Below, in pieces: positions 1-60,473 of a stretch of DNA of 60,473 bases. The translations under genes were made by a program, and so were the position numbers. Each line of letters starts with the position of its first letter. Position 1 is the stretch's first letter. The notes beneath the pieces are model-generated. The model ran no database searches. It was not told the DNA's origin and saw nothing but the letters and a program-made list of their open reading frames with translations. The stretch is from a bacterium (GTDB lineage: Bacteria; SM23-81; DAOVCL01), in assembly GCA_029932675.1 (NCBI GenBank), contig JAOZPP010000011.1, positions 1 through 60,473 on the forward strand, read 5' to 3'.

Positions 1-49
1 AGTTAAACTACCTTCCCCTCATTGTCAAGGACGAGGAGGTCATTTGACC

Positions 50-3000
50 TTATTTGAGCAAAACCATTTTTATGGTTTTGGTATACCCCCCTGCTTTTAG
101 GCGGCAGAAGTAGATGCCACTGCCCAGTCCCCTGGCATTCCAGCGGACAGATCTTCTGCCCGGCTTCTCGTTTCCATCAACCAAGCTTGCCACCTTCTGG
201 CCCAATAGATTATAGATCGTAAGGGTGACTTTGCTTGGTTTAGGCAGAGAATAGGTGATTTTGGTAGCGGGGTTGAAGGGATTGGGGTAGTTTGGATACA
301 GGTTGTAGGAGGTGGGTAGTTGAACCTCTCTTCTTTCCACCACCCCGCTTACCAGGCTATCATAAAGGGCCTGGGCTTGGTCGGCGTTGAAGTCCAAGTC
401 CTCCAAGTCCCAGCCTGCCAATACAGCGAAAGCCACCTTTTGGCTATCACCCGGGGAGAGGGAAAAGGGGCCCGCGGAGGCCACTGCTGACCAGTCGTAA
501 GTTCTTGTGCTGGAGGAGTCATGGAGGGTTCCATTGAGAAATTGGAATTTTGTCTGCTCAGATGGTTCCGTCTCCGGATAGATATAAGAGTAATGGTCGA
601 TCAGGCTTAAGTTGGCAGGAGATTTGGGGTAGAGGAGTTTAACCCCCATGATCGGGGTCTCCGGGGCATAATACATATAGACCAGTCGGCGATCTTCGTC
701 CACCATCCCCTCGTTGGACAGAGGATCAACTAAATCGTAGTCCATAAATTGTCCTACATAAAGGCCTTCTATATTGCTTTCCCCCTGGTTAAAGAGAGTG
801 TAATCTAAGATCACAAAGTCATTGTAAGGCGAATCGACCCAAGCCCAACTGTTCTGGATAATAGTTAAACCCTTGGCTAAGGGGTGGCCAGAATCGTCAT
901 ACTCTGCCCATCCATCCTGGTCTGAGTATATCAGATTACCCATTTTCAGCCTTCCGTCAGGCTCCGCGGTGGTCATCCAGTCCATATCTACCCCCCCTGA
1001 AGGGTTATAAAACCTGTCTACCAGGTAATCAGGGCTTGTCCCGGCAATCAAGGCCCCATAGTAGAGGTAGTTCTCACCATCCTTTGGATAGGTGAACCCA
1101 TGGCCTCGGCCGTCAGGAGAATTGAAGCCAAAGGCTCCGTAACCGGTGACTGTAAAGATAAGGTTCCCTACATCGTGATCTGCCCATTCGTACCTGGGAA
1201 GGCCTATCCTCAGGGGGAGGTCAATTGTATCCCCCCATCCATCTGTGGTTTGGAGATAGAGGGTGATTGGAATTTCCACATCCTCCGGCTGTTGGGCGTC
1301 AGCCTGGAGAACAAAGGGTTGGGATGAATTATCCCCCCATCTCCAGATGGGAATACTCTCAAATGAGGAGACCGAGTCCAATATGGTTATATGGGGGGTA
1401 TTGATCCGGAGGATGGCGCTCAATCCAGTAGCCTCTGCAGAACCCTTGTTCTCCAATGTTAGGATAAGGTTGACCGTCTCCCCTGGCTCGAAGGCCCCAT
1501 TACCGTTGCCCCCAGTGTCCTCAATTGCCGTTCCCTTGAGGAAAAGGGAAGGGGAAAAGACCTTAAAATCGAGTCCCTCCTCCCATATATGATCGGCCTG
1601 ATCGCTAAACTCCAAGGTGAAACTTAAGACCTGTTGATTGGTGCAGGCCAAAGCCACTTGAAAGAGGAAGGGGGTAGGACTAACCGCGAGGCTTCCAGCA
1701 GCTATGTCTCCCCAGTCAATTAGGGAATCGAAGACCGTTACTCCAGGCTCGATGGCCGATAGTTTACCCCAGACCCCTATGGCCTCCTCATCCCCTGGAT
1801 TCTTAGCGGTTAGCTTCAGCTCTACCTTCTCCCCTGGATTCAGGGTTCCGTCCCCGTTTCCCCAGCTTTCCCCCAGGGTATCATCATCGATATCGTAGCC
1901 CTGACAGTAGACGAATGGCCCAGCAGGGACTACATCTATTTTGCCTTGGAAGGGAAGGTAATTGTGGGCAGCTACTGTTATCAGCAGGGAACCGGCCTGG
2001 AGAGGGGAGAATTGGAGGGGGAGATTACCGGAGTGATCGGTATAACCTATTTGGATGAGCTCTCCGGCTTGCACAAGGGAGACCATGGCTTTGTATACCG
2101 GTCCCTGGGAGGAGCTAACTTCCACGCTTAAAGTACAGGGCATCAGGGGGATGGTTTGTGAATAGGCCACTGTGAGGCTCTCCGGAGTATTGGTCCACAC
2201 CGGCATCTCCGGATCCCCCAAGAGGTTGAGCTCATACTGACACCACCTCAAATAGGGATCTGTTGCGGTGACCGGGACAAGCCGACTCTTCGATTCCGCA
2301 TGGGTAACCCCTAAGTGGTAGTGGCCGGTAAACAGGGAGGCGAAGAACTCAAAGTCATACTGGTCTGATGGTCCGGCACCAGGGTCGCCTGGGGTGCCAA
2401 AACCATACCGGGAGTTGCCAATGTAGCCCACACCACCGCCATTAGGGTTGTTTATAAAGTGTTCCCCTATGCAGTCGCTGTAGTCAAAGGCACCGGAGAT
2501 GCAACCACCTGAATAGAAGATCGACCAGCGGCGAAGGTTGGAGAGCGTATCCATGTCTTGATTGAAGATGCCTCCTTGTTCCCCCATCCGCAACACATTC
2601 CAATTGGCGTGATCATTGTGGTTTATGATATGATAGCCCTCGTTCATCGCCGCAAGGGCTGCTGCCGGGCTGAGGTCGTGGTGGTCATGGTCATCATAGA
2701 GCCTGGTGATGGAGAAGCTGGAAGGAACAAAGTAGCTGATATAATCCTTAGCTTCCCCCCCCGGAGTATATGGGTAGTCCGGCTCATCCCAAAGGGTACC
2801 GGCCAGGAAGAGCATCTTGAGCTGGTAGTCAAGCGGTGGATTCTTTTCGTATTCTAAGACTTTGCCCACAAATGTCTCCGCCTCTAAGGAGGTGTTCACC
2901 GGGGCCCTCCCCACGAAGATATCTGGATACATATCTACCTCATCATCCAGTTCACCGAAGAGCCCATTCCCGTTAGCATCCCAACTTCCATCCAAATCGG

Positions 3001-3952
3001 AGTAATATTGGTCACAGGGTAAGGTATCCGCATATCCACCGGCGCTCACCCAAGCCTTACGACAGGGAACAACCTCCACATCACCCCCCAAGAGAACCCA
3101 GACTAATCCGGAGTCCTGATAGGCTATGCGCAGGTAGTTGCGTAGCTTCTCCGCATCATCGTTTCCCCAGTAGTTATCCCTTATCCAGGAAATAGTGCGG
3201 ATAGTTGCCGAGATCCCCTTTTCGGTCTTCCAGTCGGCCAATTGTTGAAACTCTGGGGCCAAGGCGGAAGAAGTAACGATCAGATATTCAAATCCCTCAA
3301 AGTGGAGGTAGACTTGGTTGGTAGGGGGAGGAATTTCGAGCGGGTTTATTACCAGGTCTTTTACAATCTGCTCATAAAGTGCCTGGGCCTCCTGGCTTCT
3401 GCCCCTTACGGAAAGGGACGGTCTGGACGGGATAAGATCTAAGGAGAGTTCTAACTTAGTGTAGAGGGTGAGAGATCCTTTGGCGGGTATGTATTGCAGG
3501 GGGTAGATCAGAAGTTTGGCCAATTTGTAACCCCCCAGGGAACCACATCCGGTAAGCTCGGCTATCCTCCCCGGGTATGGTTGGGGGGAGGAGTAAATTG
3601 TTGAGTCAGGTGGCACAAACCCCCCTGGCCTGCGGGAGATGGGTTGGGGGGGCTGTGCAGGATATATCTTGAAATTCCCAGGGATTACTTTCTTGTCGGC
3701 CGAGACTACCTGCATTCCCACTGCCTCCATCCCAGCGGGAATGGAGATGGTCACACTGGCCAAGGGGAGCTCTGGACGTCCCGCTTGGTTGGTGGAGAGA
3801 AGTCCTTTCATCCTCACCTGATTATAACCCATCAGTTTCTTAAATGATAGGTCCTGGTAAGGGAATGTTATTATCACCTTTTGCTCTCCACCGAGGGCGG
3901 CGGAAGCAGCCGAAAGAAGGCCCAACCCCAGTGCCAAAATTAGCTTTTTCAC
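50..3952 (-). CDS. C25 (gingipain-type) cysteine peptidase with T9SS sorting tail
   Basis: Secreted or surface protease, 1300 aa. A GTG start at 3952 is chosen because AGGAG lies six bases before it and the next residues (KKLILALGLGLLSAASA) form a signal peptide; the reading frame stays open 45 codons further upstream, but that part overlaps the promoter. A peptidase C25 domain covers roughly residues 230-600. The probable catalytic His is in NHNDHANW (about residue 445) and the catalytic Cys in SGGCISGAFDY (about 484). A middle part of Ig-like/CARDB-type beta domains follows. The last 80 or so residues are a type A T9SS sorting domain (YPNPFNPATKI, then SGIYFCRL and a basic end). Known family members leave the cell through the type IX system; no T9SS machinery is in this window. 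Monocistronic with its own promoter. Confidence 0.92.
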   Translation of the reverse strand: MKKLILALGLGLLSAASAALGGEQKVIITFPYQDLSFKKLMGYNQVRMKGLLSTNQAGRPELPLASVTISIPAGMEAVGMQVVSADKKVIPGNFKIYPAQPPQPISRRPGGFVPPDSTIYSSPQPYPGRIAELTGCGSLGGYKLAKLLIYPLQYIPAKGSLTLYTKLELSLDLIPSRPSLSVRGRSQEAQALYEQIVKDLVINPLEIPPPTNQVYLHFEGFEYLIVTSSALAPEFQQLADWKTEKGISATIRTISWIRDNYWGNDDAEKLRNYLRIAYQDSGLVWVLLGGDVEVVPCRKAWVSAGGYADTLPCDQYYSDLDGSWDANGNGLFGELDDEVDMYPDIFVGRAPVNTSLEAETFVGKVLEYEKNPPLDYQLKMLFLAGTLWDEPDYPYTPGGEAKDYISYFVPSSFSITRLYDDHDHHDLSPAAALAAMNEGYHIINHNDHANWNVLRMGEQGGIFNQDMDTLSNLRRWSIFYSGGCISGAFDYSDCIGEHFINNPNGGGVGYIGNSRYGFGTPGDPGAGPSDQYDFEFFASLFTGHYHLGVTHAESKSRLVPVTATDPYLRWCQYELNLLGDPEMPVWTNTPESLTVAYSQTIPLMPCTLSVEVSSSQGPVYKAMVSLVQAGELIQIGYTDHSGNLPLQFSPLQAGSLLITVAAHNYLPFQGKIDVVPAGPFVYCQGYDIDDDTLGESWGNGDGTLNPGEKVELKLTAKNPGDEEAIGVWGKLSAIEPGVTVFDSLIDWGDIAAGSLAVSPTPFLFQVALACTNQQVLSFTLEFSDQADHIWEEGLDFKVFSPSLFLKGTAIEDTGGNGNGAFEPGETVNLILTLENKGSAEATGLSAILRINTPHITILDSVSSFESIPIWRWGDNSSQPFVLQADAQQPEDVEIPITLYLQTTDGWGDTIDLPLRIGLPRYEWADHDVGNLIFTVTGYGAFGFNSPDGRGHGFTYPKDGENYLYYGALIAGTSPDYLVDRFYNPSGGVDMDWMTTAEPDGRLKMGNLIYSDQDGWAEYDDSGHPLAKGLTIIQNSWAWVDSPYNDFVILDYTLFNQGESNIEGLYVGQFMDYDLVDPLSNEGMVDEDRRLVYMYYAPETPIMGVKLLYPKSPANLSLIDHYSYIYPETEPSEQTKFQFLNGTLHDSSSTRTYDWSAVASAGPFSLSPGDSQKVAFAVLAGWDLEDLDFNADQAQALYDSLVSGVVERREVQLPTSYNLYPNYPNPFNPATKITYSLPKPSKVTLTIYNLLGQKVASLVDGNEKPGRRSVRWNARGLGSGIYFCRLKAGGYTKTIKMVLLK

Positions 3953-4063
3953 GATATTCTCCTTTCTATCTGTATCTGATTCATCCAGATTTTGCGGCCT
4001 TAGAGAGGAACATCTGGAAGCCAAGTGCCCATTGGAAGGCGAAGTCTTGACCCTTAAAGTAAA

Positions 4064-4092
4064 AAAGTAACTATTTTGGGGGAGCAAGTCAA
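4064..4092 (-). promoter_or_regulatory. Sigma70-like promoter of the C25 peptidase gene
   Basis: On the minus strand TTGACT (4087-4092) is followed after 17 bases by TACTTT (4064-4069). The 5' untranslated region to the GTG at 3952 would be about 100 bases. This shows that the upstream codons of the open frame are not translated. Confidence 0.5.
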
Positions 4093-4207
4093 TCTTTTTT
4101 TGCCAATTGAAACCGATAGATAATCAGCCCGTATAACTAATTGGCGTTCCCTTACTAAAGGGTAATTTTCCCGGTAAAGAGAACCTCTTTGGGGACAGCA
4201 ATTTCCC

Positions 4208-4237
4208 TTGACAACGGGTCATTCTTTCCCCTAAATT
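4208..4237 (+). promoter_or_regulatory. Sigma70-like promoter of the radical SAM cluster
   Basis: TTGACA at 4208-4213, then 17-18 bases, then TAAATT at 4232-4237. It faces the radical SAM gene at 4344. The rest of the 390-base divergent gap (3953-4343) shows no gene. Confidence 0.5.
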
Positions 4238-4343
4238 CTCCAGTGGGTTGATCTTTGGCGAGCGTAGGGAGCTGAGTTTTTAGTGGTAATCTTTATCCTA
4301 TCCCTGTCTGCCGAGCGAAAACCTTTCTCGGGGGATTGAGTAG

Positions 4344-5330
4344 ATGATTTTGAAAGGGCTGGACCTCATCCTTACCTATGAGTGCACCGGTTCCTGCGCC
4401 CACTGCTGCTACCGGGCAGGGCCGGGACGAACCCAGTCTATGAGCATAGAAGAGGTAAGGGCCTACTTAACCGCGGTGAGCGACCAACCGCTGGAGTGGA
4501 TTCTCCTCTTTGGAGGTGAACCTTTCCTCTGCTATGACCTACTGCGGGAATCGGTGAGGGTAGCGGCCCCTCTTGCCCGGGTGCTTGTCTTCACCAACGG
4601 CTACTGGGCGGAAGATGGGGACATTTCCCGGCGACGCTTGGCTGGATTGCAGGAGGTCGGTCTGAACTACATCCTGTTTAGCGTGGATGCCTTCCACCAA
4701 GTGCATGTCCCTCTGGAACGGGTTGCCATGGGCATTAGGACAGCGCGGGAATTGGGGTATGCAACCATCGAGGTTGACAACCGCTACCTGGGTGGTCCGG
4801 ATGCAGATAACCCCTTCAACCAACGGACTCGGATGATCATGGACCGCCTGGCCGAGCTCTGCGACCTTTCTGGTGTGAACTTGATCCGAGGCCCAGTGGG
4901 GATGGTGGGACGTGCTGCCGACGAATTGAGCCCCTATATGAAGCCACGGTCCACTCTGCCATCTGAGTGCTTCCTGCCAGACTACTTTGGGGGCGACCTT
5001 CGTTGTCCCACTGGCCTGGAGATCCATCCTGGCGGCTGGGTCAACCTTTGTGCGGGTTTGGCGCTGGGCAACGCCCGACGAGATCCTCTCGATGAAATTT
5101 TGGCCAGTTATGATCCGGATACCCATCCCATCATCCGCTTGTTGATGAGGGAAGGACCAGGGGGACTGTTGAAATTGGCAGAGCATTACGGCTATTTACC
5201 GGAGAGAGGGTGGGTGGATGGCTGCCATCTCTGTTACCAGACGCGTCGTTTCCTGCGCCCTTACTATCCCGATTTATTAGCCCCTACCACCCCCTACATG
5301 GAAAGCACCGGTCAAACCCAAAAGGGATGA
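4344..5330 (+). CDS. Radical SAM protein
   Basis: 328 aa. The N-terminus has the radical SAM cluster motif CTGSCAHC (Cys 14, 18 and 21), which binds a 4Fe-4S cluster and SAM, followed by the GGEP motif (LLFGGEPF, about residue 55). The C-terminal third has further cysteines (CFLPDYF, LRCPTGLEI, VNLCAGL, GCHLCYQ) that could form an auxiliary, SPASM-like cluster; this is inferred. First gene of a same-strand run with a Cys-rich protein, aldo/keto reductase, methyltransferase and two acetyltransferases, so a role in modifying a peptide or small metabolite is possible. Substrate unknown. The start is the first ATG, preceded by GGGGGATTGAG. Confidence 0.85.
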   Translation: MILKGLDLILTYECTGSCAHCCYRAGPGRTQSMSIEEVRAYLTAVSDQPLEWILLFGGEPFLCYDLLRESVRVAAPLARVLVFTNGYWAEDGDISRRRLAGLQEVGLNYILFSVDAFHQVHVPLERVAMGIRTARELGYATIEVDNRYLGGPDADNPFNQRTRMIMDRLAELCDLSGVNLIRGPVGMVGRAADELSPYMKPRSTLPSECFLPDYFGGDLRCPTGLEIHPGGWVNLCAGLALGNARRDPLDEILASYDPDTHPIIRLLMREGPGGLLKLAEHYGYLPERGWVDGCHLCYQTRRFLRPYYPDLLAPTTPYMESTGQTQKG

Positions 5331-5403
5331 AGAGGTTCATCCTCGGGGAGCACTGCAGAAGGAGGCATTTCCCAGGAAGTTCTATTTGCTATGGGGAGCG
5401 CAG

Positions 5404-5794
5404 ATGGAGAAGAATAGACAACTGGTGGGAGTTCTATTGGGTGAGGCATACACTGCTGAGAAGGCCAAGCAAATCGCTGATATCTATAGCCATTGTCCAT
5501 ATTCCATAGGGCTACTTAAGTGCAGGGTGCACGGTAATTGGCGGCTCTTCCCTGCCCCCGGATCACCGCTGGTGGTTGGAGTGGGTTGCCGAGCACCCAG
5601 GGCAGACCTTAGGTCTCAGGAGGGCAGAGGTCTTCTTCACCCAGGGGATTAAGGCGAGAAGTCCCTGGGCGCGGGGGGAGGTGGGGCCCATCCTGGAGCA
5701 AGCACCTTGCGGGGCAGATTGTCGGGAATGTCCCCGCTGGCATAAGGAATGTAATGGCTGTTCGGCATCCAGGTACTATCAGGAGAGGGGTTGA
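5404..5794 (+). pseudogene. Cys-rich (DUF3795-like) small protein, frameshifted at a C5 run
   Basis: Two overlapping frames read as one gene of about 130 aa. Frame 1 starts at ATG 5404 (GGGGAG at 5393-5398) and reads MEKNRQLVGVLLGEAYTAEK up to WRLFPAP. From there the sensible reading is in frame 2: DHRWWLEWVAEHPGQ, then a Cys cluster CGADCRECPRWHKECNGC and a stop at 5794. Removing one C from the CCCCC run at 5555-5559 joins them. The Cys spacing resembles the metal-binding motif of DUF3795-type proteins, though here it is C-terminal. It lies between radical SAM and aldo/keto reductase genes. Function unknown. Either a real mutation or an assembly error. Confidence 0.6.
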
Positions 5795-5867
5795 AAGGCG
5801 GAGAGCAGGGTTGCCACCCATAGATGCAGTGTCCCTACCACTGAAAAGGGCTAAATGGAGGAGGGAG

Positions 5868-6986
5868 TTGAAATACAGGAAGTTAGGGAAGTCAGGGCTG
5901 GAAGTTTCCGTCATTGGACTGGGGACTTTGGCCATGGGGGGAGGGGGGTATGGTCCAGTCGACGATAGGGAGTCAATCACCACCATTCGTCGGGCAATTG
6001 ATCTGGGGGTGAACTTCATCGATACCTCGGATAACTATGGCCTGGGCCATGCCGAGGAGGTGGTGGGACGGGCGATAAAGGGGTCAAGGGAAAGGGTTAT
6101 CCTGGCCACCAAGGGAGGAACCCCCTGGGATAACCAAGGCCGAGTGGTCATCGACTGCCGTAAGGAAGTGATCATCCGTGCGGCAGAGGAGAGCCTGCGG
6201 AGGTTGGGGACCGATTGGATCGACCTCTATCAGATCCACACCCCTGATCCTCAGGTTCCCTTCGAGGAGACAGCAGGGGCCTTGCAAATCTTAATCCGGG
6301 AAGGCAAGGTTCGTCATATAGGCCTGTCCAATTTCTGGATGGAAGAGATCAAGGAATGGGTCTCCATCGATGGGATTGTCTCCTTGCAGATGCCCTATAA
6401 TTTTCTCCATCGTGACATTGAGGAGGATCTCCTCCCCTTCTGTCGAGACCAGGGGGTTGGCCTTATCTCCTATACCCCACTTCTGATGGGGATGTTTGCT
6501 GGAAGGATCACCCAGGAGACCAGGTTCGATAGAGATGACCACCGGTCCCTATATCCTCAATTTCAGGGAGCCTCCCTACGGCAATGTCTTGCGTTGACCG
6601 ACCGGCTGAGGATGATTGCTCAGGAGTGGGGGATGACCCTGGCCCAGCTTGCCCTTTCCTGGGTGATCTCTCGTCCCGGGATAACCTGCGCTATCCCGGG
6701 AGCAAGACACCCTAATCAAGTCGAGGAGAACGCCGGTGCAGGCAGACGGATGCTCACTGAGGGTGAGCTGGGGGAGATCGATAGGATCCTGGATGAGGTA
6801 GGAATAGAGGCCCAACGGTTAATGCCGATGAGGGTGGTTAAGGTAAAAAAGGGACCACGCGGTGCGGTTGGTTTGTTGGAGGGAGGGCTCAAACTTGGGG
6901 TTCCCAATTCCGTGGTCCCCGGGGATATGGTGGAGGTAGACATCGTCAAGGGGAAGGTGGTTGGCCTCTTTAGGGGATCAAATTAA
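5868..6986 (+). CDS. Aldo/keto reductase with C-terminal extension
   Basis: About 372 aa. The TTG at 5868 is preferred: GGAGG at 5857-5861 is six bases upstream and the protein then starts LKYRKLGKSGLEVSVIGLG, the usual start of the family; the longer open frame overlaps the preceding gene. An NADPH-dependent carbonyl reductase fold is expected. The catalytic tetrad is visible: Asp and Tyr in DTSDNYG, Lys in VILATKGG, His in LYQIHTPD. After the barrel there is an extra stretch of about 50 residues (GLLEGGLKLGVPNSVVPGD onward) that looks like a small beta domain and is unusual for the family. It overlaps the methyltransferase start by one base (TAATG), so translation is probably coupled. Confidence 0.88.
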   Translation: MKYRKLGKSGLEVSVIGLGTLAMGGGGYGPVDDRESITTIRRAIDLGVNFIDTSDNYGLGHAEEVVGRAIKGSRERVILATKGGTPWDNQGRVVIDCRKEVIIRAAEESLRRLGTDWIDLYQIHTPDPQVPFEETAGALQILIREGKVRHIGLSNFWMEEIKEWVSIDGIVSLQMPYNFLHRDIEEDLLPFCRDQGVGLISYTPLLMGMFAGRITQETRFDRDDHRSLYPQFQGASLRQCLALTDRLRMIAQEWGMTLAQLALSWVISRPGITCAIPGARHPNQVEENAGAGRRMLTEGELGEIDRILDEVGIEAQRLMPMRVVKVKKGPRGAVGLLEGGLKLGVPNSVVPGDMVEVDIVKGKVVGLFRGSN

Positions 6987-7774
6987 TGGTCAACGATAGG
7001 GCTATTTTCAGGCGGGAGCAAAGATTACGGAGCTGGTTTACCCGGGGGAGTGATCCAATCCAAGGGGTTGTGGATGGTTTGGACATTGGTTGGGGGGGAG
7101 TGCAAAGTTGGGCTACAGCCCAGATCTCCCTGCCCAGCCGAACAAGGCACCTAGACTTCGCCTGTGGTTACGGCACATTTCTTGCCGAGTTGGGATGGAG
7201 ATTCCCCGATTTGCAGCTCTTCGGCCTGAACATCGACTTTGCTGGGCCGCATGGTTTGGCCCGACCCCTGTTGGCAGAGGCAGGAGTAAAGGTCAGGCTT
7301 GTGCAGGCTGATGCACGCCAGATGCCCTTCGCCTCGGGGACCTTTGATTCGGTGAGCTGCTTCCTTGGGCTCCAAGATGTGGAGATTGGCTTTGGACCCA
7401 AAGGGGTGAAGGCTACTTGTTTGGAAGCAGTGCGGGTACTGCGACCCCAGGGGACCTTAGTCCTGTTGGACAAGTATCCATTCCCCTGGTTTGAGGCCCT
7501 ACTGGATGGGCTGCCAGTGGTGGTTACCGCACGGAAAGAGCGGCCTCTAAATGTTCGCTGGAACCGCAAGATAGCAGAGCGAGCTGTTTCTCTCTACGCC
7601 GATGGATGGGTGGCACAGGCCCGCTCCACCGACCGGAGAGCCCAAGAGCAGCTTCGGAGAAAGGTTCTCAGCCGGATGACCGCGGAGCTCGAAGGCCAAT
7701 TGACCACCCAGGGGTACTGGGTGCCCTTTGGACCGGTGAGGATGCTGCTCGCGCGGAAGGTGGGCAAAGGATGA
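6986..7774 (+). CDS. SAM-dependent methyltransferase (class I)
   Basis: 262 aa. Rossmann-type methyltransferase. Motif I is HLDFACGYGTFLAEL (about residues 52-66), followed by an acidic strand end (LFGLNID) and a motif IV-like stretch FDSVSCFLGLQD. The acceptor cannot be told from the sequence. The start ATG overlaps the stop of the aldo/keto reductase (TAATG). Part of the same transcription unit as the radical SAM gene and the acetyltransferases. Confidence 0.85.
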   Translation: MVNDRAIFRREQRLRSWFTRGSDPIQGVVDGLDIGWGGVQSWATAQISLPSRTRHLDFACGYGTFLAELGWRFPDLQLFGLNIDFAGPHGLARPLLAEAGVKVRLVQADARQMPFASGTFDSVSCFLGLQDVEIGFGPKGVKATCLEAVRVLRPQGTLVLLDKYPFPWFEALLDGLPVVVTARKERPLNVRWNRKIAERAVSLYADGWVAQARSTDRRAQEQLRRKVLSRMTAELEGQLTTQGYWVPFGPVRMLLARKVGKG

Positions 7775-7778
7775 GGTT

Positions 7779-8738
7779 ATGGTGAAGATCCGGTTGATGG
7801 GCGAGAAGGACGCGGCTGCGGTTCGCCAGGTAGATGCCCTTGCCTTCTGGGCCTGGGCAAAGGAGGTAAAGGGGGAGAGGGCGTCTATGTTCCGGAGAAC
7901 GCTTACTAACATCCTAATTTGTCGGGAGAAGGACCCCGAGGGGTGTTTCGTCGCTGAGCGAGAGGGCCAAGTGATCGGTTTTATCTTCTCCCGCACCTGG
8001 GGGGGTGTGGGATGGTTTGGCACCTTCGCCCTTCTTCCCGAATACCAGGGGCAAGGTATAGGCAAGCGGCTAATGGCAGCCAGCCTGGGATACCTACAAA
8101 GGGAACCCGGGCGCCTTATCGGATTGGAGACTATGGGTGAGAGCCCCTCCAACCTGGGCCTTTATCTGCGGCAAGGGTTCTGGCTCCGATTTCCCACCCT
8201 CCTGATGGCTAAGCGATTGGAAGGGAAACCGAGAGCGGATGAAGACCTTCCGCGCTGGTCACTGGCCGACCTCAGAAGCCAGGGATCCTGGTTGAAAGAT
8301 CTCCGGGAAGCAACGGGGCAAATTTATCAAGGATTGGATTACTCAAAGGAGATCACCAGTACAGCCCAACACGGCTTAGGGGAGACGCTCATCCTGATGA
8401 GGGAGGGGAAGGCTGTAGGGATGAGCGTTACTTGGTTGACCAGTGGTTGGGAGGGATGGGGTGAGGAACGAGCAAGCGTGCAAGTTCTCGCCCTCCATCC
8501 TCGATATACCAGTGAGCAGACCCTCTATGCTCTCCTTGCTGCTACTGAGGGTTTAGCTTACGCTTATGGCAAGAAGCTCGTTACCTTACCGGTAAATGGC
8601 CAACAGGGTTGGGTGGTGGAGCAACTTTTGGGGAGGGGCTATAGGGTTGAAGGGGCCGCCCTGCGGATGACCTGGCGAGGAACCGCGGATGGTTTGACCG
8701 CTCAGCGGTGCGCAGATCTTTCCCGCTGGGCAGGATAG
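7779..8738 (+). CDS. Tandem GNAT-fold acetyltransferase
   Basis: 319 aa. The N-terminal half is a GNAT domain with the acetyl-CoA binding motif A (LPEYQGQGIGKRLM, about residues 88-101) and a GLYLRQGFW motif B region. The C-terminal half (about 170-319) has the secondary-structure order of a second, degenerate GNAT domain (VLALHPRYTS...LYALLAATEG). Double-GNAT proteins of this size are common. The substrate is unknown. Begins four bases after the methyltransferase stop. Confidence 0.8.
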   Translation: MVKIRLMGEKDAAAVRQVDALAFWAWAKEVKGERASMFRRTLTNILICREKDPEGCFVAEREGQVIGFIFSRTWGGVGWFGTFALLPEYQGQGIGKRLMAASLGYLQREPGRLIGLETMGESPSNLGLYLRQGFWLRFPTLLMAKRLEGKPRADEDLPRWSLADLRSQGSWLKDLREATGQIYQGLDYSKEITSTAQHGLGETLILMREGKAVGMSVTWLTSGWEGWGEERASVQVLALHPRYTSEQTLYALLAATEGLAYAYGKKLVTLPVNGQQGWVVEQLLGRGYRVEGAALRMTWRGTADGLTAQRCADLSRWAG

Positions 8739-8757
8739 CTTAGGGGGGAAGCTTTCC

Positions 8758-9561
8758 ATGGAGATCAAGCCAATGGATGAGGGATCGCTCTGGGAGGTGG
8801 CCAGCTTCTGTTATCCCCATCCGGAACGGGAGGATGCTTACGCCCCAGGGGACAGGGAACGCTTTCAAAGGGGTTATCGAAGACGAGCCGATTACCTGAG
8901 GATGATGCTCCCCAGGGGAGGCCGGGTGCAGATCGCCTACAGGGAGGGCCAGCCCGTGGGGTTCATCGAATATTATCCCATTGAAATTACTAACCTCGAG
9001 GTGGATGGCCAAGGGTTTATGGCCATCTGGTGCATCAATGTGCGAGAGGGAGAACGGAACAGAGGCATCGGTTCAAGCCTGGTCAAGGCATGTCTGGATG
9101 ATGCCCGAGGGTTGGGGAGGAAGGGGGTTGTGGTTACCTGTTGGGATCCCTTCTGGATGCCAAAGTCCATTTTTGAACACCATGGCTTCACCGATGTGGG
9201 CCAGGCGGGAGGGGGTGGGAAGGTGTTCTGCAAGGCCTTCGCGGAGACCAGACCACCGCGCTGGATAGGGAGAAAGCCGACTTTTCATCCCCTGCAGGGG
9301 AGAACTTCCCTCGTCCTTGACATCTATCACACCGACCGCTGCCCACTCCACTGGCGTAACCTTCAGCTTGTATTGGAGGTGGCCGAGGAGTTCGCTCCCC
9401 GCATCGTGGTGCGTAAACACCCCACCGACGAGCGGGCCAAAATGCGCGGATATGGCACGGCTTTCGGCATCTACCTCAATGGCAGGCTTATCGTTGCTGG
9501 GCCCATGGCCAGTCGAGCGGGGATAAGGGAGAAGGTTGAGGAAGAACTGCAAAGATTGTGA
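8758..9561 (+). CDS. GNAT acetyltransferase with YoaP-like thioredoxin-fold tail
   Basis: 267 aa. Residues 1-150 are a GNAT domain; motif A reads EGERNRGIGSSLV. Residues about 175-267 resemble the YoaP C-terminal domain, a thioredoxin-like fold: DIYHTDRCPLHWRN, a helix, then GIYLNGRLIVAGPMAS. Only one cysteine is present at the position of the usual redox pair. Last gene of the cluster beginning at 4344, 19 bases after the preceding acetyltransferase. The YoaP assignment is from remembered motifs; the GNAT part is secure. Confidence 0.75.
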   Translation: MEIKPMDEGSLWEVASFCYPHPEREDAYAPGDRERFQRGYRRRADYLRMMLPRGGRVQIAYREGQPVGFIEYYPIEITNLEVDGQGFMAIWCINVREGERNRGIGSSLVKACLDDARGLGRKGVVVTCWDPFWMPKSIFEHHGFTDVGQAGGGGKVFCKAFAETRPPRWIGRKPTFHPLQGRTSLVLDIYHTDRCPLHWRNLQLVLEVAEEFAPRIVVRKHPTDERAKMRGYGTAFGIYLNGRLIVAGPMASRAGIREKVEEELQRL

Positions 9562-9589
9562 GGGGCCGCACCCAAGGATTCCCCCCCAC

Positions 9590-10933
9590 TTACACCTTTT
9601 CCACAAGGGCAACCGACTCTATATGGTAGGTATGGGGAAACATATCCAGGGGGTAGACCCCCTTTAGCCCATATCCATCCGCACAGATTTTGGTCAGATC
9701 CCTGGCCTGGGTTGCTGGGTTGCAGGAGATATAGATTATTCGAGGGGGGTGGAGCTCTAAGAGGGCATCTATGGCCTTGGGGTGCATCCCCGCCCGCGGG
9801 GGGTCGAGGACCACTAAATCGGGCTTCTTCCCGAGCTGGGGGAGGATCTCCCTCACCTCTCCTTGAATAAACTGGCAGTTTCCGATCCCGTTCAACTCTG
9901 CATTCCTCCGGGCATCTATCACCGCTTCTTCCTGGGACTCAATCCCGATGACCCGGCGAGCCGATCTGGCCAAGTAGATGCCTATGCTCCCGGTTCCGGA
10001 GTAAAGGTCGATGACGGTTTCACTACCCTTGAGCCGGGAGAGACCTTTCACCAGCCCATAGAGCTTTGCTGCCTGGTAGGGATTTGTCTGGAAGAAGGAG
10101 TTGGGGGAGATGGAAAAGCTGAATTCAGCGATCCTCTCCGTTATAGATGGTTCCCCCCAGCTAAGTTTGGGCTCCCCTTGCGCGATGGATGCCTTGCGGG
10201 GATTAATGATTTGAAAGATTGAGGTGATCTGGGGGAATTTATCGGCAAGTATCTGGGCGAGTTCGCTCATCTCCAGGAACTTTTCATCTGCGGTAACCAG
10301 AGAGACCATCACCTCTCCAGTAAGTTTTCCCTCCCTGATGGTGAGAAATCGGAGAAGTCCCTTATGTCCCCTGAGATCATAGACGGAGAGCTTTCTGCGA
10401 CGCACAAATTCCCTTACCTGAGCTAAGATCTCGTTGGAGAGTTCCGATTGGAGGAGACATCTTTTTAGGTCGAAAACTTGGCTGAAGCTTCCCGCCCTGT
10501 GCAGGCCTAAGATGGGTTCCCCTGCGAAGGTGGAGAAGGTAAACTCCATCTTGTTTCGATAGAAAAACCTCTTCTCCGCTCTAATGATCTCCTTTATCGG
10601 TGGGTTTGAAAAACCGCCGATCCTCTGAAAAATATCCCTTACTTGCCTGGCTTTAAACCGGAGCTGTGCTTCATAGGCTAGATCCTGGAGTTTGCATCCT
10701 CCACAGCCACCAAAATGGGAACAGGCTGGTCTGATTCGCTGCGGGGATGGTTGGAGTAGCTTGATTATCTTAGCCTCAGACCAGCCACTTTTTAGCTTGG
10801 TGATTTGTGCCTCTACCAGATCACCGGGCAGCCCCCCCCTGAGGAAGACTACTTCTCCGTCCTTTCTTGCCATCCCCTTGCCCCCATAGACCAAATCCTC
10901 TATCCTGGCTTGGAACACCTGGCCCTTTTTCAT
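9590..10933 (-). CDS. rlmD: 23S rRNA (uracil-5-)-methyltransferase, RlmD/RlmCD family
   Basis: 447 aa, normal length. The N-terminal 60 residues are a TRAM RNA-binding domain. The iron-sulfur motif follows (CSHFGGCGGCKLQD, with a further Cys in LKRCLL). The methyltransferase domain has motif I DLYSGTGSIGIYLA and the catalytic part DPPRAGMHP with Cys in YISCNPAT, which forms the covalent adduct with C6 of uracil. It cannot be told whether it targets 23S U1939, U747 or a tRNA, so the symbol is approximate. Last gene of the operon with mnmG and a Fe-S protein; its ATG overlaps the upstream stop by four bases. Confidence 0.88.
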   Translation of the reverse strand: MKKGQVFQARIEDLVYGGKGMARKDGEVVFLRGGLPGDLVEAQITKLKSGWSEAKIIKLLQPSPQRIRPACSHFGGCGGCKLQDLAYEAQLRFKARQVRDIFQRIGGFSNPPIKEIIRAEKRFFYRNKMEFTFSTFAGEPILGLHRAGSFSQVFDLKRCLLQSELSNEILAQVREFVRRRKLSVYDLRGHKGLLRFLTIREGKLTGEVMVSLVTADEKFLEMSELAQILADKFPQITSIFQIINPRKASIAQGEPKLSWGEPSITERIAEFSFSISPNSFFQTNPYQAAKLYGLVKGLSRLKGSETVIDLYSGTGSIGIYLARSARRVIGIESQEEAVIDARRNAELNGIGNCQFIQGEVREILPQLGKKPDLVVLDPPRAGMHPKAIDALLELHPPRIIYISCNPATQARDLTKICADGYGLKGVYPLDMFPHTYHIESVALVEKV

Positions 10934-11592
10934 CCCTTAGGTCCTTTACAGGCCTTCACACAAAGGCCACAGATATATTGTCCCACATAACCAAGCTTGC
11001 GGAACTGCTTGAGTTTTTCAAAGCACCTCATATGGTCGAAGTCCTTTTGATCCTCCTTTATCGCCCCCACCGGGCAGGCGGGGAGACAGTCCCGGCAATC
11101 TCCACAGTCCCCTTCTGCAGGGGTAGAAGGGGAGAGGGGCATATCGGTGAGGATGGTCACCAGCCTTACCCTGGCCCCGTATTGGGGTGTAACCAAAAGG
11201 TTGCTCCGCCCAATCCAGCCCAATCCAGCCCTTTGAGCCACTAACTTATGAGAGAGGTGGCCCAATTGACGCTGCCAATCTATGGTTTGAGAGGCAGGGA
11301 TGGGCAGGGCCTTCCACCCCTGATCTTGGATAAAAGAGGAAATGATCAGGGCCAGCCTGTCTAAGAAGTAGTTTACCTGCTTGTAGTGATGATAGTAGAG
11401 CAATGTGGGTCTCTCCTTTAGCTCATCGATTATGGGATCGGATAACCTGAAAGCCAGGGAGATGCCCAGGGGGAAGAGCCCCTTGGATGGGAGGTGGAAA
11501 CTTTCTCGCCACCCGGTTACATCGGCCACCCCAAACAGGGAGGCCCCATTGGTAAATGCCAAACTTTTAAGTTTTTGGTAATTATCCCTCAT
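10930..11592 (-). CDS. Short QueG-like Fe-S protein
   Basis: 220 aa. It resembles the C-terminal two thirds of epoxyqueuosine reductase: GLGWIGRSNLLVTPQYG, then a ferredoxin-like CGDCRDCLPACPVGAI and a second cluster ligand set CGLCVKACKG at the very end. QueG itself is over 300 aa with a B12-binding N-terminal half, so this shorter form may have another substrate or be an electron carrier; several single-electron Fe-S proteins of this type are annotated only as 4Fe-4S double-cluster proteins. It is coupled by 4-base overlaps to mnmG upstream and the rRNA methyltransferase downstream, which supports a role in RNA modification. Confidence 0.75.
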   Translation of the reverse strand: MRDNYQKLKSLAFTNGASLFGVADVTGWRESFHLPSKGLFPLGISLAFRLSDPIIDELKERPTLLYYHHYKQVNYFLDRLALIISSFIQDQGWKALPIPASQTIDWQRQLGHLSHKLVAQRAGLGWIGRSNLLVTPQYGARVRLVTILTDMPLSPSTPAEGDCGDCRDCLPACPVGAIKEDQKDFDHMRCFEKLKQFRKLGYVGQYICGLCVKACKGPKG

Positions 11593-13469
11593 CTTTGCCG
11601 GCGGAGATGGACCATAAGTATGGAGATGGCCGCGGGGGTTATCCCGGAGATGCGCGAGGCCTGTCCCAGGGAACGGGGGCGGAAGCTGGAGAGTTTCTCC
11701 TTAACCTCAGTGGAGAGGCCCTCAATCAGGTCAAAGTCCATATCCGGGGGTATCCTCAGTTCCTCCATCCTGCGGAACTCCTCAACCTCTTTTAACTCCC
11801 TATGGATATATCCCTCATACTTAACCTCCGCCTCGAGGATGGATAATAGCCGAAAGGGAAGTCCCTTCAGTTCTTCAGAGAGCCTCTGGAGGTGATCGGA
11901 GCTTACCTCTGGCTTTTTTAAAAGCTCCTCTAAGGATGTGGCCTTTTTTAAGGGGGGGAGGCCCCAGGATTGGAGCATCCGGTTTGTCCCCTCATTGGGG
12001 AAGAGCCTGATGGTCTTCAATTTCTTCAGCGTCTCGCTATAGGCTTTTTTCAGGGCCACTACCTTCTTCCAACGCCCCTCATTTAGAAGGCCCACCTTAT
12101 GGCCTAAGGGAGAGAGCCGGAGGGGGGCATTGTCCTCCCGGAGGATGAGCCTATACTCCACCCGGGAGGTGAACATCCGATAGGGTTCGTCCGTCCCCTT
12201 GGTGACCAGGTCGTCTATGAGGACGCCGATGTATGCCTGGGCGCGATCCAAAATTAGGGGTGGTTCCCCCCTCACTTTCAATGCAGCATTTATCCCAGCC
12301 AGGATTCCCTGGGCCCCTGCCTCTTCATACCCGGTGGTCCCGTTTATCTGACCGGCCATAAAGAGGCCCTCAATCCGTTTACACTCCAAACTGGGCGTAA
12401 GCTGGGTGGGGTCGACATAATCGTGTTCTATTCCATATCCTGGCCTAACTATCTTTGCCCCCTCCAGGCCAGGTACAGTATGGAGGAGTTTGTACTGCAC
12501 ATCTATGGGTAGGCTTGTGGAGAGGCCATTGGGATAGATAAGCTTGGAGTCCAAACCCTCCGGTTCCAGAAAGACTTGGTGCCCCTGCCTCTCCGGAAAC
12601 TTCACCACCTTGTCCTCAATAGATGGACAGTATCTTACCCCCTTAGAGGTTATCTTTCCGCTATAGAGGGGAGAGCGATCGAGGTTCTCGCGGATGACCT
12701 GGTGGGTCTGGGGAGTGGTGCGGGTGAGGTAACAGGAGATCTGTTGGTTTTCTACCCTTTTCGTCCAGAAGGAGAAGGGGAGGGGGTTTGGATCGCCTTT
12801 CTGCTCGGTTAGTTGGGAGAAGTCAACTGTTCTCCCGTCCACCCGGGGAGGTGTACCGGTCTTAAACCTTCCCATCCTAAACCCAAGCCTTCGTAGACAT
12901 TGGGATAGGCCGAGGGAAGGGAAGTCCCCCATCCGGCCCGCTGGGCTGCTTTGTAGACCGATGTGGATCAGGCCGTTAAGGAAAGTCCCCGGGCAGAGGA
13001 TGATGGTCTTTCCCCGGAAGTTCTCCTGGAATTTCGTCCTTACCCCTATCGCCTTACCCCTTTTGGTCAGGATCCATTCTACCAAACCCTCCTTCAGATC
13101 CAAGTTAGGTTGCTCCTCTATTACTTTCCGAAAGTATTGACTGTAGGCCTTTCTGTCGGCCTGGGCACGGGATGACCTTACCGCAGGTCCCTTTCTCGTG
13201 TTCAATTGCCTGAACTGGATCCCAGTGGTGTCTATCGCCCTACCCATCTCCCCACCTAAGGCATCGATCTCCCTAACCAGTTGTCCCTTTCCTACTCCCC
13301 CAATGGCTGGGTTACAGGACATGAGGGCGATATTGTTTAGGTTAGAGGTCAGGAGCAAGGTGAGACAGCCCATCCGAGCTGCGGCCAAGGCAGCCTCACA
13401 TCCAGCATGTCCTGCTCCCACTATGATCACATCGTATATTTGGGGATTGGTGAACATCTCACGTTTCAT
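11589..13469 (-). CDS. mnmG: tRNA uridine-5-carboxymethylaminomethyl modification enzyme MnmG
   Basis: 626 aa, typical length. With MnmE it installs the cmnm5 group on the wobble uridine of certain tRNAs. FAD-binding Rossmann motif DVIIVGAGHAGCEAA near the N-terminus; MSCNPAIGGVGKGQLVREID and GRMGDFPS are family signatures; a C-terminal helical domain that contacts MnmE ends with RISGITPAAISILMVHL. First gene of a three-gene operon. A TTGACA occurs about 70 bases upstream on the minus strand, without a good -10. mnmE is not in this window. Confidence 0.96.
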   Translation of the reverse strand: MKREMFTNPQIYDVIIVGAGHAGCEAALAAARMGCLTLLLTSNLNNIALMSCNPAIGGVGKGQLVREIDALGGEMGRAIDTTGIQFRQLNTRKGPAVRSSRAQADRKAYSQYFRKVIEEQPNLDLKEGLVEWILTKRGKAIGVRTKFQENFRGKTIILCPGTFLNGLIHIGLQSSPAGRMGDFPSLGLSQCLRRLGFRMGRFKTGTPPRVDGRTVDFSQLTEQKGDPNPLPFSFWTKRVENQQISCYLTRTTPQTHQVIRENLDRSPLYSGKITSKGVRYCPSIEDKVVKFPERQGHQVFLEPEGLDSKLIYPNGLSTSLPIDVQYKLLHTVPGLEGAKIVRPGYGIEHDYVDPTQLTPSLECKRIEGLFMAGQINGTTGYEEAGAQGILAGINAALKVRGEPPLILDRAQAYIGVLIDDLVTKGTDEPYRMFTSRVEYRLILREDNAPLRLSPLGHKVGLLNEGRWKKVVALKKAYSETLKKLKTIRLFPNEGTNRMLQSWGLPPLKKATSLEELLKKPEVSSDHLQRLSEELKGLPFRLLSILEAEVKYEGYIHRELKEVEEFRRMEELRIPPDMDFDLIEGLSTEVKEKLSSFRPRSLGQASRISGITPAAISILMVHLRRQR

Positions 13470-13781
13470 GGTGCTAAAAGGATCCTCCCAGCTTTAATTT
13501 CTACCGCAGTTTCAAGTTAACCTTTCCTCTTAATTTGTCAAGTGCAAACCAGTTGAGGCTCCTCTTTTGGCAAATTAGTTTGCCAGTTTGGACAGGATTG
13601 ATAGGAGAGGGTAGAGGGGGGTGAATAAGAAGTGAATTCTTCATAAACTACGGAAAAAAAGTAGGTTTTCATAGTGCCACAAGGCCACAACCAAAGGGCT
13701 ACCGCTTTAACAAGCTGAAGCAAGGTTGGAATACGAAGTTCATGAATAATACGGATATCGATCAAAAGGGATAATTTTTTG

Positions 13782-13810
13782 TTGCATTTCGTCTCGAAAA
13801 ATGTTATATA
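13782..13810 (+). promoter_or_regulatory. Promoter of the SH3/beta-barrel protein gene
   Basis: TTGCAT at 13782-13787, 17 bases, TATATA at 13805-13810, followed after about 70 bases by GAAAGG and the ATG at 13880. The remaining intergenic stretch 13470-13781 has a small hairpin (TGGCAAA/TTTGCCA, 13568-13585) and no gene I would support. Confidence 0.5.
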
Positions 13811-13879
13811 CGGAAATGCGAGTAAATTGTATTTCGATAAAGCACTTCTTATGTTAACTCCATAGAAAGGCGGACTATT

Positions 13880-16024
13880 ATGAGAAGAGTTAGTATTTTT
13901 TGTATTTCCCTCTATTTTTTTGGGGTATTAGCTTCTACCACTTCCTTGGCCTCATTCCATAAGGAGCTCAGGAGGGCTTCCTTGGAGAGTGAAAAAATGG
14001 AAGCCATAATCAGAAGACAATCGATGGCGTTGCTTTCCCTGATCAAAACTATGTATCCAGCCGAGGTTGGCAAAAGGGCAGAAATGGCCAAGCTGATTAA
14101 ACCCCAGGGTAGGGTATATGCTTCCGATGATACCTCGTCGCGCATCATTTTTGAGCCTCGATTCAATGATGAGTTTCCTATAATAGACCGGAAGGATCAG
14201 TGGTATTGTATTAAACTTGAAGATGGTCGTAAGGGTTGGATTCAAGAGGGTGAAATCCAACTATTCCGGGCCCTCAAAACTCCGGCTGAACCCATACTTT
14301 CACCTAACATCCGGGGTTGTGAGGCTCAGAGGTTTGTCAGCCTCGCAGATGATCTCTACGCAAAGGTTTGCCATAACTCTGAGGAAGCGCTAAGGGTTAT
14401 TGATGAAACCTTAGCGGCATTTAAGGAATTGCCTGAGGGGGAGAAGAGGAAATTTCGGGAAGAGATTGACCCACTTGAAAAAAGGCGGAGGAGGATAAAC
14501 AAATATCGAATATATGCAAAACACTTTTATCAACGTTATATTGAGGGTATGAGCTTTGAGGGACTGACGGGAGGGAAGAGGGCTGTGGATTTCAATGCCT
14601 GGTTATCCTTGCTGGCGGGGAACTCCCGTTATGAAAGGAATGCCCCTCACACTGAGGGTGGGCCTGAGAAGACCACATTTAGGGATATCAATGCGGGAGG
14701 GACCCTCTACCTCGGTGATCATTCAAAGGTTCTCGCTTCCATTGCCCACAGGAATGAAGTCCTTCAAACCCCCTTCAATACTAACAAGTTCAATTTAAGC
14801 TACCAACTTATGGATTTTAGGGGGTTCAACCTCAACACCCACTTGAATTATTATGCGTATAATGACAAGAACTCTGACCAAAACGACTATGGGATTGCCT
14901 CTTTAGGAAGCGGAATTCAGTACGCCATCAATCCCGATGCAATTTTAAGTTTCAATTACCTTTTTCGCCATAAATCGTTTAAAGAGGAAAGCGATGAGGA
15001 TTATTCGGCCAATCGGATTGAAGGGGGGGTGAGGCTAGACCTGAATCCCCGGAACAGGTTAACCTTTAATTTAACAAGCATTTTTCAATCCAGTGATGTA
15101 AGCTATCTGGATTTTAATCGGCTGCAGCCCCGGTTAGAACTGCTCCATGCCAAATCTCTGTTTAGCACTATGCGTTTGGCTGTTGAATTTGAGGGGATTA
15201 CATATGAAGGTAATGCTGAGCTCAATAATTTCAACCGGGAGGGATTTGAGCTCACCTGGTCTTCCAAATCGGGAAGGAAATCGACTCACCGGGGAATAGG
15301 GATAGTAGCTAAACAGTTTCCCCATAATAAAGACCTGAGCTATATTAAAGTGCAGGAGAGTTGGGGATGGAGCACTCTTGGGGTTAACTCATCAAATACC
15401 CATTTGTCCCTCGTCAGCACAATTCACACCCAGAGCGGGGGTAGTCAAAAGGATTATTCAGACCTCCGGCTCGATCATATGGGGGATTTAGGGTATCTCT
15501 ACTTTAACCTTAGCCTCTTTGGCCGGATCTGGCATGATATGGGATCGGTTGATGTCCCCGATCATCTGCTCGATCTTTACAATAGATTTGGGGTCAATAT
15601 TGGTGGGATTAAAATTGGGCCATCTCTGGGCCTCCATACCCTAATCTCCAAAGATGAAAAGTTCTTTAAGAGAGATGGCAATTCCTTTCGTGTGGGAGGC
15701 ACCATTGAGGGCAACCTTATCCTGGCCAATAAGATCCGATTAAACCTATCCTCATCCTATAACAGGGGATTCGTCTACGGAAGCAATCTCACGGTCGACC
15801 CTTTAACTGGAGATGTGACCTATGGGGAGCTAAGTGAGCGCCATCCGGTAACTTTGCAGATAAATAGTATGATTAGTATTCCCATCATCCATCTCCTTGA
15901 TTTTCGGCTGGAGGCAAGCCATTATAAAATTGACCCAGATACCGACGAAGGGACCAGCATCAATCCGGTAGATAATTACTCCCGCTTCAAAATAGCTGGT
16001 GGGCTTAATTACCGATTCAATTAA
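13880..16024 (+). CDS. Outer-membrane beta-barrel protein with N-terminal SH3b domain
   Basis: 714 aa. Signal peptide MRRVSIFCISLYFFGVLAST. A helical stretch follows, then an SH3b-like segment (about residues 75-128: GRVYASDDTSSRIIF, WYCIKLEDGRKGWIQ). From about residue 230 to the C-terminus the sequence alternates polar and hydrophobic residues with aromatic girdles and ends YRFN, as expected for a large outer-membrane beta barrel (TIGR03016-like or porin-like). SH3b domains often bind peptidoglycan, so the protein may anchor the barrel to the wall; this is inferred. It lies 78 bases upstream of another exported protein on the same strand. Confidence 0.6.
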   Translation: MRRVSIFCISLYFFGVLASTTSLASFHKELRRASLESEKMEAIIRRQSMALLSLIKTMYPAEVGKRAEMAKLIKPQGRVYASDDTSSRIIFEPRFNDEFPIIDRKDQWYCIKLEDGRKGWIQEGEIQLFRALKTPAEPILSPNIRGCEAQRFVSLADDLYAKVCHNSEEALRVIDETLAAFKELPEGEKRKFREEIDPLEKRRRRINKYRIYAKHFYQRYIEGMSFEGLTGGKRAVDFNAWLSLLAGNSRYERNAPHTEGGPEKTTFRDINAGGTLYLGDHSKVLASIAHRNEVLQTPFNTNKFNLSYQLMDFRGFNLNTHLNYYAYNDKNSDQNDYGIASLGSGIQYAINPDAILSFNYLFRHKSFKEESDEDYSANRIEGGVRLDLNPRNRLTFNLTSIFQSSDVSYLDFNRLQPRLELLHAKSLFSTMRLAVEFEGITYEGNAELNNFNREGFELTWSSKSGRKSTHRGIGIVAKQFPHNKDLSYIKVQESWGWSTLGVNSSNTHLSLVSTIHTQSGGSQKDYSDLRLDHMGDLGYLYFNLSLFGRIWHDMGSVDVPDHLLDLYNRFGVNIGGIKIGPSLGLHTLISKDEKFFKRDGNSFRVGGTIEGNLILANKIRLNLSSSYNRGFVYGSNLTVDPLTGDVTYGELSERHPVTLQINSMISIPIIHLLDFRLEASHYKIDPDTDEGTSINPVDNYSRFKIAGGLNYRFN

Positions 16025-16102
16025 GGCCATCTGGAGAGATAGATGCAGTGCAAGTAGAAGTGTATCTTCCCTACTTTTCTGTCTAAGAACAAGGAGGAGA
16101 TC

Positions 16103-18358
16103 GTGGAGAAAAATAACCCACAAAGAAGAGGGAAAATATTAATCCTTTTTGTATTGCTTATATCTTGGGTAACTTACAGTAGTGGCCTAGGGCAGGGCTT
16201 TGATCCGGACGAGATAATCAACCAGCCCGACTTGAAAAAAGAGCTGCAAAAGATAGATAGTGATAAAAAGGCAGAAAATCTCTTTATTAGGATTGCAAAA
16301 AGGACCTTAGACCTGAAGCAGGAGGTTGACTTTTGTGAAGAACTCTGGGATGGCGCTTTCACAGATCAGATTGAAGCCATAATGGATGTTCCTGTGGAGA
16401 AATGGAGGATGGCAGGTTGGGGATATAAGGAGATTGAGAATGTACGAAAGATAGTTCTTAAGAATAGGAAAAATCCGTTTATTCACCAACTTAAAGATAA
16501 GGGAAAGCATCTGGCAACCGCGCTCTCTTTATATTCAATGGCCACAGATATTTATGCCGGTATAAGTGGAGATGATAGGGCTAAGCTAAATGCAGTCATT
16601 AAGGCTTATGAATTTGCCCAGGATTATATCATGAATAAGTTAGGCATTGGTATCTCTTCAATCGCCTCAATGGGTGCAAATGTTATCAAATTTTCATTGG
16701 ACCTCTACATTAAAGAGGCTCAGGCACAATACGAGGACTACTGGTGGAATGCCTATATGCAATATCTTGAGGGAAAGTATAAATTGAGTTCCTGGAAAGA
16801 GTTAGCTAAAACCCAAGGTAAAGATGGTATAAAGAGAAGGTTGTACGAGTTTTGGGATGCCCCCTATGAGAATGCTGCTATGTTTTATGGAAAGGCCCGA
16901 ATTCAGACGGCACCAGCCCTTGCAGAAAGGACTTTAAGGGATAAGTATGCCGCATATTACTATAGCAAATTTATCTACCCAACACTTAAGCTCATGTTCG
17001 AGAAAGAAGCTGCGTGGGAAGCTTATCAAAAAGAAAGGTTGGCTAAGCAGAAATATGCTGAACTGATGAAATTGAAGGGAGAGATTGACCTGTTAAGAAG
17101 GGCGATTATGGCTGCAGAGGGGCTTAAGGAGAAGGAAGAAGGGGAAATAGAGAGTTTGCTTATCAATCCTGCTCAAAAAACAATAGAGGTAGGAGGGTCT
17201 GTTACCTTTACTGCCTTAGCAGAGTATAAAGATGGAAGTACTAAAGATGTATCGGGAAAAGCCGTATTTTCACCATCCCGTGAATTTACTGCTACAGAGT
17301 CTGGGGAATTTACAGTTACTGCAACCTATAAAGGCGTTACTGGGATGGCGAAAGTGATCGTAAATCCTAAATGCCCGGAGAATTCCCACTGGGATTCCGA
17401 ACTCAAAAAGTGTGTTTGTGACGAGGGATATGAGGAGAATGAGGAGCTGGGCAAATGTATCAGCATTGATGGAGCGCTCGATGATATGGAGGAGGATGAA
17501 GGGGAAGAGGAGGACATCTGCTCGGAGGACGAACTTGCCCAGCTTTATAATAGACTTTTGAGTCTTATAGCCCGGGCGGAGGAATTGACAGCCAGGATTG
17601 ATGCCTATTACACTAAATTTTTCAAAGAGATAGGGGATCAAAATTCGGACCCATGCAGGAATAATTTGGCAGCATATTGTCTGGTGGGGGCCGAAAAGAA
17701 CGCCGCTGAATTGGAGGCACTTGTGGGTGAAGTTAAAGAGCTTAGTACTGAGTTGATTATGAGATTTGCAATCTGCCCTGAAACAGGGCTTGAACTCAAT
17801 ATCCGATCACTGATTTCAGATCTGAGTGGCCTTGGTAGGCTGCGCGGCTCCGCCAAGGGGAAGATAACCGATATGCACACTACGTTGGTTTCTCATAACT
17901 GTGACCCTGCTGAAATGCGAGAGCGGGGTGAACAATTCGCGGAGAGGGATGCAGACCCCAATGCCATTCAGGACGGGGGCTTTGGAACAGAGATCGAAGG
18001 GGATGGGATAGATAACGATGGAGATGGCCTACAGGATGAAGAAGTGCTCTCTGGCTACAACATCACTATGGTTCTCTACGACTCCGGTAATCTTAAAGAT
18101 GACATTTTCGAGCTATCAGTAAGCGGTTTGGGTAATCTGGGGACGACCCCCGCTGGAGGGCTGAGAACCTATGGGGCAAACCTGTCTCCAGGCACATACA
18201 TGGCTACTGTTACCGTGATACTCGCTCCCGATGATTGTGGCACTTATACTCTCATTGTCAGAGAAGGAAGTAAAACTCTAGCCAGTGCCAGCAGCGGTAT
18301 GTCTTGTCCACCTCAAGGATCGGCCATCTCCGTTCCCTTTACAGTGACCGGAAGATGA
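16103..18358 (+). CDS. Exported protein with bacterial Ig-like (BIG2) domain and Ca-binding motif
   Basis: 751 aa, not recognised as a whole. GTG start with AAGGAGG just upstream, then a signal peptide (GKILILFVLLISWVTYSSG). Residues about 30-350 are helical. A BIG2-like domain follows (about 350-425: SLLINPAQKTIEVGGSVTFT to GMAKVIVNP), then an EGF-like Cys-rich strip (CPENSHWDSELKKCVCDEGY), an acidic linker, a second helical part with paired cysteines, and a thrombospondin type-3-like acidic loop (GDGIDNDGDGLQDEE). The last 110 residues look like a beta sandwich with a disulfide (DDCGTY...GMSCPP). Probably a periplasmic or surface protein made with the upstream barrel. Confidence 0.6.
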   Translation: MEKNNPQRRGKILILFVLLISWVTYSSGLGQGFDPDEIINQPDLKKELQKIDSDKKAENLFIRIAKRTLDLKQEVDFCEELWDGAFTDQIEAIMDVPVEKWRMAGWGYKEIENVRKIVLKNRKNPFIHQLKDKGKHLATALSLYSMATDIYAGISGDDRAKLNAVIKAYEFAQDYIMNKLGIGISSIASMGANVIKFSLDLYIKEAQAQYEDYWWNAYMQYLEGKYKLSSWKELAKTQGKDGIKRRLYEFWDAPYENAAMFYGKARIQTAPALAERTLRDKYAAYYYSKFIYPTLKLMFEKEAAWEAYQKERLAKQKYAELMKLKGEIDLLRRAIMAAEGLKEKEEGEIESLLINPAQKTIEVGGSVTFTALAEYKDGSTKDVSGKAVFSPSREFTATESGEFTVTATYKGVTGMAKVIVNPKCPENSHWDSELKKCVCDEGYEENEELGKCISIDGALDDMEEDEGEEEDICSEDELAQLYNRLLSLIARAEELTARIDAYYTKFFKEIGDQNSDPCRNNLAAYCLVGAEKNAAELEALVGEVKELSTELIMRFAICPETGLELNIRSLISDLSGLGRLRGSAKGKITDMHTTLVSHNCDPAEMRERGEQFAERDADPNAIQDGGFGTEIEGDGIDNDGDGLQDEEVLSGYNITMVLYDSGNLKDDIFELSVSGLGNLGTTPAGGLRTYGANLSPGTYMATVTVILAPDDCGTYTLIVREGSKTLASASSGMSCPPQGSAISVPFTVTGR

Positions 18359-18425
18359 CTTGAGGGAGGAGAGAGCGGTCGAAGGGAGTTAGCTCCTTGA
18401 TTGGGCTTTTTCTGATTAGGAGAGA

Positions 18426-18489
18426 TACCGGAAGGTAGGAAGAACTTAGCGAGCGTGGCAAATTAAGTTCTCCTTGGTGGATTCCGGTA
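18426..18489. repeat. Long nested inverted repeat (hairpin)
   Basis: Outer arms TACCGGAA (18426-18433) and TTCCGGTA (18482-18489); inner arms AGAACTTA (18441-18448) and TAAGTTCT (18464-18471). Both pairs are perfect. It sits between the stop at 18358 and the promoter at 18509. A run of seven T begins 12 bases after it, so it may act as a terminator for the two upstream genes, or be a small palindromic mobile element. Confidence 0.5.
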
Positions 18490-18508
18490 AAAAACCCTCA
18501 TTTTTTTC

Positions 18509-18537
18509 TTGACAGAATGGGTTTGGAAATGTATTAT
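18509..18537 (+). promoter_or_regulatory. Strong sigma70-type promoter
   Basis: TTGACA (18509-18514), exactly 17 bases, TATTAT (18532-18537). Initiation would be near 18544, which excludes the upstream in-frame start of the open frame and supports ATG 18562. Confidence 0.8.
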
Positions 18538-18561
18538 AGAAGGGATCATTTGGAGGGGGTT

Positions 18562-19059
18562 ATGTTTAGAGCAAGGAAGCTTCTCTTCTTTTTTCTTATA
18601 GTTAGCCTTTTTCCCCTGGCTTCCGCGGTCCAGGCGGAACTTTTTTCGGGCATGACGGCTTTGGATATATCAAAGGGGGATAGTTTCGACTTCTCCGCCG
18701 ATAAGCTGAACCCGGATCAGGGGGCTGACCTTGCGGTGGGTTTAGGAGAGGATGGGAAGCCTACCTTTCTCTCGCCCACCAAGATTAAGGATATGGGGGA
18801 GGTATCGCTTGAGGAGGTGAGGGAGGCTCCAAACAGGGGTGAGTATTCCAATGGTGCTCCGGTAAAGAAGGGCCACACCTACTGTATCGTTACTGCGGAG
18901 AACCATTATGCCAAGTTCCTTGTGGAGGAGAACCCTGGGGAGCCGATGAAGATAACTATTCGCTGGGTTTATCAGTCCGATGGAAGCAGGGAGCTGAACT
19001 CCCGGGCCGGGGTCATTACTGGCACCACCTGGGGGAAGATAAAGGCCCTTTTTCGCTAG
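18562..19059 (+). CDS. Small exported protein of unknown function
   Basis: 165 aa. The start is set by the promoter just upstream and by GGAGGGGG at 18552-18559. Signal peptide MFRARKLLFFFLIVSLFPLASA, cleaved around VQAE. The mature part has a beta-rich stretch (LDISKGDSFDFSADKL, HTYCIVTAENHYAKFLVEEN) with the character of a small sandwich domain. Monocistronic, between a promoter and a terminator, so regulated on its own. I do not recognise the family. Confidence 0.75.
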   Translation: MFRARKLLFFFLIVSLFPLASAVQAELFSGMTALDISKGDSFDFSADKLNPDQGADLAVGLGEDGKPTFLSPTKIKDMGEVSLEEVREAPNRGEYSNGAPVKKGHTYCIVTAENHYAKFLVEENPGEPMKITIRWVYQSDGSRELNSRAGVITGTTWGKIKALFR

Positions 19060-19091
19060 CTCAAATCTGGAGTATGGTGGTTTATCTTTTC

Positions 19092-19130
19092 AATGGAGAG
19101 GGGATGATTCTCTTCTCCATTCTTTTTTTT
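19092..19130 (+). terminator. Rho-independent terminator
   Basis: Stem AATGGAGA (19092-19099) with TCTCCATT (19114-19121), followed by a run of T to 19130. It ends the small exported-protein gene. Confidence 0.85.
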
Positions 19131-19161
19131 AAGGGGTCTATCCTTGGTCAGATAAGGAGTT

Positions 19162-19785
19162 ATGCCTGAACCATCCTGTGTAGATGAGGCGGCAATAGCC
19201 GCGGCGGTTAAAGGAGCCCGGAAGGCTACTCCGGATCTGAGCCATACTTGCCTTCTGGTCATAGATATGCAGGAGTACTTCCGCGAGCTTGCCTCCCCTA
19301 TCCTTCCCCATTTGAAGGAAATTATAAGTCTTTCTCGCTCTTGTAGTTTGCCGATTATCTATACCCAACATATGCACAAAGAGAAGGTGGATGGGATGCT
19401 CTCCCAATGGTGGGGCAGTCTCATCAGGGAGGGCAGCCAGGAGGCCAGCCTCCTCCCGGAGATCGCTCCTCAACCCGGCGAGTTGGTGATCGTAAAGCGA
19501 AGATACAGCGCTTTCTACCGGACTGCATTGGAAGATCATTTGAGATCCCGGAAGATCAAGGATTTGATCATCTGTGGGGTGATGACAAACCTCTGCTGTG
19601 AGACGACAGCCAGGGACGCTTTTATGAGGGATTACCGGGTTTTCTTCCTGGCCGACGGGACAGCAACCGCGAACTTGGATCTCCACTTGGCAACCTTGCG
19701 GAACTTGGCCTTTGGGTTTGCCTATCTTTTGACCAGTGCCGAGATAGTTGGGTTGTTAAGGGGGCAAGGGGGTGGGGGGGTCTGA
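19162..19785 (+). CDS. Isochorismatase-like cysteine hydrolase
   Basis: 207 aa. The catalytic triad of the isochorismatase/nicotinamidase family is visible: Asp in LLVIDMQEYF, Lys in VIVKRRYSAF, Cys in GVMTNLCCETTARDA. Such enzymes hydrolyse amides or vinyl ethers such as nicotinamide, isochorismate or ureidoacrylate; the exact substrate is not shown, and the N-terminal 25 residues are longer than usual. AAGGAG lies just before the ATG. Its stop overlaps the start of the glutamine amidotransferase gene by one base, so the two are probably co-translated. Confidence 0.85.
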   Translation: MPEPSCVDEAAIAAAVKGARKATPDLSHTCLLVIDMQEYFRELASPILPHLKEIISLSRSCSLPIIYTQHMHKEKVDGMLSQWWGSLIREGSQEASLLPEIAPQPGELVIVKRRYSAFYRTALEDHLRSRKIKDLIICGVMTNLCCETTARDAFMRDYRVFFLADGTATANLDLHLATLRNLAFGFAYLLTSAEIVGLLRGQGGGGV

Positions 19786-20585
19786 TGTGTGGGATATTTG
19801 GCTATTTCTTCCAAGCCCCCCTGGGCATAGAGGAGTGCTTAAACGTGTTGGGTAAATTGGAAGTGAGCAAATTGGAGGTCGACCATAGTCCAGTTGGTGG
19901 GCATGGGGCGGGGTTGCTGCTGATGAAGGAAGGAGGACTGGATGTGGTTAAGACGGGGAAGAAAGAGGGATCCCCTGTTGAGGAGTTGCGGGGGTTGGTA
20001 GAGGGGAGATGGATTCAGCAGGGTTACTCCTCCAGTTCCCTGATAATGGGCCATGTGCGCAGGGCCTCCGAAGAGTTTAAGGATACCATCCCCTTCCCAG
20101 AGACCACTCAGCCATATCTTGCAGAATGTATGGGGGAGGTGAGGATAGTATCCCTCCATAATGGGAAATTGGCCAACTATAAAGAGCTCTTCGAGGGTTT
20201 TTCTCTATCCCATAGATTGGAATCTCCCTCCCGGCAGCTCATCGATTCCGAGATATTTCCCCATCTCTTTGAGGAGATCTTCTCCTCTCAACCAGATGTA
20301 GAGAGGTCAATAGAGATCCTTTGGGGGAAGATTGAGGGAGAAGGTAATGCGTTAACCCTTTTAATTGAGAGGGAGGGGAAGATCTGGTTAAGTTTTCTTT
20401 ATAAGGGGAAAGCGCGGGGCTTAGTTATCTGGCAGAGTGGCAAGGGGGGGGTTATATTCTCCTCTCGGCGAGACCCTGTTCTTCGATACCTCAAACCTTT
20501 TATGGACTTATGGGGATTTAGGGAAACCCTTTTCATCCCTCCCCGAGAACCAAGGTTCTTCAAGAAAGTCTTCTCCTGGGGTTAA
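19785..20585 (+). CDS. Class II glutamine amidotransferase (YafJ/EgtC-like)
   Basis: 266 aa. Starts MCGIFGYF, so Cys2 becomes the N-terminal nucleophile of an Ntn-hydrolase. GHVRRASEEFKD and SLHNGKLANYKE match the substrate-binding loops of the GATase type 2 family; no second synthetase domain is fused. Such stand-alone proteins hydrolyse gamma-glutamyl compounds. Overlaps the isochorismatase stop by one base (TGATG). Its 3' end overlaps the convergent aminotransferase by 26 bases. Confidence 0.85.
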   Translation: MCGIFGYFFQAPLGIEECLNVLGKLEVSKLEVDHSPVGGHGAGLLLMKEGGLDVVKTGKKEGSPVEELRGLVEGRWIQQGYSSSSLIMGHVRRASEEFKDTIPFPETTQPYLAECMGEVRIVSLHNGKLANYKELFEGFSLSHRLESPSRQLIDSEIFPHLFEEIFSSQPDVERSIEILWGKIEGEGNALTLLIEREGKIWLSFLYKGKARGLVIWQSGKGGVIFSSRRDPVLRYLKPFMDLWGFRETLFIPPREPRFFKKVFSWG

Positions 20586-21669
20586 TTCCCCTCCCACCTC
20601 TCATCTCTCTAAGGGCATCCCCTAAATTTCTCAGGCCGTTATCCAAATCTTCTGGCTGAATACCACACGCCAACCGGAAGTGTTGGGGGGACTCAAAGAA
20701 CCCCCCAGGGACAATTGACGTCTGATAATTCTCTTCCAATATCCTTCCCAATGCCCAACCGTCAAAGGAATCCTCAATGCGCGGGAAAAAGATGATCCCT
20801 CCGGGGGGAACTACACAGCTGAGGATCTCTTGGCTTCCAATAAACTCTTGCACCCTCTGGAAATTGGGAAGGAGATACTGCCGATGATATGCAGCTATTT
20901 CGTCTAATTGGCTGAAGACCAGTGTGCTTATTACCTCCCCCACAAAGACGCCACTCACCCCATAAAGGTCGTTTAAATGTTTGATCCTCTGAACCAACTT
21001 GGGTTCAGCGAGGATCCAACCACAACGCAGGCCTCCCATACCATATGCTTTGGTCAGACTGCTGGTGGTGATAAATTGGGGCCCCAAGGAGAATGCTGTC
21101 GGGGGACGAGCATCATAGAGGGACTCTAAGTAGATCTCATCAACAGCCACCTTGGCGCCCACCTTTTCAGCAAGCTCTCCGATTTCCTGGAGCTCCTCGC
21201 TGCTCAGCAAGGCCCCGGAAGGGTTGTGAAGATTGGTAAGGAAGATCAGCTTTGTCTTCTCAGTAAGCAGCCGACGTAGATCATCTCCGTCTACCCTGTA
21301 TCCCTCCGGAAACCGGCGGAGGAGCCTCTTCACCTTTGCCCTAAAAAGTAAAGGGAGATCAAGCAATGCCTCATAGGTTGGTTTCTCTACGATTACCTCG
21401 TCCCCAGGTTGCAGGAGTGCTGCACAGACCAAGTGGTTAGCCAAGGAAGCTCCCTGGGTAGTGAGCACGCACTCCGGGGGAACACCATACCTTTGGGCAA
21501 TCGCTTCAAGCAATAGAGGGTATCCGTCGTCATTGGGACCGTTGATCTCCAGATCATCGATGGTAATGGGAAGCCAACTCAATTTGTATGGAGAAACACT
21601 ACTGCTGGCGAGGTTGTACCTCTGCTTTGGCCTCTCCTTGGCCCAACGCATATAGACAAATCTATGCAT
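20560..21669 (-). CDS. PLP-dependent aminotransferase, class I/II
   Basis: 369 aa, fold type I. NLHNPSGALLS holds the conserved Asn-Pro; the PLP-ring Asp is in VAVDEIYLESLYD; the Schiff-base Lys is in SSLTKAYGMGGLRCGW; the C-terminal Arg that binds substrate carboxylate is in FRLACGI. The amino acid substrate cannot be told. ATG 21669 follows AAGGAGGGCT, and a strong promoter lies directly upstream. Convergent with the amidotransferase gene and divergent from the lipid exporter. Confidence 0.88.
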   Translation of the reverse strand: MHRFVYMRWAKERPKQRYNLASSSVSPYKLSWLPITIDDLEINGPNDDGYPLLLEAIAQRYGVPPECVLTTQGASLANHLVCAALLQPGDEVIVEKPTYEALLDLPLLFRAKVKRLLRRFPEGYRVDGDDLRRLLTEKTKLIFLTNLHNPSGALLSSEELQEIGELAEKVGAKVAVDEIYLESLYDARPPTAFSLGPQFITTSSLTKAYGMGGLRCGWILAEPKLVQRIKHLNDLYGVSGVFVGEVISTLVFSQLDEIAAYHRQYLLPNFQRVQEFIGSQEILSCVVPPGGIIFFPRIEDSFDGWALGRILEENYQTSIVPGGFFESPQHFRLACGIQPEDLDNGLRNLGDALREMRGGRGINPRRRLS

Positions 21670-21688
21670 AGCCCTCCTTGCTGGCGAG

Positions 21689-21717
21689 AATATAAATTAG
21701 GGGATCAGGCCTGTCAA
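21689..21717 (-). promoter_or_regulatory. Strong promoter of the aminotransferase gene
   Basis: On the minus strand TTGACA (21712-21717), 17 bases, TATATT (21689-21694), then AAGGAGG and the ATG at 21669. Confidence 0.8.
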
Positions 21718-21737
21718 GTGGGGTTTCTTCTTCTCCC

Positions 21738-21766
21738 TTGACATCTCTATTCTCAAGGGTTAAATT
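21738..21766 (+). promoter_or_regulatory. Strong promoter just upstream of the lipid exporter gene
   Basis: TTGACA (21738-21743), 17 bases, TAAATT (21761-21766). Transcription would begin near 21773, almost on the ATG at 21775, giving a leaderless or nearly leaderless message. Confidence 0.7.
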
Positions 21767-21774
21767 TGAAGGTT

Positions 21775-23646
21775 ATGAAACTTTGGCTTAGAGTCTTGGG
21801 CTATTTGAAGCCCTATTGGAGTCATATAGTTATCTCCGTGGGCTGCACACTTCTTTTCGTCCTCTTCAGCGGGGCCATGGTCTGGTTGGTGGCCCCCACG
21901 GTAAAGACCGTCTTTATGGCCCCCATACAGCCCCAGGTCTTCAAGGAGGCTCCTGTGGGCTCGGATTTCCTCTCTGGGTTCAAGGCCCAGGTTAAGGAGA
22001 AAGCCTATTCCCTGATAATAAGGGGGACAAAGCTGGCTACCTTGAAGAGGCTTTGCCTATTGATCCTCATAGTTGTCTTCCTCAAGAACCTCTTCTTCTA
22101 CCTCCAGGCCTATTTCATCGCCTTTGCCCAACAGGGTTTCATCAAGGATATAAGAAACGCGCTCTATGGGCACCTCCAGCGGCTCTCCTTGGCCTATTTC
22201 CACCAGGAGAGGACTGGGAGGCTTATCTCCCGGGTGACCAACGACACTCAGGTCTTAAATAACACCATAAGCATTAGCTTCTCCAGTATGATCCAGAATC
22301 CATTTTTAATCTTCTTTTACCTAACAATGATAATAATCATAAACTGGAAGCTAACCCTTTTGGTGCTTCTGGTGGCCCCCCTCGTTTTGGTCGTCGTCTC
22401 CAAGGTGGGCAGGAAACTGCGTAAGTACAGCACCCGTTCCCAGGCACGCATGGCCGATGTCTCCTCCATTTTAGAGGAGACGATCTCCGGAATTAGGGTG
22501 GTTAAGGCCTTCTCTATGGAGGGATTTGAGTTGCGGAAATTTATGGAGCAGACCGAGAGGTATTTCCGCACCAGGCTGAAGATGACCAGGGTGAGGAAGT
22601 TGGCCAACCCTCTGAATGAGTTCTTAGGAACAGGGGTGGGGGTGCTCATCCTTTGGTTTGGTGGCTCCCAGGTCCTCCAGGGGATGGTTATGGCTCCGGA
22701 TGACTTTGCCCTCTTTATTCTGGTTGTCTTTATGCTCATGCAACCGGTGAAGAACCTCTCCGGGATAAACAACAGAATCCAGGAGGGATTGGCCGCCGCA
22801 GAGAGGGTCTTCCAGATCCTCGATACCCGGCCAAGGATTAGTGATGAGGGGAAGGAGGAGATCGATGATTTTACCGGCTCCATCAGGTATGTGGGCGTCT
22901 GGTATGGATACGATGAGGGCGAGGCTATCTTAAAGGATATAAATTTGGAGGTTAAGGCGGGGGAAGTGGTGGCCATAGTAGGCCCCAGTGGGGTAGGTAA
23001 GTCCACCCTTCTCGACCTTTTGCCCAGATTCTATGATCCCCAGCGGGGGAAGATCGAGATGGATGGTAAGGACATCCGCCAGATAAAATTGAGCTCCCTG
23101 CGCAGCCTCATGGGGATTGTCACCCAAGAGACCATCCTCTTTAACGATACCGTATTTAACAATATCGCCTATGGGTTAAACGGTATATCCCCTGAAGAGG
23201 TGGAGAAGGCGGCCAAGGTGGCCAATGCCCACGATTTCATCCTTTCCTTACCCCAGGGATATGATACCTATATTGGGGACAGGGGGGTGAAGCTCTCCGG
23301 GGGAGAGAGGCAAAGGATTGCTATAGCCAGGGCCATCCTCAAGAACCCAAAGATCTTGATCTTTGATGAGGCCACTTCGTCTCTGGATGCTGAATCTGAG
23401 AGGTTAGTGCAAGAGGCGATTGGCAGGCTGATCAAGGGAAGAACGGCCCTCATTGTCGCTCATCGGCTTTCCACTATCAGAGGTGCAGATCTGATAGTGG
23501 TCTTAGAAGAAGGAAGGATTGTGCAGCAAGGCCCCCATTCCCAATTGTTAAGGGAAGAGGGTCCTTACCGGAGGCTCTACCAACTGCAATTTGTCGATGA
23601 TGAAGTTGAAGGGTTTAGAGAAGAGGTTGAAGGGCCTCCTATTTGA
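21775..23646 (+). CDS. MsbA-like lipid/lipopolysaccharide exporting ABC transporter
   Basis: 623 aa, one transmembrane domain fused to one ATPase; works as a homodimer in the inner membrane. Residues 1-340 are the six-helix type IV exporter domain with a large early extracellular loop. The ATPase has Walker A GPSGVGKST, Q-loop TQETILF, signature LSGGERQR, Walker B ILIFDEATS and H-loop IVAHRLST. ATG 21775 is chosen over the TTG at 21766 because the latter lies inside the -10 box. First gene of a run with glycosyltransferases, which points to lipid A-core or glycolipid export. The next gene overlaps its 3' end by about 50 bases. Confidence 0.88.
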   Translation: MKLWLRVLGYLKPYWSHIVISVGCTLLFVLFSGAMVWLVAPTVKTVFMAPIQPQVFKEAPVGSDFLSGFKAQVKEKAYSLIIRGTKLATLKRLCLLILIVVFLKNLFFYLQAYFIAFAQQGFIKDIRNALYGHLQRLSLAYFHQERTGRLISRVTNDTQVLNNTISISFSSMIQNPFLIFFYLTMIIIINWKLTLLVLLVAPLVLVVVSKVGRKLRKYSTRSQARMADVSSILEETISGIRVVKAFSMEGFELRKFMEQTERYFRTRLKMTRVRKLANPLNEFLGTGVGVLILWFGGSQVLQGMVMAPDDFALFILVVFMLMQPVKNLSGINNRIQEGLAAAERVFQILDTRPRISDEGKEEIDDFTGSIRYVGVWYGYDEGEAILKDINLEVKAGEVVAIVGPSGVGKSTLLDLLPRFYDPQRGKIEMDGKDIRQIKLSSLRSLMGIVTQETILFNDTVFNNIAYGLNGISPEEVEKAAKVANAHDFILSLPQGYDTYIGDRGVKLSGGERQRIAIARAILKNPKILIFDEATSSLDAESERLVQEAIGRLIKGRTALIVAHRLSTIRGADLIVVLEEGRIVQQGPHSQLLREEGPYRRLYQLQFVDDEVEGFREEVEGPPI

Positions 23647-24664
23647 GGCCCTTTCCCCCTTTAAAGGGAAGAGGCGCCAGCCCAGCCTAATCGACATATC
23701 CAGGGTAAGGAGGGTACTGGTGGTCAGAGGGGACGAGAGGTTAGGGAATTTGCTTATGCTCACCCCATTTTTCGCTCTGCTCAGATCTTCCTTTCCCCGG
23801 GCCGAGGTCTGGGCACTGGTGGGCGATAAATTTTCCTCCCTGCTTGAGGGGAATCCCCATATCAAGGGGTTTATCACCTGGGGGAGGAACCCTCTTGGCT
23901 TAGTTAGGTTTTTGGTGAGGGTAATGGGAAAGCGATTTGACCTTGCCTTTGATTGCAGCCATCAGGATTCGCTCTCCTTCAACAACGGCCTCTTTACCTT
24001 CCTCTCCTTAGCCCCCTATCGGATAGGCTTCCGGAGACGGAGGCCTAACCCCTTCTTGAATGTAGAGATCCCCCCGCCTCCGGGGAAGGTCCATCAGATA
24101 GAGGCTTACTTCACCCTTCTCTCCCCCTTTGGTAACCAGGTTAACTCCAATGGGATGGAGGTTTCCTTGACCAAAGAGGAGGTGGAGAGGGCTAAGGGGA
24201 TGCTTAAATCCTTAGGGGTGGATCCCTCTTCTTTCCTGGTGGGCATTCATCCCGGGGGGAGGAGGGACAAACGGTGGGACCTAAGCAAATTTGCCTCCTT
24301 GGCCCAAGGGATAAAGGAGAGGTATGGCTTTCCCCTCCTCATCTTCTGGGGTCCTGGGGAGAGGGATATATGGAGATCAAACCAGGAGCTTTTCTCCCCC
24401 TGGGCCATCTTCTCCCCTGAATTGAAGTTGCGGGAGTTTGCCTCCCTCCTCTCCCTTTGCCGGATTTTCATCAGCGGTGACTGTGGTCCGATGCACTTGG
24501 CCTCTGCCCTGGGCATACCCACCCTCTCCGTGTTCTTGGTGGATAACTTTTGGCGCTATGCCCCGCAAGGTCCCCATCACCGGGTTGTCTACCGGAAGGG
24601 AGGACCTGAGGTAGAGGATCTTCTGGTTGAGTTCCACCACCTATTGAGGGAGCTTCAGGGTTGA
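23597..24664 (+). CDS. Glycosyltransferase family 9 (heptosyltransferase-like)
   Basis: 355 aa if it starts at the first of two ATGs; no clear ribosome binding site marks the start, and TTG codons near 23620 are alternatives. The GT9 pattern is visible: RVLVVRGDERLGNLLMLTPF with a nucleotide-sugar domain opening, VGIHPGGRRDKRW in the middle, and ISGDCGPMHLASALGIPTLS near the end. The family transfers heptose or related sugars to LPS inner core. Overlaps the exporter gene and is coupled to the next glycosyltransferase by TTGA. Confidence 0.85.
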   Translation: MMKLKGLEKRLKGLLFEALSPFKGKRRQPSLIDISRVRRVLVVRGDERLGNLLMLTPFFALLRSSFPRAEVWALVGDKFSSLLEGNPHIKGFITWGRNPLGLVRFLVRVMGKRFDLAFDCSHQDSLSFNNGLFTFLSLAPYRIGFRRRRPNPFLNVEIPPPPGKVHQIEAYFTLLSPFGNQVNSNGMEVSLTKEEVERAKGMLKSLGVDPSSFLVGIHPGGRRDKRWDLSKFASLAQGIKERYGFPLLIFWGPGERDIWRSNQELFSPWAIFSPELKLREFASLLSLCRIFISGDCGPMHLASALGIPTLSVFLVDNFWRYAPQGPHHRVVYRKGGPEVEDLLVEFHHLLRELQG

Positions 24665-25776
24665 ACCTCCTTTTTCTCAACTCGATCAGGGAATCCGTCT
24701 GGGGTGGGGGGGAGAAGTGGATGGTGGAGGTGAGCAAGGGTCTCCAGAGCTGCGGCCATCGGGTGATTATCGCCGGTCGGAGGGGAAGCCTCTTTTTGCA
24801 GAGGGCATCTGAAGAGGGATTGGAGGTTTTCCCTTTAAGGATAAAGGGGGATTTTGGGCCCATAAATATCGGGAGGTTGGCTAAGTTGATGAGGAGAAAG
24901 GGAGTGCACCTTCTCTGTGCCAATTTCGATAAGGACCTCCGCCTCGGTGGCTTGGCGGCCAGGATGGCTGGGGTGAGGGCGGTGGTGATGCGCAAGGGAC
25001 TTCCCCTGATGAGGGATAGCTTAAGGTTTAAGCTTACCTATAGGCTTTTGGTGGATAGGATAATCTGTCCCTCGAATTCCATAAAGGAAGAGCTAAGCCA
25101 GTATAGGTGGTTGGATGGGGAGCGGATAGAGGTTGTGCACAATGGGGTAGACCCGGACTATTTTCACCCTAAGTATTCCCAGACTGAGGCAAGGAACCTC
25201 TTTGGCCTCCCTGCAGAGGGGGCGGTAATTGGGATTGTGGGGAGGCTGACCAACCAAAAGGGGCACAGGTTCTTCCTGCAGGCGGCCAAGCTCATCGCCC
25301 AAAGCCATCCCGGGGTGTTCTTCTGGGTGGTGGGGGATGGGGAGAGGAGGGAGGAACTGGAGGCTATGGCGGCCGAACTGGGCATAGGGGAGAGGGTGCG
25401 CTTTGCCGGATATCGGAGGGACCTCCCTTTGGTCTATGCCGCGTTGGATGTTTTGGTCCTCCCTTCCCTGTTCGAGGGTTTGCCCAATGTCGTTTTGGAG
25501 GCAATGGCCTGTGGCCGACCGGTGGTGGCCACAGGGGTGGGTGGGGTGCCGGAAGTGGTGGTGGATGGAATTACTGGTCTAATTGTATCTCCCAATAATT
25601 ATAGGGAATTGGCCAGATCAGTTAAAAAGTTACTTGATAATGAGTCCTGGAGGGAGACCATGGGTGAGAGGGGTCGGAGGAGGGTTGAGGGTTGTTTCTC
25701 CACCTCTCTGATGGTGAGGAGGGTGGAGGGGTTGTTCCAGGGGCTCGTGGGGAAGGAGGCCGCCCTTCATCGCTAA
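24661..25776 (+). CDS. Glycosyltransferase family 4
   Basis: 371 aa, GT-B fold. TTG start overlapping the previous stop (TTGA). The N-terminal domain has the acceptor-side motif SVWGGGEKWMVEVSKGL; the C-terminal domain has GIVGRLTNQKGHRFF and the nucleotide-sugar motif PSLFEGLPNVVLEAMA with its conserved Glu residues. It probably adds a hexose or similar sugar to the surface glycan made by this cluster. Similar in style to the gene at 27699. Confidence 0.9.
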   Translation: MNLLFLNSIRESVWGGGEKWMVEVSKGLQSCGHRVIIAGRRGSLFLQRASEEGLEVFPLRIKGDFGPINIGRLAKLMRRKGVHLLCANFDKDLRLGGLAARMAGVRAVVMRKGLPLMRDSLRFKLTYRLLVDRIICPSNSIKEELSQYRWLDGERIEVVHNGVDPDYFHPKYSQTEARNLFGLPAEGAVIGIVGRLTNQKGHRFFLQAAKLIAQSHPGVFFWVVGDGERREELEAMAAELGIGERVRFAGYRRDLPLVYAALDVLVLPSLFEGLPNVVLEAMACGRPVVATGVGGVPEVVVDGITGLIVSPNNYRELARSVKKLLDNESWRETMGERGRRRVEGCFSTSLMVRRVEGLFQGLVGKEAALHR

Positions 25777-25808
25777 ACCTGCGAGGGATTCCGTTAAAAG
25801 GTGGAAGG

Positions 25809-26764
25809 ATGGGCTTTCTCCGGGTGGTAAAAGGGCATTTGTTAGCGGTGCTGCTGGTTTCATCGGTTCCCATCTTGCCCAATGGCTTTTGGCCAGAGGA
25901 TACGAGGTCTTTGGCGTGGACTGCTTTACGCCATACTACCCTCCGGAGATGAAGAGGGCAAACCTTCTGCCCCTTTTAGGCCGGAAGGGGTTTAGCTTTA
26001 TGGAGGCTGATATCCTCGAGCTGGCGGAGCTCCCTCCTGATCTCACCCACATCTTCCACTTAGCTGCCCAGCCCGGGGTGAGAAGGAGCTGGGGGGATAG
26101 CTTCGATTGCTACGTGAAAAACAATATCTTAGCTACTCAGCGCCTTCTCGAGCTCTCGGTTTCCCATCCCTTAAGGAAGTTCGTCTATGCCTCTTCCTCC
26201 TCTGTTTACGGGGAGGAAAGCCCGCTTCCCTTTCAGGAGGAGGCAAGGCCATCTCCGCTTTCCCCCTATGGATTGAGCAAATTTGCTGGAGAGGAGCTCT
26301 GTAGGCTCTATTGGCATGCCTATGGGGTTCCCACCCTCTCCCTTCGCTACTTCACCGTCTACGGGCCGAGACAGAGGCCGGATATGGCATTTCACCGTTT
26401 CATCAGGGCGATAATCAAGGGGGAGAAGGTGCACATATTTGGCGATGGGGAGCAGAGGAGGGATTTCACCTTTGTCTCCGATGTGGTGGAGGCTACGGTG
26501 AGGGCAGGGGAGAGCGAGCTGGTGGGAGAGGTGCTGAACCTTGGGGGAGGGAGGGGGACCTCCCTAAACGATGCCCTGAAACTCATCGAGGAACTCTTAG
26601 GGAGGAAGGCAGAGGTGGAATACGCCGCCGCCCAAAAAGGTGATGTGAGAAATACACTGGCAGATATTTCTAAGATTAAAAAGCAGTTGGGATATAAACC
26701 TAAAGTTTCACTGGAGAAGGGGCTGGAGGAAGAGATCAGGTGGTTGAGGTCTCTTATTCGATGA
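25809..26764 (+). CDS. NAD-dependent sugar epimerase/dehydratase, apparent frameshift near the start
   Basis: Extended SDR of the UDP-glucuronate/galactose epimerase type, about 318 aa if intact. The nucleotide motif reads VSGAAGFIGSHLAQWLLARG from 25841, but no ATG, GTG or TTG precedes it in frame. ATG 25809 (AAGGTGG upstream) and GTG 25824 are in a frame that runs into it only if one A is added to the AAAA run at 25829-25832, giving MGFLRVVKRAFVSGAAG. Active-site Ser and YxxxK are in SSSSVYGEE and SPYGLSKFAGEE. Without this correction only a TTG at 25889 remains, which would remove the NAD-binding loop. It lies among glycosyltransferases and should supply a sugar nucleotide. Confidence 0.75.
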
Positions 26765-27632
26765 GGATATAGTTTTTATACTCCCCGATCCTTTTATGAA
26801 GAATTTTATCTTCTATGTAGGTGAAAAATCGAACGGATAGCTTGTTATGTCTATGCTTTACCTTAGGATTAGGGACTATCTCCCAATTTTTTCTACTAAT
26901 CCTTTCAGCCATAACCTTTGGATGGGTTCCCTGAAACCTCGCCAAGTGCCTAAGGGAACCATACTGAAATGGCTCCTCTTCATCGGGATGATGGCTTTTC
27001 ACCCAGTGTGGGGGATGATGGAGGGAGTCTAAAGCTATCTGTTTGCGCTTCATAATTTTTGGGTCCCTAACCCAGCCATAGTGATAGATCTGGGCGCCGG
27101 AGTGGATGACCTTTAACTTCCTCCCCTCCCTTCTGAACCCTTGCGCGCTCTTCCAGGAATGGACGCCGATGTTGTTTCTCACTACCCTCACCTCCCGACG
27201 ATACCAATTCCTCGCCTTCTGATAGGTCTCGTAGCTTCCCCAGAAATGGAGGTAGTCGAAGAGGAGCCCTTCCACCTCCGGGCGGCCAAGGGCCTCCTCC
27301 ATCCTCTTTAAGATGATGGGGAGGAACCTCTCGTGGAGGACTTCATCGGCTTGTAGGTAGAAGCACCAGTCCCCCTGGCAGTGGGAGAGGGCAATGTCTG
27401 TCTGCTGTGCATTTATCGCCCCATGCACAAAGAGCTTTGGGTCCCATTTGGTCTCGATTATCCTTATCTTCTCACTTCCTATGCCTCTGATGAGTTCGGT
27501 GGTGCCATCATCGGAGTCCCCAGCGGCCACGATAAACTCGTCACAGATGGGGAGGATGGAGCTAATCGACTCCACTATGGGATAGTCTAAGCTAACCGCG
27601 TTGCGGACAAATGTAAACCCACTAACTTTCAT
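26754..27632 (-). CDS. Glycosyltransferase family 2
   Basis: About 292 aa, GT-A fold. ATG 27632 is preferred (AGAGGG upstream, then MKVSGFTFVRNAV); the open frame runs 31 codons further but overlaps the divergent gene. Donor-binding motif DEFIVAAGDSDDGTTELI, and a QADEVLHE segment where the DXD-type metal site is expected. Soluble, no membrane helix. On the opposite strand to the rest of the sugar cluster; its 3' end overlaps the epimerase by 11 bases. Confidence 0.82.
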   Translation of the reverse strand: MKVSGFTFVRNAVSLDYPIVESISSILPICDEFIVAAGDSDDGTTELIRGIGSEKIRIIETKWDPKLFVHGAINAQQTDIALSHCQGDWCFYLQADEVLHERFLPIILKRMEEALGRPEVEGLLFDYLHFWGSYETYQKARNWYRREVRVVRNNIGVHSWKSAQGFRREGRKLKVIHSGAQIYHYGWVRDPKIMKRKQIALDSLHHPPHWVKSHHPDEEEPFQYGSLRHLARFQGTHPKVMAERISRKNWEIVPNPKVKHRHNKLSVRFFTYIEDKILHKRIGEYKNYILIE

Positions 27633-27698
27633 AGGCCCTCTAATCTTCGTTGTTCGAGATAGATTATATAGAGCCCTGGATGGGCTGTCAAGCCAATT

Positions 27699-28811
27699 AT
27701 GGGAAAGAGACTCAACCTCCTCCAACTGATAAACGTTCGCTGGTTTAATGCCTGTGCCTGGTATGCCCTAAACCTCAGCCGGGGATTGAGGAGGAGGGGC
27801 CATCGGGTGATCATAGCCGGGCGCCGGGATAGTCCGGTCTGCAGAAGGGCAGAGGGATATGGACTTCCTGTGGTTGACCTCCCCTTAGAGGAACTGAGCC
27901 CCCGGCGGGCAGTCTTAAACCTTCTGCAACTCCGCTCCCTGCTGAGAGGAGGAGCGATCGACCTGGTGAACGCCCATCGGGGGGAAGGACATAGCTATGC
28001 CTCCTGGCTGCGCGGTTTCCATTCCGTTCCCCTGGTGAGGACGAGGGGTGATCGCCGCCCCCCCCTGGTTCATCCCCTCAGCCTCCTGCTCCATCGTCGG
28101 CTCACCGACAAGGTCATCGTCACCTGCTCCTCGCTCAAGCCACCCCTCCTGAAGATGGGCTTGCCAGAGGGGAGGGTCGCGGTTATCCCCCCTGGGGTGG
28201 ACACGGAATACTTCCGGCCCCGGATTAATCCCTTAGAGGCCAAGAGGTCATTGGGGGTAGATGGCTCCATAGCTCTGGTGGGGATGGTGGGCAGGCTCTC
28301 CCCGGTAAAAGGCCATAGGTTCTTCATTGAGGCGGCCTCCCTGGTGGCTAGGAGGGAGCCTCAGGCGAAGTTCCTCATCGCTGGGGAGGAGGCACAGGTG
28401 AGGTCTGGAGGGTTAAAGAAGTTGGCCCAAAGGCTGGGGATCCTTGATCGGTTTATCTTTCTTCCTCATCAGGAGGATATAAGGGCCTTGCTCTCCGCCC
28501 TTGATCTTGGTGTGGTGGCCTCTACGGGCTCGGAGACCATCTGTCGGGTGGCCTTAGAGTTTATGGCTATGGGAAAGCCAGTGGTGGGGACCCAGGTGAA
28601 CTCCATCCCAGAGCTGGTCACCGATGGCTTAGAGGGGATAATCGTCCCCCCGGCCGATCCGCAGGCTTTATCCAGGGCAATCCTTAAGCTCCTCCAAGAG
28701 CCGGAGCTAAGGAGGGAATTGGGCCGCCGGGCAAGGAGGAGGGTCGAAGAGGAGTTCAGCCTGGATAGGCTCGCCGAGTCCACAGAGAGGCTCTATAATG
28801 ATCTGCTTTAA
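27699..28811 (+). CDS. Glycosyltransferase family 4
   Basis: 370 aa, GT-B fold. NLLQLINVRWFNACAWYAL opens the acceptor domain; VGMVGRLSPVKGHRFFIEAA and SETICRVALEFMAMGKPVV mark the nucleotide-sugar domain. A paralogue of the enzyme at 24661 by architecture, but with divergent sequence. Last gene of the surface-glycan region on the plus strand. Confidence 0.88.
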   Translation: MGKRLNLLQLINVRWFNACAWYALNLSRGLRRRGHRVIIAGRRDSPVCRRAEGYGLPVVDLPLEELSPRRAVLNLLQLRSLLRGGAIDLVNAHRGEGHSYASWLRGFHSVPLVRTRGDRRPPLVHPLSLLLHRRLTDKVIVTCSSLKPPLLKMGLPEGRVAVIPPGVDTEYFRPRINPLEAKRSLGVDGSIALVGMVGRLSPVKGHRFFIEAASLVARREPQAKFLIAGEEAQVRSGGLKKLAQRLGILDRFIFLPHQEDIRALLSALDLGVVASTGSETICRVALEFMAMGKPVVGTQVNSIPELVTDGLEGIIVPPADPQALSRAILKLLQEPELRRELGRRARRRVEEEFSLDRLAESTERLYNDLL

Positions 28812-28820
28812 TTCCGGAGA

Positions 28821-29594
28821 TCAGTCATAACCTCCGCCTATTTCCCTGATCTTGGCGTGTTTCTCCTCCTCCTTCACCATCTGCTCATGGTTTCTGTCCC
28901 CTTGATAACCCTTGCATCTCTGGGAGAGGGCCTTGCTTACCTCTTCACGGGAATAACAGATGAGCACATCTCCCGCCCTGATGAGGGTATCCCCTCCCGG
29001 GGCTCCAATGAACTTCTCCTCCCCTTCCACCTGGCGATAGATGGCCAAGATGAGCATCCCTTCCAGTTCCAGCCTCAAATCCCGCAACTTCCTATCGCGC
29101 AACCAACTATCCCCCCTAACCGTGATGCGGGATATGGTATAGCCCTTGCTTAGACCCAGCATCTGTTCGTAGTCATAGATCCGCACCGCCGCCCATTTGG
29201 TCAAGGCCCTGGTGATTACCCTTTTCATTATCCGATAGATGAACCTGGAGCGGGCGGAGAGGAAGATGACCACAAGGCCGGCAAAGAGGATCTCTCCCCT
29301 GATGAGGATGTTCCTCCCGCTTTGCCCAATGAAGGTGAGGACCAGGGTGGCGATGGAGGAGGTTATCCCGGCGCCTCCCAAAAGGATCAACAACCGGATT
29401 ATCCTTCTGCGCACGGGATGGGTGACTATGGACTCCGACTCCGTGGTGGTGAACCCCACGCCGGAAAAGGCAGACTGGGCCTGGAAGACGGCCACCTCTG
29501 GGGAGAGGCCGGTGAGCTCGAGGGCGATGGCCCCAATCCTCACCACCACGATGGAGAGGACGATAATGGTTAACAGGCTGAAGACAGCTACCAT
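28821..29594 (-). CDS. Membrane protein with TrkA_C (RCK_C) domain
   Basis: 257 aa. Four hydrophobic segments lie in the first 110 residues. Between them SAFSGVGFTTTESE looks like a potassium-transporter (TrkH/KtrB-type) filter region, but only one such loop is present. The C-terminal part (about 165-235) is a TrkA_C domain (ISRITVRGDSWLRDRKLRDL to RAGDVLICY), which binds nucleotides in K+ channels. Such TrkA_C membrane proteins are known but their transport role is mostly unproved. ATG directly follows the TAA of the zinc-ribbon relic (TAAATG). Confidence 0.72.
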   Translation of the reverse strand: MVAVFSLLTIIVLSIVVVRIGAIALELTGLSPEVAVFQAQSAFSGVGFTTTESESIVTHPVRRRIIRLLILLGGAGITSSIATLVLTFIGQSGRNILIRGEILFAGLVVIFLSARSRFIYRIMKRVITRALTKWAAVRIYDYEQMLGLSKGYTISRITVRGDSWLRDRKLRDLRLELEGMLILAIYRQVEGEEKFIGAPGGDTLIRAGDVLICYSREEVSKALSQRCKGYQGDRNHEQMVKEEEKHAKIREIGGGYD

Positions 29595-29885
29595 TTACCT
29601 CACCGAAAATGCTTTATTCAACTCTTGCTGTAGGGACAGGGCCTTAGTTAGCCCTGTCCAGGAGAGGGAGATGAATGCCTGCCCTCCACAGCGGGTGCAC
29701 ATTCCCATTTTTGAGGAGGCAAAGCCTATTTTGCAGTTGTGGTTAGTGCAGGGGTTCGCACCATCCGCATCCTAACAGTTATTCAAGTCAAGGTGACCCT
29801 GCCACGATCCTGACTTGTCTTCATGGGGGGGCCAGAGTGGGTATATCTGGGAGACGGCTGCATTATTCTCATCGCTCGATACTGT
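29595..29885 (-). pseudogene. Zinc-ribbon protein relic with in-frame stop
   Basis: Minus-strand reading of about 95 codons broken by TAG at 29772-29774. Upstream of the stop: SQIYPLWPPHEDKSGSWQGH then LDLNNC. Downstream: DADGANPCTNHNCKIG and MGMCTRCGGQ, a four-Cys zinc-ribbon pattern, ending SVR just before the TrkA_C gene. The repeat copy at 32438-32488 has TGG where this copy has TAG, which supports mutation of an older gene. No start codon is seen. Identity unknown. Confidence 0.45.
29748..29798 (+). repeat. Repeat A, left copy (51 bp)
   Basis: Matches 32438-32488 in the same orientation at 46 of 51 positions. It codes part of the zinc-ribbon relic on the minus strand. Similarity stops sharply on both sides. 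Confidence 0.75.
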
Positions 29886-29965
29886 TCAGTAGACCTTATG
29901 ATTCCTTCCACATTCCTCTACGGTCGAAGTTCTGAGGCTCAAGACCGATAAGGAGGTCAAGCCAC

Positions 29966-30090
29966 TCATCCGTCTAGGACTTCCAATCCCTCGACCGCCT
30001 CGGAATAGGTGCCGTCCGGGTCGTGCCAGACAACGAGGCCAATTGTCGGCGACTTGTTTGGCGAACGTATTCCAAAGCGATACCCATCGC
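29966..30090 (-). pseudogene. PglZ-like N-terminal relic (downstream copy)
   Basis: Just after the AbiEii-like stop the minus strand reads AKQVADN and, after a one-base shift, GLVVWHDPDGTYSEAVEGLE up to a stop at 29966. The VVW-DP-G pattern is what I remember from the start of PglZ-type alkaline-phosphatase proteins of BREX systems. The same phrase opens the relic at 32083-32241. The rest of the gene is gone. The family assignment is tentative. Confidence 0.4.
30023..30064 (+). repeat. Repeat B, left copy (about 42 bp)
   Basis: Matches 32161-32201 in the same orientation with about six mismatches and one extra A; that A is the frameshift in the PglZ-like relic. It lies on the outer side of the AbiE-like pair. 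Confidence 0.65.
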
Positions 30091-30984
30091 TCAGTTTCCT
30101 TCAGCATTTGTTTCGGCCTTTGCTGGAAATATCTCCTGCAAGGCGGAGATAAATTCATCGAGCTGCAGTTCGGGTCGATAATAATGGCTTTCCCGCAATC
30201 GGATGATGCCCGGACGGTCAAGGGCGGAAAAATACCTCGCGATCAGGCGCCTCGCCTTCATAACGTAGGGTTCATCAGCATATTGATCGCGGAATTGGAT
30301 GGCTTGGTCCCATTCACTCTCCATCGTAGTCGCCAAGATGGTGTACATATCCAGTGCATGGTACCGGCTGAATTCCTTGTCAGTATCGTCGAGCCGGTCA
30401 CTGAATGCGAATAGCTTCATCATCAAAAACGTGTACGGATGTGGCAGGGATACCTCAGCTTGCCAGGACTCGCCTGAGCTGAGTTTTCCATTAAGCCATA
30501 TAGGCAACAGCCCCTCCTCCAATGTCGGCGCTTCGTCCACAGGATGGGCGTGAATGCCGACGGAGGGTTTGGGTCGGGCACGGCGGTCATCTGCCTTCAC
30601 CCGGGTGCCTTCAAAGCGGTTTTGCGGGCCGGTAAGGATGTCTATCTTGATGCTGCCAGCCTCTGTACCATCCGGCCCTGGTTTCACAAACTGGTATTTC
30701 TCTGCCCCGGGGACTGTCTGGTAGCCCAGCTTGTCGAGGGCTTCTGCCAGGGGTTTCAATTTCACAGGTTCGATGAGTAATTCCGGCCGCAGAAACAGGT
30801 CGAGGTCGTTGGTGGAGCGCGGCTCAGGCCATTCCTGCAAAAGGGTTCTTACCCCTAGTCTGTGTACATGGGCTGTCTTTAAATAAATGCCAAAGCCCCC
30901 GCCGATGATGAGTTTAACGTCTGTGCCCTTCACTTCACGAAGCAGATCGAGGAGCGCCGTTTGCAGGTCGGGTATCGTGATCAT
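30091..30984 (-). CDS. AbiEii-like nucleotidyltransferase toxin
   Basis: 297 aa. Nucleotidyltransferase-fold protein: IIGGGFGIYL is the Gly-rich start and RSTNDLDLFL supplies the metal-binding Asp pair; a third acidic residue is probably in SIKIDILTG. AbiEii toxins of type IV toxin-antitoxin systems modify tRNA or other acceptors with nucleotides. The gene overlaps the upstream AbiEi-like gene by four bases (ATGA), the usual order being antitoxin then toxin. It is bracketed by relics of one other gene, so the pair was probably inserted as a cassette. Confidence 0.72.
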   Translation of the reverse strand: MITIPDLQTALLDLLREVKGTDVKLIIGGGFGIYLKTAHVHRLGVRTLLQEWPEPRSTNDLDLFLRPELLIEPVKLKPLAEALDKLGYQTVPGAEKYQFVKPGPDGTEAGSIKIDILTGPQNRFEGTRVKADDRRARPKPSVGIHAHPVDEAPTLEEGLLPIWLNGKLSSGESWQAEVSLPHPYTFLMMKLFAFSDRLDDTDKEFSRYHALDMYTILATTMESEWDQAIQFRDQYADEPYVMKARRLIARYFSALDRPGIIRLRESHYYRPELQLDEFISALQEIFPAKAETNAEGN

Positions 30985-32090
30985 TGCTGTGCCGGCTTAA
31001 GGTCCTTCAAAAGTAACGATTTCACCTGTTCGGCGGTTTCTTGGTCACGCTTGTCACCGGCCATCAGCTCCAGATACACCTGCACCGGGGAGGCCCACCA
31101 GAAATTCCCCTCCTGTCGGGCATCAAAGTAAACTGCTTCATCTTCCGTCTCAACCAGTTCAAGGTTTGGAAATCTATCCGTTTGATTTCCGGGCAGCCGC
31201 TCCAGCAACTCCCCCAAACGCGGACTGTAAACGGATAACACATCTCCTCGCTGCATCACAGCATATCGCCCAACCGAAGATATACCTGTAGCTACAAAGG
31301 GAAAATCCAATTTTTGCGATAATTCCAACAATAATTTCAGAATATTTTCGGTTGGTTCAGAAATCTTAAGACGCACACGTGCCGTTACAGTTGGTGTGAC
31401 ATAGTTATCACTCAATTTTTTCAAAAGCTTTGCGGGCTGGAGCAACCGAATTGTGCCCCTGCGTTCAACGATCAGGTCCTCCTCCAAGGTCCTCAACGCT
31501 TTCGATACTGTTGAAAGGCTCATGGGCTTCTTATCCCACCGGTTCACCAGCATGTTTCGTTGGTTAATCTCCGAACGAATCTCTTGAACAGCATTAAAGA
31601 CGGGATTGACGAAAAAGACCCTTCCAACCATCGAACTGTTTTTCCGATAGATGTTCTTGATTGGAGTGGATGAGGAGAAACGGTTCTTTCCACCGCCACG
31701 GAGCACGGCAAAGATACCCGGCACAATCACCACGCCGTTGCCGCAGAGGTCGATACCGCTGATCCCTTCTCGTTCCAGTTCCTGTAATCGATTTTCACTC
31801 AGAAAGGGCAAGAACAGCATTGGCAGGCAGTCATTTGGAAGGGCTAATGATTTCAACAGGTTGAGACCATCCTGGAAAGCCTTTGGTGTGGAGAGGGCCT
31901 TGCATTCGACCGCAAACTTTGCTACGTTTCCATGCCATGAGGCCTCAACCAGCGCGTCGAGACGGCGGTTTTTGGTTACTCTGGGCTCGCTTTCCAAAAA
32001 GCGAAAGGATAGCGGAGGCAGAAGGATTTTGCCTCTCCGCAACTCTTCGAGCATTTCCTTCTTTGTCGGTATTTTCCTGATTTTATCCAT
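30981..32090 (-). CDS. AbiEi-like antitoxin/regulator with nuclease-like N-terminus
   Basis: About 369 aa from ATG 32090; a TTG at 32102 is an alternative. The N-terminal half looks like a PD-(D/E)xK fold (RRLDALVEASW, then FAVECKALS) followed by ISGIDLCGNGVVIVPG. The middle part is a winged helix: QRNMLVNRWDKKPMSLSTVS then KALRTLEEDLIVERRGTIRL. The C-terminal domain fits AbiEi. Known AbiEi proteins bind inverted repeats at their own promoter and repress the pair; an ATTTTCCT/AGGAAAAT repeat lies over the start. Whether the nuclease-like domain is active is unknown. Confidence 0.65.
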   Translation of the reverse strand: MDKIRKIPTKKEMLEELRRGKILLPPLSFRFLESEPRVTKNRRLDALVEASWHGNVAKFAVECKALSTPKAFQDGLNLLKSLALPNDCLPMLFLPFLSENRLQELEREGISGIDLCGNGVVIVPGIFAVLRGGGKNRFSSSTPIKNIYRKNSSMVGRVFFVNPVFNAVQEIRSEINQRNMLVNRWDKKPMSLSTVSKALRTLEEDLIVERRGTIRLLQPAKLLKKLSDNYVTPTVTARVRLKISEPTENILKLLLELSQKLDFPFVATGISSVGRYAVMQRGDVLSVYSPRLGELLERLPGNQTDRFPNLELVETEDEAVYFDARQEGNFWWASPVQVYLELMAGDKRDQETAEQVKSLLLKDLKPAQQ

Positions 32091-32126
32091 TTTCCTGAAC
32101 AAGAAAATAACTCATTTTAGGAAAAT
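32089..32126. promoter_or_regulatory. Possible operator of the AbiE-like pair
   Basis: Inverted repeat ATTTTCCT (32089-32096) and AGGAAAAT (32119-32126), 22 bases apart, covering the start of the AbiEi-like gene. AbiEi antitoxins are known to bind inverted repeats in this position. Confidence 0.4.
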
Positions 32127-32160
32127 AAGCAAGTTTTATTTCACGGTGTGCTGTGGGGTT

Positions 32161-32201
32161 GTACCAAACAAGGAGACCATTGTCGGCGACCTGCTTGGCG
32201 A
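32161..32201 (+). repeat. Repeat B, right copy (41 bp)
   Basis: Partner of 30023-30064, same orientation, without the extra A. Codes AKQVADNGLL of the upstream PglZ-like relic on the minus strand. Confidence 0.65.
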
Positions 32202-32268
32202 TCAAGCTGATGAGATATTCAGTAACCACCTTATCCGCCATTATCCGTTTGCTCCTGGATAGTTCCAA

Positions 32269-32306
32269 AAACACGGAAAAACACGATTAAACGTGTGTCC
32301 GTGTTT
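32269..32306. repeat. Hairpin upstream of the AbiE cassette
   Basis: Outer arms AAACACGGA (32269-32277) and TCCGTGTTT (32298-32306); inner arms ACACG (32281-32285) and CGTGT (32292-32296). It could be a terminator for transcripts from hsdM or a relic of an inserted element. Confidence 0.5.
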
Positions 32307-32437
32307 ATCGTTTTTGATAATACGCGCCACGGCCTTTCCCAACAAGCTCCAACTTCCCTAGGTACCAGTAAATCGGGGGGTTCGGCGGCTCTTGGAGTAG
32401 CACTTGACGTGGTCCATCCAGAAGCCGCTGTGAGAAC

Positions 32438-32488
32438 GCAAGGGTTTGCACCATCCGCATCCCAGCAGTTATTCAAGTCAAGGTCACC
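32438..32488 (+). repeat. Repeat A, right copy (51 bp)
   Basis: Partner of 29748-29798 with five mismatches. On the minus strand it codes LDLNNCWDADGANPC, with TGG in place of the stop in the left copy. Beyond the repeat no zinc-ribbon sequence follows. Confidence 0.75.
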
Positions 32489-32516
32489 TCAGATTCCTTA
32501 GCCCGTAGACGGAGCG

Positions 32517-32881
32517 TCATGATCCGCCTCCCTGCCTGCGCCGAGGCAGGCTTTCCGTGCGGAGCATGATCAAATCCTGGTCAAGGCCGTGCCGCAGCAC
32601 ATCGAGCCGCCCGGAAACCGCGACCAGATGAGCCGCTTCTCTCTCGTGATGTTCAAGGGCTTTCTCTTCATTACCGAGAGCTGACTCAGGGTCAAGACTA
32701 CCGGATCCTTCATCGATGATATCGTATCCAGCTTTATGCCTCCGGCATAAACTACATCTGCGAGACCTAAAGCCAATGAGAGAGAAATAAGAAAACCTTC
32801 TCCTCCCGAGAGAATATTTACTGGACGCGTTGTTCCCGTCGGAAAAGTTGTCTGACCTTTATCTTTTCCATTCCAGTTCAT
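32517..32881 (-). pseudogene. SbcC/SMC-type ATPase C-terminal fragment, frameshifted
   Basis: From 32881 the minus strand reads [20 protein letters not shown], the ABC signature region of SbcC/Rad50-like ATPases. A shift near 32735 then gives [11 protein letters not shown], the Walker B/D-loop expected next (usually FIDEGFGSLDPES). The tail after this ([20 protein letters not shown]) is not SbcC-like and faintly recalls the end of HsdS proteins. About 120 codons are left of a protein that would normally be far longer. Lies directly after hsdM. Confidence 0.65.
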
Positions 32882-32920
32882 TGATTCCTCGGGACCGTTC
32901 TATCTTGACCTGCCAGACTC

Positions 32921-34444
32921 TCACGGTTCCAACTCCTTCACAATCTCGGCTCGCTCTTCCAGGTCGGCCAGCACGTCGCGGATCTGGTCCAGTGCCGACT
33001 CAAGGTCTTCGGCGATCTCGGCTGCGATGATGTGGGGATCGGGCAGGTCGGACGAATCTTCCAGACTCTCGTCACGCAGCCAGAAGATGTCAAGACTAGC
33101 CTTGTCCCGGCTTACGATTTCCTCGTAAGTGAATCTACGCCAGCGTCCGTTGGGGTTCTTCTCGGACCAGGTGGGCCTGCGCTTGTGCCGTTCGCCCGGC
33201 TTGTAACAGGCCACGAACTCGTCAAGGTCCGCCCGCGTCATGCGGTTCTGCTTGAGGGTAAAGTGCATGTTGGTGCGAAGGTCGTAGAACCAGACCGCCT
33301 TGGTCCAGGGCTTGGCGCTTGCTGGCTTGCGGTCAAAGAACAACACGTTAGCCTTGACGCCCTGGGCATAGAAGATTCCCGTAGGCAGTCTGAGCACGGT
33401 GTGTAACTCACATTCGTACATGAGCTTCCGGCGCACTGTTTCGCCGGCGCCGCCCTCGAACAGCACGTTATCGGGTACGACCACCGCGGCCCGGCCGTTT
33501 ATCTCAAGAAGGCTCTTTACATGCTGCACAAAGTTGAGTTGCTTGTTGGTTGTAGTTACCCAAAAATCTGGTCGAGAATAAGCCACAGCGTGCTTGTCGA
33601 GTTTGCCCTCCCCGTTGACAACGGTAATGCTCGACTTCTTACCAAAGGGGGGATTGGTCACCACCACCTGGTAATGTTCGGACGGTTCGCTGCGCAGGCT
33701 GTCGTCCACCCGGATGGGCGGATCGTGTTCGCCGTCGGCAGGTCCGATCCCGTGCAGGTAGAGGTTCATGGCACACAGGCGGGCTACGCCTTCCACCAGT
33801 TCCACGCCACGGAGCGCATCATATCGCAGGTGTTTTTTCTGGTCACGATCCAGCTTGAAGTTTCTTGCTATGTAGTTGTAAGCTGAGAGCAGAAAACCGC
33901 CGGTCCCGCAGGCCGGGTCGCAGATCACCTCGCCGGGCTGGGGCTGGATGCAGTCGACGATTGCATCAATGAGCGGCCGCGGGGTAAAGTATTGTCCCGC
34001 GCCGGATTTTATGTCCTGGGCGTTCCGCTCCAACAGTCCTTCGTAAGCATCACCTTTGACGTCGGCGTCCAGGGCCAGCCATGTTTCCTTGCCGATCAAC
34101 TCCACGATGAGTTGGCGCAGTTTGGCCGGGTCCTGGATCTTGTTTTGTGCTTTGCCGAAGATGAGGCCGAGCATTCCTTTCTGCTGGCCCAGGTGACGGA
34201 GCGTTTTGCGGTAGTGTTCATCGAGCCTGGTGCCTACCATACCCGGCTTAGCAAGGTCGCTCCAGCGATAGCCCTCGGGCACCGGATGTTCCCCGCCCAT
34301 CATCTCCACGCGCTCGTCGGCCATCTTGAGGAACAGCAGGAATGTGAGTTGTTCCAGGTAATCCTGATAGCTCAAGCCGTCGTCACGAAGGACGTTGCAG
34401 TAGGACCAGAGCTTTTTGACGAGGCGGTCGGTGTCGTTTGTCAT
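32921..34444 (-). CDS. hsdM: Type I restriction-modification DNA methyltransferase subunit
   Basis: 507 aa, normal length. N6-adenine methyltransferase subunit that works with HsdS. The helical N-terminal domain begins DRLVKKLWSYCNVLRDDGLS; the catalytic domain has GQYFTPRPLIDAIVD, SAM motif DPACGTGGFLLSAYNY and the N6-adenine motif NPPFGKK. Last intact gene of the hsd operon; its ATG overlaps the stop of the TOPRIM-like gene by four bases. Arginine codons are mostly CGN, unlike the host genes on either side. Confidence 0.95.
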   Translation of the reverse strand: MTNDTDRLVKKLWSYCNVLRDDGLSYQDYLEQLTFLLFLKMADERVEMMGGEHPVPEGYRWSDLAKPGMVGTRLDEHYRKTLRHLGQQKGMLGLIFGKAQNKIQDPAKLRQLIVELIGKETWLALDADVKGDAYEGLLERNAQDIKSGAGQYFTPRPLIDAIVDCIQPQPGEVICDPACGTGGFLLSAYNYIARNFKLDRDQKKHLRYDALRGVELVEGVARLCAMNLYLHGIGPADGEHDPPIRVDDSLRSEPSEHYQVVVTNPPFGKKSSITVVNGEGKLDKHAVAYSRPDFWVTTTNKQLNFVQHVKSLLEINGRAAVVVPDNVLFEGGAGETVRRKLMYECELHTVLRLPTGIFYAQGVKANVLFFDRKPASAKPWTKAVWFYDLRTNMHFTLKQNRMTRADLDEFVACYKPGERHKRRPTWSEKNPNGRWRRFTYEEIVSRDKASLDIFWLRDESLEDSSDLPDPHIIAAEIAEDLESALDQIRDVLADLEERAEIVKELEP

Positions 34445-35049
34445 GGGTAAACTTCTCCTTGATTGCCAATGTTTTGATTAAGAAAAATAAGCGCCCTTTC
34501 CAAAGAACCAAAACAAGGAACATCCGCCCTTTGCAGAGTCGGGAAATCGATTTTTCGCGTCATAGGTAACTGATCAATCGTAGGTTTGTATGAACGTCCT
34601 GGAGGTAATTGCTTCGAAAGCCATTCCTTTATACCCCGCCGTTCTTCCCAAGAGACTTTGTCCCACGGTGGAAAGCCCATCCTGCTGAGGCAGGGAAGAA
34701 AAAGCACCTCGTATTCGGGATGTAGCAGAATATAAGCCGTGGGAAACGGCAAATTGAGTGTGCGGAGCTGCCCTGCGATTTGCGGTGCCAGCTCCCTAGG
34801 ACATTTATCATCCTCATCCCTTAAGATCAGCAACGCCCCTGCATCGTCTTTTGTACGGACAAATTCAACGCCCGCCCTTACACCACCGCGCGTTTGCGCC
34901 TCCCACTGGTGGAGATTGAGCCAACGCCGTGGTTTAGCCCAAGCTAAAGAAAGCTTCAGTTTTTTATAACTTAGCCGCACGACAAGATTGTGTATAGCGT
35001 CTACATCCCCATGCCCTTCTACAAGAATATAACCTTTGGTCACTTTCAT
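34441..35049 (-). CDS. DUF4276-like (TOPRIM-type) protein paired with an AAA ATPase
   Basis: 202 aa. ILVEGHGDVDAIHNLV near the N-terminus is the Glu-containing first TOPRIM motif, and LLILRDEDDKCPREL fits the second, DxD-like motif. I take it as a DUF4276-type TOPRIM-like nuclease. It follows the AAA ATPase with a 4-base overlap and precedes hsdM with another. ATPase plus TOPRIM pairs act in abortive infection (PARIS, split OLD-like systems). Inference: a second defence module carried inside the restriction operon. Confidence 0.7.
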   Translation of the reverse strand: MKVTKGYILVEGHGDVDAIHNLVVRLSYKKLKLSLAWAKPRRWLNLHQWEAQTRGGVRAGVEFVRTKDDAGALLILRDEDDKCPRELAPQIAGQLRTLNLPFPTAYILLHPEYEVLFLPCLSRMGFPPWDKVSWEERRGIKEWLSKQLPPGRSYKPTIDQLPMTRKIDFPTLQRADVPCFGSLERALIFLNQNIGNQGEVYP

Positions 35050-36185
35050 TCTTCCTTAGAGTTGTCAAAGAGAGAGAGTTGAAGATCGCCTGATACAAAA
35101 AGCTCGCTGAGACGTAAAAGACTCTTCCGAACCGGCTCCAATTGCTTTGGGGTTACCTTCCTGACATCGGTTTTGCCACTCACCCGCTTAACCACAAAAA
35201 TCACATCCCTTTTAAGATCGGCAACATCAAGAATGATTGGGCTGTGGGTTGTGACAATGACCTGAGAAACCTCACTGGCTTGTCGTAGATAGTCGTAAAG
35301 CATAGGAAGAGCACCAGGGTGTACTGTAAGTTCGGGTTCTTCTACACCGATGACTGGTAGCGAAGGTTTTTGTAAAAGGGCAGTAAGAAGACCAGCAACG
35401 CGGAGTGTCCCGTCTGACTGCTGGGCTGCTTCAAACCAACGCTTCCCCTTGCGTGCCCTGACTTGCTGTTTGAATTCCGCAATCAGATGACCTGCTGCAC
35501 TGGTCACCTGAACATCTTCGATATCTCCAGTTAATTTTTTTAAGCCAGCGACAAGATCCTCCTTCGCCTCTCTATCCTTGATGAGTTCCCGTAGAATTGA
35601 TATCCAATTTTCCCCATGTCTCTTCATAGGACGAGCCGTGTCAAACCGCTGGGGAATGCGAAGCGTGTCTGGAAAAATTGAATAGACAGTTATAACAGAC
35701 AAAAAATCTACCAATGGCTTGAACTGCTTAGTTCCACCTAACGCGGTCAATGCAAGTGATTGTTCGTCCATGCGTGGAGTTATTCCCTCTGGTCCACTCC
35801 AGTTATTGCCCTGGCGCTGAAACTCATAAACTGTTTCTTCCTGTTGGACAACTGCAACCTCCATTTTGACCCTGTACTCCTCAAGTCTGTCTCCTGTGAG
35901 AGTAAAAGCGTATTTGGCAGGGGCGGAGTTGAGGGAGAGTCGTAACTCGATATGTACATCAAAAGGACGACCATGGCTGCGTCGGCGTACGCTGTCAATT
36001 CCGTTCCGGTGAGTGACAGCGGCTGGCAGTCCTAATGTAACTGCGTCACGGACAAAAGAGAGTGCATCTAAAACGTTTGACTTGCCTGAGCCATTTGGTC
36101 CGACAAGAATCGACAATCGTCCAAGTTGAATCCGAACATTGGGACCGAGACTTCGGTAGTTTGATATGATGAGTTCTTTTATCAT
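35046..36185 (-). CDS. AAA (AAA_21, OLD-like) ATPase
   Basis: 379 aa. ATG 36185 is chosen: AAGGAG lies upstream and the protein opens MIKELIISNYRSLG as OLD-type ATPases do; the frame is open further but overlaps hsdS. Walker A GPNGSGKSN (about residue 31), signature-like QSDGTLR, Walker B VIGVEEPELT with catalytic Glu, and H-loop TTHSP. These ABC-type ATPases dimerise and usually pair with a TOPRIM nuclease; here the next gene supplies that. Starts two bases after the hsdS stop, so it depends on the hsd transcript. Confidence 0.85.
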   Translation of the reverse strand: MIKELIISNYRSLGPNVRIQLGRLSILVGPNGSGKSNVLDALSFVRDAVTLGLPAAVTHRNGIDSVRRRSHGRPFDVHIELRLSLNSAPAKYAFTLTGDRLEEYRVKMEVAVVQQEETVYEFQRQGNNWSGPEGITPRMDEQSLALTALGGTKQFKPLVDFLSVITVYSIFPDTLRIPQRFDTARPMKRHGENWISILRELIKDREAKEDLVAGLKKLTGDIEDVQVTSAAGHLIAEFKQQVRARKGKRWFEAAQQSDGTLRVAGLLTALLQKPSLPVIGVEEPELTVHPGALPMLYDYLRQASEVSQVIVTTHSPIILDVADLKRDVIFVVKRVSGKTDVRKVTPKQLEPVRKSLLRLSELFVSGDLQLSLFDNSKEE

Positions 36186-36187
36186 GA

Positions 36188-38041
36188 TTACGGCTCCTTG
36201 TGTTTTTTTCTTGGATTGTTGGATGCGCAGGTCATTAACTCCCGCTCTGCCCTGATGCGTTCGAGCAGTATGCTTGCGGGTTCGCCTGCCTGCCGCGTCC
36301 GGCCGGCAGCGTACTCGCGCTTCAACCATTTAAGGCCGAAGCCCGTCTTCAACTCCTTTTCCCTTTTTACGGCGTCTTCGAGCGAGTCGAACTCCTTCCA
36401 ATGAATAAGTTTCACCGGAGGATGCCTTCTCGTCCACTCGGCCCCTCTGCCGCTCGCATGCAACTTCCAGCGTTCTTCGACGTTTTCCGTTTGACCGATG
36501 TAGATACTGCCGTCGTCACATTCCAGCGCATATACGAACCACTTTCCCGGCCGCGGCGCAGGCAGGTCGCTTGGATCCTGGTCCACCAGTTTGCCCTCGA
36601 AGGCCCACTTGAGGATAGATTGGCGGAGGCGGTGCGCACGGTGTTCTTGAGTTGCCACCTCATTTGTTACACTGTCCTCGACGGACAACAGTTTTTCGAC
36701 CTCTTCCACGATTCGAATCTGTTCAGATAAGGGAGGAAGAGGAACGACTAATTCATTGAGATGCCTTTGGTTCACGTACGGCTGTCCTGTTCCCCCAGCG
36801 TTGGCATTCAGATTCTTTAAACTCATGACCATACGCCAATAGCCCAGATGTACTGAAGGCGGACAGTAAACGGCGTAAATTGCGTTATCCGTTATCCAGG
36901 CAGGACCTGTGGTTAAATGCACGTTCCCGCAATGTGCTCCGACCCTCCCTATCACTAGAGTGGGGGTGTTTATGAGTGCAACATTATGATATCCAGTTAT
37001 GCCATTACCTCCATAGACAGGGACATCCCCCTTCTCGTGGCTTTTTTGGGGGAGAAAACTACCACTCGACCAAGCGAAGAACTGGCCGGGGCTCGCCCAG
37101 CACCAGCCTTCCGGGAGTTCGGGGAGGCCGTCGGTATTTGGCGGAGCGGGTTCCTTGTACTTCTCCTTCCACTTGTCGTTCCTGGGGAGGAAGCGGCGGT
37201 ACTCCTTTTCGGGGATGTTCTGCCATTCCTCGGGGGTGAGTTTTTCGCCGCGCTTGAGCGGCTTGCCGGCCTTCTTGCGGCGCTCCTTGGCGGCCTTTTG
37301 CTTCGCTTTTTCGACGATCTTCTTCCACTCGGCCTCTTCCCAGCGCTTACGGCGCTCTTTCAGAATGCGTTCGAGCAGCACCGAGGCGGGCTCGTAATCT
37401 CGTCCTTCCTTACGGGCGAGTTCTGCTTCAGTGGGCACCAGGCGGCCCTCGACTGCGGCCTTGAGGACGCTCTTGCGGTAGCGCTCGAGGTTCTTCTTGA
37501 CCCGCTCCAGCGCGGCAATGGCCGCATCCAGCCGGGAAAGGTAACTCTCAATTGCCTCGACGATGCGGCGTTGTTCAGGGAGGGGAGGAAGTAATAAAGT
37601 AATCGTGCTGAGATTCCTTGCGTTGAGATTCGCTCGGCCAATCCCAGCACTTAGTGCCCATGCCTGCTTCCGGTACGCATGAGAGTTCACGAAATAGTGT
37701 AGCCAGTGACTGATTTCCCTGAGAGGTGGTTTCCCTCGAATCAGATATGAAGCAAAAACAGCAGCAGGAGGACGGCGAATCATGCAGGCTTTCTCAATTG
37801 AGCCAGTTCGAGCAAATACAATGTCGCCGTCATTGAGTTTGTATTTTTCAAAGTCGTCAGTTGTCAGTTCACAACTCGGAACGGTATCCCAGTTGATTAA
37901 ACCATCATGTATGTCGGTTATCCGAAGAAATCGTGGCCCTTCTGTATCATGGGTAGCACTCGTTGTTAGGCCATATTGGAGCTTCCCTAGGAGCTCACCG
38001 ATCGTGGTACTAACCCACCCTCTCGGAAGTCGTCTACTCAT
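36188..38041 (-). CDS. hsdS: Type I restriction specificity subunit with inserted GIY-YIG nuclease
   Basis: 617 aa; a normal HsdS has 400-550. The first target-recognition domain is about residues 1-160 and ends in the conserved helix LPPLPEQRRIVEAIESYL. A long Lys/Arg-rich linker follows, then the second recognition domain (LPELPEGWCWAS to LPPLSEQIRIVEEVE). Near the C-terminus the family phrase KLVDQDPSDLPA is cut by about 90 residues forming a complete GIY-YIG nuclease domain (WFVYALECDDGSIYIGQT), after which the phrase resumes as GEPASILLERIRAERE. The protein should guide HsdM and HsdR to a bipartite site. Whether it still folds with the insert is unknown, but the frame is open. Confidence 0.92.
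   Translation of the reverse strand: MSRRLPRGWVSTTIGELLGKLQYGLTTSATHDTEGPRFLRITDIHDGLINWDTVPSCELTTDDFEKYKLNDGDIVFARTGSIEKACMIRRPPAAVFASYLIRGKPPLREISHWLHYFVNSHAYRKQAWALSAGIGRANLNARNLSTITLLLPPLPEQRRIVEAIESYLSRLDAAIAALERVKKNLERYRKSVLKAAVEGRLVPTEAELARKEGRDYEPASVLLERILKERRKRWEEAEWKKIVEKAKQKAAKERRKKAGKPLKRGEKLTPEEWQNIPEKEYRRFLPRNDKWKEKYKEPAPPNTDGLPELPEGWCWASPGQFFAWSSGSFLPQKSHEKGDVPVYGGNGITGYHNVALINTPTLVIGRVGAHCGNVHLTTGPAWITDNAIYAVYCPPSVHLGYWRMVMSLKNLNANAGGTGQPYVNQRHLNELVVPLPPLSEQIRIVEEVEKLLSVEDSVTNEVATQEHRAHRLRQSILKWAFEGKLVDQDPSDLPAPRPGKWFVYALECDDGSIYIGQTENVEERWKLHASGRGAEWTRRHPPVKLIHWKEFDSLEDAVKREKELKTGFGLKWLKREYAAGRTRQAGEPASILLERIRAERELMTCASNNPRKKHKEP
36287..36556 (-). mobile_element. In-frame GIY-YIG domain insertion within hsdS
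   Basis: Codes about residues 496-585 of HsdS. Motifs: VYALE (GIY equivalent), SIYIGQT (YIG), Arg in ERWKLHASGRGAEW, Glu in EKELKTGFG. The domain matches stand-alone URI/YhbQ-like GIY-YIG proteins over their whole length and lies exactly between two halves of a conserved HsdS phrase. Possibly a homing-type insertion; inferred. Confidence 0.75.
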
Positions 38042-38078
38042 CCCACCAGCACCTCGTTCAACTTTTCAATACACATGC

Positions 38079-39257
38079 TCATACCCTCCCCCTTCTCTCC
38101 AGCTCTCTGCGCGTTTTTTCGATCTCGGCAGCAAGGAGTTTTTCGTCGGGAAGGGCAGTCAGATACTTGCTAACGAGCATCTTGTTTTCCAGACCTTCTG
38201 TGGCGTACCGCACCAGCGATTTGCCCTTGTCCGAGCAGAGGATGATCCCGACAGGAGGGTTCTCGTCCTCACGGGTCCAATGCTCTTTCGCGTAGTTCAG
38301 GTATACGTTCATCTGACCAGCGTCGGCATGGGTGAAGCGGCCCAGCTTCAGGTCGATAATCACAAGGCAGCGTAGACGGCGGTGAAAGAAAACAAGGTCT
38401 ATCCGATACCACTCGTCGTCGATGCGGAGGCGTCGCTGGCGCCCCACGAATGCAAAATCTCCTCCCAGTTCCAGCAGGAATGTCTCCAGATGCCGGATGA
38501 GAGCTTCTTCCAGATCGCTTTCAGAGTATTCATCTTTCAGATCGAGGAATTCGAGAACCAGGGGGTCCTTGATTTCTTCCTCGGCACTGACAATATCGGC
38601 CTCCGTCCTCTCTCGGCCCTTTTTCAGCATAGCTGCCTTGTTCTTCGACAAGGCGGTGCGCTCGTAGAACTGCGAGTCGATTTGCCGCTTGAGCTGTCGC
38701 ACCGACCAGCCGCCCCGGAGCGCCTCGGCGTGATAGAATCGAATGGCCTCCTCCGAGCGAAGGCGGATGAGCAATACGTAGTGAGACCATGGTAAGGGAA
38801 AGGCCTGGGCCAGCTTGGTGATATCGATTGACAGGTCTTGCCTATCAGATTTCCGCAACGCTGTTGCGGAATTGAGCGACACTGTCGCTCGTTTTCCTTT
38901 CCCAGCATCGCCTGTGGATTTGCTCGACAGTGTCGCTCGAATTTGTTCAGGAGGAAACAGGAGGTAGAAGCTTCTGAATCGCGCCAGGTTGTGCCGGGAG
39001 AACCCCCTGCCGAAACGCGCGATGAGTTCTTTAGAAAGGCGCTTGAGCAGTTCCTCACCGTACGGGGCTCTTTCTTGTCCACCCTGCTCGAACTCTACGA
39101 TACGCCGCCCGATCTCCCAGTAGGTCGCGGTCATGATCGCGTTGATCGACCGGGTCGCCGTGCGCCTGGCCGCCTCGAGCAGTTTTTCTATGCCGCCGAC
39201 AAGGTTGTCAAACTCTGTTATGTTTGCCGGCTTTGTTTCCGTTTTCTTTCTACTCAT
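38079..39257 (-). CDS. DUF1016/YhcG-family PD-(D/E)xK nuclease (first copy)
   Basis: 392 aa. The N-terminal DUF1016_N helical domain reads TATYWEIGRRIVEFEQGG and RFGRGFSRHNLARFRSFYLL; the C-terminal nuclease domain has WYRIDLVFFHRRLRCLVIID followed by LKLG, where the usual ELK is DLK. Members are often found in defence islands and are thought to be nucleases. The linker (about residues 105-140) is lengthened by palindromic repeats (38851-38940). It lies between hsdR and hsdS; its ATG overlaps the hsdR stop side by four bases, so it was taken into the operon. Confidence 0.85.
   Translation of the reverse strand: MSRKKTETKPANITEFDNLVGGIEKLLEAARRTATRSINAIMTATYWEIGRRIVEFEQGGQERAPYGEELLKRLSKELIARFGRGFSRHNLARFRSFYLLFPPEQIRATLSSKSTGDAGKGKRATVSLNSATALRKSDRQDLSIDITKLAQAFPLPWSHYVLLIRLRSEEAIRFYHAEALRGGWSVRQLKRQIDSQFYERTALSKNKAAMLKKGRERTEADIVSAEEEIKDPLVLEFLDLKDEYSESDLEEALIRHLETFLLELGGDFAFVGRQRRLRIDDEWYRIDLVFFHRRLRCLVIIDLKLGRFTHADAGQMNVYLNYAKEHWTREDENPPVGIILCSDKGKSLVRYATEGLENKMLVSKYLTALPDEKLLAAEIEKTRRELERRGRV
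38851..38940. repeat. Palindromic repeats inside the first DUF1016 gene
   Basis: TTCCGCAAC/GTTGCGGAA (38851-38871, 3-base loop), GAGCGACA/TGTCGCTC (38874-38890) and a partly matching inverted copy of the latter at 38922-38938. All in frame within the linker between the two domains. Confidence 0.75.
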
Positions 39258-42118
39258 GCTGCCAGCACCTCATTCAGTTCCTCAATCAGGGGTTTTAAGT
39301 CGGTTCCGAACACCTGCACTGCCTTGCCCAGGCCGCCGCGCTCGGCGAAAGGAGTCAGGTCGAAGTCTTCCATGTTGATTTCCAGGCTCTGGGCCACGTG
39401 GTCGCGGATCATCTCAAGCCAGCGGCGCTGCTCGTCGGTGAATACCCGGCCCCTGTCCTCCTGCTGCGCCATCCAGTTCTCGAAACGCTCGCGCACCTTG
39501 TCGGCAAAGGGCACGAGTTCGTCTTCCTGCCGTAGGGCATAGCGCACAAGCGAGACGATGTCGGTCAACCTGCGCTCGGCGCTGGCGCCTCGGACCTTGT
39601 TCTTCTCAAGTATCTCGTAGGCCTTCCACAACCGCTCCTCGGTCCAGCGCCGGGGCGGAGCGCTGATGGCCTCGTGCAGGGCCTTGATGTCCTTGTATCG
39701 CAGGCGTTCCTTGTAGGGCCTGGAGTAGAAGAACTGGAGCGCATCTATCTCGTCGCGGTGTTCTATCAAGAACTGTTCGAAGGACCGTACCAGTGCGCGG
39801 GCCTTTTCCTTTGCTTCCTCGTCGAAGCCCGAGAAGGTGAGTTCGTCCCGGCTAACTTCGTCGATTATCTGCTCCACGATGCGCTTGACCTCGATAAGCG
39901 TGGAGCGAAGCTTGGGATTCGTGGCTAGGGGTTTGACCGCCTCGGCCAGGAGTTTCTTTTGCGCCGCCTGGACCTGTTCCTCTGTGGGCTTTTCGTCCGC
40001 TTTCAAGCCGTGCTTTTCCCTCGCGGCCTGTATCGCCTCGTCCGGGTCAAGGGCGGTGACGATGGACCGGGCGAGAGAACCCAGGGTGTGCCCTTCGGCC
40101 ACCTTGGCGATGCGCTCGTATTCCTTGGGGCCGCATTGCTTGTCCAACCGCGCCAGGCGGCTAGCGAGCGAGGAGAGATAATCGGGATGCGTTCCGCCCG
40201 CGGCCACGTGCTCCAGGAGTTTCTTGAAGGATACGCTCTTCTTGCGCTCAAGGGGTTGGGTATCGGCAAGCGGGGTCTCGACGATTCCGACGCAGTCCAC
40301 GAGGACGAAGTGTGTTTTGTTGGCTGCGTCGGGCGTGACTGCCTTGAGGTCGGTCGGGTCGATGACCCGCACGCCTCGGCCCTTCATCTGCTCGAAGAAC
40401 ACCCTGCTCTTAACCGAGCGCATGAACATCACTATCTCCACCGGCTTGATGTCCGTGCCGGTGGCAATCATGTCCACGGTAACCGCGATGCGAGGGTCGT
40501 AACTGTTGCGGAACTCCTGGATCAGGTCCTGAGGCTTCTTGCCGGTGGTCTTGTAGGTGATTTTCTGGCAGAAAGCGTTGCCGCGGGCGAACTCCTCACG
40601 CACGATCTCCACGATGTCCTCGGCGTGGGAATCGTCCTTGGCGAAAATCAAGGTTTTCGGCACTTCCTTCCGGCCGGGGAAGATTTCTGTAAAGAGTTTC
40701 TCCTTGAAGGTGCGAACTATCAGCCGAATCTGGTCCTTGGCCACCACACTGCGGTCGAGGTCCTTGGCCGTGTAGGAGATATCCTCGTCGGGTTGCTGCC
40801 AGCGTACCTCGCGGGTCAGGCGGTTCCGCAGGCCGATCATGGTACCGTCTTCGGCCTCGATGACCGCGCCCTTCTCGGTAATGCGGGTCCGGATCCGGTA
40901 GATCTCAAAGTCCACGTTCACGCCGTCGGCCACGGCCTCTTCGTGGCCGTACTCCATGACCAGGTTCTGGTTGAAGAAACCGTAGGTGTGTTTGGCCGGC
41001 GTGGCGGTGAGGCCAATCAGGAAGGCGTCGAAGTACTCAAGCACCTGCCGCCAGAGCGAGTAGATGGAGCGATGGCACTCGTCGATGATGATGAAGTCGA
41101 AGTACTCGGGTGGGATGGCCCGGTTATAGACCACCGGAAAAGGTTCTTTGCCGAGGTCGTCTTCCTGCTCGAAGGCCGAGAGTTCGTCTCGCTCCGGGTC
41201 GTAATCCGGTTCGCCCTTTAGCATGGAGTAGAGCCGCTGGATGGTGGAAATCACTACCTTGCTCGAATCGCCGATGGTGTTCGATGTGAGCCGCTGTACG
41301 TTGTAAAGCTCGGTGAACTTCCTGTTGTCATCGGGGGAGCGGAAGCCTTGAAACTCTTTCTCCGCCTGTTCCCCCAAATTGCTGCGGTCGACCAGGAAAA
41401 GTACACGCCGTGCCCCCGCATACTTGATGAGACGGTAAATAGCAGTAATCGCCATGATGGTCTTGCCGGAACCGGTTGCCATTTGTATGAGGGCGCGCGG
41501 GCGGTTCTCCTTGAGCGAACGTTCCAGGTTCAGCACCGCACGGACTTGATTGGGATAGAGGAAACCTTGCTGTAAGGGAGGCATGTTCTGAATGCGACTA
41601 CGCAAGGTTGATGGTCTTGATCCGTAAGTACTCGGCTTTTCCGCCACTTTCAATAAATTGGAGAATTCCGAAACCCACTCGCTCATGGAGTCCGCAGCAA
41701 GCCACTCCGCTATTGTTTCAGGTCGATGAAATTGAAAAACGTGACGACTTCGTGGTTGAGGATCCAAGTAATTGGTGAATCTGGTTTCGACACCGGTGCT
41801 GATGTAGCAGAAGGGCAACGGTCGATACGGGGTGTCGAGTTCTGTGGGCAGGCCGTCAGAGTACTTCTCGGCCTGTACCTCTACTCCTGTGAGAGGGAAC
41901 CCAACTTTCTTGGCCTCGACCACACCAACGGCCTTGCCGTCAACAAAGAGCAGGTAATCGGCACGACCGTGCCCCTTATCAAGATTGAACTCGCGCACCG
42001 CTACGCCACGGCCTGCCGAGAGATTCAGATCAGCCATGTCCTGGACAACCCAGCCTGACTGAGTGAGTTGGGTGTCGATCTGAAGGCGAGCTTCTTGCTC
42101 GGGGGGCATTGATGTCAT
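39254..42118 (-). CDS. hsdR: Type I restriction endonuclease/translocase subunit
   Basis: 954 aa, normal for the family. N-terminal nuclease domain with GHGRADYLLFVDGKAVGVVE then AKK (the D...ExK site). Superfamily 2 helicase motor: Walker A MATGSGKTI, DEAH-type box IIIDECHRSIYS, motif III LTATPA, motif VI region FEQMKGRGVRV. The C-terminal helical domain binds the methyltransferase complex. It cuts unmodified DNA after ATP-driven translocation. Its ATG overlaps the preceding remnant by four bases, giving translational coupling. Confidence 0.95.
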   Translation of the reverse strand: MTSMPPEQEARLQIDTQLTQSGWVVQDMADLNLSAGRGVAVREFNLDKGHGRADYLLFVDGKAVGVVEAKKVGFPLTGVEVQAEKYSDGLPTELDTPYRPLPFCYISTGVETRFTNYLDPQPRSRHVFQFHRPETIAEWLAADSMSEWVSEFSNLLKVAEKPSTYGSRPSTLRSRIQNMPPLQQGFLYPNQVRAVLNLERSLKENRPRALIQMATGSGKTIMAITAIYRLIKYAGARRVLFLVDRSNLGEQAEKEFQGFRSPDDNRKFTELYNVQRLTSNTIGDSSKVVISTIQRLYSMLKGEPDYDPERDELSAFEQEDDLGKEPFPVVYNRAIPPEYFDFIIIDECHRSIYSLWRQVLEYFDAFLIGLTATPAKHTYGFFNQNLVMEYGHEEAVADGVNVDFEIYRIRTRITEKGAVIEAEDGTMIGLRNRLTREVRWQQPDEDISYTAKDLDRSVVAKDQIRLIVRTFKEKLFTEIFPGRKEVPKTLIFAKDDSHAEDIVEIVREEFARGNAFCQKITYKTTGKKPQDLIQEFRNSYDPRIAVTVDMIATGTDIKPVEIVMFMRSVKSRVFFEQMKGRGVRVIDPTDLKAVTPDAANKTHFVLVDCVGIVETPLADTQPLERKKSVSFKKLLEHVAAGGTHPDYLSSLASRLARLDKQCGPKEYERIAKVAEGHTLGSLARSIVTALDPDEAIQAAREKHGLKADEKPTEEQVQAAQKKLLAEAVKPLATNPKLRSTLIEVKRIVEQIIDEVSRDELTFSGFDEEAKEKARALVRSFEQFLIEHRDEIDALQFFYSRPYKERLRYKDIKALHEAISAPPRRWTEERLWKAYEILEKNKVRGASAERRLTDIVSLVRYALRQEDELVPFADKVRERFENWMAQQEDRGRVFTDEQRRWLEMIRDHVAQSLEINMEDFDLTPFAERGGLGKAVQVFGTDLKPLIEELNEVLAA

Positions 42119-42294
42119 CTATGCCTCCTCCCCATCCCCCTCGAATACTTGAATGCCTTCTCATAAAATGCCGAGGAAGTGCTCCCGTCGCGCTCGTCGT
42201 TTTCAAAGGTCATCCCGAGGCATTCCACCAGACCTTGCGGCTTGGCGGGCGTCTCCAGATTGAACAGGTTTTGGTTTTCGCTTCTCTTTGGCAT
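42115..42294 (-). pseudogene. N-terminal remnant of a large DNA methylase, coupled to hsdR
   Basis: 59 codons from ATG 42294. It reads LFNLETPAKPQGLVECLGMT then FENDE and ends in an unrelated tail. From memory this opening belongs to large adenine-methylase-like proteins in DUF6079/PglZ clusters, where FENDE continues into the catalytic part. Here it is cut and its stop overlaps the hsdR start (ATGA). Moderate to low certainty for the family. Confidence 0.4.
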
Positions 42295-42309
42295 ATCAGC
42301 TTGTCCCTC

Positions 42310-42416
42310 AATGCGCACCACGCATTGAAATATGCATTGAATGAACGCTAATGGGCGGAGGAATGGCGCAGCGCCATTTCCCGCGCCATTTATGCCGCGT
42401 AATGGCACAAAGAATG
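42310..42416. repeat. Cluster of AATGxCGC palindromes
   Basis: AATGCG/CGCATT (42310-42326) and a perfect AATGGCGC-A-GCGCCATT (42362-42378), with further half copies GCGCCATT (42383-42390) and AATGGC (42401-42406). They lie in the 211-base gap between the truncated AlbA_2 gene and the methylase remnant, upstream of hsdR. Either an operator or a REP-like element. Confidence 0.55.
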
Positions 42417-42505
42417 GATTCTCACCATTTCTTTATCCATTGTCACTGCCCTCGTTGTACTGCCAACGGGCCCCCCGACCGATCCCTGAAACAAAAGCCG
42501 CCTTC

Positions 42506-43024
42506 TCACGACTCAGGTCGGCCAGGGATTTCGGCTGCTGTGAAGTCGGTTTCTCCCGTTTCCACCATGATCCGCCGGCGCAGTGTTCCGGTAAGCGGCT
42601 GACAGTCTTTGCCTACACGAATCTTTCCCTTGCCAGAAGTGTCGGTATAAGGCGGAAGGCCCGGATATATCTGCATGACGATGAGCCGCTTTGTCCTTTC
42701 CGGGACCGGAAGCTCCTGGAATACAGGAGTCAGCTTGGGGTCCGTGGAGTCATAGACCGCCTTTTTCAGTCGATTGATATCGACCTCTGGTGGCACACCC
42801 CGTATGGCGTTGGATCGTCCTACCACCTTGTCATTGACACCGAAGACCACCGTTCCGCCGCCGCCGTTGGCCATGCAAATAGCCATCTCAATGACCAAGG
42901 CGACAGCATCCTTCCTGCTGCGAGTATTCCACTCCTTGAAGTCGAGATACTGGTCTTCCAACGCATTAGCGGGCTGATGGTCAAACTCATCAAGGAGTTC
43001 TCTTATTTCAGAAAGATTCCTCAT
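42506..43024 (-). CDS. AlbA_2-domain protein, truncated
   Basis: 172 aa. AlbA_2 (Schlafen-type, divergent AAA_4) domain: LDFKEWNTRSRKDAVALVIE, GGGGTVVFGVNDKVVG. The protein stops at AAEIPGRPES, but in the next frame the sequence runs on as SLADLSREKAAFVSGIGRGA before a stop at about 42422, so a frameshift near 42525 probably cut it. Full-length relatives such as the gene at 45004 have some 500 residues. Directly follows the DUF6079-type C-terminus with a 2-base gap. Probably non-functional or reduced. Confidence 0.65.
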   Translation of the reverse strand: MRNLSEIRELLDEFDHQPANALEDQYLDFKEWNTRSRKDAVALVIEMAICMANGGGGTVVFGVNDKVVGRSNAIRGVPPEVDINRLKKAVYDSTDPKLTPVFQELPVPERTKRLIVMQIYPGLPPYTDTSGKGKIRVGKDCQPLTGTLRRRIMVETGETDFTAAEIPGRPES

Positions 43025-43026
43025 TT

Positions 43027-43500
43027 CTACTCCAGTACGATTCGGACTTTGTCGGGCTCATGGCCCTTGGTGAGTTCATCCAGGTATTCCTCAAAGCGTT
43101 TCTTCATCTCCGCCGGCGTCGCCGGTGAGCCGCCCTTGAGAAGGGCTGCGCGCAGATCCTCGGTTTTCACCGCGACCTTAACCAGCCCGGAGAGCACCTT
43201 CTGCAGGGCGTGAATGAAATCCTGGCCCAGCTCGTCGGGCAGCTTGCGTTCTTTGAGGAAGGCGTCCACCAGCTTCCTGGGCTCGGGCTTGTGCAGGTCG
43301 AGGTTGCCGCGGGTGGTCGGGTCCTCCAGGTTGGCCAGCAGCGTCTGGGTCCAGTCGTCGAGGAGCTTGTCCAGCTCCGTGTCCAGGTGGTCGAACATGG
43401 TCGCTGCAGGTGCCTCCGTGCTGGGCCGGAAGCTGCAGTGCGGGCAGACCGGCGAGGCATCGAGTTCTTCAACTTTCATAATTCTAATCAGCCCCTTCAC
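43027..43500 (-). pseudogene. C-terminal part of a DUF6079 (PglY/BrxC-like) protein
   Basis: 157 codons. From about residue 16 it reads [16 protein letters not shown], a CxxC metal site, then a helical domain ([40 protein letters not shown]) ending RIVLE. I know this as the end of large (over 1000 aa) DUF6079 ATPases of BREX type 2 and similar clusters; here the ATPase part is missing. The first 9-15 residues come from the junction. A GTG at 43500 overlaps the restored stop of the second DUF1016 gene (GTGA), so it may still be translated. A 23-codon copy of the same end lies at 46514-46585. Confidence 0.55.
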
Positions 43501-44632
43501 TCTCCTATCTCCCGTATCTTTTCTTCCAAAAACCTCTGTATCTCTTCCTTTTTGGGGAGTTCAAGCTGGTACTGGAGACAAAGAGATTATTGTCCATACC
43601 CGCCAGGGCGTATTCCACAAGCGTGTGATCCTTTTGAGTGCAGAGCAGAATTCCTATAGGCTGATTGTCTCCCTCCCTCATCATATTCTTTTTGAACCAG
43701 CTCACATAGGTATTAAGCTGGCCAATGTATTCGTGAGTAAACGCATCCACCTTGAGCTCGATCAGGACATGACACTTCAGGATTCGATGGTAGAAAACCA
43801 AATCTATAAAATTGTAGGTATCGCCGATAAGTACGCGCTTCTGTCTGGCCTCAAAGCAGAATCCATGCCCCAGTTCCAGCAAGAACTCCTGGAGCCTGTC
43901 GAGCAGTTGATCCTCCAAATCGGATTCGCTCATTACTTCAGCAGGTTTCAGCCCCAGGAATTCAAAGACATAAGGATCGCGTATAACAAGTTTCGGTTCG
44001 GCTTGTTCTGCGCCGGATTGGACGAGTTCGGCGAGTTTCTCTTTATCTCGAGAAAGACCCGACCGTTCGTAATAGAGGCTCGCGATCTGGCGTTTCAGCT
44101 CCCTTACCGACCAGTTGCCCCGAATACATTCGATCGTATAGAAAACCCGCTTAAAATCCTCGTCGAGGTCAATTATCTGCTCCAGATGGCTGTACGACAG
44201 CCGTTGGATGAGTTTATCCGGTGGAATCCTCAATTGTGGGGATGCTGTTCCCACTTTCTTTGGCTCCAGGGTCTTGGCCACACTGTCTTGCAAGTCAAAG
44301 GGCAATTGCTTCCGCAATTGTGGGGACAGTGTCCCCACAATCTCCGGGTACAAACGGTAAAAACGGAGGTAACGGTATAGCTGGCGACGGTTGCAATTGC
44401 TGACTTTGAGATCAGCAAGACGCCGTGCCAATTCAACGAACAATTTGTCTCCATATTTCGCTCGATCAATTCCGTGCAACTCGTATTCATGGATATATGC
44501 CCCAATCAACCAATTGCGCATAGTAAGACTGACATTGACTGCTCTGCCTGCCCGTGCAGCAAGGTGTTCATGCGTTTGGTGAATTGCACTCACCAAAGAT
44601 CTGAAATCTAACCCATCCATCTTATTGACCAT
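43497..44632 (-). CDS. DUF1016/YhcG-family nuclease (second copy), 3' frameshift
   Basis: 375 aa as read, with an apparent frameshift near 43573. DUF1016_N domain with [20 protein letters not shown]; nuclease domain with [20 protein letters not shown], so the D...ELK site is intact. After LFVSS the reading becomes Ser/Lys/Arg-rich and stops at 43505; with one extra A it becomes [19 protein letters not shown] and stops at 43497-43499, which is the usual family ending and overlaps the next GTG. The active site lies upstream of the shift. Linker palindromes at 44230-44341. It overlaps the four-helix-bundle gene by 11 bases. Confidence 0.8.
44230..44341. repeat. Palindromic repeats inside the second DUF1016 gene
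   Basis: A perfect palindrome ATTGTGGGGACA-G-TGTCCCCACAAT at 44317-44341, and a degenerate copy near 44232-44253. They code two similar peptides, [13 protein letters not shown] and VGTASPQLR, in the interdomain linker. Confidence 0.8.
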
Positions 44633-44948
44633 AACCTAACCTTTCCAGGTTCTGGCGAATTACCGCATCGAGTTCTTCTACCTCGGCCATCTGCTCGTAA
44701 AGCTGCGCTTGGACTTCCGCTGTTGACCCCTTGGCGATATAGAGGAACTGGGTAAATTCCCGGTTACTACCCCGGTCAAAGCCCTCGGCTATGTTTGACA
44801 TGATGGAGACAGCAGCACGTCTTATCTGATCACGAAGGCCAAAGTCATGAGAGAATGCCCCGTTGCCAGTTACGCTGTAAATGGCCTTGGAAAGCGCCCG
44901 CGCTTTCTGCCAGGCGTCAATGTCTTCAAATTTCTCTATCCGTGCCAT
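44622..44948 (-). CDS. Four-helix-bundle protein (S23 ribosomal / IVP family)
   Basis: 108 aa from ATG 44948, where the family start [20 protein letters not shown] is found; an ATG at 45014 would add 22 residues. The signature [20 protein letters not shown] and the [13 protein letters not shown] helix place it in the family first seen in intervening sequences of 23S rRNA genes. These small proteins are spread with mobile DNA and have no proven function. Lies between the AlbA_2 regulator and the second DUF1016 gene. Confidence 0.85.
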
Positions 44949-45003
44949 CTTCAGTCCGCTCAGGTCTCGGGTCTTATCGACTCGCGACCCGACACTAACT
45001 TGG

Positions 45004-46500
45004 TCATTCACCATCTCCTTCGATTCCCAATAGGAACTTGCGCGCTTTCTCCGTCAACCGGTACTTCTGCTTGCTGCTCCGTGGCTTGTCGGGGACGGTC
45101 ATCTCGATGAGACCGGCATCCAGAAGTGGACGTAAGATGGTTTTGCGGAACCGGGTCCTGTTTGTCTGTTCCGCGACCTTCATCAAGATCTCTATCGGTA
45201 CAGGATTACTTGCGATTTCAAGCAGGGGAATAAAGATGTCGCTTGGGACAGACTTGGGACAGACTTGGGACAGACTTGGGACAGACTTGGGACCAATTTC
45301 CCCGGCGACCTCCGCCTTGTCGGGTAAGATCGCAGGCCAAAAGGTCACATAGACAGAGCCCGCTTGCTCCTGCCAAGTGGGTGGAGGGTTCCCATTCTCC
45401 CTGCACCAGTCGAGGATATTCAGGGTGCCGGAGCCCCAGCGCTCAATGATGCCAGCTCGGTAGAACACGTTGGCAATAATTGGATTCCAGGGTTTGGACT
45501 CGTGGGGCTGAGCCAGTTTCTCTGGGGTAATGCCGAAATGAAAAGTGCCTGGATTGGTGATTTCCAGGTGGTCGTCGTACATGGCAACAGCCACAGCCCC
45601 GCCCGGAGTTGTGTAGTCGCGATGGCAGATAGCATTTGCTATCGCTTCGCGTGTAGCACGCGGCGGGTACCAGGGTTGGTCTTCGCGCACCATCTTGCCG
45701 GGCACGACTCGACCGGCGATGGGCACGTGGTCCATCAGGAAGGATTCAGCCCGGCGAAGGAGGGAAAAGGCATGCCCCCAGTACTGTCGGTTATCAGTAA
45801 AGTCCGCCAGGCGATTTCTGCCCCGGAATCGGGCAAGACGAATTTCCAGTTGGGGGTAGAGGGGCTTGAGGCGGTTTGCCTTTCCATAGAGGGCTACGGC
45901 GGCGTTGAGTAGCTTGTCATCATGGATGAGCTCCAGACCACGAAGGATTGACTCAATATCACGTCGGTCAGTGGCTTCCAGACGTCCAAGTCGAATCGCG
46001 TTGTCCAAGGTAATTTGGATTTCCTCGGCGTCCAAGTCATCAATGGTGACACCATCCGGCACAGGTTCGTTCTCCCAGCGCCGGGTTGCGTGAAGACGTT
46101 CCAGCAACCGCCGATTGTACTCCTCACGAGGCATGAGGATGGTGGTTGGGCCGTGCCGGAGGTAAGGACGACCATCGAAGGTATAAGGACCTCTACCACC
46201 AGGAATTGACAGTACGATTGCCGCCAGATCGCCTTTTAGATGCACCGTCTCAATGTCCGGAAAGGCGGGCGGCTCAATCTTTCGGAGTTCTGCAGAAATA
46301 TCTTCGAGTGTTTTGGCAGAAACCTGTTGGCCAACAAGCTCACCATTGTGGGTTACACCAAAAACGACGAAACCACCAAGCCCGTTTAGCATGGCGCAGA
46401 CTGTCTTAGCAGCACTAGTACGCTGTCCCGTAGAACGCTTAAACTCCATACGTTCCGTCTCACCTTCGTGGACAAGCGATTTCAACTCCGATAGATTCAT
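45004..46500 (-). CDS. AlbA_2-domain ATP-binding regulator
   Basis: 498 aa from ATG 46500 ([20 protein letters not shown]). The N-terminal AlbA_2 domain, likely DNA/RNA-binding, has [16 protein letters not shown]. The middle has a HATPase_c_4-type module ([32 protein letters not shown]). The C-terminal 80 residues are winged-helix-like ([20 protein letters not shown]). Between the last two, a 52-bp tandem repeat (11-bp unit) codes [12 protein letters not shown] repeats. Known relatives are transcription regulators or defence-associated. Begins just after the DUF6079 end relic, the same order as at 42.5-43.5 kb. Confidence 0.82.
45242..45293. repeat. 11-bp tandem repeat (4.7 copies) in the AlbA_2 gene
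   Basis: Unit CTTGGGACAGA, four identical full copies and most of a fifth, without errors. Unit length is not a multiple of three, so gain or loss of a copy shifts the frame. Confidence 0.95.
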
Positions 46501-46513
46501 GAAAACTGTCTTC

Positions 46514-46585
46514 TCACTCCAATACAATCCTCATCTTACCAGGATCATCTCCCCTGGTGGGTTCATCCAGGTATTCCTCAAAGGG
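46514..46585 (-). pseudogene. Last 23 codons of a DUF6079 protein (relic)
   Basis: Directly after the TAG of the HTH gene, and in the same frame, the minus strand reads PFEEYLDEPTRGDDPGKMRI then VLE and TGA. Compare [20 protein letters not shown] at the end of 43027-43500. A deletion joined the HTH gene to the last codons of a lost DUF6079 gene. Confidence 0.7.
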
Positions 46586-46783
46586 CTATCCTTTGACCAT
46601 TTCATTACCATAGGGGTCTTCCAGCCAGCGGTCGATGGCCTGCTTGCGGAAGCGCCAGTGGCGGCCGACCTTCTGGCCGGGGACCTTCCCTTCCCGCACC
46701 AATTTGTAGAGGGTCGATTTGGGTATCTTTAGGTAAACAGACAAATCTTCGATGGTCAGAACTTCGCTCGGTTTTTCACTCAT
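46586..46783 (-). CDS. Excisionase-family (MerR-like) helix-turn-helix protein
   Basis: 65 aa from ATG 46783 (GGAGG eight bases upstream). VLTIEDLSVYLKIPKSTLYK is the helix-turn-helix and KVPGQKVGRHWRFRKQAIDR the wing of the excisionase/HTH_17 family. First gene of the defence island; a strong promoter with a 10-bp tandem repeat in its spacer lies upstream, so it may control its own operon. No integrase is nearby, so an excision role is unlikely. Confidence 0.85.
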   Translation of the reverse strand: MSEKPSEVLTIEDLSVYLKIPKSTLYKLVREGKVPGQKVGRHWRFRKQAIDRWLEDPYGNEMVKG

Positions 46784-46834
46784 CGGAAGCACCTCCCGGG
46801 CCACAAGGCCGAATTTGTGTGATTGGATGAATAT

Positions 46835-46863
46835 AATTTACAGTTGGTGACAGTTGGTGTCAA
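46835..46863 (-). promoter_or_regulatory. Strong promoter of the defence island with tandem operator-like repeat
   Basis: On the minus strand TTGACA (46858-46863), 17 bases, TAAATT (46835-46840). The spacer is a perfect 10-bp tandem repeat, ACAGTTGGTG twice (46840-46859 on the plus strand). Confidence 0.8.
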
Positions 46864-47047
46864 GCGGTTTCTGGGGGATACCTCCCCTATGCTCATCGGC
46901 CCAATCCCGATACCGACTTTCCCGCGGGAAGCTAACGTAGCCCTCCAGCAGAAAGAATAAAAATGTCTGACTACTCAATCCAGTGGGCTTTACTCCGTTC
47001 CTCCGTAAAGCTGCTGATTTTTATGTTGGACTATTTGTTCAGAGGTG

Positions 47048-47206
47048 CCTGGTGCGAATGGACAAGGCGAAACGATGGAGGAGGCGAAGGCCAACTTGCG
47101 CGAGGCTATCGGATTGATTCTGGAAGGTCGCAGTGAGGATCTCCTTTGGGGGTGCCTGAGGACGCCAACGGAATTAAAGGGCCATGAGGACCTGAATGCA
47201 GAATAA
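47048..47206 (+). pseudogene. hicB antitoxin relic
   Basis: Plus strand reads PGANGQGETMEEAKANLREA then IGLILEGRSEDLL, the HicB core, without the N-terminal strands. After GGGGG at 47147-47151 the usual ending GVPEDA appears only in another frame, so it is cut at the front and shifted near the end. No hicA is seen. The rest of the 46864-47276 gap holds nothing firm. Confidence 0.7.
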
Positions 47207-47276
47207 AAGGCCACTGGTTTGGGCTAAAAGTTCCGTGAGCATCATAGCATTTCTCCGGTGGGCACCGGATTGATGG

Positions 47277-47711
47277 TCAGTCCGTTTTCCCGGATTTCCC
47301 CCTCGCCTTCAAAATATACGGCACATATTTCTTATCCATAGAAATGATATGGCCTAACCACCAACCCTTTAACAGATTAAACAAATCAAAGGCAATATCC
47401 GTTCCTGCCCGCTTGCTGAATTGTTCAAATAGGTTCAAAGTGTCATCTGTCAACCTTTTATGGGCTGCCTTATGCTCATCATAATCCGGATAATTGCATT
47501 CTTCCTGTATCCTTTCCTCATCCTGGAAGTGGGTCCTTACATATTCAAGTAACCCTTCAAATATATCCCGCAAAACCCGTGACTCTATTCGCTCTTCCAT
47601 AGCAGCATATAATTCGTTTATCATACCAAAGATTTTCTTATGTTGTGAGTCCAGCTTCTCATTTTTCACGCTATATTCGTCGTTCCAAACTATAAATTGG
47701 GTCTTAGCCAT
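47277..47711 (-). CDS. Bacteriohemerythrin
   Basis: 144 aa, single-domain hemerythrin with a di-iron site. Ligand positions: His in DSQHKKIF, His and Glu in THFQDEE, two His in DEHKAAHKR, and His/Asp in WLGHIISMDKKY. Binds O2 reversibly; roles proposed are O2 delivery or sensing in microaerobic or anaerobic cells. Stands alone, next to the defence island edge. Confidence 0.93.
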   Translation of the reverse strand: MAKTQFIVWNDEYSVKNEKLDSQHKKIFGMINELYAAMEERIESRVLRDIFEGLLEYVRTHFQDEERIQEECNYPDYDEHKAAHKRLTDDTLNLFEQFSKRAGTDIAFDLFNLLKGWWLGHIISMDKKYVPYILKARGKSGKTD

Positions 47712-47735
47712 TTCGTCTGCCCCCCAGTTAAAATT

Positions 47736-47885
47736 TCATCTCCTCATTTTGGTTTTTGCTATCGTTGAGCCAATTGTTTTAGCCTCTAACCTGCAAATAT
47801 ATATTCCACTGGCAACATCTTTGCCATAAGAATCTGTAGCGTCCTCAACTACAGAATATCTTCCGGGTTCTTTCACCAACGGAAC
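47736..47885 (-). pseudogene. T9SS C-terminal sorting-tail relic
   Basis: Minus strand reads VKEPGRYSVVEDATDSYGKD then VASGIYICRLEAKT and a basic end, stop at 47736. This is the last third of a T9SS type A sorting domain (typical: SVVWDGRDSNGKPVASGIYF). A stop lies directly upstream in frame and no gene body precedes it, so it is the stump of a lost secreted protein. Confidence 0.65.
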
Positions 47886-47961
47886 TTATTTCCTTTGCAC
47901 CCCGGTTAAGGGCTTGCCGACTTGGGATAGAACAGGGGGGAGTACTACAGAGGAGCTGCTT

Positions 47962-48843
47962 TTAGTCTGCAAATCTGTGGAGCCCAAAGCCCTTTGCTAT
48001 CTGGAGTGCTTTTTGATATTCTTCCCTTGTTATCCTTCGGTTAAGTGGAGGGGTCTCCTTAGCCTTGTAACAAGGTCGGTATTGGTCCATAATGTTTACA
48101 TAGGTGTCGGGGGAGATCTCTTGGGAGATGAACCTCATTGCCTCCTCTGTGCCGGCCAGCCCCTCCGGAAGGATTAGATGCCTGAGCAGAAGCCCTTTTT
48201 GAGCTCTCCCCTTCCCATTGATCGCTAAATCACCGACCTGGCGATGCATCTCCTTGATCGCCTGCTGGGCCACTTGATAATAGTCCGGGGCTTGGGAGAG
48301 TTCCTCCCCCACTTGGGGATCGGCAAACTTCAAGTCAGGCATATAGATATCCACCAACCCTTCCAGGAGCTTCAGGACTTCCCATGATTCATATCCCCCA
48401 CAATTATAGACTATGGGGAGCTCTAAGCCCTTTGAATAGGCGATCTCCAGGGCCTTAATGATTTGGGGGACGAAGTGGGTGGGGGTGACCAGGTTTATGT
48501 TGTGGCAACCGATGTATTGAAGATAGAGCATCTCCTCGGCCAACTCCTCATCCGATACTTCCCTACCCTCATTGAGGTGGCTAATCCCATAGTTCTGGCA
48601 GAAAATACACTTCAGATTACATCCAGAGAAGAAGATCGTCCCTGAACCGTGCCTCCCCACGAGCACCCGCTCCTCCCCGAAGTGCGGTCCCACCCCCGAT
48701 ATGCGGGCCAGCCTCCCCCCTCCACAGAATCCCTGTTTCCCCTTGAGCCTGTTAATCCCACATCCTCGGGGGCAAAGCTTACATTCGATGAGGAATTCCT
48801 TGGCCAGTTCAGCCCTCTCCTTGGCCAATTTTTCCTTATCCAT
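47962..48843 (-). CDS. PflA-like radical SAM protein
   Basis: 293 aa. An N-terminal Cys-rich part (CKLCPRGCGINRLKGKQGFC) precedes the radical SAM cluster CNLKCIFCQNYGISH. The family includes pyruvate formate-lyase activases and AmrS-type enzymes; the extended N-terminus and sequence style suggest the uncharacterised PflA-like group rather than a true activase, and no glycyl-radical enzyme is in the window. It overlaps the kinase gene by eight bases in a three-gene operon. Confidence 0.85.
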   Translation of the reverse strand: MDKEKLAKERAELAKEFLIECKLCPRGCGINRLKGKQGFCGGGRLARISGVGPHFGEERVLVGRHGSGTIFFSGCNLKCIFCQNYGISHLNEGREVSDEELAEEMLYLQYIGCHNINLVTPTHFVPQIIKALEIAYSKGLELPIVYNCGGYESWEVLKLLEGLVDIYMPDLKFADPQVGEELSQAPDYYQVAQQAIKEMHRQVGDLAINGKGRAQKGLLLRHLILPEGLAGTEEAMRFISQEISPDTYVNIMDQYRPCYKAKETPPLNRRITREEYQKALQIAKGFGLHRFAD

Positions 48844-49753
48844 CTTTTCCTATCAGCCTCTCTACTTCCTCTCTCTTTGGAATCCCTTCCCTTCCCCCGA
48901 GCTTAGTGCACTTCAGGGCAGCAGCTCCGGTGGAGAACTCCAAGGCCTGAGCCAGATTCCAACCTTGCAGCAGACTGTAGATAAAGGCTCCATGGAAGAC
49001 ATCCCCAGCTCCCGTTGTGTCTACAACTTTAACCTCAAAGGGAGGCTGATGTATGGTCACAGGGGGTGAGTAGCCCACCGAACCACCCTCCCCTAAGGTG
49101 ATCACCACGGCCCGATAATGGGGTTGAAAAAGGGCCCGGACAGCTTCTATAGGGTCTATCTCCCCGGTGTAGGCCTGGGCAAATCCCATTGAGGTTATGA
49201 GATAATCGGTTAAGTCAAGGAGCGGTTCCAATTTAGGCCGGGGACTTCCCAGATCGAGCACAACCCTGATCCCCTCCTCCTTTGCCCATTTGGCTGCCCG
49301 CAAGCAAGCCTCGGTCTCCCTCCCATCCAGATGGAGGAACCGGCAGGAGGTAAGGTGTCCCCTATCCAATTCCTCGGGCTGAAGAGCTGAACTCTCTGTT
49401 CTGTCCAGGGCTATGGCCTTCTTACCACTTCTGCCATCAACCCAGATATAAGCCACTGGAGTCTTCCCCTTTGGGTCAACAAGGAGGTGAGAGGTATCCA
49501 CTCCTTCCTTCTCCAGACTTTCCTTCACCAGCCTTCCATTTGGGTCATAGCCTACCTTGCCCACAAAGGAGACCTTTGCCCCCAGCCTGGCCAGGCTCAC
49601 CATCGCCGTGGGAACTGGTCCCCCTCCCTGGATGGAGGTCTGAAGGAATTCCGTTTTCTCATCCAATTCTGGATAATGGGGGAGAATTCCTAAGATATCA
49701 AGGGGGCAAATCCCCAGGCCAATGACATCAAAATGTGATCTTCGCCCTCCCAT
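48836..49753 (-). CDS. PfkB-family carbohydrate kinase
   Basis: 305 aa. FDVIGLGICPLDILG opens the domain, GGGPVPTAMVSLARLG is the substrate-side signature and VVDTTGAGDVFHGAFIY holds the anion hole and the catalytic Asp. A ribokinase-like sugar or nucleoside kinase; the sugar is not known. Its ATG lies inside the end of the YigZ gene (26-base overlap), and its end overlaps the radical SAM gene. Confidence 0.9.
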   Translation of the reverse strand: MGGRRSHFDVIGLGICPLDILGILPHYPELDEKTEFLQTSIQGGGPVPTAMVSLARLGAKVSFVGKVGYDPNGRLVKESLEKEGVDTSHLLVDPKGKTPVAYIWVDGRSGKKAIALDRTESSALQPEELDRGHLTSCRFLHLDGRETEACLRAAKWAKEEGIRVVLDLGSPRPKLEPLLDLTDYLITSMGFAQAYTGEIDPIEAVRALFQPHYRAVVITLGEGGSVGYSPPVTIHQPPFEVKVVDTTGAGDVFHGAFIYSLLQGWNLAQALEFSTGAAALKCTKLGGREGIPKREEVERLIGKDG

Positions 49754-50324
49754 TGGTGGCTTCAGTTATCCTCCTTTGAAGCTTCTCGATGAGAGATTTT
49801 CTCACCGCCAAAGTTAGTTTAACCCTGTCCGAATACTTCTCCTCTATGGATTGGACCCTAAACTGGCCTAATACCCTTCTCACCGCATTTGTCTGCTCAT
49901 AAGGGAATTCCATGATCAAATCCCCGGTTATGTAGGCAGTGATTAACTTCGCCTTTTGCAGAGAGGAGAGGGCGGCTTGGTGGTAGGCCCTGCTCAACCC
50001 TCCAACCCCCAATTTTGTCCCCCCAAAATACCTCGTAACCACTAAGGCCAGGTCTGTGAGGCCGAATGAATCAATCGCATTGAGAATTGGTCTTCCGGCT
50101 GTTCCGGATGGTTCCCCCGCATCGCTGAATCGAAAGCTCCCCCCCTTTAGCCTGTAAGCATAAGGATTGTGCGTGGCATCCCAGAACTTAGAGGAGATGG
50201 CTTGAAGAAAGGCTTTGACCGCGGGCTCTGTCTCCACCGGCTTAGCAGTAGCGATAAACCGGGAGCCTTTAACCTTTATTTCGCTTCTGGTTAAGCCCTC
50301 AATGGTTAGGTATTCATCCTCCAT
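49728..50324 (-). CDS. YigZ/IMPACT-family protein
   Basis: 198 aa. The signature VTRYFGGTKLGVGGLSRAYH and SGTAGRPIL define the UPF0029/IMPACT N-terminal domain; the C-terminal 65 residues form the YigZ-type ferredoxin-like domain. Bacterial role uncertain, possibly linked to translation stress as in the eukaryotic homologue. First gene of an operon with the PfkB kinase and the radical SAM protein. Confidence 0.92.
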   Translation of the reverse strand: MEDEYLTIEGLTRSEIKVKGSRFIATAKPVETEPAVKAFLQAISSKFWDATHNPYAYRLKGGSFRFSDAGEPSGTAGRPILNAIDSFGLTDLALVVTRYFGGTKLGVGGLSRAYHQAALSSLQKAKLITAYITGDLIMEFPYEQTNAVRRVLGQFRVQSIEEKYSDRVKLTLAVRKSLIEKLQRRITEATNGRAKITF

Positions 50325-50398
50325 CTTGGGATTAAGATAAGGTGAAACCCCTCAATAGGCAATCTAATTTTTTAAAAAAGAAAAGGCGCAGAAAAACC

Positions 50399-50427
50399 TT
50401 GACAATTGGATGCTCTGGGGTTAAAAT
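50399..50427 (+). promoter_or_regulatory. Strong promoter of the lolA gene
   Basis: TTGACA (50399-50404), 17 bases, TAAAAT (50422-50427). Start of transcription near 50434, which rules out the upstream ATG-like start of the frame and supports GTG 50457. Confidence 0.8.
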
Positions 50428-50456
50428 TAGCTCCTTCTGATCTCAAGGAGGAGAGG

Positions 50457-51290
50457 GTGAATCTCTGGATAGGGGAGAGGAAGGTTCCTTTCCGCAAAGG
50501 GTCGGTCGTGAATCCAGTGGGCGTATCAGTGCTAATTGTCCTTTTCTTCTTCCCCTTTTTGGGCCTTAATTTTATAGCCGCTTCCGAGGTTGAAGATGTC
50601 ATCCAGATGGTGAATGGGCAATACAGCAAGATCAAGAGCATTCAGGGGATGATCAGGAGGGAGATCAGGGATGGCCAGGATACCCAGAGCGTGACCGGAA
50701 GGTTCTTGATAAAGAAGCCGGATAGGTATTATGTGGAATTTTCCGACCCCCATCAGATCGTCTGCTCCAATGACTCCCTCTGTTGGGTGGAAAAGGTAGA
50801 GGAGAACGTAGTCCTCAAGTTTCACATTGCCAAGATGAACAGGTTTGAGAAGGAGGCCCTGGGTATAGGGGGTCTGTTAGGGCTCAATGTCTTTGACCAG
50901 CTTAGGGAAGGGTTCAGCTTTTCCCTGTTTGATACCCTTGAGGGCAACTTAGTTCTTTCAGCAAAGCCAAAATCTAAGGCAAGGCTCATCTCCCAGATCC
51001 TGGTTAAGGTGGACCCGAAAAGGTGGGTAATTCTTGCTTATGAGATATTTGACCTCAAGGGGAAGTTGGTCAGCCAAACGAAATATGAGGATTACGCGCT
51101 TTATGGGGACAGCCTCCTATTCCCAAAGAGGGTGAAGACGAAATCGATCTATGGGGAGAAGACCTTAGAGGAAACCGATAGCTTCTCTCGATTAAGGCTG
51201 AACCAGTTCATCTCAGATGATAAATTCGAGTTTATTCCCCCAAAGAAAGCTAAGATTATCACTCCCGAAGGGGTGATGGAAAGGAGGTGA
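50457..51290 (+). CDS. LolA-like outer-membrane lipoprotein carrier
   Basis: 277 aa from GTG 50457 (AAGGAGGAGAG just upstream). A hydrophobic segment (VSVLIVLFFFPFLGLNFIAA) acts as signal peptide. The mature part has the LolA pattern: QYSKIKSIQGMIRREIRDGQ, RFLIKKPDRYYVEFSDP, VVLKFHIAKMNRFEKEALGI. It should carry lipoproteins across the periplasm, though the family also includes other lipid-binding proteins. Followed after four bases by the next exported protein. Confidence 0.82.
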   Translation: MNLWIGERKVPFRKGSVVNPVGVSVLIVLFFFPFLGLNFIAASEVEDVIQMVNGQYSKIKSIQGMIRREIRDGQDTQSVTGRFLIKKPDRYYVEFSDPHQIVCSNDSLCWVEKVEENVVLKFHIAKMNRFEKEALGIGGLLGLNVFDQLREGFSFSLFDTLEGNLVLSAKPKSKARLISQILVKVDPKRWVILAYEIFDLKGKLVSQTKYEDYALYGDSLLFPKRVKTKSIYGEKTLEETDSFSRLRLNQFISDDKFEFIPPKKAKIITPEGVMERR

Positions 51291-51294
51291 AGAG

Positions 51295-51738
51295 GTGAAG
51301 AGACTTGTCGTCGCTGCCCTGACTCTGTTTTTTTTAGCCCAATTTAGCCTTCCCCAGGCAAGGGCTCAGGAAGAGAAAAAGAAGGGCGGTGCTGGTCCAT
51401 TTCTGGCGAGCTGTTGTTTAGGGCCCAGGGTTGGTCTGGAGCTGAATGAAGGGCAGGGGGTGAGAACTGTGGAGTGGGTTAGGCTTGTCTTTTGGCCGGT
51501 TGGTCTGCCTTGGTCCGGCTATGAGGGCTGGCAAGCAGCGGGCCCAGAGGGTTGTCTGGCCAATGTCTGTATTGGCCCTCGGGTGGGCAACGAGTTCCCC
51601 GAGAGGAGGATAAGGACCAAGGAGTGGTTGCTTTTGGTCCCCTATGTGAATGTCATCCCCCGTGTGATGATCAGCGTTGAGGCCTTAAACGGCAAGACGA
51701 TGGCCCAGATTGAGAAGGAGGAAAAGCTCAAGAAGTAA
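51295..51738 (+). CDS. Exported protein with a duplicated CxGPRVG motif
   Basis: 147 aa. GTG start with AAGGAGG upstream; signal peptide MKRLVVAALTLFFLAQFSLP. Two similar units follow: CCLGPRVGLELNEG with TVEWVRLV, and VCIGPRVGNEFPER with TKEWLLLV, so an ancient duplication is visible. The hydrophobic stretches could pass the membrane. Function unknown. In operon with lolA. Confidence 0.7.
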   Translation: MKRLVVAALTLFFLAQFSLPQARAQEEKKKGGAGPFLASCCLGPRVGLELNEGQGVRTVEWVRLVFWPVGLPWSGYEGWQAAGPEGCLANVCIGPRVGNEFPERRIRTKEWLLLVPYVNVIPRVMISVEALNGKTMAQIEKEEKLKK

Positions 51739-51768
51739 CCTGAGGGTCAATAATCTGTCCGGATCATA

Positions 51769-51800
51769 AGAGAGGTAAGGATGATTTTCCTTACCTCTCT
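51769..51800. repeat. Perfect 12-bp stem-loop
   Basis: AGAGAGGTAAGG (51769-51780), 8-base loop, CCTTACCTCTCT (51789-51800), without a T run after it. It lies between the exported-protein gene and the YidD fusion gene and may be a processing site or attenuator. Confidence 0.6.
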
Positions 51801-51817
51801 CATTATTGATGAGGAAA

Positions 51818-53086
51818 ATGTCGAGCAAGAAGGGAATAATCTCCCTTTATCTATTGCTGCTTCTCCTGTTCCCCCCAGGGGCGCACGGTATGGCAATGGC
51901 CACAGGGGACTCCCTAAGTGAGCATAGAGCAAAAGGGACCTCACCTTTTGCCCTTATCCCCCTGGGAGCAATTAGATTTTATCAGGAATTTCTCTCCCCT
52001 CAATCAGTTCCTGCCTGTAACTTCCACCCAACCTGTTCTCACTACTCGTTCCAGGCCTTCAAGAAATATGGCATCCTAAGGGGCTTTCTCCTCACATCGG
52101 ATAGGCTGCAAAGGTGCAACTACTGGGCTAGAGGTCATTATCCTTTGGCAAAGGATGGAAGACACCTCTTAGACCCGGTAGAAAACCATCTCCTCTGGGG
52201 GAAACCGAAACCCGGAGTCTCCTTCAAAAAATCTGAGCTACCGGAGTGCCCTCCCTCGGGGAAGGCAAACAGCTATCGGCCTGAAGGGATCTGGGGATTT
52301 GCAGAGTATCTCTACGGGATGAAGGATTATCGCCGAGCGCGCACTGAGTATCGGAGGTTTATCACCCTTTCTCCGGAGGATCGCCGAGCTGAGGAGGCAG
52401 ATTTTAAGATCGGGATCTGCCTGCAGAAGGAGAGGAGATATCGTTTGGCCATAGATCACTTCCGTCAATGGGAGAGGCATTATCCTAAGGGGTCGCTGAT
52501 TAAGGAGGCAAGGTTCCATACCGGATATTCCCTCTTCCTTCTGGGCGATTATGAACGGGCGGTTCATGTCTTTACTCAATTGAGAGATGGGGCAAGTTCT
52601 AAGGCATGGCAGTCAAAGTTGGATTATATGATCGGCTGGGCCTGGTTGAGAAAGAGGGATTGGCCCAAAGCCTCGCTCACATTCGATAGATTGGCCAACA
52701 GCCTATCCGATCAAGATCAGTTGGGTAAACTTAAGGAGATTGCCGCCCTGACTCAGAGGGGGAGGAGCCTTCCGCGGAGGAGCCCGGCATTGGCCGGCCT
52801 TTTTTCAGCCCTTCTGCCGGGAGCGGGTAGGGCATATTGCGGGAGATTTGGGGATGCCTTTTACTCGTTTATGCTCATAGCTGGCACTGCTTATGCCAGC
52901 AGCTATTATCGCCTGCACCACCACTCCTCCCAATCCCTCATTTTTGGATCGATGGGCTTCTTTTTCTATTTGGGTGACATCTATGGCTCCATTAAGGGGG
53001 CTGAGATATTCAACGAGCAGGCAGAGGGACAGCTCCAGGATCGGATAGAGAAGAAACTCGCCGAAATGGATATGAGCAATGAGTAA
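51818..53086 (+). CDS. YidD domain fused to TPR repeats and a membrane tail
   Basis: About 422 aa. Signal or anchor segment (GIISLYLLLLLLFPPGAHG), then a full YidD domain (about 45-120: AIRFYQEFLSPQ, CNFHPTCSHYSFQAFKKYG, CNYWARGHYPLAKDG). TPR-like helices fill the middle (EYLYGMKDYRRARTEYRRFI). The C-terminal 110 residues hold a hydrophobic DUF5683-like motif (LLPGAGRAYCGRFGDAFYSF). YidD alone is about 70-90 aa and aids YidC membrane insertion. The start could also be 51809. It overlaps the next gene by eight bases. Confidence 0.8.
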   Translation: MSSKKGIISLYLLLLLLFPPGAHGMAMATGDSLSEHRAKGTSPFALIPLGAIRFYQEFLSPQSVPACNFHPTCSHYSFQAFKKYGILRGFLLTSDRLQRCNYWARGHYPLAKDGRHLLDPVENHLLWGKPKPGVSFKKSELPECPPSGKANSYRPEGIWGFAEYLYGMKDYRRARTEYRRFITLSPEDRRAEEADFKIGICLQKERRYRLAIDHFRQWERHYPKGSLIKEARFHTGYSLFLLGDYERAVHVFTQLRDGASSKAWQSKLDYMIGWAWLRKRDWPKASLTFDRLANSLSDQDQLGKLKEIAALTQRGRSLPRRSPALAGLFSALLPGAGRAYCGRFGDAFYSFMLIAGTAYASSYYRLHHHSSQSLIFGSMGFFFYLGDIYGSIKGAEIFNEQAEGQLQDRIEKKLAEMDMSNE

Positions 53087-54005
53087 TCCCTTGGGAGCCA
53101 AGGTAATCCACCTCTCAATCCCCCTAATTCTTATCACAATTGGGGCCTTGCCCAAATCGTCTCGGGGCCAATCAGAGGCTCAGGTCTACTTTTCTGCCCA
53201 GGAGCTATTCCGGAAGGGGGCATACGATGAGGCGATAACCGAATATCTGAGGTTTGGCTGGCTCTATCCCCAGAGCAAGCTGGTTTGGTGTGCCAGATAC
53301 AAAATTGGGTTGAGTTACTTAGCCGAGGGAAACTCAGAATTGGGGAGAAAATATCTGGAGGGAATACTCAACGACGAGAGGTCACCTTTTAATGTGAAAT
53401 ACGAAGCACAACTTGCCTTAGCCAAATCCTATATGAAGGAAGGTAAAAGCAACTTAGCTGAGTTGGAGTTCAACGACCTTTTGACCTATTCGCTGCGGGA
53501 TGATCAGATCACTGAGGTCAGGTTCTGGAGGGGGTGGAGCTTACTTCTCAAATACGATTTTGAACGCTCCAGTGATGAATTTGCGAAGATAATGAAAGGA
53601 GGGGTGGAAAACTTCTATAGTCAACAGGCATCCTTACTGGCGCGGGAGTCAAAGGGGGGGATGAATCTGCCGAAGAGATCACCTCAACTGGCGAAGTGGC
53701 TCTCCACATTCTTGCCTGGGGCGGGACAAGTATACTGTGGAGAGATAGGGCAGGGGCTAATTTCAGCGATTCTAAATGCGACCCTTGGTTACGTCACCAT
53801 AAAGGCAATCAGAGACAGACGTTACTATGAAGGAGCGGGGCTCTATCTTTTTGTCTGGTCGCGATATTACTGGGGTAGTAGATACAATGCCGAGAAGTTC
53901 GCAAGGTTGTATAATAAGAGAAAGAAGGAGGAGTTTTTAAACTCCCTCGTAGTCAAATATTTAAAGAACCTTCCTCCATCTACCTGTCCTTTATCACCTC
54001 GTTAA
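53079..54005 (+). CDS. TPR protein with the same membrane tail
   Basis: 308 aa. Signal peptide (IHLSIPLILITIGALPKSS), TPR-like helices (AQELFRKGAYDEAITEYLRF, GLSYLAEGNSELGRKYLEGI), then a tail matching the preceding protein (FLPGAGQVYCGEIGQGLISA). It is a paralogue that lacks the YidD domain. The two probably act together at the envelope. Confidence 0.78.
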   Translation: MSNPLGAKVIHLSIPLILITIGALPKSSRGQSEAQVYFSAQELFRKGAYDEAITEYLRFGWLYPQSKLVWCARYKIGLSYLAEGNSELGRKYLEGILNDERSPFNVKYEAQLALAKSYMKEGKSNLAELEFNDLLTYSLRDDQITEVRFWRGWSLLLKYDFERSSDEFAKIMKGGVENFYSQQASLLARESKGGMNLPKRSPQLAKWLSTFLPGAGQVYCGEIGQGLISAILNATLGYVTIKAIRDRRYYEGAGLYLFVWSRYYWGSRYNAEKFARLYNKRKKEEFLNSLVVKYLKNLPPSTCPLSPR

Positions 54006-54223
54006 CCGCCGACCAAAAGCAAGGCGGGGATCTCCCTTTGCCCCGGTAAGATCAGGGGATCTGAACGCCAAGGAGTCCCGTTCAATACTGGCATAGTCGA
54101 CCTGCACTAAAGCCCGATTAGAAGTTGATTGCTTTAAGGTTCAAAGCTGCTTGAAATTTGTGAATAATCCGGGTATTTAAAACAAAATAGCCAACAGCTA
54201 AGGAGGTCTTTAAATCCCCAAAC

Positions 54224-54841
54224 TCAGGGCAGGTTTAGGGTAAACCCAGCGTAGAGGGAGCTGTATTTTGTCTTCGGTTTGGTCTGGATAACTGTATGTC
54301 TCCCTTCGGCGAACAGGTCAAAGGGGACCATCGGGATATGGAACTTTAGCCCAGCTAAAAGGTGAAAACTGTTTTTAGTTGGCGCATAATTAGGATTCAG
54401 GGTCTTATTCTTAAGCTTCTCTTTAAGGATATCGAATTTCGAACCCAACAGATGTAAACCGAGACCCCCGCCGATATATGGTTTAATCACTACTAAAGAG
54501 AAGGGAATGTTGTATTTGGCCGAGGCATTGAGGGATAGGTCATGGTAGTCAGTTTGCACTGTGGTATCTCTATCGGTTATCAATTCTATAGTTCTGTTAT
54601 ACTTCTTTTTGGCATACGATACCTCTGCCTCAAAGTCGATGATGGGCAGGGTCCCAATCTTCAGGTGAGCCCCAATGAAGGGAAGGTCATCGACTGACTC
54701 CCCCGTGTTTGGGTCATCTAAACCAGGGATGACTCCCCCCCTCAGGCCAAAGCCAAGGCCTGTAATTCCAGACGCCTGGGGAATTGCTATTCCTAAGAAA
54801 AGTAAAGGAAATAAGATTAAACAAACAGCTTTATTCCTCAT
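54224..54841 (-). CDS. Small outer-membrane beta-barrel protein
   Basis: 205 aa from ATG 54841 (GGAGG seven bases upstream); the frame is open 27 codons further. Signal peptide AVCLILFPLLFLGIAIPQAS. About eight amphipathic strands (GLGFGLRGGVIPGLD, DFEAEVSYAKKKYNRTIEL) ending SLYAGFTLNLP, as in the OmpA/OmpX-type porin family. Stands alone. The gap 54006-54223 shows no gene. Confidence 0.72.
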   Translation of the reverse strand: MRNKAVCLILFPLLFLGIAIPQASGITGLGFGLRGGVIPGLDDPNTGESVDDLPFIGAHLKIGTLPIIDFEAEVSYAKKKYNRTIELITDRDTTVQTDYHDLSLNASAKYNIPFSLVVIKPYIGGGLGLHLLGSKFDILKEKLKNKTLNPNYAPTKNSFHLLAGLKFHIPMVPFDLFAEGRHTVIQTKPKTKYSSLYAGFTLNLP

Positions 54842-54967
54842 TTGTGCCTCCTTTTTCAGTTCATATGGACTTAACCGCCTGCGGCGGGGTTTTGGGGCAG
54901 GATGAAGAAGTTCTATTTTCAAAAAGGGATTTCCCCTGTCATATATTTACCGATTGATCTGGAGATG

Positions 54968-56704
54968 TCAAGTAGTTTTTTGCAGTTGTTTAACTATCTG
55001 CCTCGCTGTATCGGTAACTGATTTACTGGTAATTTCAATGTCAAATCCCCCCTTTTGCAAGAGGGCCAGCACTTTGTAAAATGGGGGAAGGCTTAAACCT
55101 ATCCTTTGCAGGGCTTCCTTCTCTTCCAGGAAGATAACCGGTGGCCCTTGGTTATAGATCTTGCCCTGATGGAGGATTACTATGCGACTGGCCAAGCCAA
55201 AGATGAGATCTAAATTATGGGAGATAAAGATCACCGTCTTGCCCGCAGAGTGGAGCTCCTTTAAGATCTCACTCACCAGATCGCTCCCTGACGGATCAAG
55301 GCCCACTGTGGGTTCATCTAAGATGAGAAGTTGCGGCTCCATCGCCAGCACTCCGGCCAAGGCAACCCTCCGCTGTTCTCCCCCACTCAGGGTAAAGGGA
55401 GAACGGGGGGCAAACCGCTCATAGCTTAGTCTTACCTTCTTCAGCGATCCCCTCACCCTTTCTTCCACCACCTTTGGAGGGAACTTTAAGTTGATGGGCC
55501 CAAAGGCTACATCCTTGAAGACCGTTTCTTCAAATAGCTGTTTTTCTGGAAATTGGAAGAGAAAACCTACCTTCCTTCTTACCTCCTGTGGGTGAACCTT
55601 ACTCGGCTTCCCCCCGAATAGGGAGATCCAACCTGAAGTAGGGGTTAAGAGGAGATTAAAATGTTGGGCTAAAGTAGTCTTACCTGATCCGGTTGGGCCG
55701 ATGAGGCCAATAAGCTCTCCCTCCCCAACCCTTAAATCTATTCCTCTCAAAGCCTCTCTCCCATTAGGAAGGCCAGGGTTATAGGTATAATGGAGAGACT
55801 CTGTCTCAATGACCGCAGGAGACTCCTTCCTTTTCTTGGGTTCAGGGCCCCCACCTTTAGATACCTCTACTCCCTTTAAGGCAAGGAGAAGCTTCACTAA
55901 CTCATCTGGCCTCTTATAGAGGAGACCCTTGAGGTTCACCCCTTGTCCCCTCAGTTCATCCACAAATTCCAAGAGCCGAGGCGGTTTGAGCCCAATTCTT
56001 TTCAAGAGGTCCCTTTGCGAGAAGACATCTTCAGGCGGTCCATCTAAGACTATCCTCCCCTCGTGGAGGACAATCAACCGGGAACATAGAATGGCCTCTT
56101 CTGGAAATTGGGTTATATGAACCAGAGCAGAGATGTCAAATTCCTCTAATTGAGATATGATATGGTTAACCTCTTCGCGGCCAAGGGGATCTAATAGGGA
56201 AGTGGGTTCATCCAAGATGAGATATTTGGGCCTCATCGCCAGGGCTGAGGCTAAGGCAAGCCTTTGCTTTTCCCCTCCGGAGAGGTGATGCGGACTAAAT
56301 TCCCTATATTCTGCCAAACCAAAGGTTCGTAGGGCCCATTCCACCCTTCTACCGATCTCCCCTGCGGGCAGTCCTATGTTCTCCAGGCCAAAGGCGATCT
56401 CCCTCTCTACTGTAGTAGAGATTATCTGGTTATCAGGATTTTGGAAGACCATCCCGACCAATCTCCGGATCCGATAAGTGGCCGATTGATCCCCCACCTT
56501 GAGTCCATCTACCCTTATCTCCCCGTGGGTGGGAGAGAGAAGTCCATTCAAGCAGCAGGCCAAGGTGGTCTTGCCGGATCCATTAGGCCCAATGACTGCT
56601 AACCTTTCCCCTTCCCTTATGGTGAAGCCTATTCCCCTGAGGGCATAGATTGGTTCACCAATTTTTGTAGGATAAAGATAGGAAACGTCCTTTAATTGGA
56701 TCAT
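54968..56704 (-). CDS. Energy-coupling factor transporter ATPase, two ATPase modules in one chain
   Basis: 578 aa with two complete ABC domains: Walker A GPNGSGKTT and GPTGSGKTT, signatures HLSGGEKQR and TLSGGEQRR, Walker B LILDEPTS and LILDEPTV. This equals EcfA1-EcfA2 (CbiO-type) fused end to end. ECF transporters take up vitamins or metals with a T and an S component, neither of which is in the window. A hairpin terminator ends only 17 bases before its ATG, so expression may depend on readthrough. Confidence 0.9.
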   Translation of the reverse strand: MIQLKDVSYLYPTKIGEPIYALRGIGFTIREGERLAVIGPNGSGKTTLACCLNGLLSPTHGEIRVDGLKVGDQSATYRIRRLVGMVFQNPDNQIISTTVEREIAFGLENIGLPAGEIGRRVEWALRTFGLAEYREFSPHHLSGGEKQRLALASALAMRPKYLILDEPTSLLDPLGREEVNHIISQLEEFDISALVHITQFPEEAILCSRLIVLHEGRIVLDGPPEDVFSQRDLLKRIGLKPPRLLEFVDELRGQGVNLKGLLYKRPDELVKLLLALKGVEVSKGGGPEPKKRKESPAVIETESLHYTYNPGLPNGREALRGIDLRVGEGELIGLIGPTGSGKTTLAQHFNLLLTPTSGWISLFGGKPSKVHPQEVRRKVGFLFQFPEKQLFEETVFKDVAFGPINLKFPPKVVEERVRGSLKKVRLSYERFAPRSPFTLSGGEQRRVALAGVLAMEPQLLILDEPTVGLDPSGSDLVSEILKELHSAGKTVIFISHNLDLIFGLASRIVILHQGKIYNQGPPVIFLEEKEALQRIGLSLPPFYKVLALLQKGGFDIEITSKSVTDTARQIVKQLQKTT

Positions 56705-56721
56705 CTCTCAAAGTTTAAGAA

Positions 56722-56748
56722 AAGCCCGCAGGTTGTACCTGCGGGCTT
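56722..56748 (-). terminator. Hairpin terminator or attenuator between the TPR and ECF genes
   Basis: Perfect arms AAGCCCGCAGGT and ACCTGCGGGCTT with a 3-base loop; on the minus strand it is followed by TTCTT. It lies after the TPR stop and just before the ECF start. Confidence 0.8.
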
Positions 56749-56764
56749 CAGGACGGCAACTTTT

Positions 56765-57652
56765 CTATTCTCCCTCACCGGAGAGCACCTTTATTTTATA
56801 TTCGGCGTACGCCTTCCATTTGGGGTTCTTGGCCGCCTTTTGAAATTGGGCGATGGCCTTTTGGGTTTCCCCTAATTTCTCATATGCTTCACCCAAGGCA
56901 ACTAAAGCCGGCGGGTAGTCGGGCCTATATTTCAATGATTTCTTCGCGGCGGTTACCGCCTTATCGTATTGGCCCAACTGATTGTAGGCATTCGCCATCC
57001 TATAATGAGCGTTGAAATGACTGGGCTTTATCTCGGTTGTCTTCTTATATTGAGCTATCGCCTTTGAAAACTTCCCCTCATTGCTGTAGATGACCCCCAA
57101 ATTATAATAAGCCCGATAGTAGTCTGGCTTTACCTCCAGTGCTTTTCCGTATGCAGTTATGGCCTCATCGTCTCTTTTCAGGTCATAGTAGGTTAAGCCT
57201 AGGCTGAAATATGCCTTGTAATTTGATGTATCAGCTCTAACCGCATTTTGGAATGCGTTTACTGCCTCTTTATAATTCTTTATCTCCCTCAGGGCTAAAC
57301 CCAAGTTATAGTAGGCATCGGCAAAGTTAGAATCTATTCCCACCGCTTGCCTGTATTCGGAAATGGCCTCTTTAAAATTGGACTTCTTCCTATAGGCCAG
57401 ACCCAGTGCATAATGGGCTTGCGCATTCTCAGGGTCCAGCTTAAGACACTCCTTAAACTCCTTAATTGCTTTGTTATAGTCGTTTGACTTTACATATTCT
57501 ACACCTTGGTTATACCTCTTCAAGGCTTCCCGTTGGGTATTGCTTAAAACCTCCTCTTGGGCATTAGCCAAAAGCTGGATGGTAGAGAAAAATATGAAGA
57601 AAAAGATCCCTATTCGGATAAGCCCTTTAGCCCCTCTGTGTTCTCTAAGCAT
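56765..57652 (-). CDS. Exported TPR-repeat protein
   Basis: 295 aa from ATG 57652 (AGGAGG five bases upstream). Signal peptide GLIRIGIFFFIFFSTIQLLA. Seven or so canonical TPR units of 34 residues fill the rest (such as AHYALGLAYRKKSNFKEAIS and AYYNLGVIYSNEGKFSKAIA). A protein-protein interaction scaffold in the periplasm or at the outer membrane. Lies 58 bases downstream of the TonB-dependent receptor on the same strand, so they may be one unit. Confidence 0.9.
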   Translation of the reverse strand: MLREHRGAKGLIRIGIFFFIFFSTIQLLANAQEEVLSNTQREALKRYNQGVEYVKSNDYNKAIKEFKECLKLDPENAQAHYALGLAYRKKSNFKEAISEYRQAVGIDSNFADAYYNLGLALREIKNYKEAVNAFQNAVRADTSNYKAYFSLGLTYYDLKRDDEAITAYGKALEVKPDYYRAYYNLGVIYSNEGKFSKAIAQYKKTTEIKPSHFNAHYRMANAYNQLGQYDKAVTAAKKSLKYRPDYPPALVALGEAYEKLGETQKAIAQFQKAAKNPKWKAYAEYKIKVLSGEGE

Positions 57653-57710
57653 CTTTACCTCCTCTCTTCGCATACTTTAGCTGTAACGGTTGAGCATTAA
57701 CTCCCTTAAT

Positions 57711-59552
57711 TCAGAGGTTGAATTTAAACCCTAAGGTAAAGGACCTCTTCGGCATAGCGTAGAGTCCTGCCTGTCCCCCAGGAATGTCTGCATAGATCTC
57801 ATACCCCCTATTCAAGATGTTATCGATGGCGAAAAATGCAGAGAGTCCAGAAATAAGCCGATAGTTTAAAGCTGTATTTAAAACCAAGTAATCACCAATG
57901 GGTTCCCTGGAACTATCGGCAGCAAAGTAACGGGAAACATATTGGCCTACCAAAGAGAATCCCCAGACCTTTCTGCGGTAGTTCAGGGTAAGATCGATCT
58001 TGTTACCTGGGCGACCTTTGGTCTTCTGGCCTGCATCGAGGTAGGTGTAGTAGAGTCGCCCATAGAACCCTTTGCCCACATTTCCAGCGATGCCGGTTTC
58101 CACTCCTTTGAACCTAAACTCACCACTATTTTCCCATTTGGACATCTCGGTCTGGATCATATTTTCCCCTCTCATAAGATAACCGACGAGATCGAAGTCT
58201 ATCCCCTTTATGAGCTTTTGGTTAAACCCTAATTCATAATCCCAGACCCGTTCTGGTTTTAGATGGGAATTTGATGAGCGGAAGAGGAAGAGTTCGCTTA
58301 TCTGAGGAGAGCGGAATCCCTTGTTCACTGCGCCCCTGATGGTTGTGCCTCTCCTCGGATGAAAGACGATCCCCACCTGCGGGCAGAACTCATTGCCAGA
58401 GATCTCATCATGGTTAATTCTTCCCCCTGAGGTGAGGATTAACTTCCCCCAAAGGATTTGTTCATCATGGAGGTAGAGAGCATACTCCGATTTTCTAAAT
58501 TTGCCTCCTTCTTTTTCCCAAGGAAAGAGCTTGTGTAGCCTTTCTCCACCCTGTTCTCTAAATTCTGCGCCCAGGGTGAGCTCATTGGTGGGGATGACCT
58601 TCCCTGAGCCGTTTAGCACGGCCCCATTGGTAAAATCCCGGGAGTGCCAACCATTAGAAAATCGGTTCTCACCAAAGTTTCGGTAAACCTTTAACTGGCC
58701 GTTCCACTTGTTCCATTTCCCGGTGAGCGTTAGATCTACCGCTCCTCTCTTATAGTCATTCCAAGTTTGGGAGACCATAGTGTCCGGATCAGTGGCGCGC
58801 AACGGTTCCTCTTTGTGTCCATCGAAATATTTTCCCCTCAGAATAGCCTTGAGATTGCCCGTTAAGAGATAACCCAAACGGGCAGTAAAATCACTGCCCT
58901 TATATGCAGAGTGGGGAAGGAACCCATCGCTTTGCCGACGATCTATGGTAAGATAATAGTCTAAATTGCCCAAGTTTGCCCCCTGGCGCAGCCGATATCC
59001 TCTCGTGTGGTGACTTCCATAGGAGGTGGTGAAATCAGTGTCAAATCCGTTTTTCACCTGTCTGGTTATTATGTTGACCACACCTCCCAGTGCGTCAGAT
59101 CCGTAGAGCACGGAGAGCGGTCCCCTAACTACCTCGATCCGCTCCACATTATCCAGAGGAAGGGAATGGGTGATCGTGCAACCAAAGAGTCCCATCTTTA
59201 CTGGCCGGCCATCTACCAGCACCATCAGTTGTCTTCCCGCACCCCCGATGCCTCGGATGTCCACATCAGCCCGACCGAAGGCTCCTGTCCGCTCGACGAA
59301 AAGCCCTGGCAACCTGCTTAAAATCTCTGTGGAGGAATTAGCGTTTGCCGCCTCGATCTCCTCCCTGGTAATTACACTCACCGTTGCCGAAAGATCCTTC
59401 ACTGCTTTTTCTGACCTTGTAGCAGTTACCACGATAACTGGCATCCTATAGGTTTTTAGCGTATCTTCTTGCTCAGCCCCAAAGCCGGTATGAATCAGTC
59501 CAAGGATCAGGAAGAATAAAAGCCCAAGTTTGGTATTCAATCCACTCCCCAT
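57711..59552 (-). CDS. TonB-dependent outer-membrane receptor
   Basis: 613 aa. Signal peptide LGLLFFLILGLIHTGFG, a TonB-box-like MPVIVVTAT, plug domain (about 45-155: RLPGLFVERTGAFGRADVDI, RIEVVRGPLSVLYGSDALGG) and a 22-strand barrel ending FTLGFKFNL. Size and plug resemble the vitamin B12 receptor BtuB. No cobalamin riboswitch pattern was seen upstream (59553-59751), so the ligand is open. The ECF ATPase two genes downstream on the strand would fit vitamin or metal uptake; this is inferred. Confidence 0.92.
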   Translation of the reverse strand: MGSGLNTKLGLLFFLILGLIHTGFGAEQEDTLKTYRMPVIVVTATRSEKAVKDLSATVSVITREEIEAANANSSTEILSRLPGLFVERTGAFGRADVDIRGIGGAGRQLMVLVDGRPVKMGLFGCTITHSLPLDNVERIEVVRGPLSVLYGSDALGGVVNIITRQVKNGFDTDFTTSYGSHHTRGYRLRQGANLGNLDYYLTIDRRQSDGFLPHSAYKGSDFTARLGYLLTGNLKAILRGKYFDGHKEEPLRATDPDTMVSQTWNDYKRGAVDLTLTGKWNKWNGQLKVYRNFGENRFSNGWHSRDFTNGAVLNGSGKVIPTNELTLGAEFREQGGERLHKLFPWEKEGGKFRKSEYALYLHDEQILWGKLILTSGGRINHDEISGNEFCPQVGIVFHPRRGTTIRGAVNKGFRSPQISELFLFRSSNSHLKPERVWDYELGFNQKLIKGIDFDLVGYLMRGENMIQTEMSKWENSGEFRFKGVETGIAGNVGKGFYGRLYYTYLDAGQKTKGRPGNKIDLTLNYRRKVWGFSLVGQYVSRYFAADSSREPIGDYLVLNTALNYRLISGLSAFFAIDNILNRGYEIYADIPGGQAGLYAMPKRSFTLGFKFNL

Positions 59553-59751
59553 AATTTAACCTCCATTCTAATATGTTTGTTTATTTATAGTACGGAAAAG
59601 CGGCAACCGAATAAATGGAACCCTTCTCCTCCCGTCACAGCCCCAAGGAAGCCCCTGTTAAAGCGTATCCCTGCAAAACGACCGGCCAGACTAAAGAGAT
59701 GTGCGAACTCCCATTTAGGTCCCCCCTTCATCCTCCAAATTGGATGTAGCG

Positions 59752-60225
59752 CTAAGAACTTTCGCTAACCCTTTTCCGCCTCCTACGGAGAGATTTAGCG
59801 CTTAAACCCAACTGATGGAGGTAGCCCCTCACTGTTGACTGTCGCACCCTTTTTCCAAATTCCCGCTCAATATAAGTGACCAAGAGGTTCATATTCCACC
59901 GGACTTTCTCGAATCCAGAGTACCGGGGAGACCTCCTCACCGCTCGCTTCAACTTCTCCAGTTCCTCATCGGTAAGGATCCTCCGCGATTTGCCCCTATA
60001 AAGGGGGGTAACCCCCTTTGGTCCCCTCTCATTAAATCTGTTTACCCAGGCAGCCACAGTCATTCGATTCCTACCGATCAATTTCCCTACCTCTACGGCT
60101 GGCAAACCGCTGGCAATGAGGAAGAGACACATGAAACGTTCCCTCACCCTCCTTTGGGGAGACTCTATGGCCTTCTTCAGCAGGGTTTCCTTGGTTTCCT
60201 TCCACTTGGAATTGATTCTAAGCAT
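59752..60225 (-). mobile_element. IS630-type transposase, N-terminal HTH part only
   Basis: 157 aa. Two helix-turn-helix modules: LPAVEVGKLIGRNRMTVAAW and the winged part KVRWNMNLLVTYIEREFGKR, which is the DNA-binding front of IS630/Tc1-like transposases. The DDE catalytic domain that should follow is absent; the frame ends at RRRKRVSESS and only 200 bases separate it from the receptor gene. Inverted ends were not found. A decayed element or a domesticated regulator. The region 60226-60473 shows no gene. Confidence 0.75.
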
Positions 60226-60473
60226 AAAACCCCTCCTTCAATCAACCTACCAAATTTTAAATCAAAGTTATCATTAGTGGATTTGCTATGCTGTATAGAC
60301 TGGGGATATTTTTTTCCCATATGGAAAGGGATTAATATGATTCCGCCTAAACTCTAAAAACTAATCTCGACAAAATACTAAGACCATCTCCTTTTGTCAA
60401 GCCAAAATTTGTGCATAAGTGGCTGATGACCCCACATGGTAACCACCCTGGATAGATTCTCTCTCTTTCATCC

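What the first reader, a model, noticed from the sequence alone, without database searches (positions are those of the whole stretch)
36188..38041. Complete GIY-YIG nuclease inserted in frame into HsdS
About 90 residues of GIY-YIG domain split the conserved HsdS phrase DQDPSDLPA/GEPASILLERIRAERE near the C-terminus without breaking the frame. A homing-type nuclease in the specificity subunit of a restriction enzyme could be a passenger, or could give the complex a second cutting activity at its target.
Basis: partly seen in the sequence, partly recalled or inferred. Interest (0 to 1): 0.72.

Follow-up and report, generated by a model that had tools for sequence, protein, structure and literature searches.

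The report
Nuclease-carrying palindromic inserts inside restriction genes
The restriction-system gene in this window holds a 282-base DNA insert that carries its own DNA-cutting enzyme, keeps the reading frame and begins and ends with the same inverted repeat; relatives from many bacterial phyla sit in frame in other restriction and anti-phage genes, which points to an undescribed family of tiny selfish elements built to live inside genes.

Summary
Observation confirmed and sharpened. HsdS (36188-38041, minus strand) contains an exact 282-nt insert (36285-36566): inverted ends CCTGCCTGC...GCAGGCAGG around a UPF0213-type GIY-YIG domain. Removing it restores the ordinary HsdS sequence without gap or target duplication. 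It is not an HsdS peculiarity. I found 26 GIY-YIG copies fused in this way, from many phyla, in HsdS, HsdM, HsdR, HmaA, HmaB, a type IIG methylase and one Doc/Fic gene. The 16 complete copies with both ends are 267-297 nt, all multiples of three, all in the same phase and orientation. The ends are conserved at DNA level (synonymous sites frozen) while the nuclease is conserved at protein level. The nuclease has no conserved start codon, so it should be made only as part of the host protein. Short 24-42-nt forms of just the two ends exist (43 of 45 distinct ones a multiple of three), often in the same defence operon. Best reading: a family of in-frame palindromic mobile elements armed with a GIY-YIG nuclease, plus MITE-like derivatives. 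Movement and nuclease activity are inferred, not shown. No earlier description was found.

The parts
36188..38041 (-). hsdS gene (617 aa with insert)
36285..36566 (-). the inserted element, 282 nt = 94 codons, from CCTGCC to GGCAGG; flanks GA|..|CGAACC
   Evidence: boundary from inverted repeats and empty-site alignment
36552..36566 (-). left end of the element CCTGCCTGCGCCGCG (translated DLPAPR)
36285..36297 (-). right end CGCGGCAGGCAGG (translated RQAG), inverted repeat of the left end with a 2-nt bulge
36344..36544 (-). GIY-YIG nuclease domain, UPF0213/YhbQ type, no start codon of its own
   Evidence: Pfam PF01541 3e-15; model pLDDT about 82-95 over residues 501-580; PDB 1zg2 and Slx1 fold matches; no ATG/GTG/TTG in the first 24 codons
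39254..42118 (-). hsdR of the same type I system
32921..34444 (-). hsdM of the same type I system
38079..39257 (-). YhcG/DUF1016 nuclease gene in the operon
35046..36185 (-). AAA ATPase, PADLOC HEC-01A, nested in the operon
34441..35049 (-). partner gene, PADLOC HEC-01B
32531..32550 (+). possible decayed short form CCTGCCTGCGCCGAGGCAGG downstream of hsdM (weak: 3 such matches with up to 3 mismatches, 1.46 expected by chance)

Best explanation
The insert is a member of a family of very small mobile DNA elements that live inside protein-coding genes. An autonomous copy consists of inverted ends (CCTGCCTGC-gc-CGCG ... CGCG-GCAGGCAGG) and a GIY-YIG nuclease domain without a conserved start codon, which is translated as an internal segment of the host protein. 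Because copies are a multiple of three long and open in the host frame, the host protein is lengthened rather than destroyed. Proposed cycle (inferred): the nuclease, produced as part of a DNA-acting defence protein, nicks or cuts DNA at the element's hairpin ends and/or at an empty site (usually RA^YG). The element is then copied in by repair, with no target duplication. Short forms with only the ends are mobilised in trans, like MITEs. Spread at one site across phyla is by transfer of the defence gene and possibly homing; jumps to new sites are rarer. Shown here: boundaries, empty sites, single phase, DNA-level conservation of the ends, protein-level conservation of the nuclease, short forms and their co-occurrence with full forms, and the host-gene bias. 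Inferred: movement, nuclease activity and its substrate, and retained host-protein function.
For: Same element in frame at about 10 unrelated sites in 7 host families. Exact excision restores uninserted homologues for HsdS, HsdM and HmaA, with no duplication. The 16 complete copies with both ends are 267-297 nt, all 3n, all at the same codon phase; for 9 distinct sites chance is (1/6)^9, about 1e-7. Codons in the ends are nearly invariant (A = GCG 16/16, A = GCA 16/16, Q = CAG 16/16, P = CCT 15/16), while invariant interior residues use 3-6 codons. dN/dS is 0.07-0.11 where dS could be estimated. Short forms: 43 of 45 distinct sequences are 3n, p about 1e-18; reversed-pattern control 0. 8 of 24 genomes with a full copy have short forms against 10 of 381 without, p about 1e-6, often in the same gene or operon (HmaB in G072; HsdM and HsdR in G063; HsdR in G202; HmaA/HmaB in G068). 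The ends fold as a hairpin with a 2-nt bulge. Inserted copies form one group apart from free-standing GIY-YIGs (90/87) and cluster by insertion site with the minimum of 12 changes (0 of 200 shuffles).
Against: No transposition, excision or cleavage was observed, and no strain pair differing only by the insert was found. Several site lineages (HsdS mid, HsdR N-terminal b) have lost one or both ends yet keep a conserved nuclease, which suggests a role other than mobility. Where element and host divergence could be compared they are often similar (HmaA, HsdR), i.e. long co-inheritance rather than recent jumping. No copies in plasmids, E. coli genomes, or (full form) viral contigs. Short forms could in principle be an independent hairpin family from which the nuclease copies captured ends. 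Support for grouping all inserted copies is moderate on 90 columns.
Confidence: 0.78

Rival explanations
1. Functional domain fusion: the GIY-YIG domain was recruited by restriction/defence proteins as a second cutting module, and the repeated recruitment reflects benefit to the host.
For: 25 of 26 GIY-YIG inserts are in subunits of restriction or other DNA-modification defence systems, the 26th in a Doc/Fic gene. Catalytic-type residues (Y, YIG, R, E) are invariant or nearly so. dN/dS is low also in lineages without terminal repeats.
Against: Frozen synonymous sites at the ends, nuclease-free short forms with the same ends, unrelated host folds and insertion points, and a Doc copy that splits the Fic motif are not expected of plain domain recruitment.
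Confidence: 0.2
2. Classical homing endonuclease gene: each site has its own nuclease that cuts the empty allele and is copied by repair; the shared ends only reflect common descent.
For: No target duplication and clean empty sites; copies cluster by site across phyla; in HsdS the elements are 66-71% identical while the hosts are 27-46%.
Against: No intron or intein around it. About 10 unrelated sites share the same ends and the same phase. The short nuclease-free forms are dispersed in many genes. The ends are conserved more than common descent explains, since interior synonymous sites are scrambled.
Confidence: 0.3
3. The insert is skipped during translation (bypass element) or spliced out of RNA or protein.
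For: The ends can form a strong hairpin, as bypassed elements do.
Against: Full copies are all 3n and stop-free in the host frame, and 43 of 45 short forms are 3n, which skipped elements would not need. The nuclease is conserved at protein level, and no intein motifs or catalytic intron fit in 282 nt of coding sequence.
Confidence: 0.03
4. Assembly chimera or chance.
For: Most carriers are metagenome-assembled genomes.
Against: Isolates carry it (L059, L064), independent genomes share sites, and pattern controls are zero.
Confidence: 0.01

Closest known systems
Rickettsia palindromic elements (RPE)
   Same: Short palindromic DNA inserted in frame in protein-coding genes and translated as an extra peptide (PMC10969869)
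   Different: RPEs are about 150 bp, known from Rickettsia and relatives, and no mobilising enzyme is described for them in that review; here the long form carries a nuclease, the ends differ, hosts span many phyla and are mostly defence genes
REP elements with their TnpA-REP (RAYT) transposases
   Same: Hairpin ends with a bulge, autonomous enzyme-bearing form and short enzyme-free forms (from general knowledge)
   Different: REPs are intergenic and use an HUH tyrosine transposase; here a GIY-YIG nuclease inside genes and in frame
Inteins and group I introns with homing endonucleases (incl. GIY-YIG I-TevI type)
   Same: Nuclease carried inside a host gene, clean site, no target duplication
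   Different: No splicing module of any kind; the insert stays in the protein; shared inverted ends at unrelated sites
UPF0213/YhbQ GIY-YIG proteins (PDB 1zg2, 1ywl) and the single-strand nuclease family Ssn (Ssn from memory, paper not held)
   Same: Closest fold and sequence; a one-domain nuclease of about 85 residues
   Different: Those are free-standing proteins with their own start; free-standing GIY-YIGs form a separate group in the tree

Membership tests
GIY-YIG nuclease superfamily | GIY-YIG Pfam domain with conserved Y, YIG, R and E | tested here: met
   PF01541 above cut-off in the window and all 10 other host proteins scanned; residues invariant or nearly so in 19 copies; fold match to 1zg2 and Slx1
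Rickettsia palindromic elements | in-frame insertion in coding genes, multiple of three, open frame | tested here: met
Rickettsia palindromic elements | element of about 150 bp without an enzyme gene, belonging to one of the RPE sequence families | tested here: not met
   282 nt with nuclease, or 24-42 nt; hosts outside Rickettsia. RPE sequences themselves were not compared.
Intein | self-splicing domain with terminal Cys/Ser and His-Asn motifs | tested here: not met
   Ends translate as DLPAP...RQAG in all copies, no splicing motifs; Pfam shows GIY-YIG only
Group I/II intron | catalytic RNA interrupting the frame | tested here: not met
   Whole element is coding and in frame, 267-297 nt. The Rfam tool was not run.
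Homing endonuclease gene | cuts the empty allele and is copied by repair; clean site without duplication | tested here: inconclusive
   Clean empty sites and clustering by site; cutting not testable here
Insertion sequence / MITE | terminal inverted repeats with internally deleted forms | tested here: met
Insertion sequence / MITE | transposase (DDE, HUH, serine or tyrosine) and usually a target duplication | tested here: not met
   Only a GIY-YIG domain; no duplication

The most novel reading that the evidence does not exclude
A general, undescribed class of nuclease-armed in-frame palindromic elements that colonise anti-phage defence genes. Each makes its nuclease only as a segment of the host defence protein, which would supply the DNA binding that the minimal nuclease lacks, and moves short palindromes in trans. 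A second, unrelated nuclease (DUF559 type) with its own palindromes appears to have evolved the same lifestyle in restriction methylase genes.
Probability: 0.45. Interest if true: 0.92.

Novelty: categorically new. Interest (0 to 1): 0.84.

Why it matters
In-frame palindromic elements have been known since the RPEs, but the RPE account read here names no mobilising enzyme. This family supplies a concrete candidate, a GIY-YIG nuclease, together with full and short forms, exact ends and empty sites, so the question becomes testable at the bench. It also shows a nuclease apparently with no independent expression, made only inside restriction and anti-phage proteins, which would be a new kind of association between selfish DNA and bacterial immunity and a source of protein novelty.

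Tried and rejected
Own genome: only one copy of the nuclease; its other GGCAGGCAGG matches belong to unrelated repeats. Single-end 14-base pattern in viral contigs: swamped by chance matches. Full elements in viral contigs and plasmids, and the L053 copy in E. coli: none; phages only have about 40%-identical GIY-YIGs. Pseudomonadota sample: one in-frame copy (the known L053) plus one diverged copy in 399 genomes. Symmetric 19/20-nt palindromes CCTGCCTGC(A/T)GCAGGCAGG were set apart as possibly another family. Whole HsdS model: only the GIY-YIG part and the coiled coils are confident; recognition domains are poor because the alignment is shallow. Homing versus co-inheritance from identities: mixed, not decisive.

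Full report
CHECK. The window carries a type I system on the minus strand: HsdR 39254-42118, a DUF1016 gene, HsdS 36188-38041, a two-gene HEC-01 unit and HsdM 32921-34444. HsdS contains an uninterrupted GIY-YIG domain at residues 500-566 (PF01541, 3e-15). The exact insert is 36566..36285, 282 nt, starting CCTGCCTGCGCCGCG and ending CGCGGCAGGCAGG.

KIN ELSEWHERE. One copy exists in the own genome. A search of 60 genomes found close kin (56-61% identical) fused inside quite different proteins. A scan of 84,980 species genomes then gave 22 loci, all in frame inside other genes. Together with L291, L210, the partial HsdM copy in L030 and the window, the hosts are HsdM C-terminal (8), HsdS (7, at three sites), HsdR (6, at four sites), HmaA helicase (2), HmaB/DUF1156 methylase (1), a type IIG methylase (1) and a Doc/Fic gene, where the insert falls inside the HPFxNGNKR motif (1). 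Two carriers are isolates (Cyclobacterium lianum, Tangfeifania).

BOUNDARIES AND EMPTY SITES. For the 16 copies in which both ends could be set, lengths are 267-297 nt and all are multiples of three. One further HsdM copy (L051) has a 1-nt-truncated right end followed by a frameshift. L210 has a 4-nt expansion at its left end that breaks the frame with upstream HsdR, so decayed copies exist. Cutting out precisely CCTGCC..GGCAGG gives ungapped alignment with uninserted HsdS (Nostoc plasmids), HsdM (Citrobacter, Deinococcus plasmids) and HmaA (Aeromonas, with Methylomonas nearly so). There is no target duplication; the site is mostly RA^YG.

DNA-LEVEL AND PROTEIN-LEVEL SELECTION. In the ends, synonymous positions are nearly frozen: Ala GCG 16/16, Ala GCA 16/16, Gln CAG 16/16, Pro CCT 15/16, Arg CGG 14/15. 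Conserved interior residues such as R70, L74, T76 and R80 use four to six codons. The ends are therefore kept as DNA (or RNA), the interior as protein. dN/dS of the interior is 0.07-0.11 where dS can be estimated; third positions are otherwise saturated. Half or more of the 16 copies have no ATG, GTG or TTG in the first 24 codons and only three have any Met, at residues 39-69. The nuclease is therefore probably made only as part of the host protein (inference). All distinct insertion sites with a readable end use the same phase and orientation; chance for nine sites is about 1e-7.

SHORT FORMS. A pattern holding just the two ends with 0-30 nt between finds 24-42-nt hairpins. 43 of 45 distinct sequences are multiples of three (p about 1e-18), and the reversed pattern gives zero. 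The two short forms translated as examples have no stop in any of the six frames. They occur in frame in HsdR, HsdM, HmaB, a Fic-family gene, a fused gene running into uroporphyrinogen decarboxylase, phage genes and others, in both orientations (the last three identified by eye from sequence, not by a family search). They are about 18 times more frequent (odds ratio) in genomes with a full copy (8 of 24 against 10 of 381, p about 1e-6; the two samples were searched with slightly different patterns) and often lie in the same gene or operon: HmaB of G072, HsdM and HsdR of G063 (five elements in one restriction locus), HsdR of G202, HmaB beside the HmaA copy of G068. As single-stranded DNA the ends fold into a hairpin with a 2-nt bulge.

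FAMILY HISTORY. Inserted copies group apart from free-standing GIY-YIG proteins (90/87) and cluster by insertion site with the minimum possible number of changes, across phyla. The HmaA, HsdS-mid and HsdR-C copies arise within the HsdM-C lineage, though several of those forks are weak. Element and host divergence are similar in HmaA and HsdR; elements are much more alike than hosts in HsdS, which may reflect homing or the known shuffling of HsdS. Lineages HsdR-N-b and HsdS-mid lack one or both ends but keep the nuclease.

MECHANISM. The best fit is a mobile element whose nuclease is translated as an internal host segment, acts on DNA at hairpin ends or empty sites, and is tolerated because it is open and 3n. 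The bias to DNA-acting defence proteins may come from their horizontal mobility, from the DNA binding they lend to a one-domain nuclease, or from a benefit to the host; I cannot separate these. The nuclease fold is supported (pLDDT about 82-95; 1zg2, Slx1). Activity, substrate and movement are not shown.

NOVELTY. The pieces resemble RPEs (PMC10969869), REP/RAYT pairs and homing genes, but one or more defining features of RPEs, inteins, introns and insertion sequences are not met, and homing is undecided (membership table). Ten paper searches found no description; subscription journals and preprints are largely not covered, so prior description cannot be excluded.

Noticed in passing
L051:3265-3885 (HsdM, DLNB01000053.1); L311; L313: A DUF559-like nuclease is inserted in frame in restriction methylase genes, bounded by another palindrome (CCCTCACCC..CTCTCCC / GGGAGAG..GGGTGAGGG) with many short in-frame copies beside it. 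A second nuclease family with the same lifestyle.
   Followed up: partly
L313 (G123:C34): A methylase ORF carries two DUF559 copies; the first is followed by what looks like an intein C-terminus (..VHNC|GSGTT), so DUF559 may also serve as an intein homing nuclease.
   Followed up: no
L052, L056, L059 left of the insert: A different palindrome (about CTGTCTGCGTGC-AAC-GCACAGGCAGAC) abuts the nuclease in HsdR copies that lack the usual ends; a related one sits in HsdM of L030 (CLCVDARRQED).
   Followed up: no
L294 (G436:C28): GIY-YIG ORF fused to a duplicated HsdS start (MSRIDDLIAELCPDLPAGRQ..) with its own stop, followed by an HsdS that starts with a near-copy of that sequence.
   Followed up: no
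L066 (Doc/Fic gene): Insert splits the Fic motif between HPFI-N and GNKR, so this host protein is probably inactive.
   Followed up: no
window 34441-36185: A two-gene HEC-01A/B-like defence unit is nested between HsdM and HsdS.
   Followed up: no
own genome, e.g. L032, L036, L041: An unrelated repeat family with palindromes such as GGTGGCAGAACC..GGTTCTGCCACC is dispersed in the genome.
   Followed up: no
G066 and G081: Multicopy 19/20-nt palindromes CCTGCCTGC(A/T)GCAGGCAGG and CCTGCCTGCCGGCAGGCAGG; relation to the element unclear.
   Followed up: no

Follow-up and report, generated by a model that had tools for sequence, protein, structure and literature searches.

How can the end of a gene be present twice in a locus from which the gene itself has gone? 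The question was raised by a minus-strand region of a 60,473-nt bacterial contig (the window, meaning the whole stretch analysed), in which a sequence-only reading had placed two C-termini of a DUF6079/PglY-like protein, each directly followed by an AlbA_2 gene, and had taken them for scars of an older BREX-like cluster that was duplicated and then overwritten by restriction genes. We consider it likely that the region is a relic of a BREX type 3 locus, from which the core has been deleted and in which accessory effectors survive together with the promoter and regulator.

The brxC ends and the missing core

In order of transcription, the locus comprises the promoter, the HTH gene, brxC tail A, AlbA2a, IVP, YhcGa, brxC tail B, AlbA2b, the start of pglXI and a type I restriction operon (Table 1). 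An HTH gene, a brxC end, a slot gene and a pglXI start are thus found in the order and on the strand expected of BREX-3, along with the promoter.

Table 1. Coordinates of the relic's features in the window, with the supporting evidence.
Feature	Position	Strand	Evidence
Promoter/operator, BREX-3 type	46834-46863	(-)	motif match upstream of HTH
HTH_17 (excisionase-type) regulator	46586-46783	(-)	PF12728 E 3.5e-17
brxC tail A, final 23 codons of DUF6079/brxC	46517-46585	(-)	alignment and tblastn E 4e-7
AlbA2a, 498 aa, intact	45004-46500	(-)	PF04326, PF13749, PF21247 above cut-off
IVP, 23S rRNA-intervening-sequence-type (four-helix bundle) protein	44622-45014	(-)	PF05635 E 3.8e-29
YhcGa, DUF1016_N and YhcG_C PD-DEXK nuclease, frameshifted C-terminally	43505-44632	(-)	PF06250 E 8.9e-53
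brxC tail B, about 150 C-terminal residues of DUF6079/BrxC	43030-43470 (ORF 43027-43500)	(-)	PF19557
AlbA2b pseudogene, N-terminal 172 aa of a gene of about 570 aa	42509-43024	(-)	PF04326 E 2.9e-17
pglXI N-terminal remnant, about 46 codons, frameshifted, runs into hsdR	42149-42294	(-)	PglXI alignment and PADLOC
hsdR, first gene of type I restriction operon	39254-42118	(-)	NCBIfam and PADLOC
Type I restriction operon (hsdR, YhcGb, hsdS, HEC-01A/B, hsdM) filling the rest of the locus	32921-42118		

A profile search of 43027-43500 (-), which had been proposed with the sequence-only reading, matched tail B to positions 1088-1238 of 1238 in PF19557 (DUF6079; E 2.4e-55); the PADLOC BrxC model gave E 4.9e-57, and the translation was 80% identical to BrxC residues 1094-1243 of one related locus (L009) and 91% identical to that of another (L006). 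Tail A, which reads PFEEYLDEPTRGDDPGKMRIVLE up to its stop codon and aligns to the brxC tail, lies in the reading frame of the HTH gene immediately past the HTH stop codon; when the last 60 residues of its relatives were used as tblastn queries, it matched their final 22 residues with an E-value of 4e-7, and the similarity is therefore not due to chance. Both ends on the minus strand were accordingly confirmed, by PF19557 for tail B and by tblastn for tail A; their extents had to be revised, as tail A amounts to 23 codons and the homology of tail B begins at about 43470, not at 43500. That the whole arrangement is a chance similarity or an assembly artefact is barely credible: the assembly does consist of 116 contigs, and the frameshift in YhcGa might be a sequencing error, but the E-values of 1e-55 and 4e-7 argue against it, as do the many independent genomes with this anatomy.

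A genome-wide search revealed no DUF6079 beyond the two tails, so that full-length BrxC is absent and the ATPase body is gone, as the sequence-only reading had it. Within the window, neither brxF nor any remnant of PglZ or BrxHII gave a significant tblastn match; the PglZ remnant implied by that reading was not recovered. Full PglXI is likewise missing at the locus, where just the roughly 46 frameshifted N-terminal codons are left; hsdR starts where this remnant stops, in agreement with the proposed overwriting by restriction genes. Contig 21 of the same genome has a divergent PglXI-like gene, which is part of another locus. With every core protein missing or reduced to ends, BREX function is impossible from the window locus.

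Two observations were made beside the relic. Directly downstream of hsdM, a short piece (window 32570-32881) resembles by eye the C-terminus of an SbcC/SMC-type ATPase. In the same genome, contig 21 carries at 22000-40000 an unusual and apparently intact BREX-like locus (L147), with a 1277-aa ATPase-sized protein that has no Pfam match and a weak match to the BrxC C-terminus, a nucleotidyltransferase-type gene, a PglXI-like methylase (785 aa), an Mrr_N protein, PglZ (888 aa) and BrxL (482 aa); the pairing of PglXI with BrxL is not among the BREX types in those portions of the literature that were compared.

The BREX type 3 ancestor and its surviving parts

For comparison, 80 genome loci whose brxC ends are related were collected (loci are given L numbers throughout). 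In intact loci, the gene order is HTH, brxF, brxC (DUF6079), an accessory slot, pglXI, brxHII and pglZ, with a brxC of about 1243 aa, a pglXI of about 940-1030 aa and one or more slot genes; PADLOC identifies BrxF, BrxC, PglXI and BrxHI/HII in them. A Roseomonas mucosa plasmid annotated by NCBI reads brxF ('BREX-3 system'), DUF6079, RNA-binding protein, methyltransferase, helicase and pglZ ('BREX-3 system'). Intact HTH-brxF-DUF6079-AlbA_2-methylase-helicase-pglZ clusters, for which the sequence-only reading had advised a search, were found in other genomes, and relatives of AlbA2a, AlbA2b, YhcGa and IVP all occupy the slot behind an intact brxC. Because intact DUF6079-AlbA_2 clusters exist, neither of the outcomes named as speaking against that reading (no DUF6079 match in 43027-43500, or no genome in which DUF6079 and AlbA_2 genes adjoin) was encountered. 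The supposed first codons of a methylase behind the second module proved to be those of pglXI: read in two frames (42294-42149), they are 62% identical over 34 aa to intact PglXI (E 3.6e-9), and reading across the frameshift yields PADLOC matches to MTase_II/PglXI with E 9e-7/2.5e-5. The decayed BREX-like cluster was thus borne out, and its ancestor was BREX type 3.

The upstream region has been preserved, as had been claimed of both promoter and gene order. The promoter consists of TTGACA, a 17-nt spacer with the direct repeat ACCAACTGTC/ACCAACTGTA, and TAAATT; across loci the repeat is a 10-bp-spaced AACTGT direct repeat and the -10 consensus is TA(A/T)ATT. The motif is conserved upstream of 14 HTH genes and is perfect in the window, which scores 25/25 for the motif that it shares with 13 further BREX-3 loci or relics; the best score among shuffled sequences was 15. 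Its chance expectation in the window is 0, for a pattern derived from the same set with the window included; as the motif was read by eye from these same sequences, the estimate is optimistic. Lying between the -35 and -10 elements, the 10-bp-spaced repeat resembles an operator at which the excisionase-type HTH protein would bind. The HTH gene itself is 65-84% identical to the HTH genes of intact brxF-brxC loci (e.g. L013, L015 and L023) and, to judge by this similarity, is the orthologue of the BREX-3 leader gene upstream of brxF.

That an AlbA_2 gene follows each tail, intact at 45004-46500 and truncated in the second case, was supported by PF04326 (E 2.9e-17 for each of the two). AlbA2a, whose ATG lies at 46500, combines Schlafen/AlbA_2 (PF04326), HATPase_c_4 (PF13749) and winged-helix (PF21247) domains, and relatives that are 80-81% identical sit behind intact brxC in L014 and L018. 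AlbA2b is 82% identical to residues 2-173 of a 572-aa gene in L009, and its relatives behind intact brxC show 77-82% identity; it is internally deleted, with a C-terminal remnant in a different frame at approximately 42436-42540. IVP shares 72-80% identity with slot genes of L010, L043 and L046, and genes 58-64% identical to YhcGa lie behind intact brxC in L023 and L076. Since YhcGa and AlbA2b are both damaged, erosion of the locus is continuing.

Some details of the slot genes were noted separately. The IVP gene is preceded (window 44950-45000) by a leader with a GTCGCGAGTC/GACCCGAGACC-type repeat, and the same leader and gene stand behind brxC in L043, L046 and L047, as if the two travelled together. 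The frameshift of YhcGa lies about 23 codons before its end (window 43497-43560); the unshifted frame ends at 43497, closing in GTGA, which overlaps the GTG with which the tail B ORF begins.

The presence of two tails of the same gene on the same strand, with an AlbA_2 gene after each, had suggested a tandem duplication of one DUF6079-AlbA_2 module, followed by the decay of both copies. We regard this as very improbable: AlbA2a and AlbA2b are only about 26% identical and belong to separate families, each of which is found behind intact brxC elsewhere, and the tails, which are 77% identical at the DNA level, are not each other's closest relatives, since the tails of 12 other genomes come closer to tail A than tail B does, which ranks 13 of 75. 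Given the divergence of the AlbA_2 genes and the rank of tail A, the duplication in the sequence-only reading is unsupported; a better explanation is two distinct units of brxC end and effector, or two BREX-3 loci in tandem that deletion has cut down.

Orphan brxC ends in other genomes

As queries against all loci, 53 full-length BrxC proteins were divided into slices of 60 residues each (20 slices). Across the 80 loci, second copies of brxC came from the last of the 20 slices only, in L034, L038 (where brxC itself is degraded), L061, L077 and the window; extra slice matches outside the automatic gene call in L016, L019, L078 and L081 occur because brxC is split or uncalled there. A profile of the last 90 BrxC residues, which retrieves orphan tails genome-wide, was then applied to 395 Desulfobacterota genomes and yielded 28 complete ends plus 9 partial ones, almost all of the latter reaching the final codon. 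From the same genomes, the first 90 residues, which are more conserved, retrieved 28 complete and 2 partial matches; with a middle slice there were 26 complete matches and no partial ones. With complete and partial matches sorted by hand from the match tables, the excess of orphan tails had a Fisher p of only 0.09 when compared with the start, 0.008 with the middle and 0.006 with the two pooled. Verrucomicrobiota held one orphan tail at a weak E-value (G688) and one probable tail (G545) alongside 6-7 complete ends, and Pseudomonadota held three beside 6-7 complete; some relics lie on short contigs of binned genomes.

Several of these loci resemble parts of the window. L119 has the same type of junction, with the BREX-3 promoter and HTH gene leading into the brxC end, and in an Aeromonas caviae record the tail adjoins a transposase-like reading frame, directly before a pglXI-like start. 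In L138 (7202-14163), brxC fragments are followed by an hsdR/M/S type I operon and then by a brxHII fragment (90% identity); judged by these remains, a type I restriction operon has taken the place of a BREX-3 locus here too, and L138 parallels the other half of the window.

Orphan tails are followed by the same classes of gene as intact brxC: AlbA_2 genes (L034, L038, L077, L120 and both window tails), HEC-01A/B (L118, L121, L122, L134, L135 and L136), YhcG (L116 and L123), Fic-like genes identified by eye (L117, L119 and L124), a PtuA-like (Septu-like) ATPase (L133) and a 162-aa gene (L061). For most of them, a homologue is the first gene after intact brxC in another genome. Most genes behind orphan tails are intact, with about 12 reading frames that stay open for 340 codons or more, although brxC is mostly cut to 18-55 codons.

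A near-identical leader, TAGGAACCRCRAATGGACACGAAT, was also observed after the brxC end before different slot genes (AlbA_2 and YhcG), at L077 6884-6898, at L123 6205-6219, in L011 and in L008; this short repeat may mark insertion points.

We considered that the brxC end might be kept by selection because it supplies the effector with a ribosome-binding site or with a leader for translational coupling. In several orphans, a GGAG within the conserved final codons (TTGGAGTAG) lies 5-8 nt from the effector start, as in window tail B (ctggagTAGAAATG) and in L038; in 16 of 18 orphans, no more than 20 nt separate the tail end from the effector start, and conservation to the consensus climbs toward the stop codon (0.60, 0.70, 0.82). 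The last trend, however, is partly a product of detection, the nearest GGAG of tail A is 16 nt from the ATG, and a Shine-Dalgarno sequence overlapping the tail is not enriched (10/18 versus 20/51, p=0.28). The close spacing, which at first appeared enriched (p=0.011), is shared by intact loci in which the effector comes first (24/31, p=0.45), and with this control Shine-Dalgarno retention was rejected as the cause. Selection on the brxC end for translation of the effector is possible but doubtful.

The alternative that the brxC 3' end and its effector or effectors move as a unit, with the tail as the left end of a mobile cassette, draws on three observations. L118 and L122 are 79% identical in nucleotide sequence across the tail, HEC-01A and HEC-01B only, with unrelated flanks; the second tail of L077 ranks 73 of 75 in similarity to its own brxC and resembles the tails of other genomes; and in L135 the unit of tail and HEC-01A adjoins a tRNA-Val gene. 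Yet tail length varies by case from 18 to 150 codons, no integrase, terminal repeat or ends were identified, brxC genes with the same cargo do not have more similar tails, and the right edge of L122 resembles by eye a pglXI leader, as would be expected from erosion in place. We hold such a cassette to be unlikely. tRNA genes as insertion points were discarded, as a tRNA stands beside the tail in L135 only, and so was the exchange of cargo by recombination in the brxC end: among 52 brxC genes with their first slot gene, same-cargo tails were not closer after correction for similarity of the bodies.

Proposed history, known systems and meaning

Under the reading that we prefer, a BREX type 3 relic, deletions would have taken brxF and the body of brxC and spared the promoter and HTH gene and everything from the brxC end onward. 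This would have left an operon of HTH, AlbA2a, IVP and YhcGa, presumably driven by the former BREX promoter. The brxC end would stay because deletions that remove the core must halt before the effector start, at or just past the brxC stop codon. The two different ends would mean that a second effector unit was imported from another BREX-3 locus, or that two loci stood in tandem, before erosion set in. The effector genes have been retained, and their survival suggests that they may be useful, and function independently, without BREX; AlbA2a is predicted, from the known biology of its family, to act as a Schlafen-type tRNA/RNA endonuclease.

The window shares with BREX type 3 (BrxF, BrxC/DUF6079, PglXI, BrxHII, PglZ) the regulator, promoter/operator, brxC end, slot, pglXI start, gene order and strand, and differs in that the core proteins are absent or mere ends; as a locus, it represents a known system in decay. 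PMC12839542 describes Schlafen-HATPase-wHTH genes with links to core loci of BREX and BREX-related systems, reported from 1017 or more taxa, places these genes among backup effectors and states that Schlafen-linked systems can cleave tRNAs; PMC8565348 puts brxU between brxC and pglX in pEFER. AlbA2a has the same architecture (AlbA_2, HATPase_c_4 and winged helix) and the same slot as the accessory effectors covered there, but those lie within intact BREX loci, whereas the core of the window locus is gone. HEC-01A/B, PADLOC candidate defence genes, occur behind orphan tails and also in the window's restriction operon, although the window copy is inside the type I operon and not behind a tail. 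The window HTH belongs to the same superfamily as MAD1 of the methylation-associated defence system (MADS), and its orthologues head BREX-3 operons; an assignment to MADS was rejected, as the match to the MAD1 model NF047737 reached 59.6 bits, below the cut-off of 80.

Orphan brxC ends found no mention in the literature searched, which contained no preprints and few subscription papers and was in part available only as excerpts; as far as that literature goes, a recurrent orphan brxC end before surviving accessory genes is undescribed. A broader proposal is that the brxC 3' end is a functional module boundary, at which units of tail and effector are mobile or selectable and can load onto, stack in and outlive BREX-3. 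We give this little credence; if it were true, orphan brxC tails would mark effectors that left BREX and work alone.

Accessory genes within BREX have been proposed as backup effectors of the core (PMC12839542), and natural loci that lack the core and keep an intact effector bear directly on whether such genes can do without BREX. Orphan brxC tails offer a simple means of finding natural core knock-outs by sequence in genome collections, and they show where Schlafen, HEC-01, YhcG, Fic and Septu-like genes that could not otherwise be placed came from. As like scars stand before the same helper genes in other bacteria, such helpers can outlive their system.
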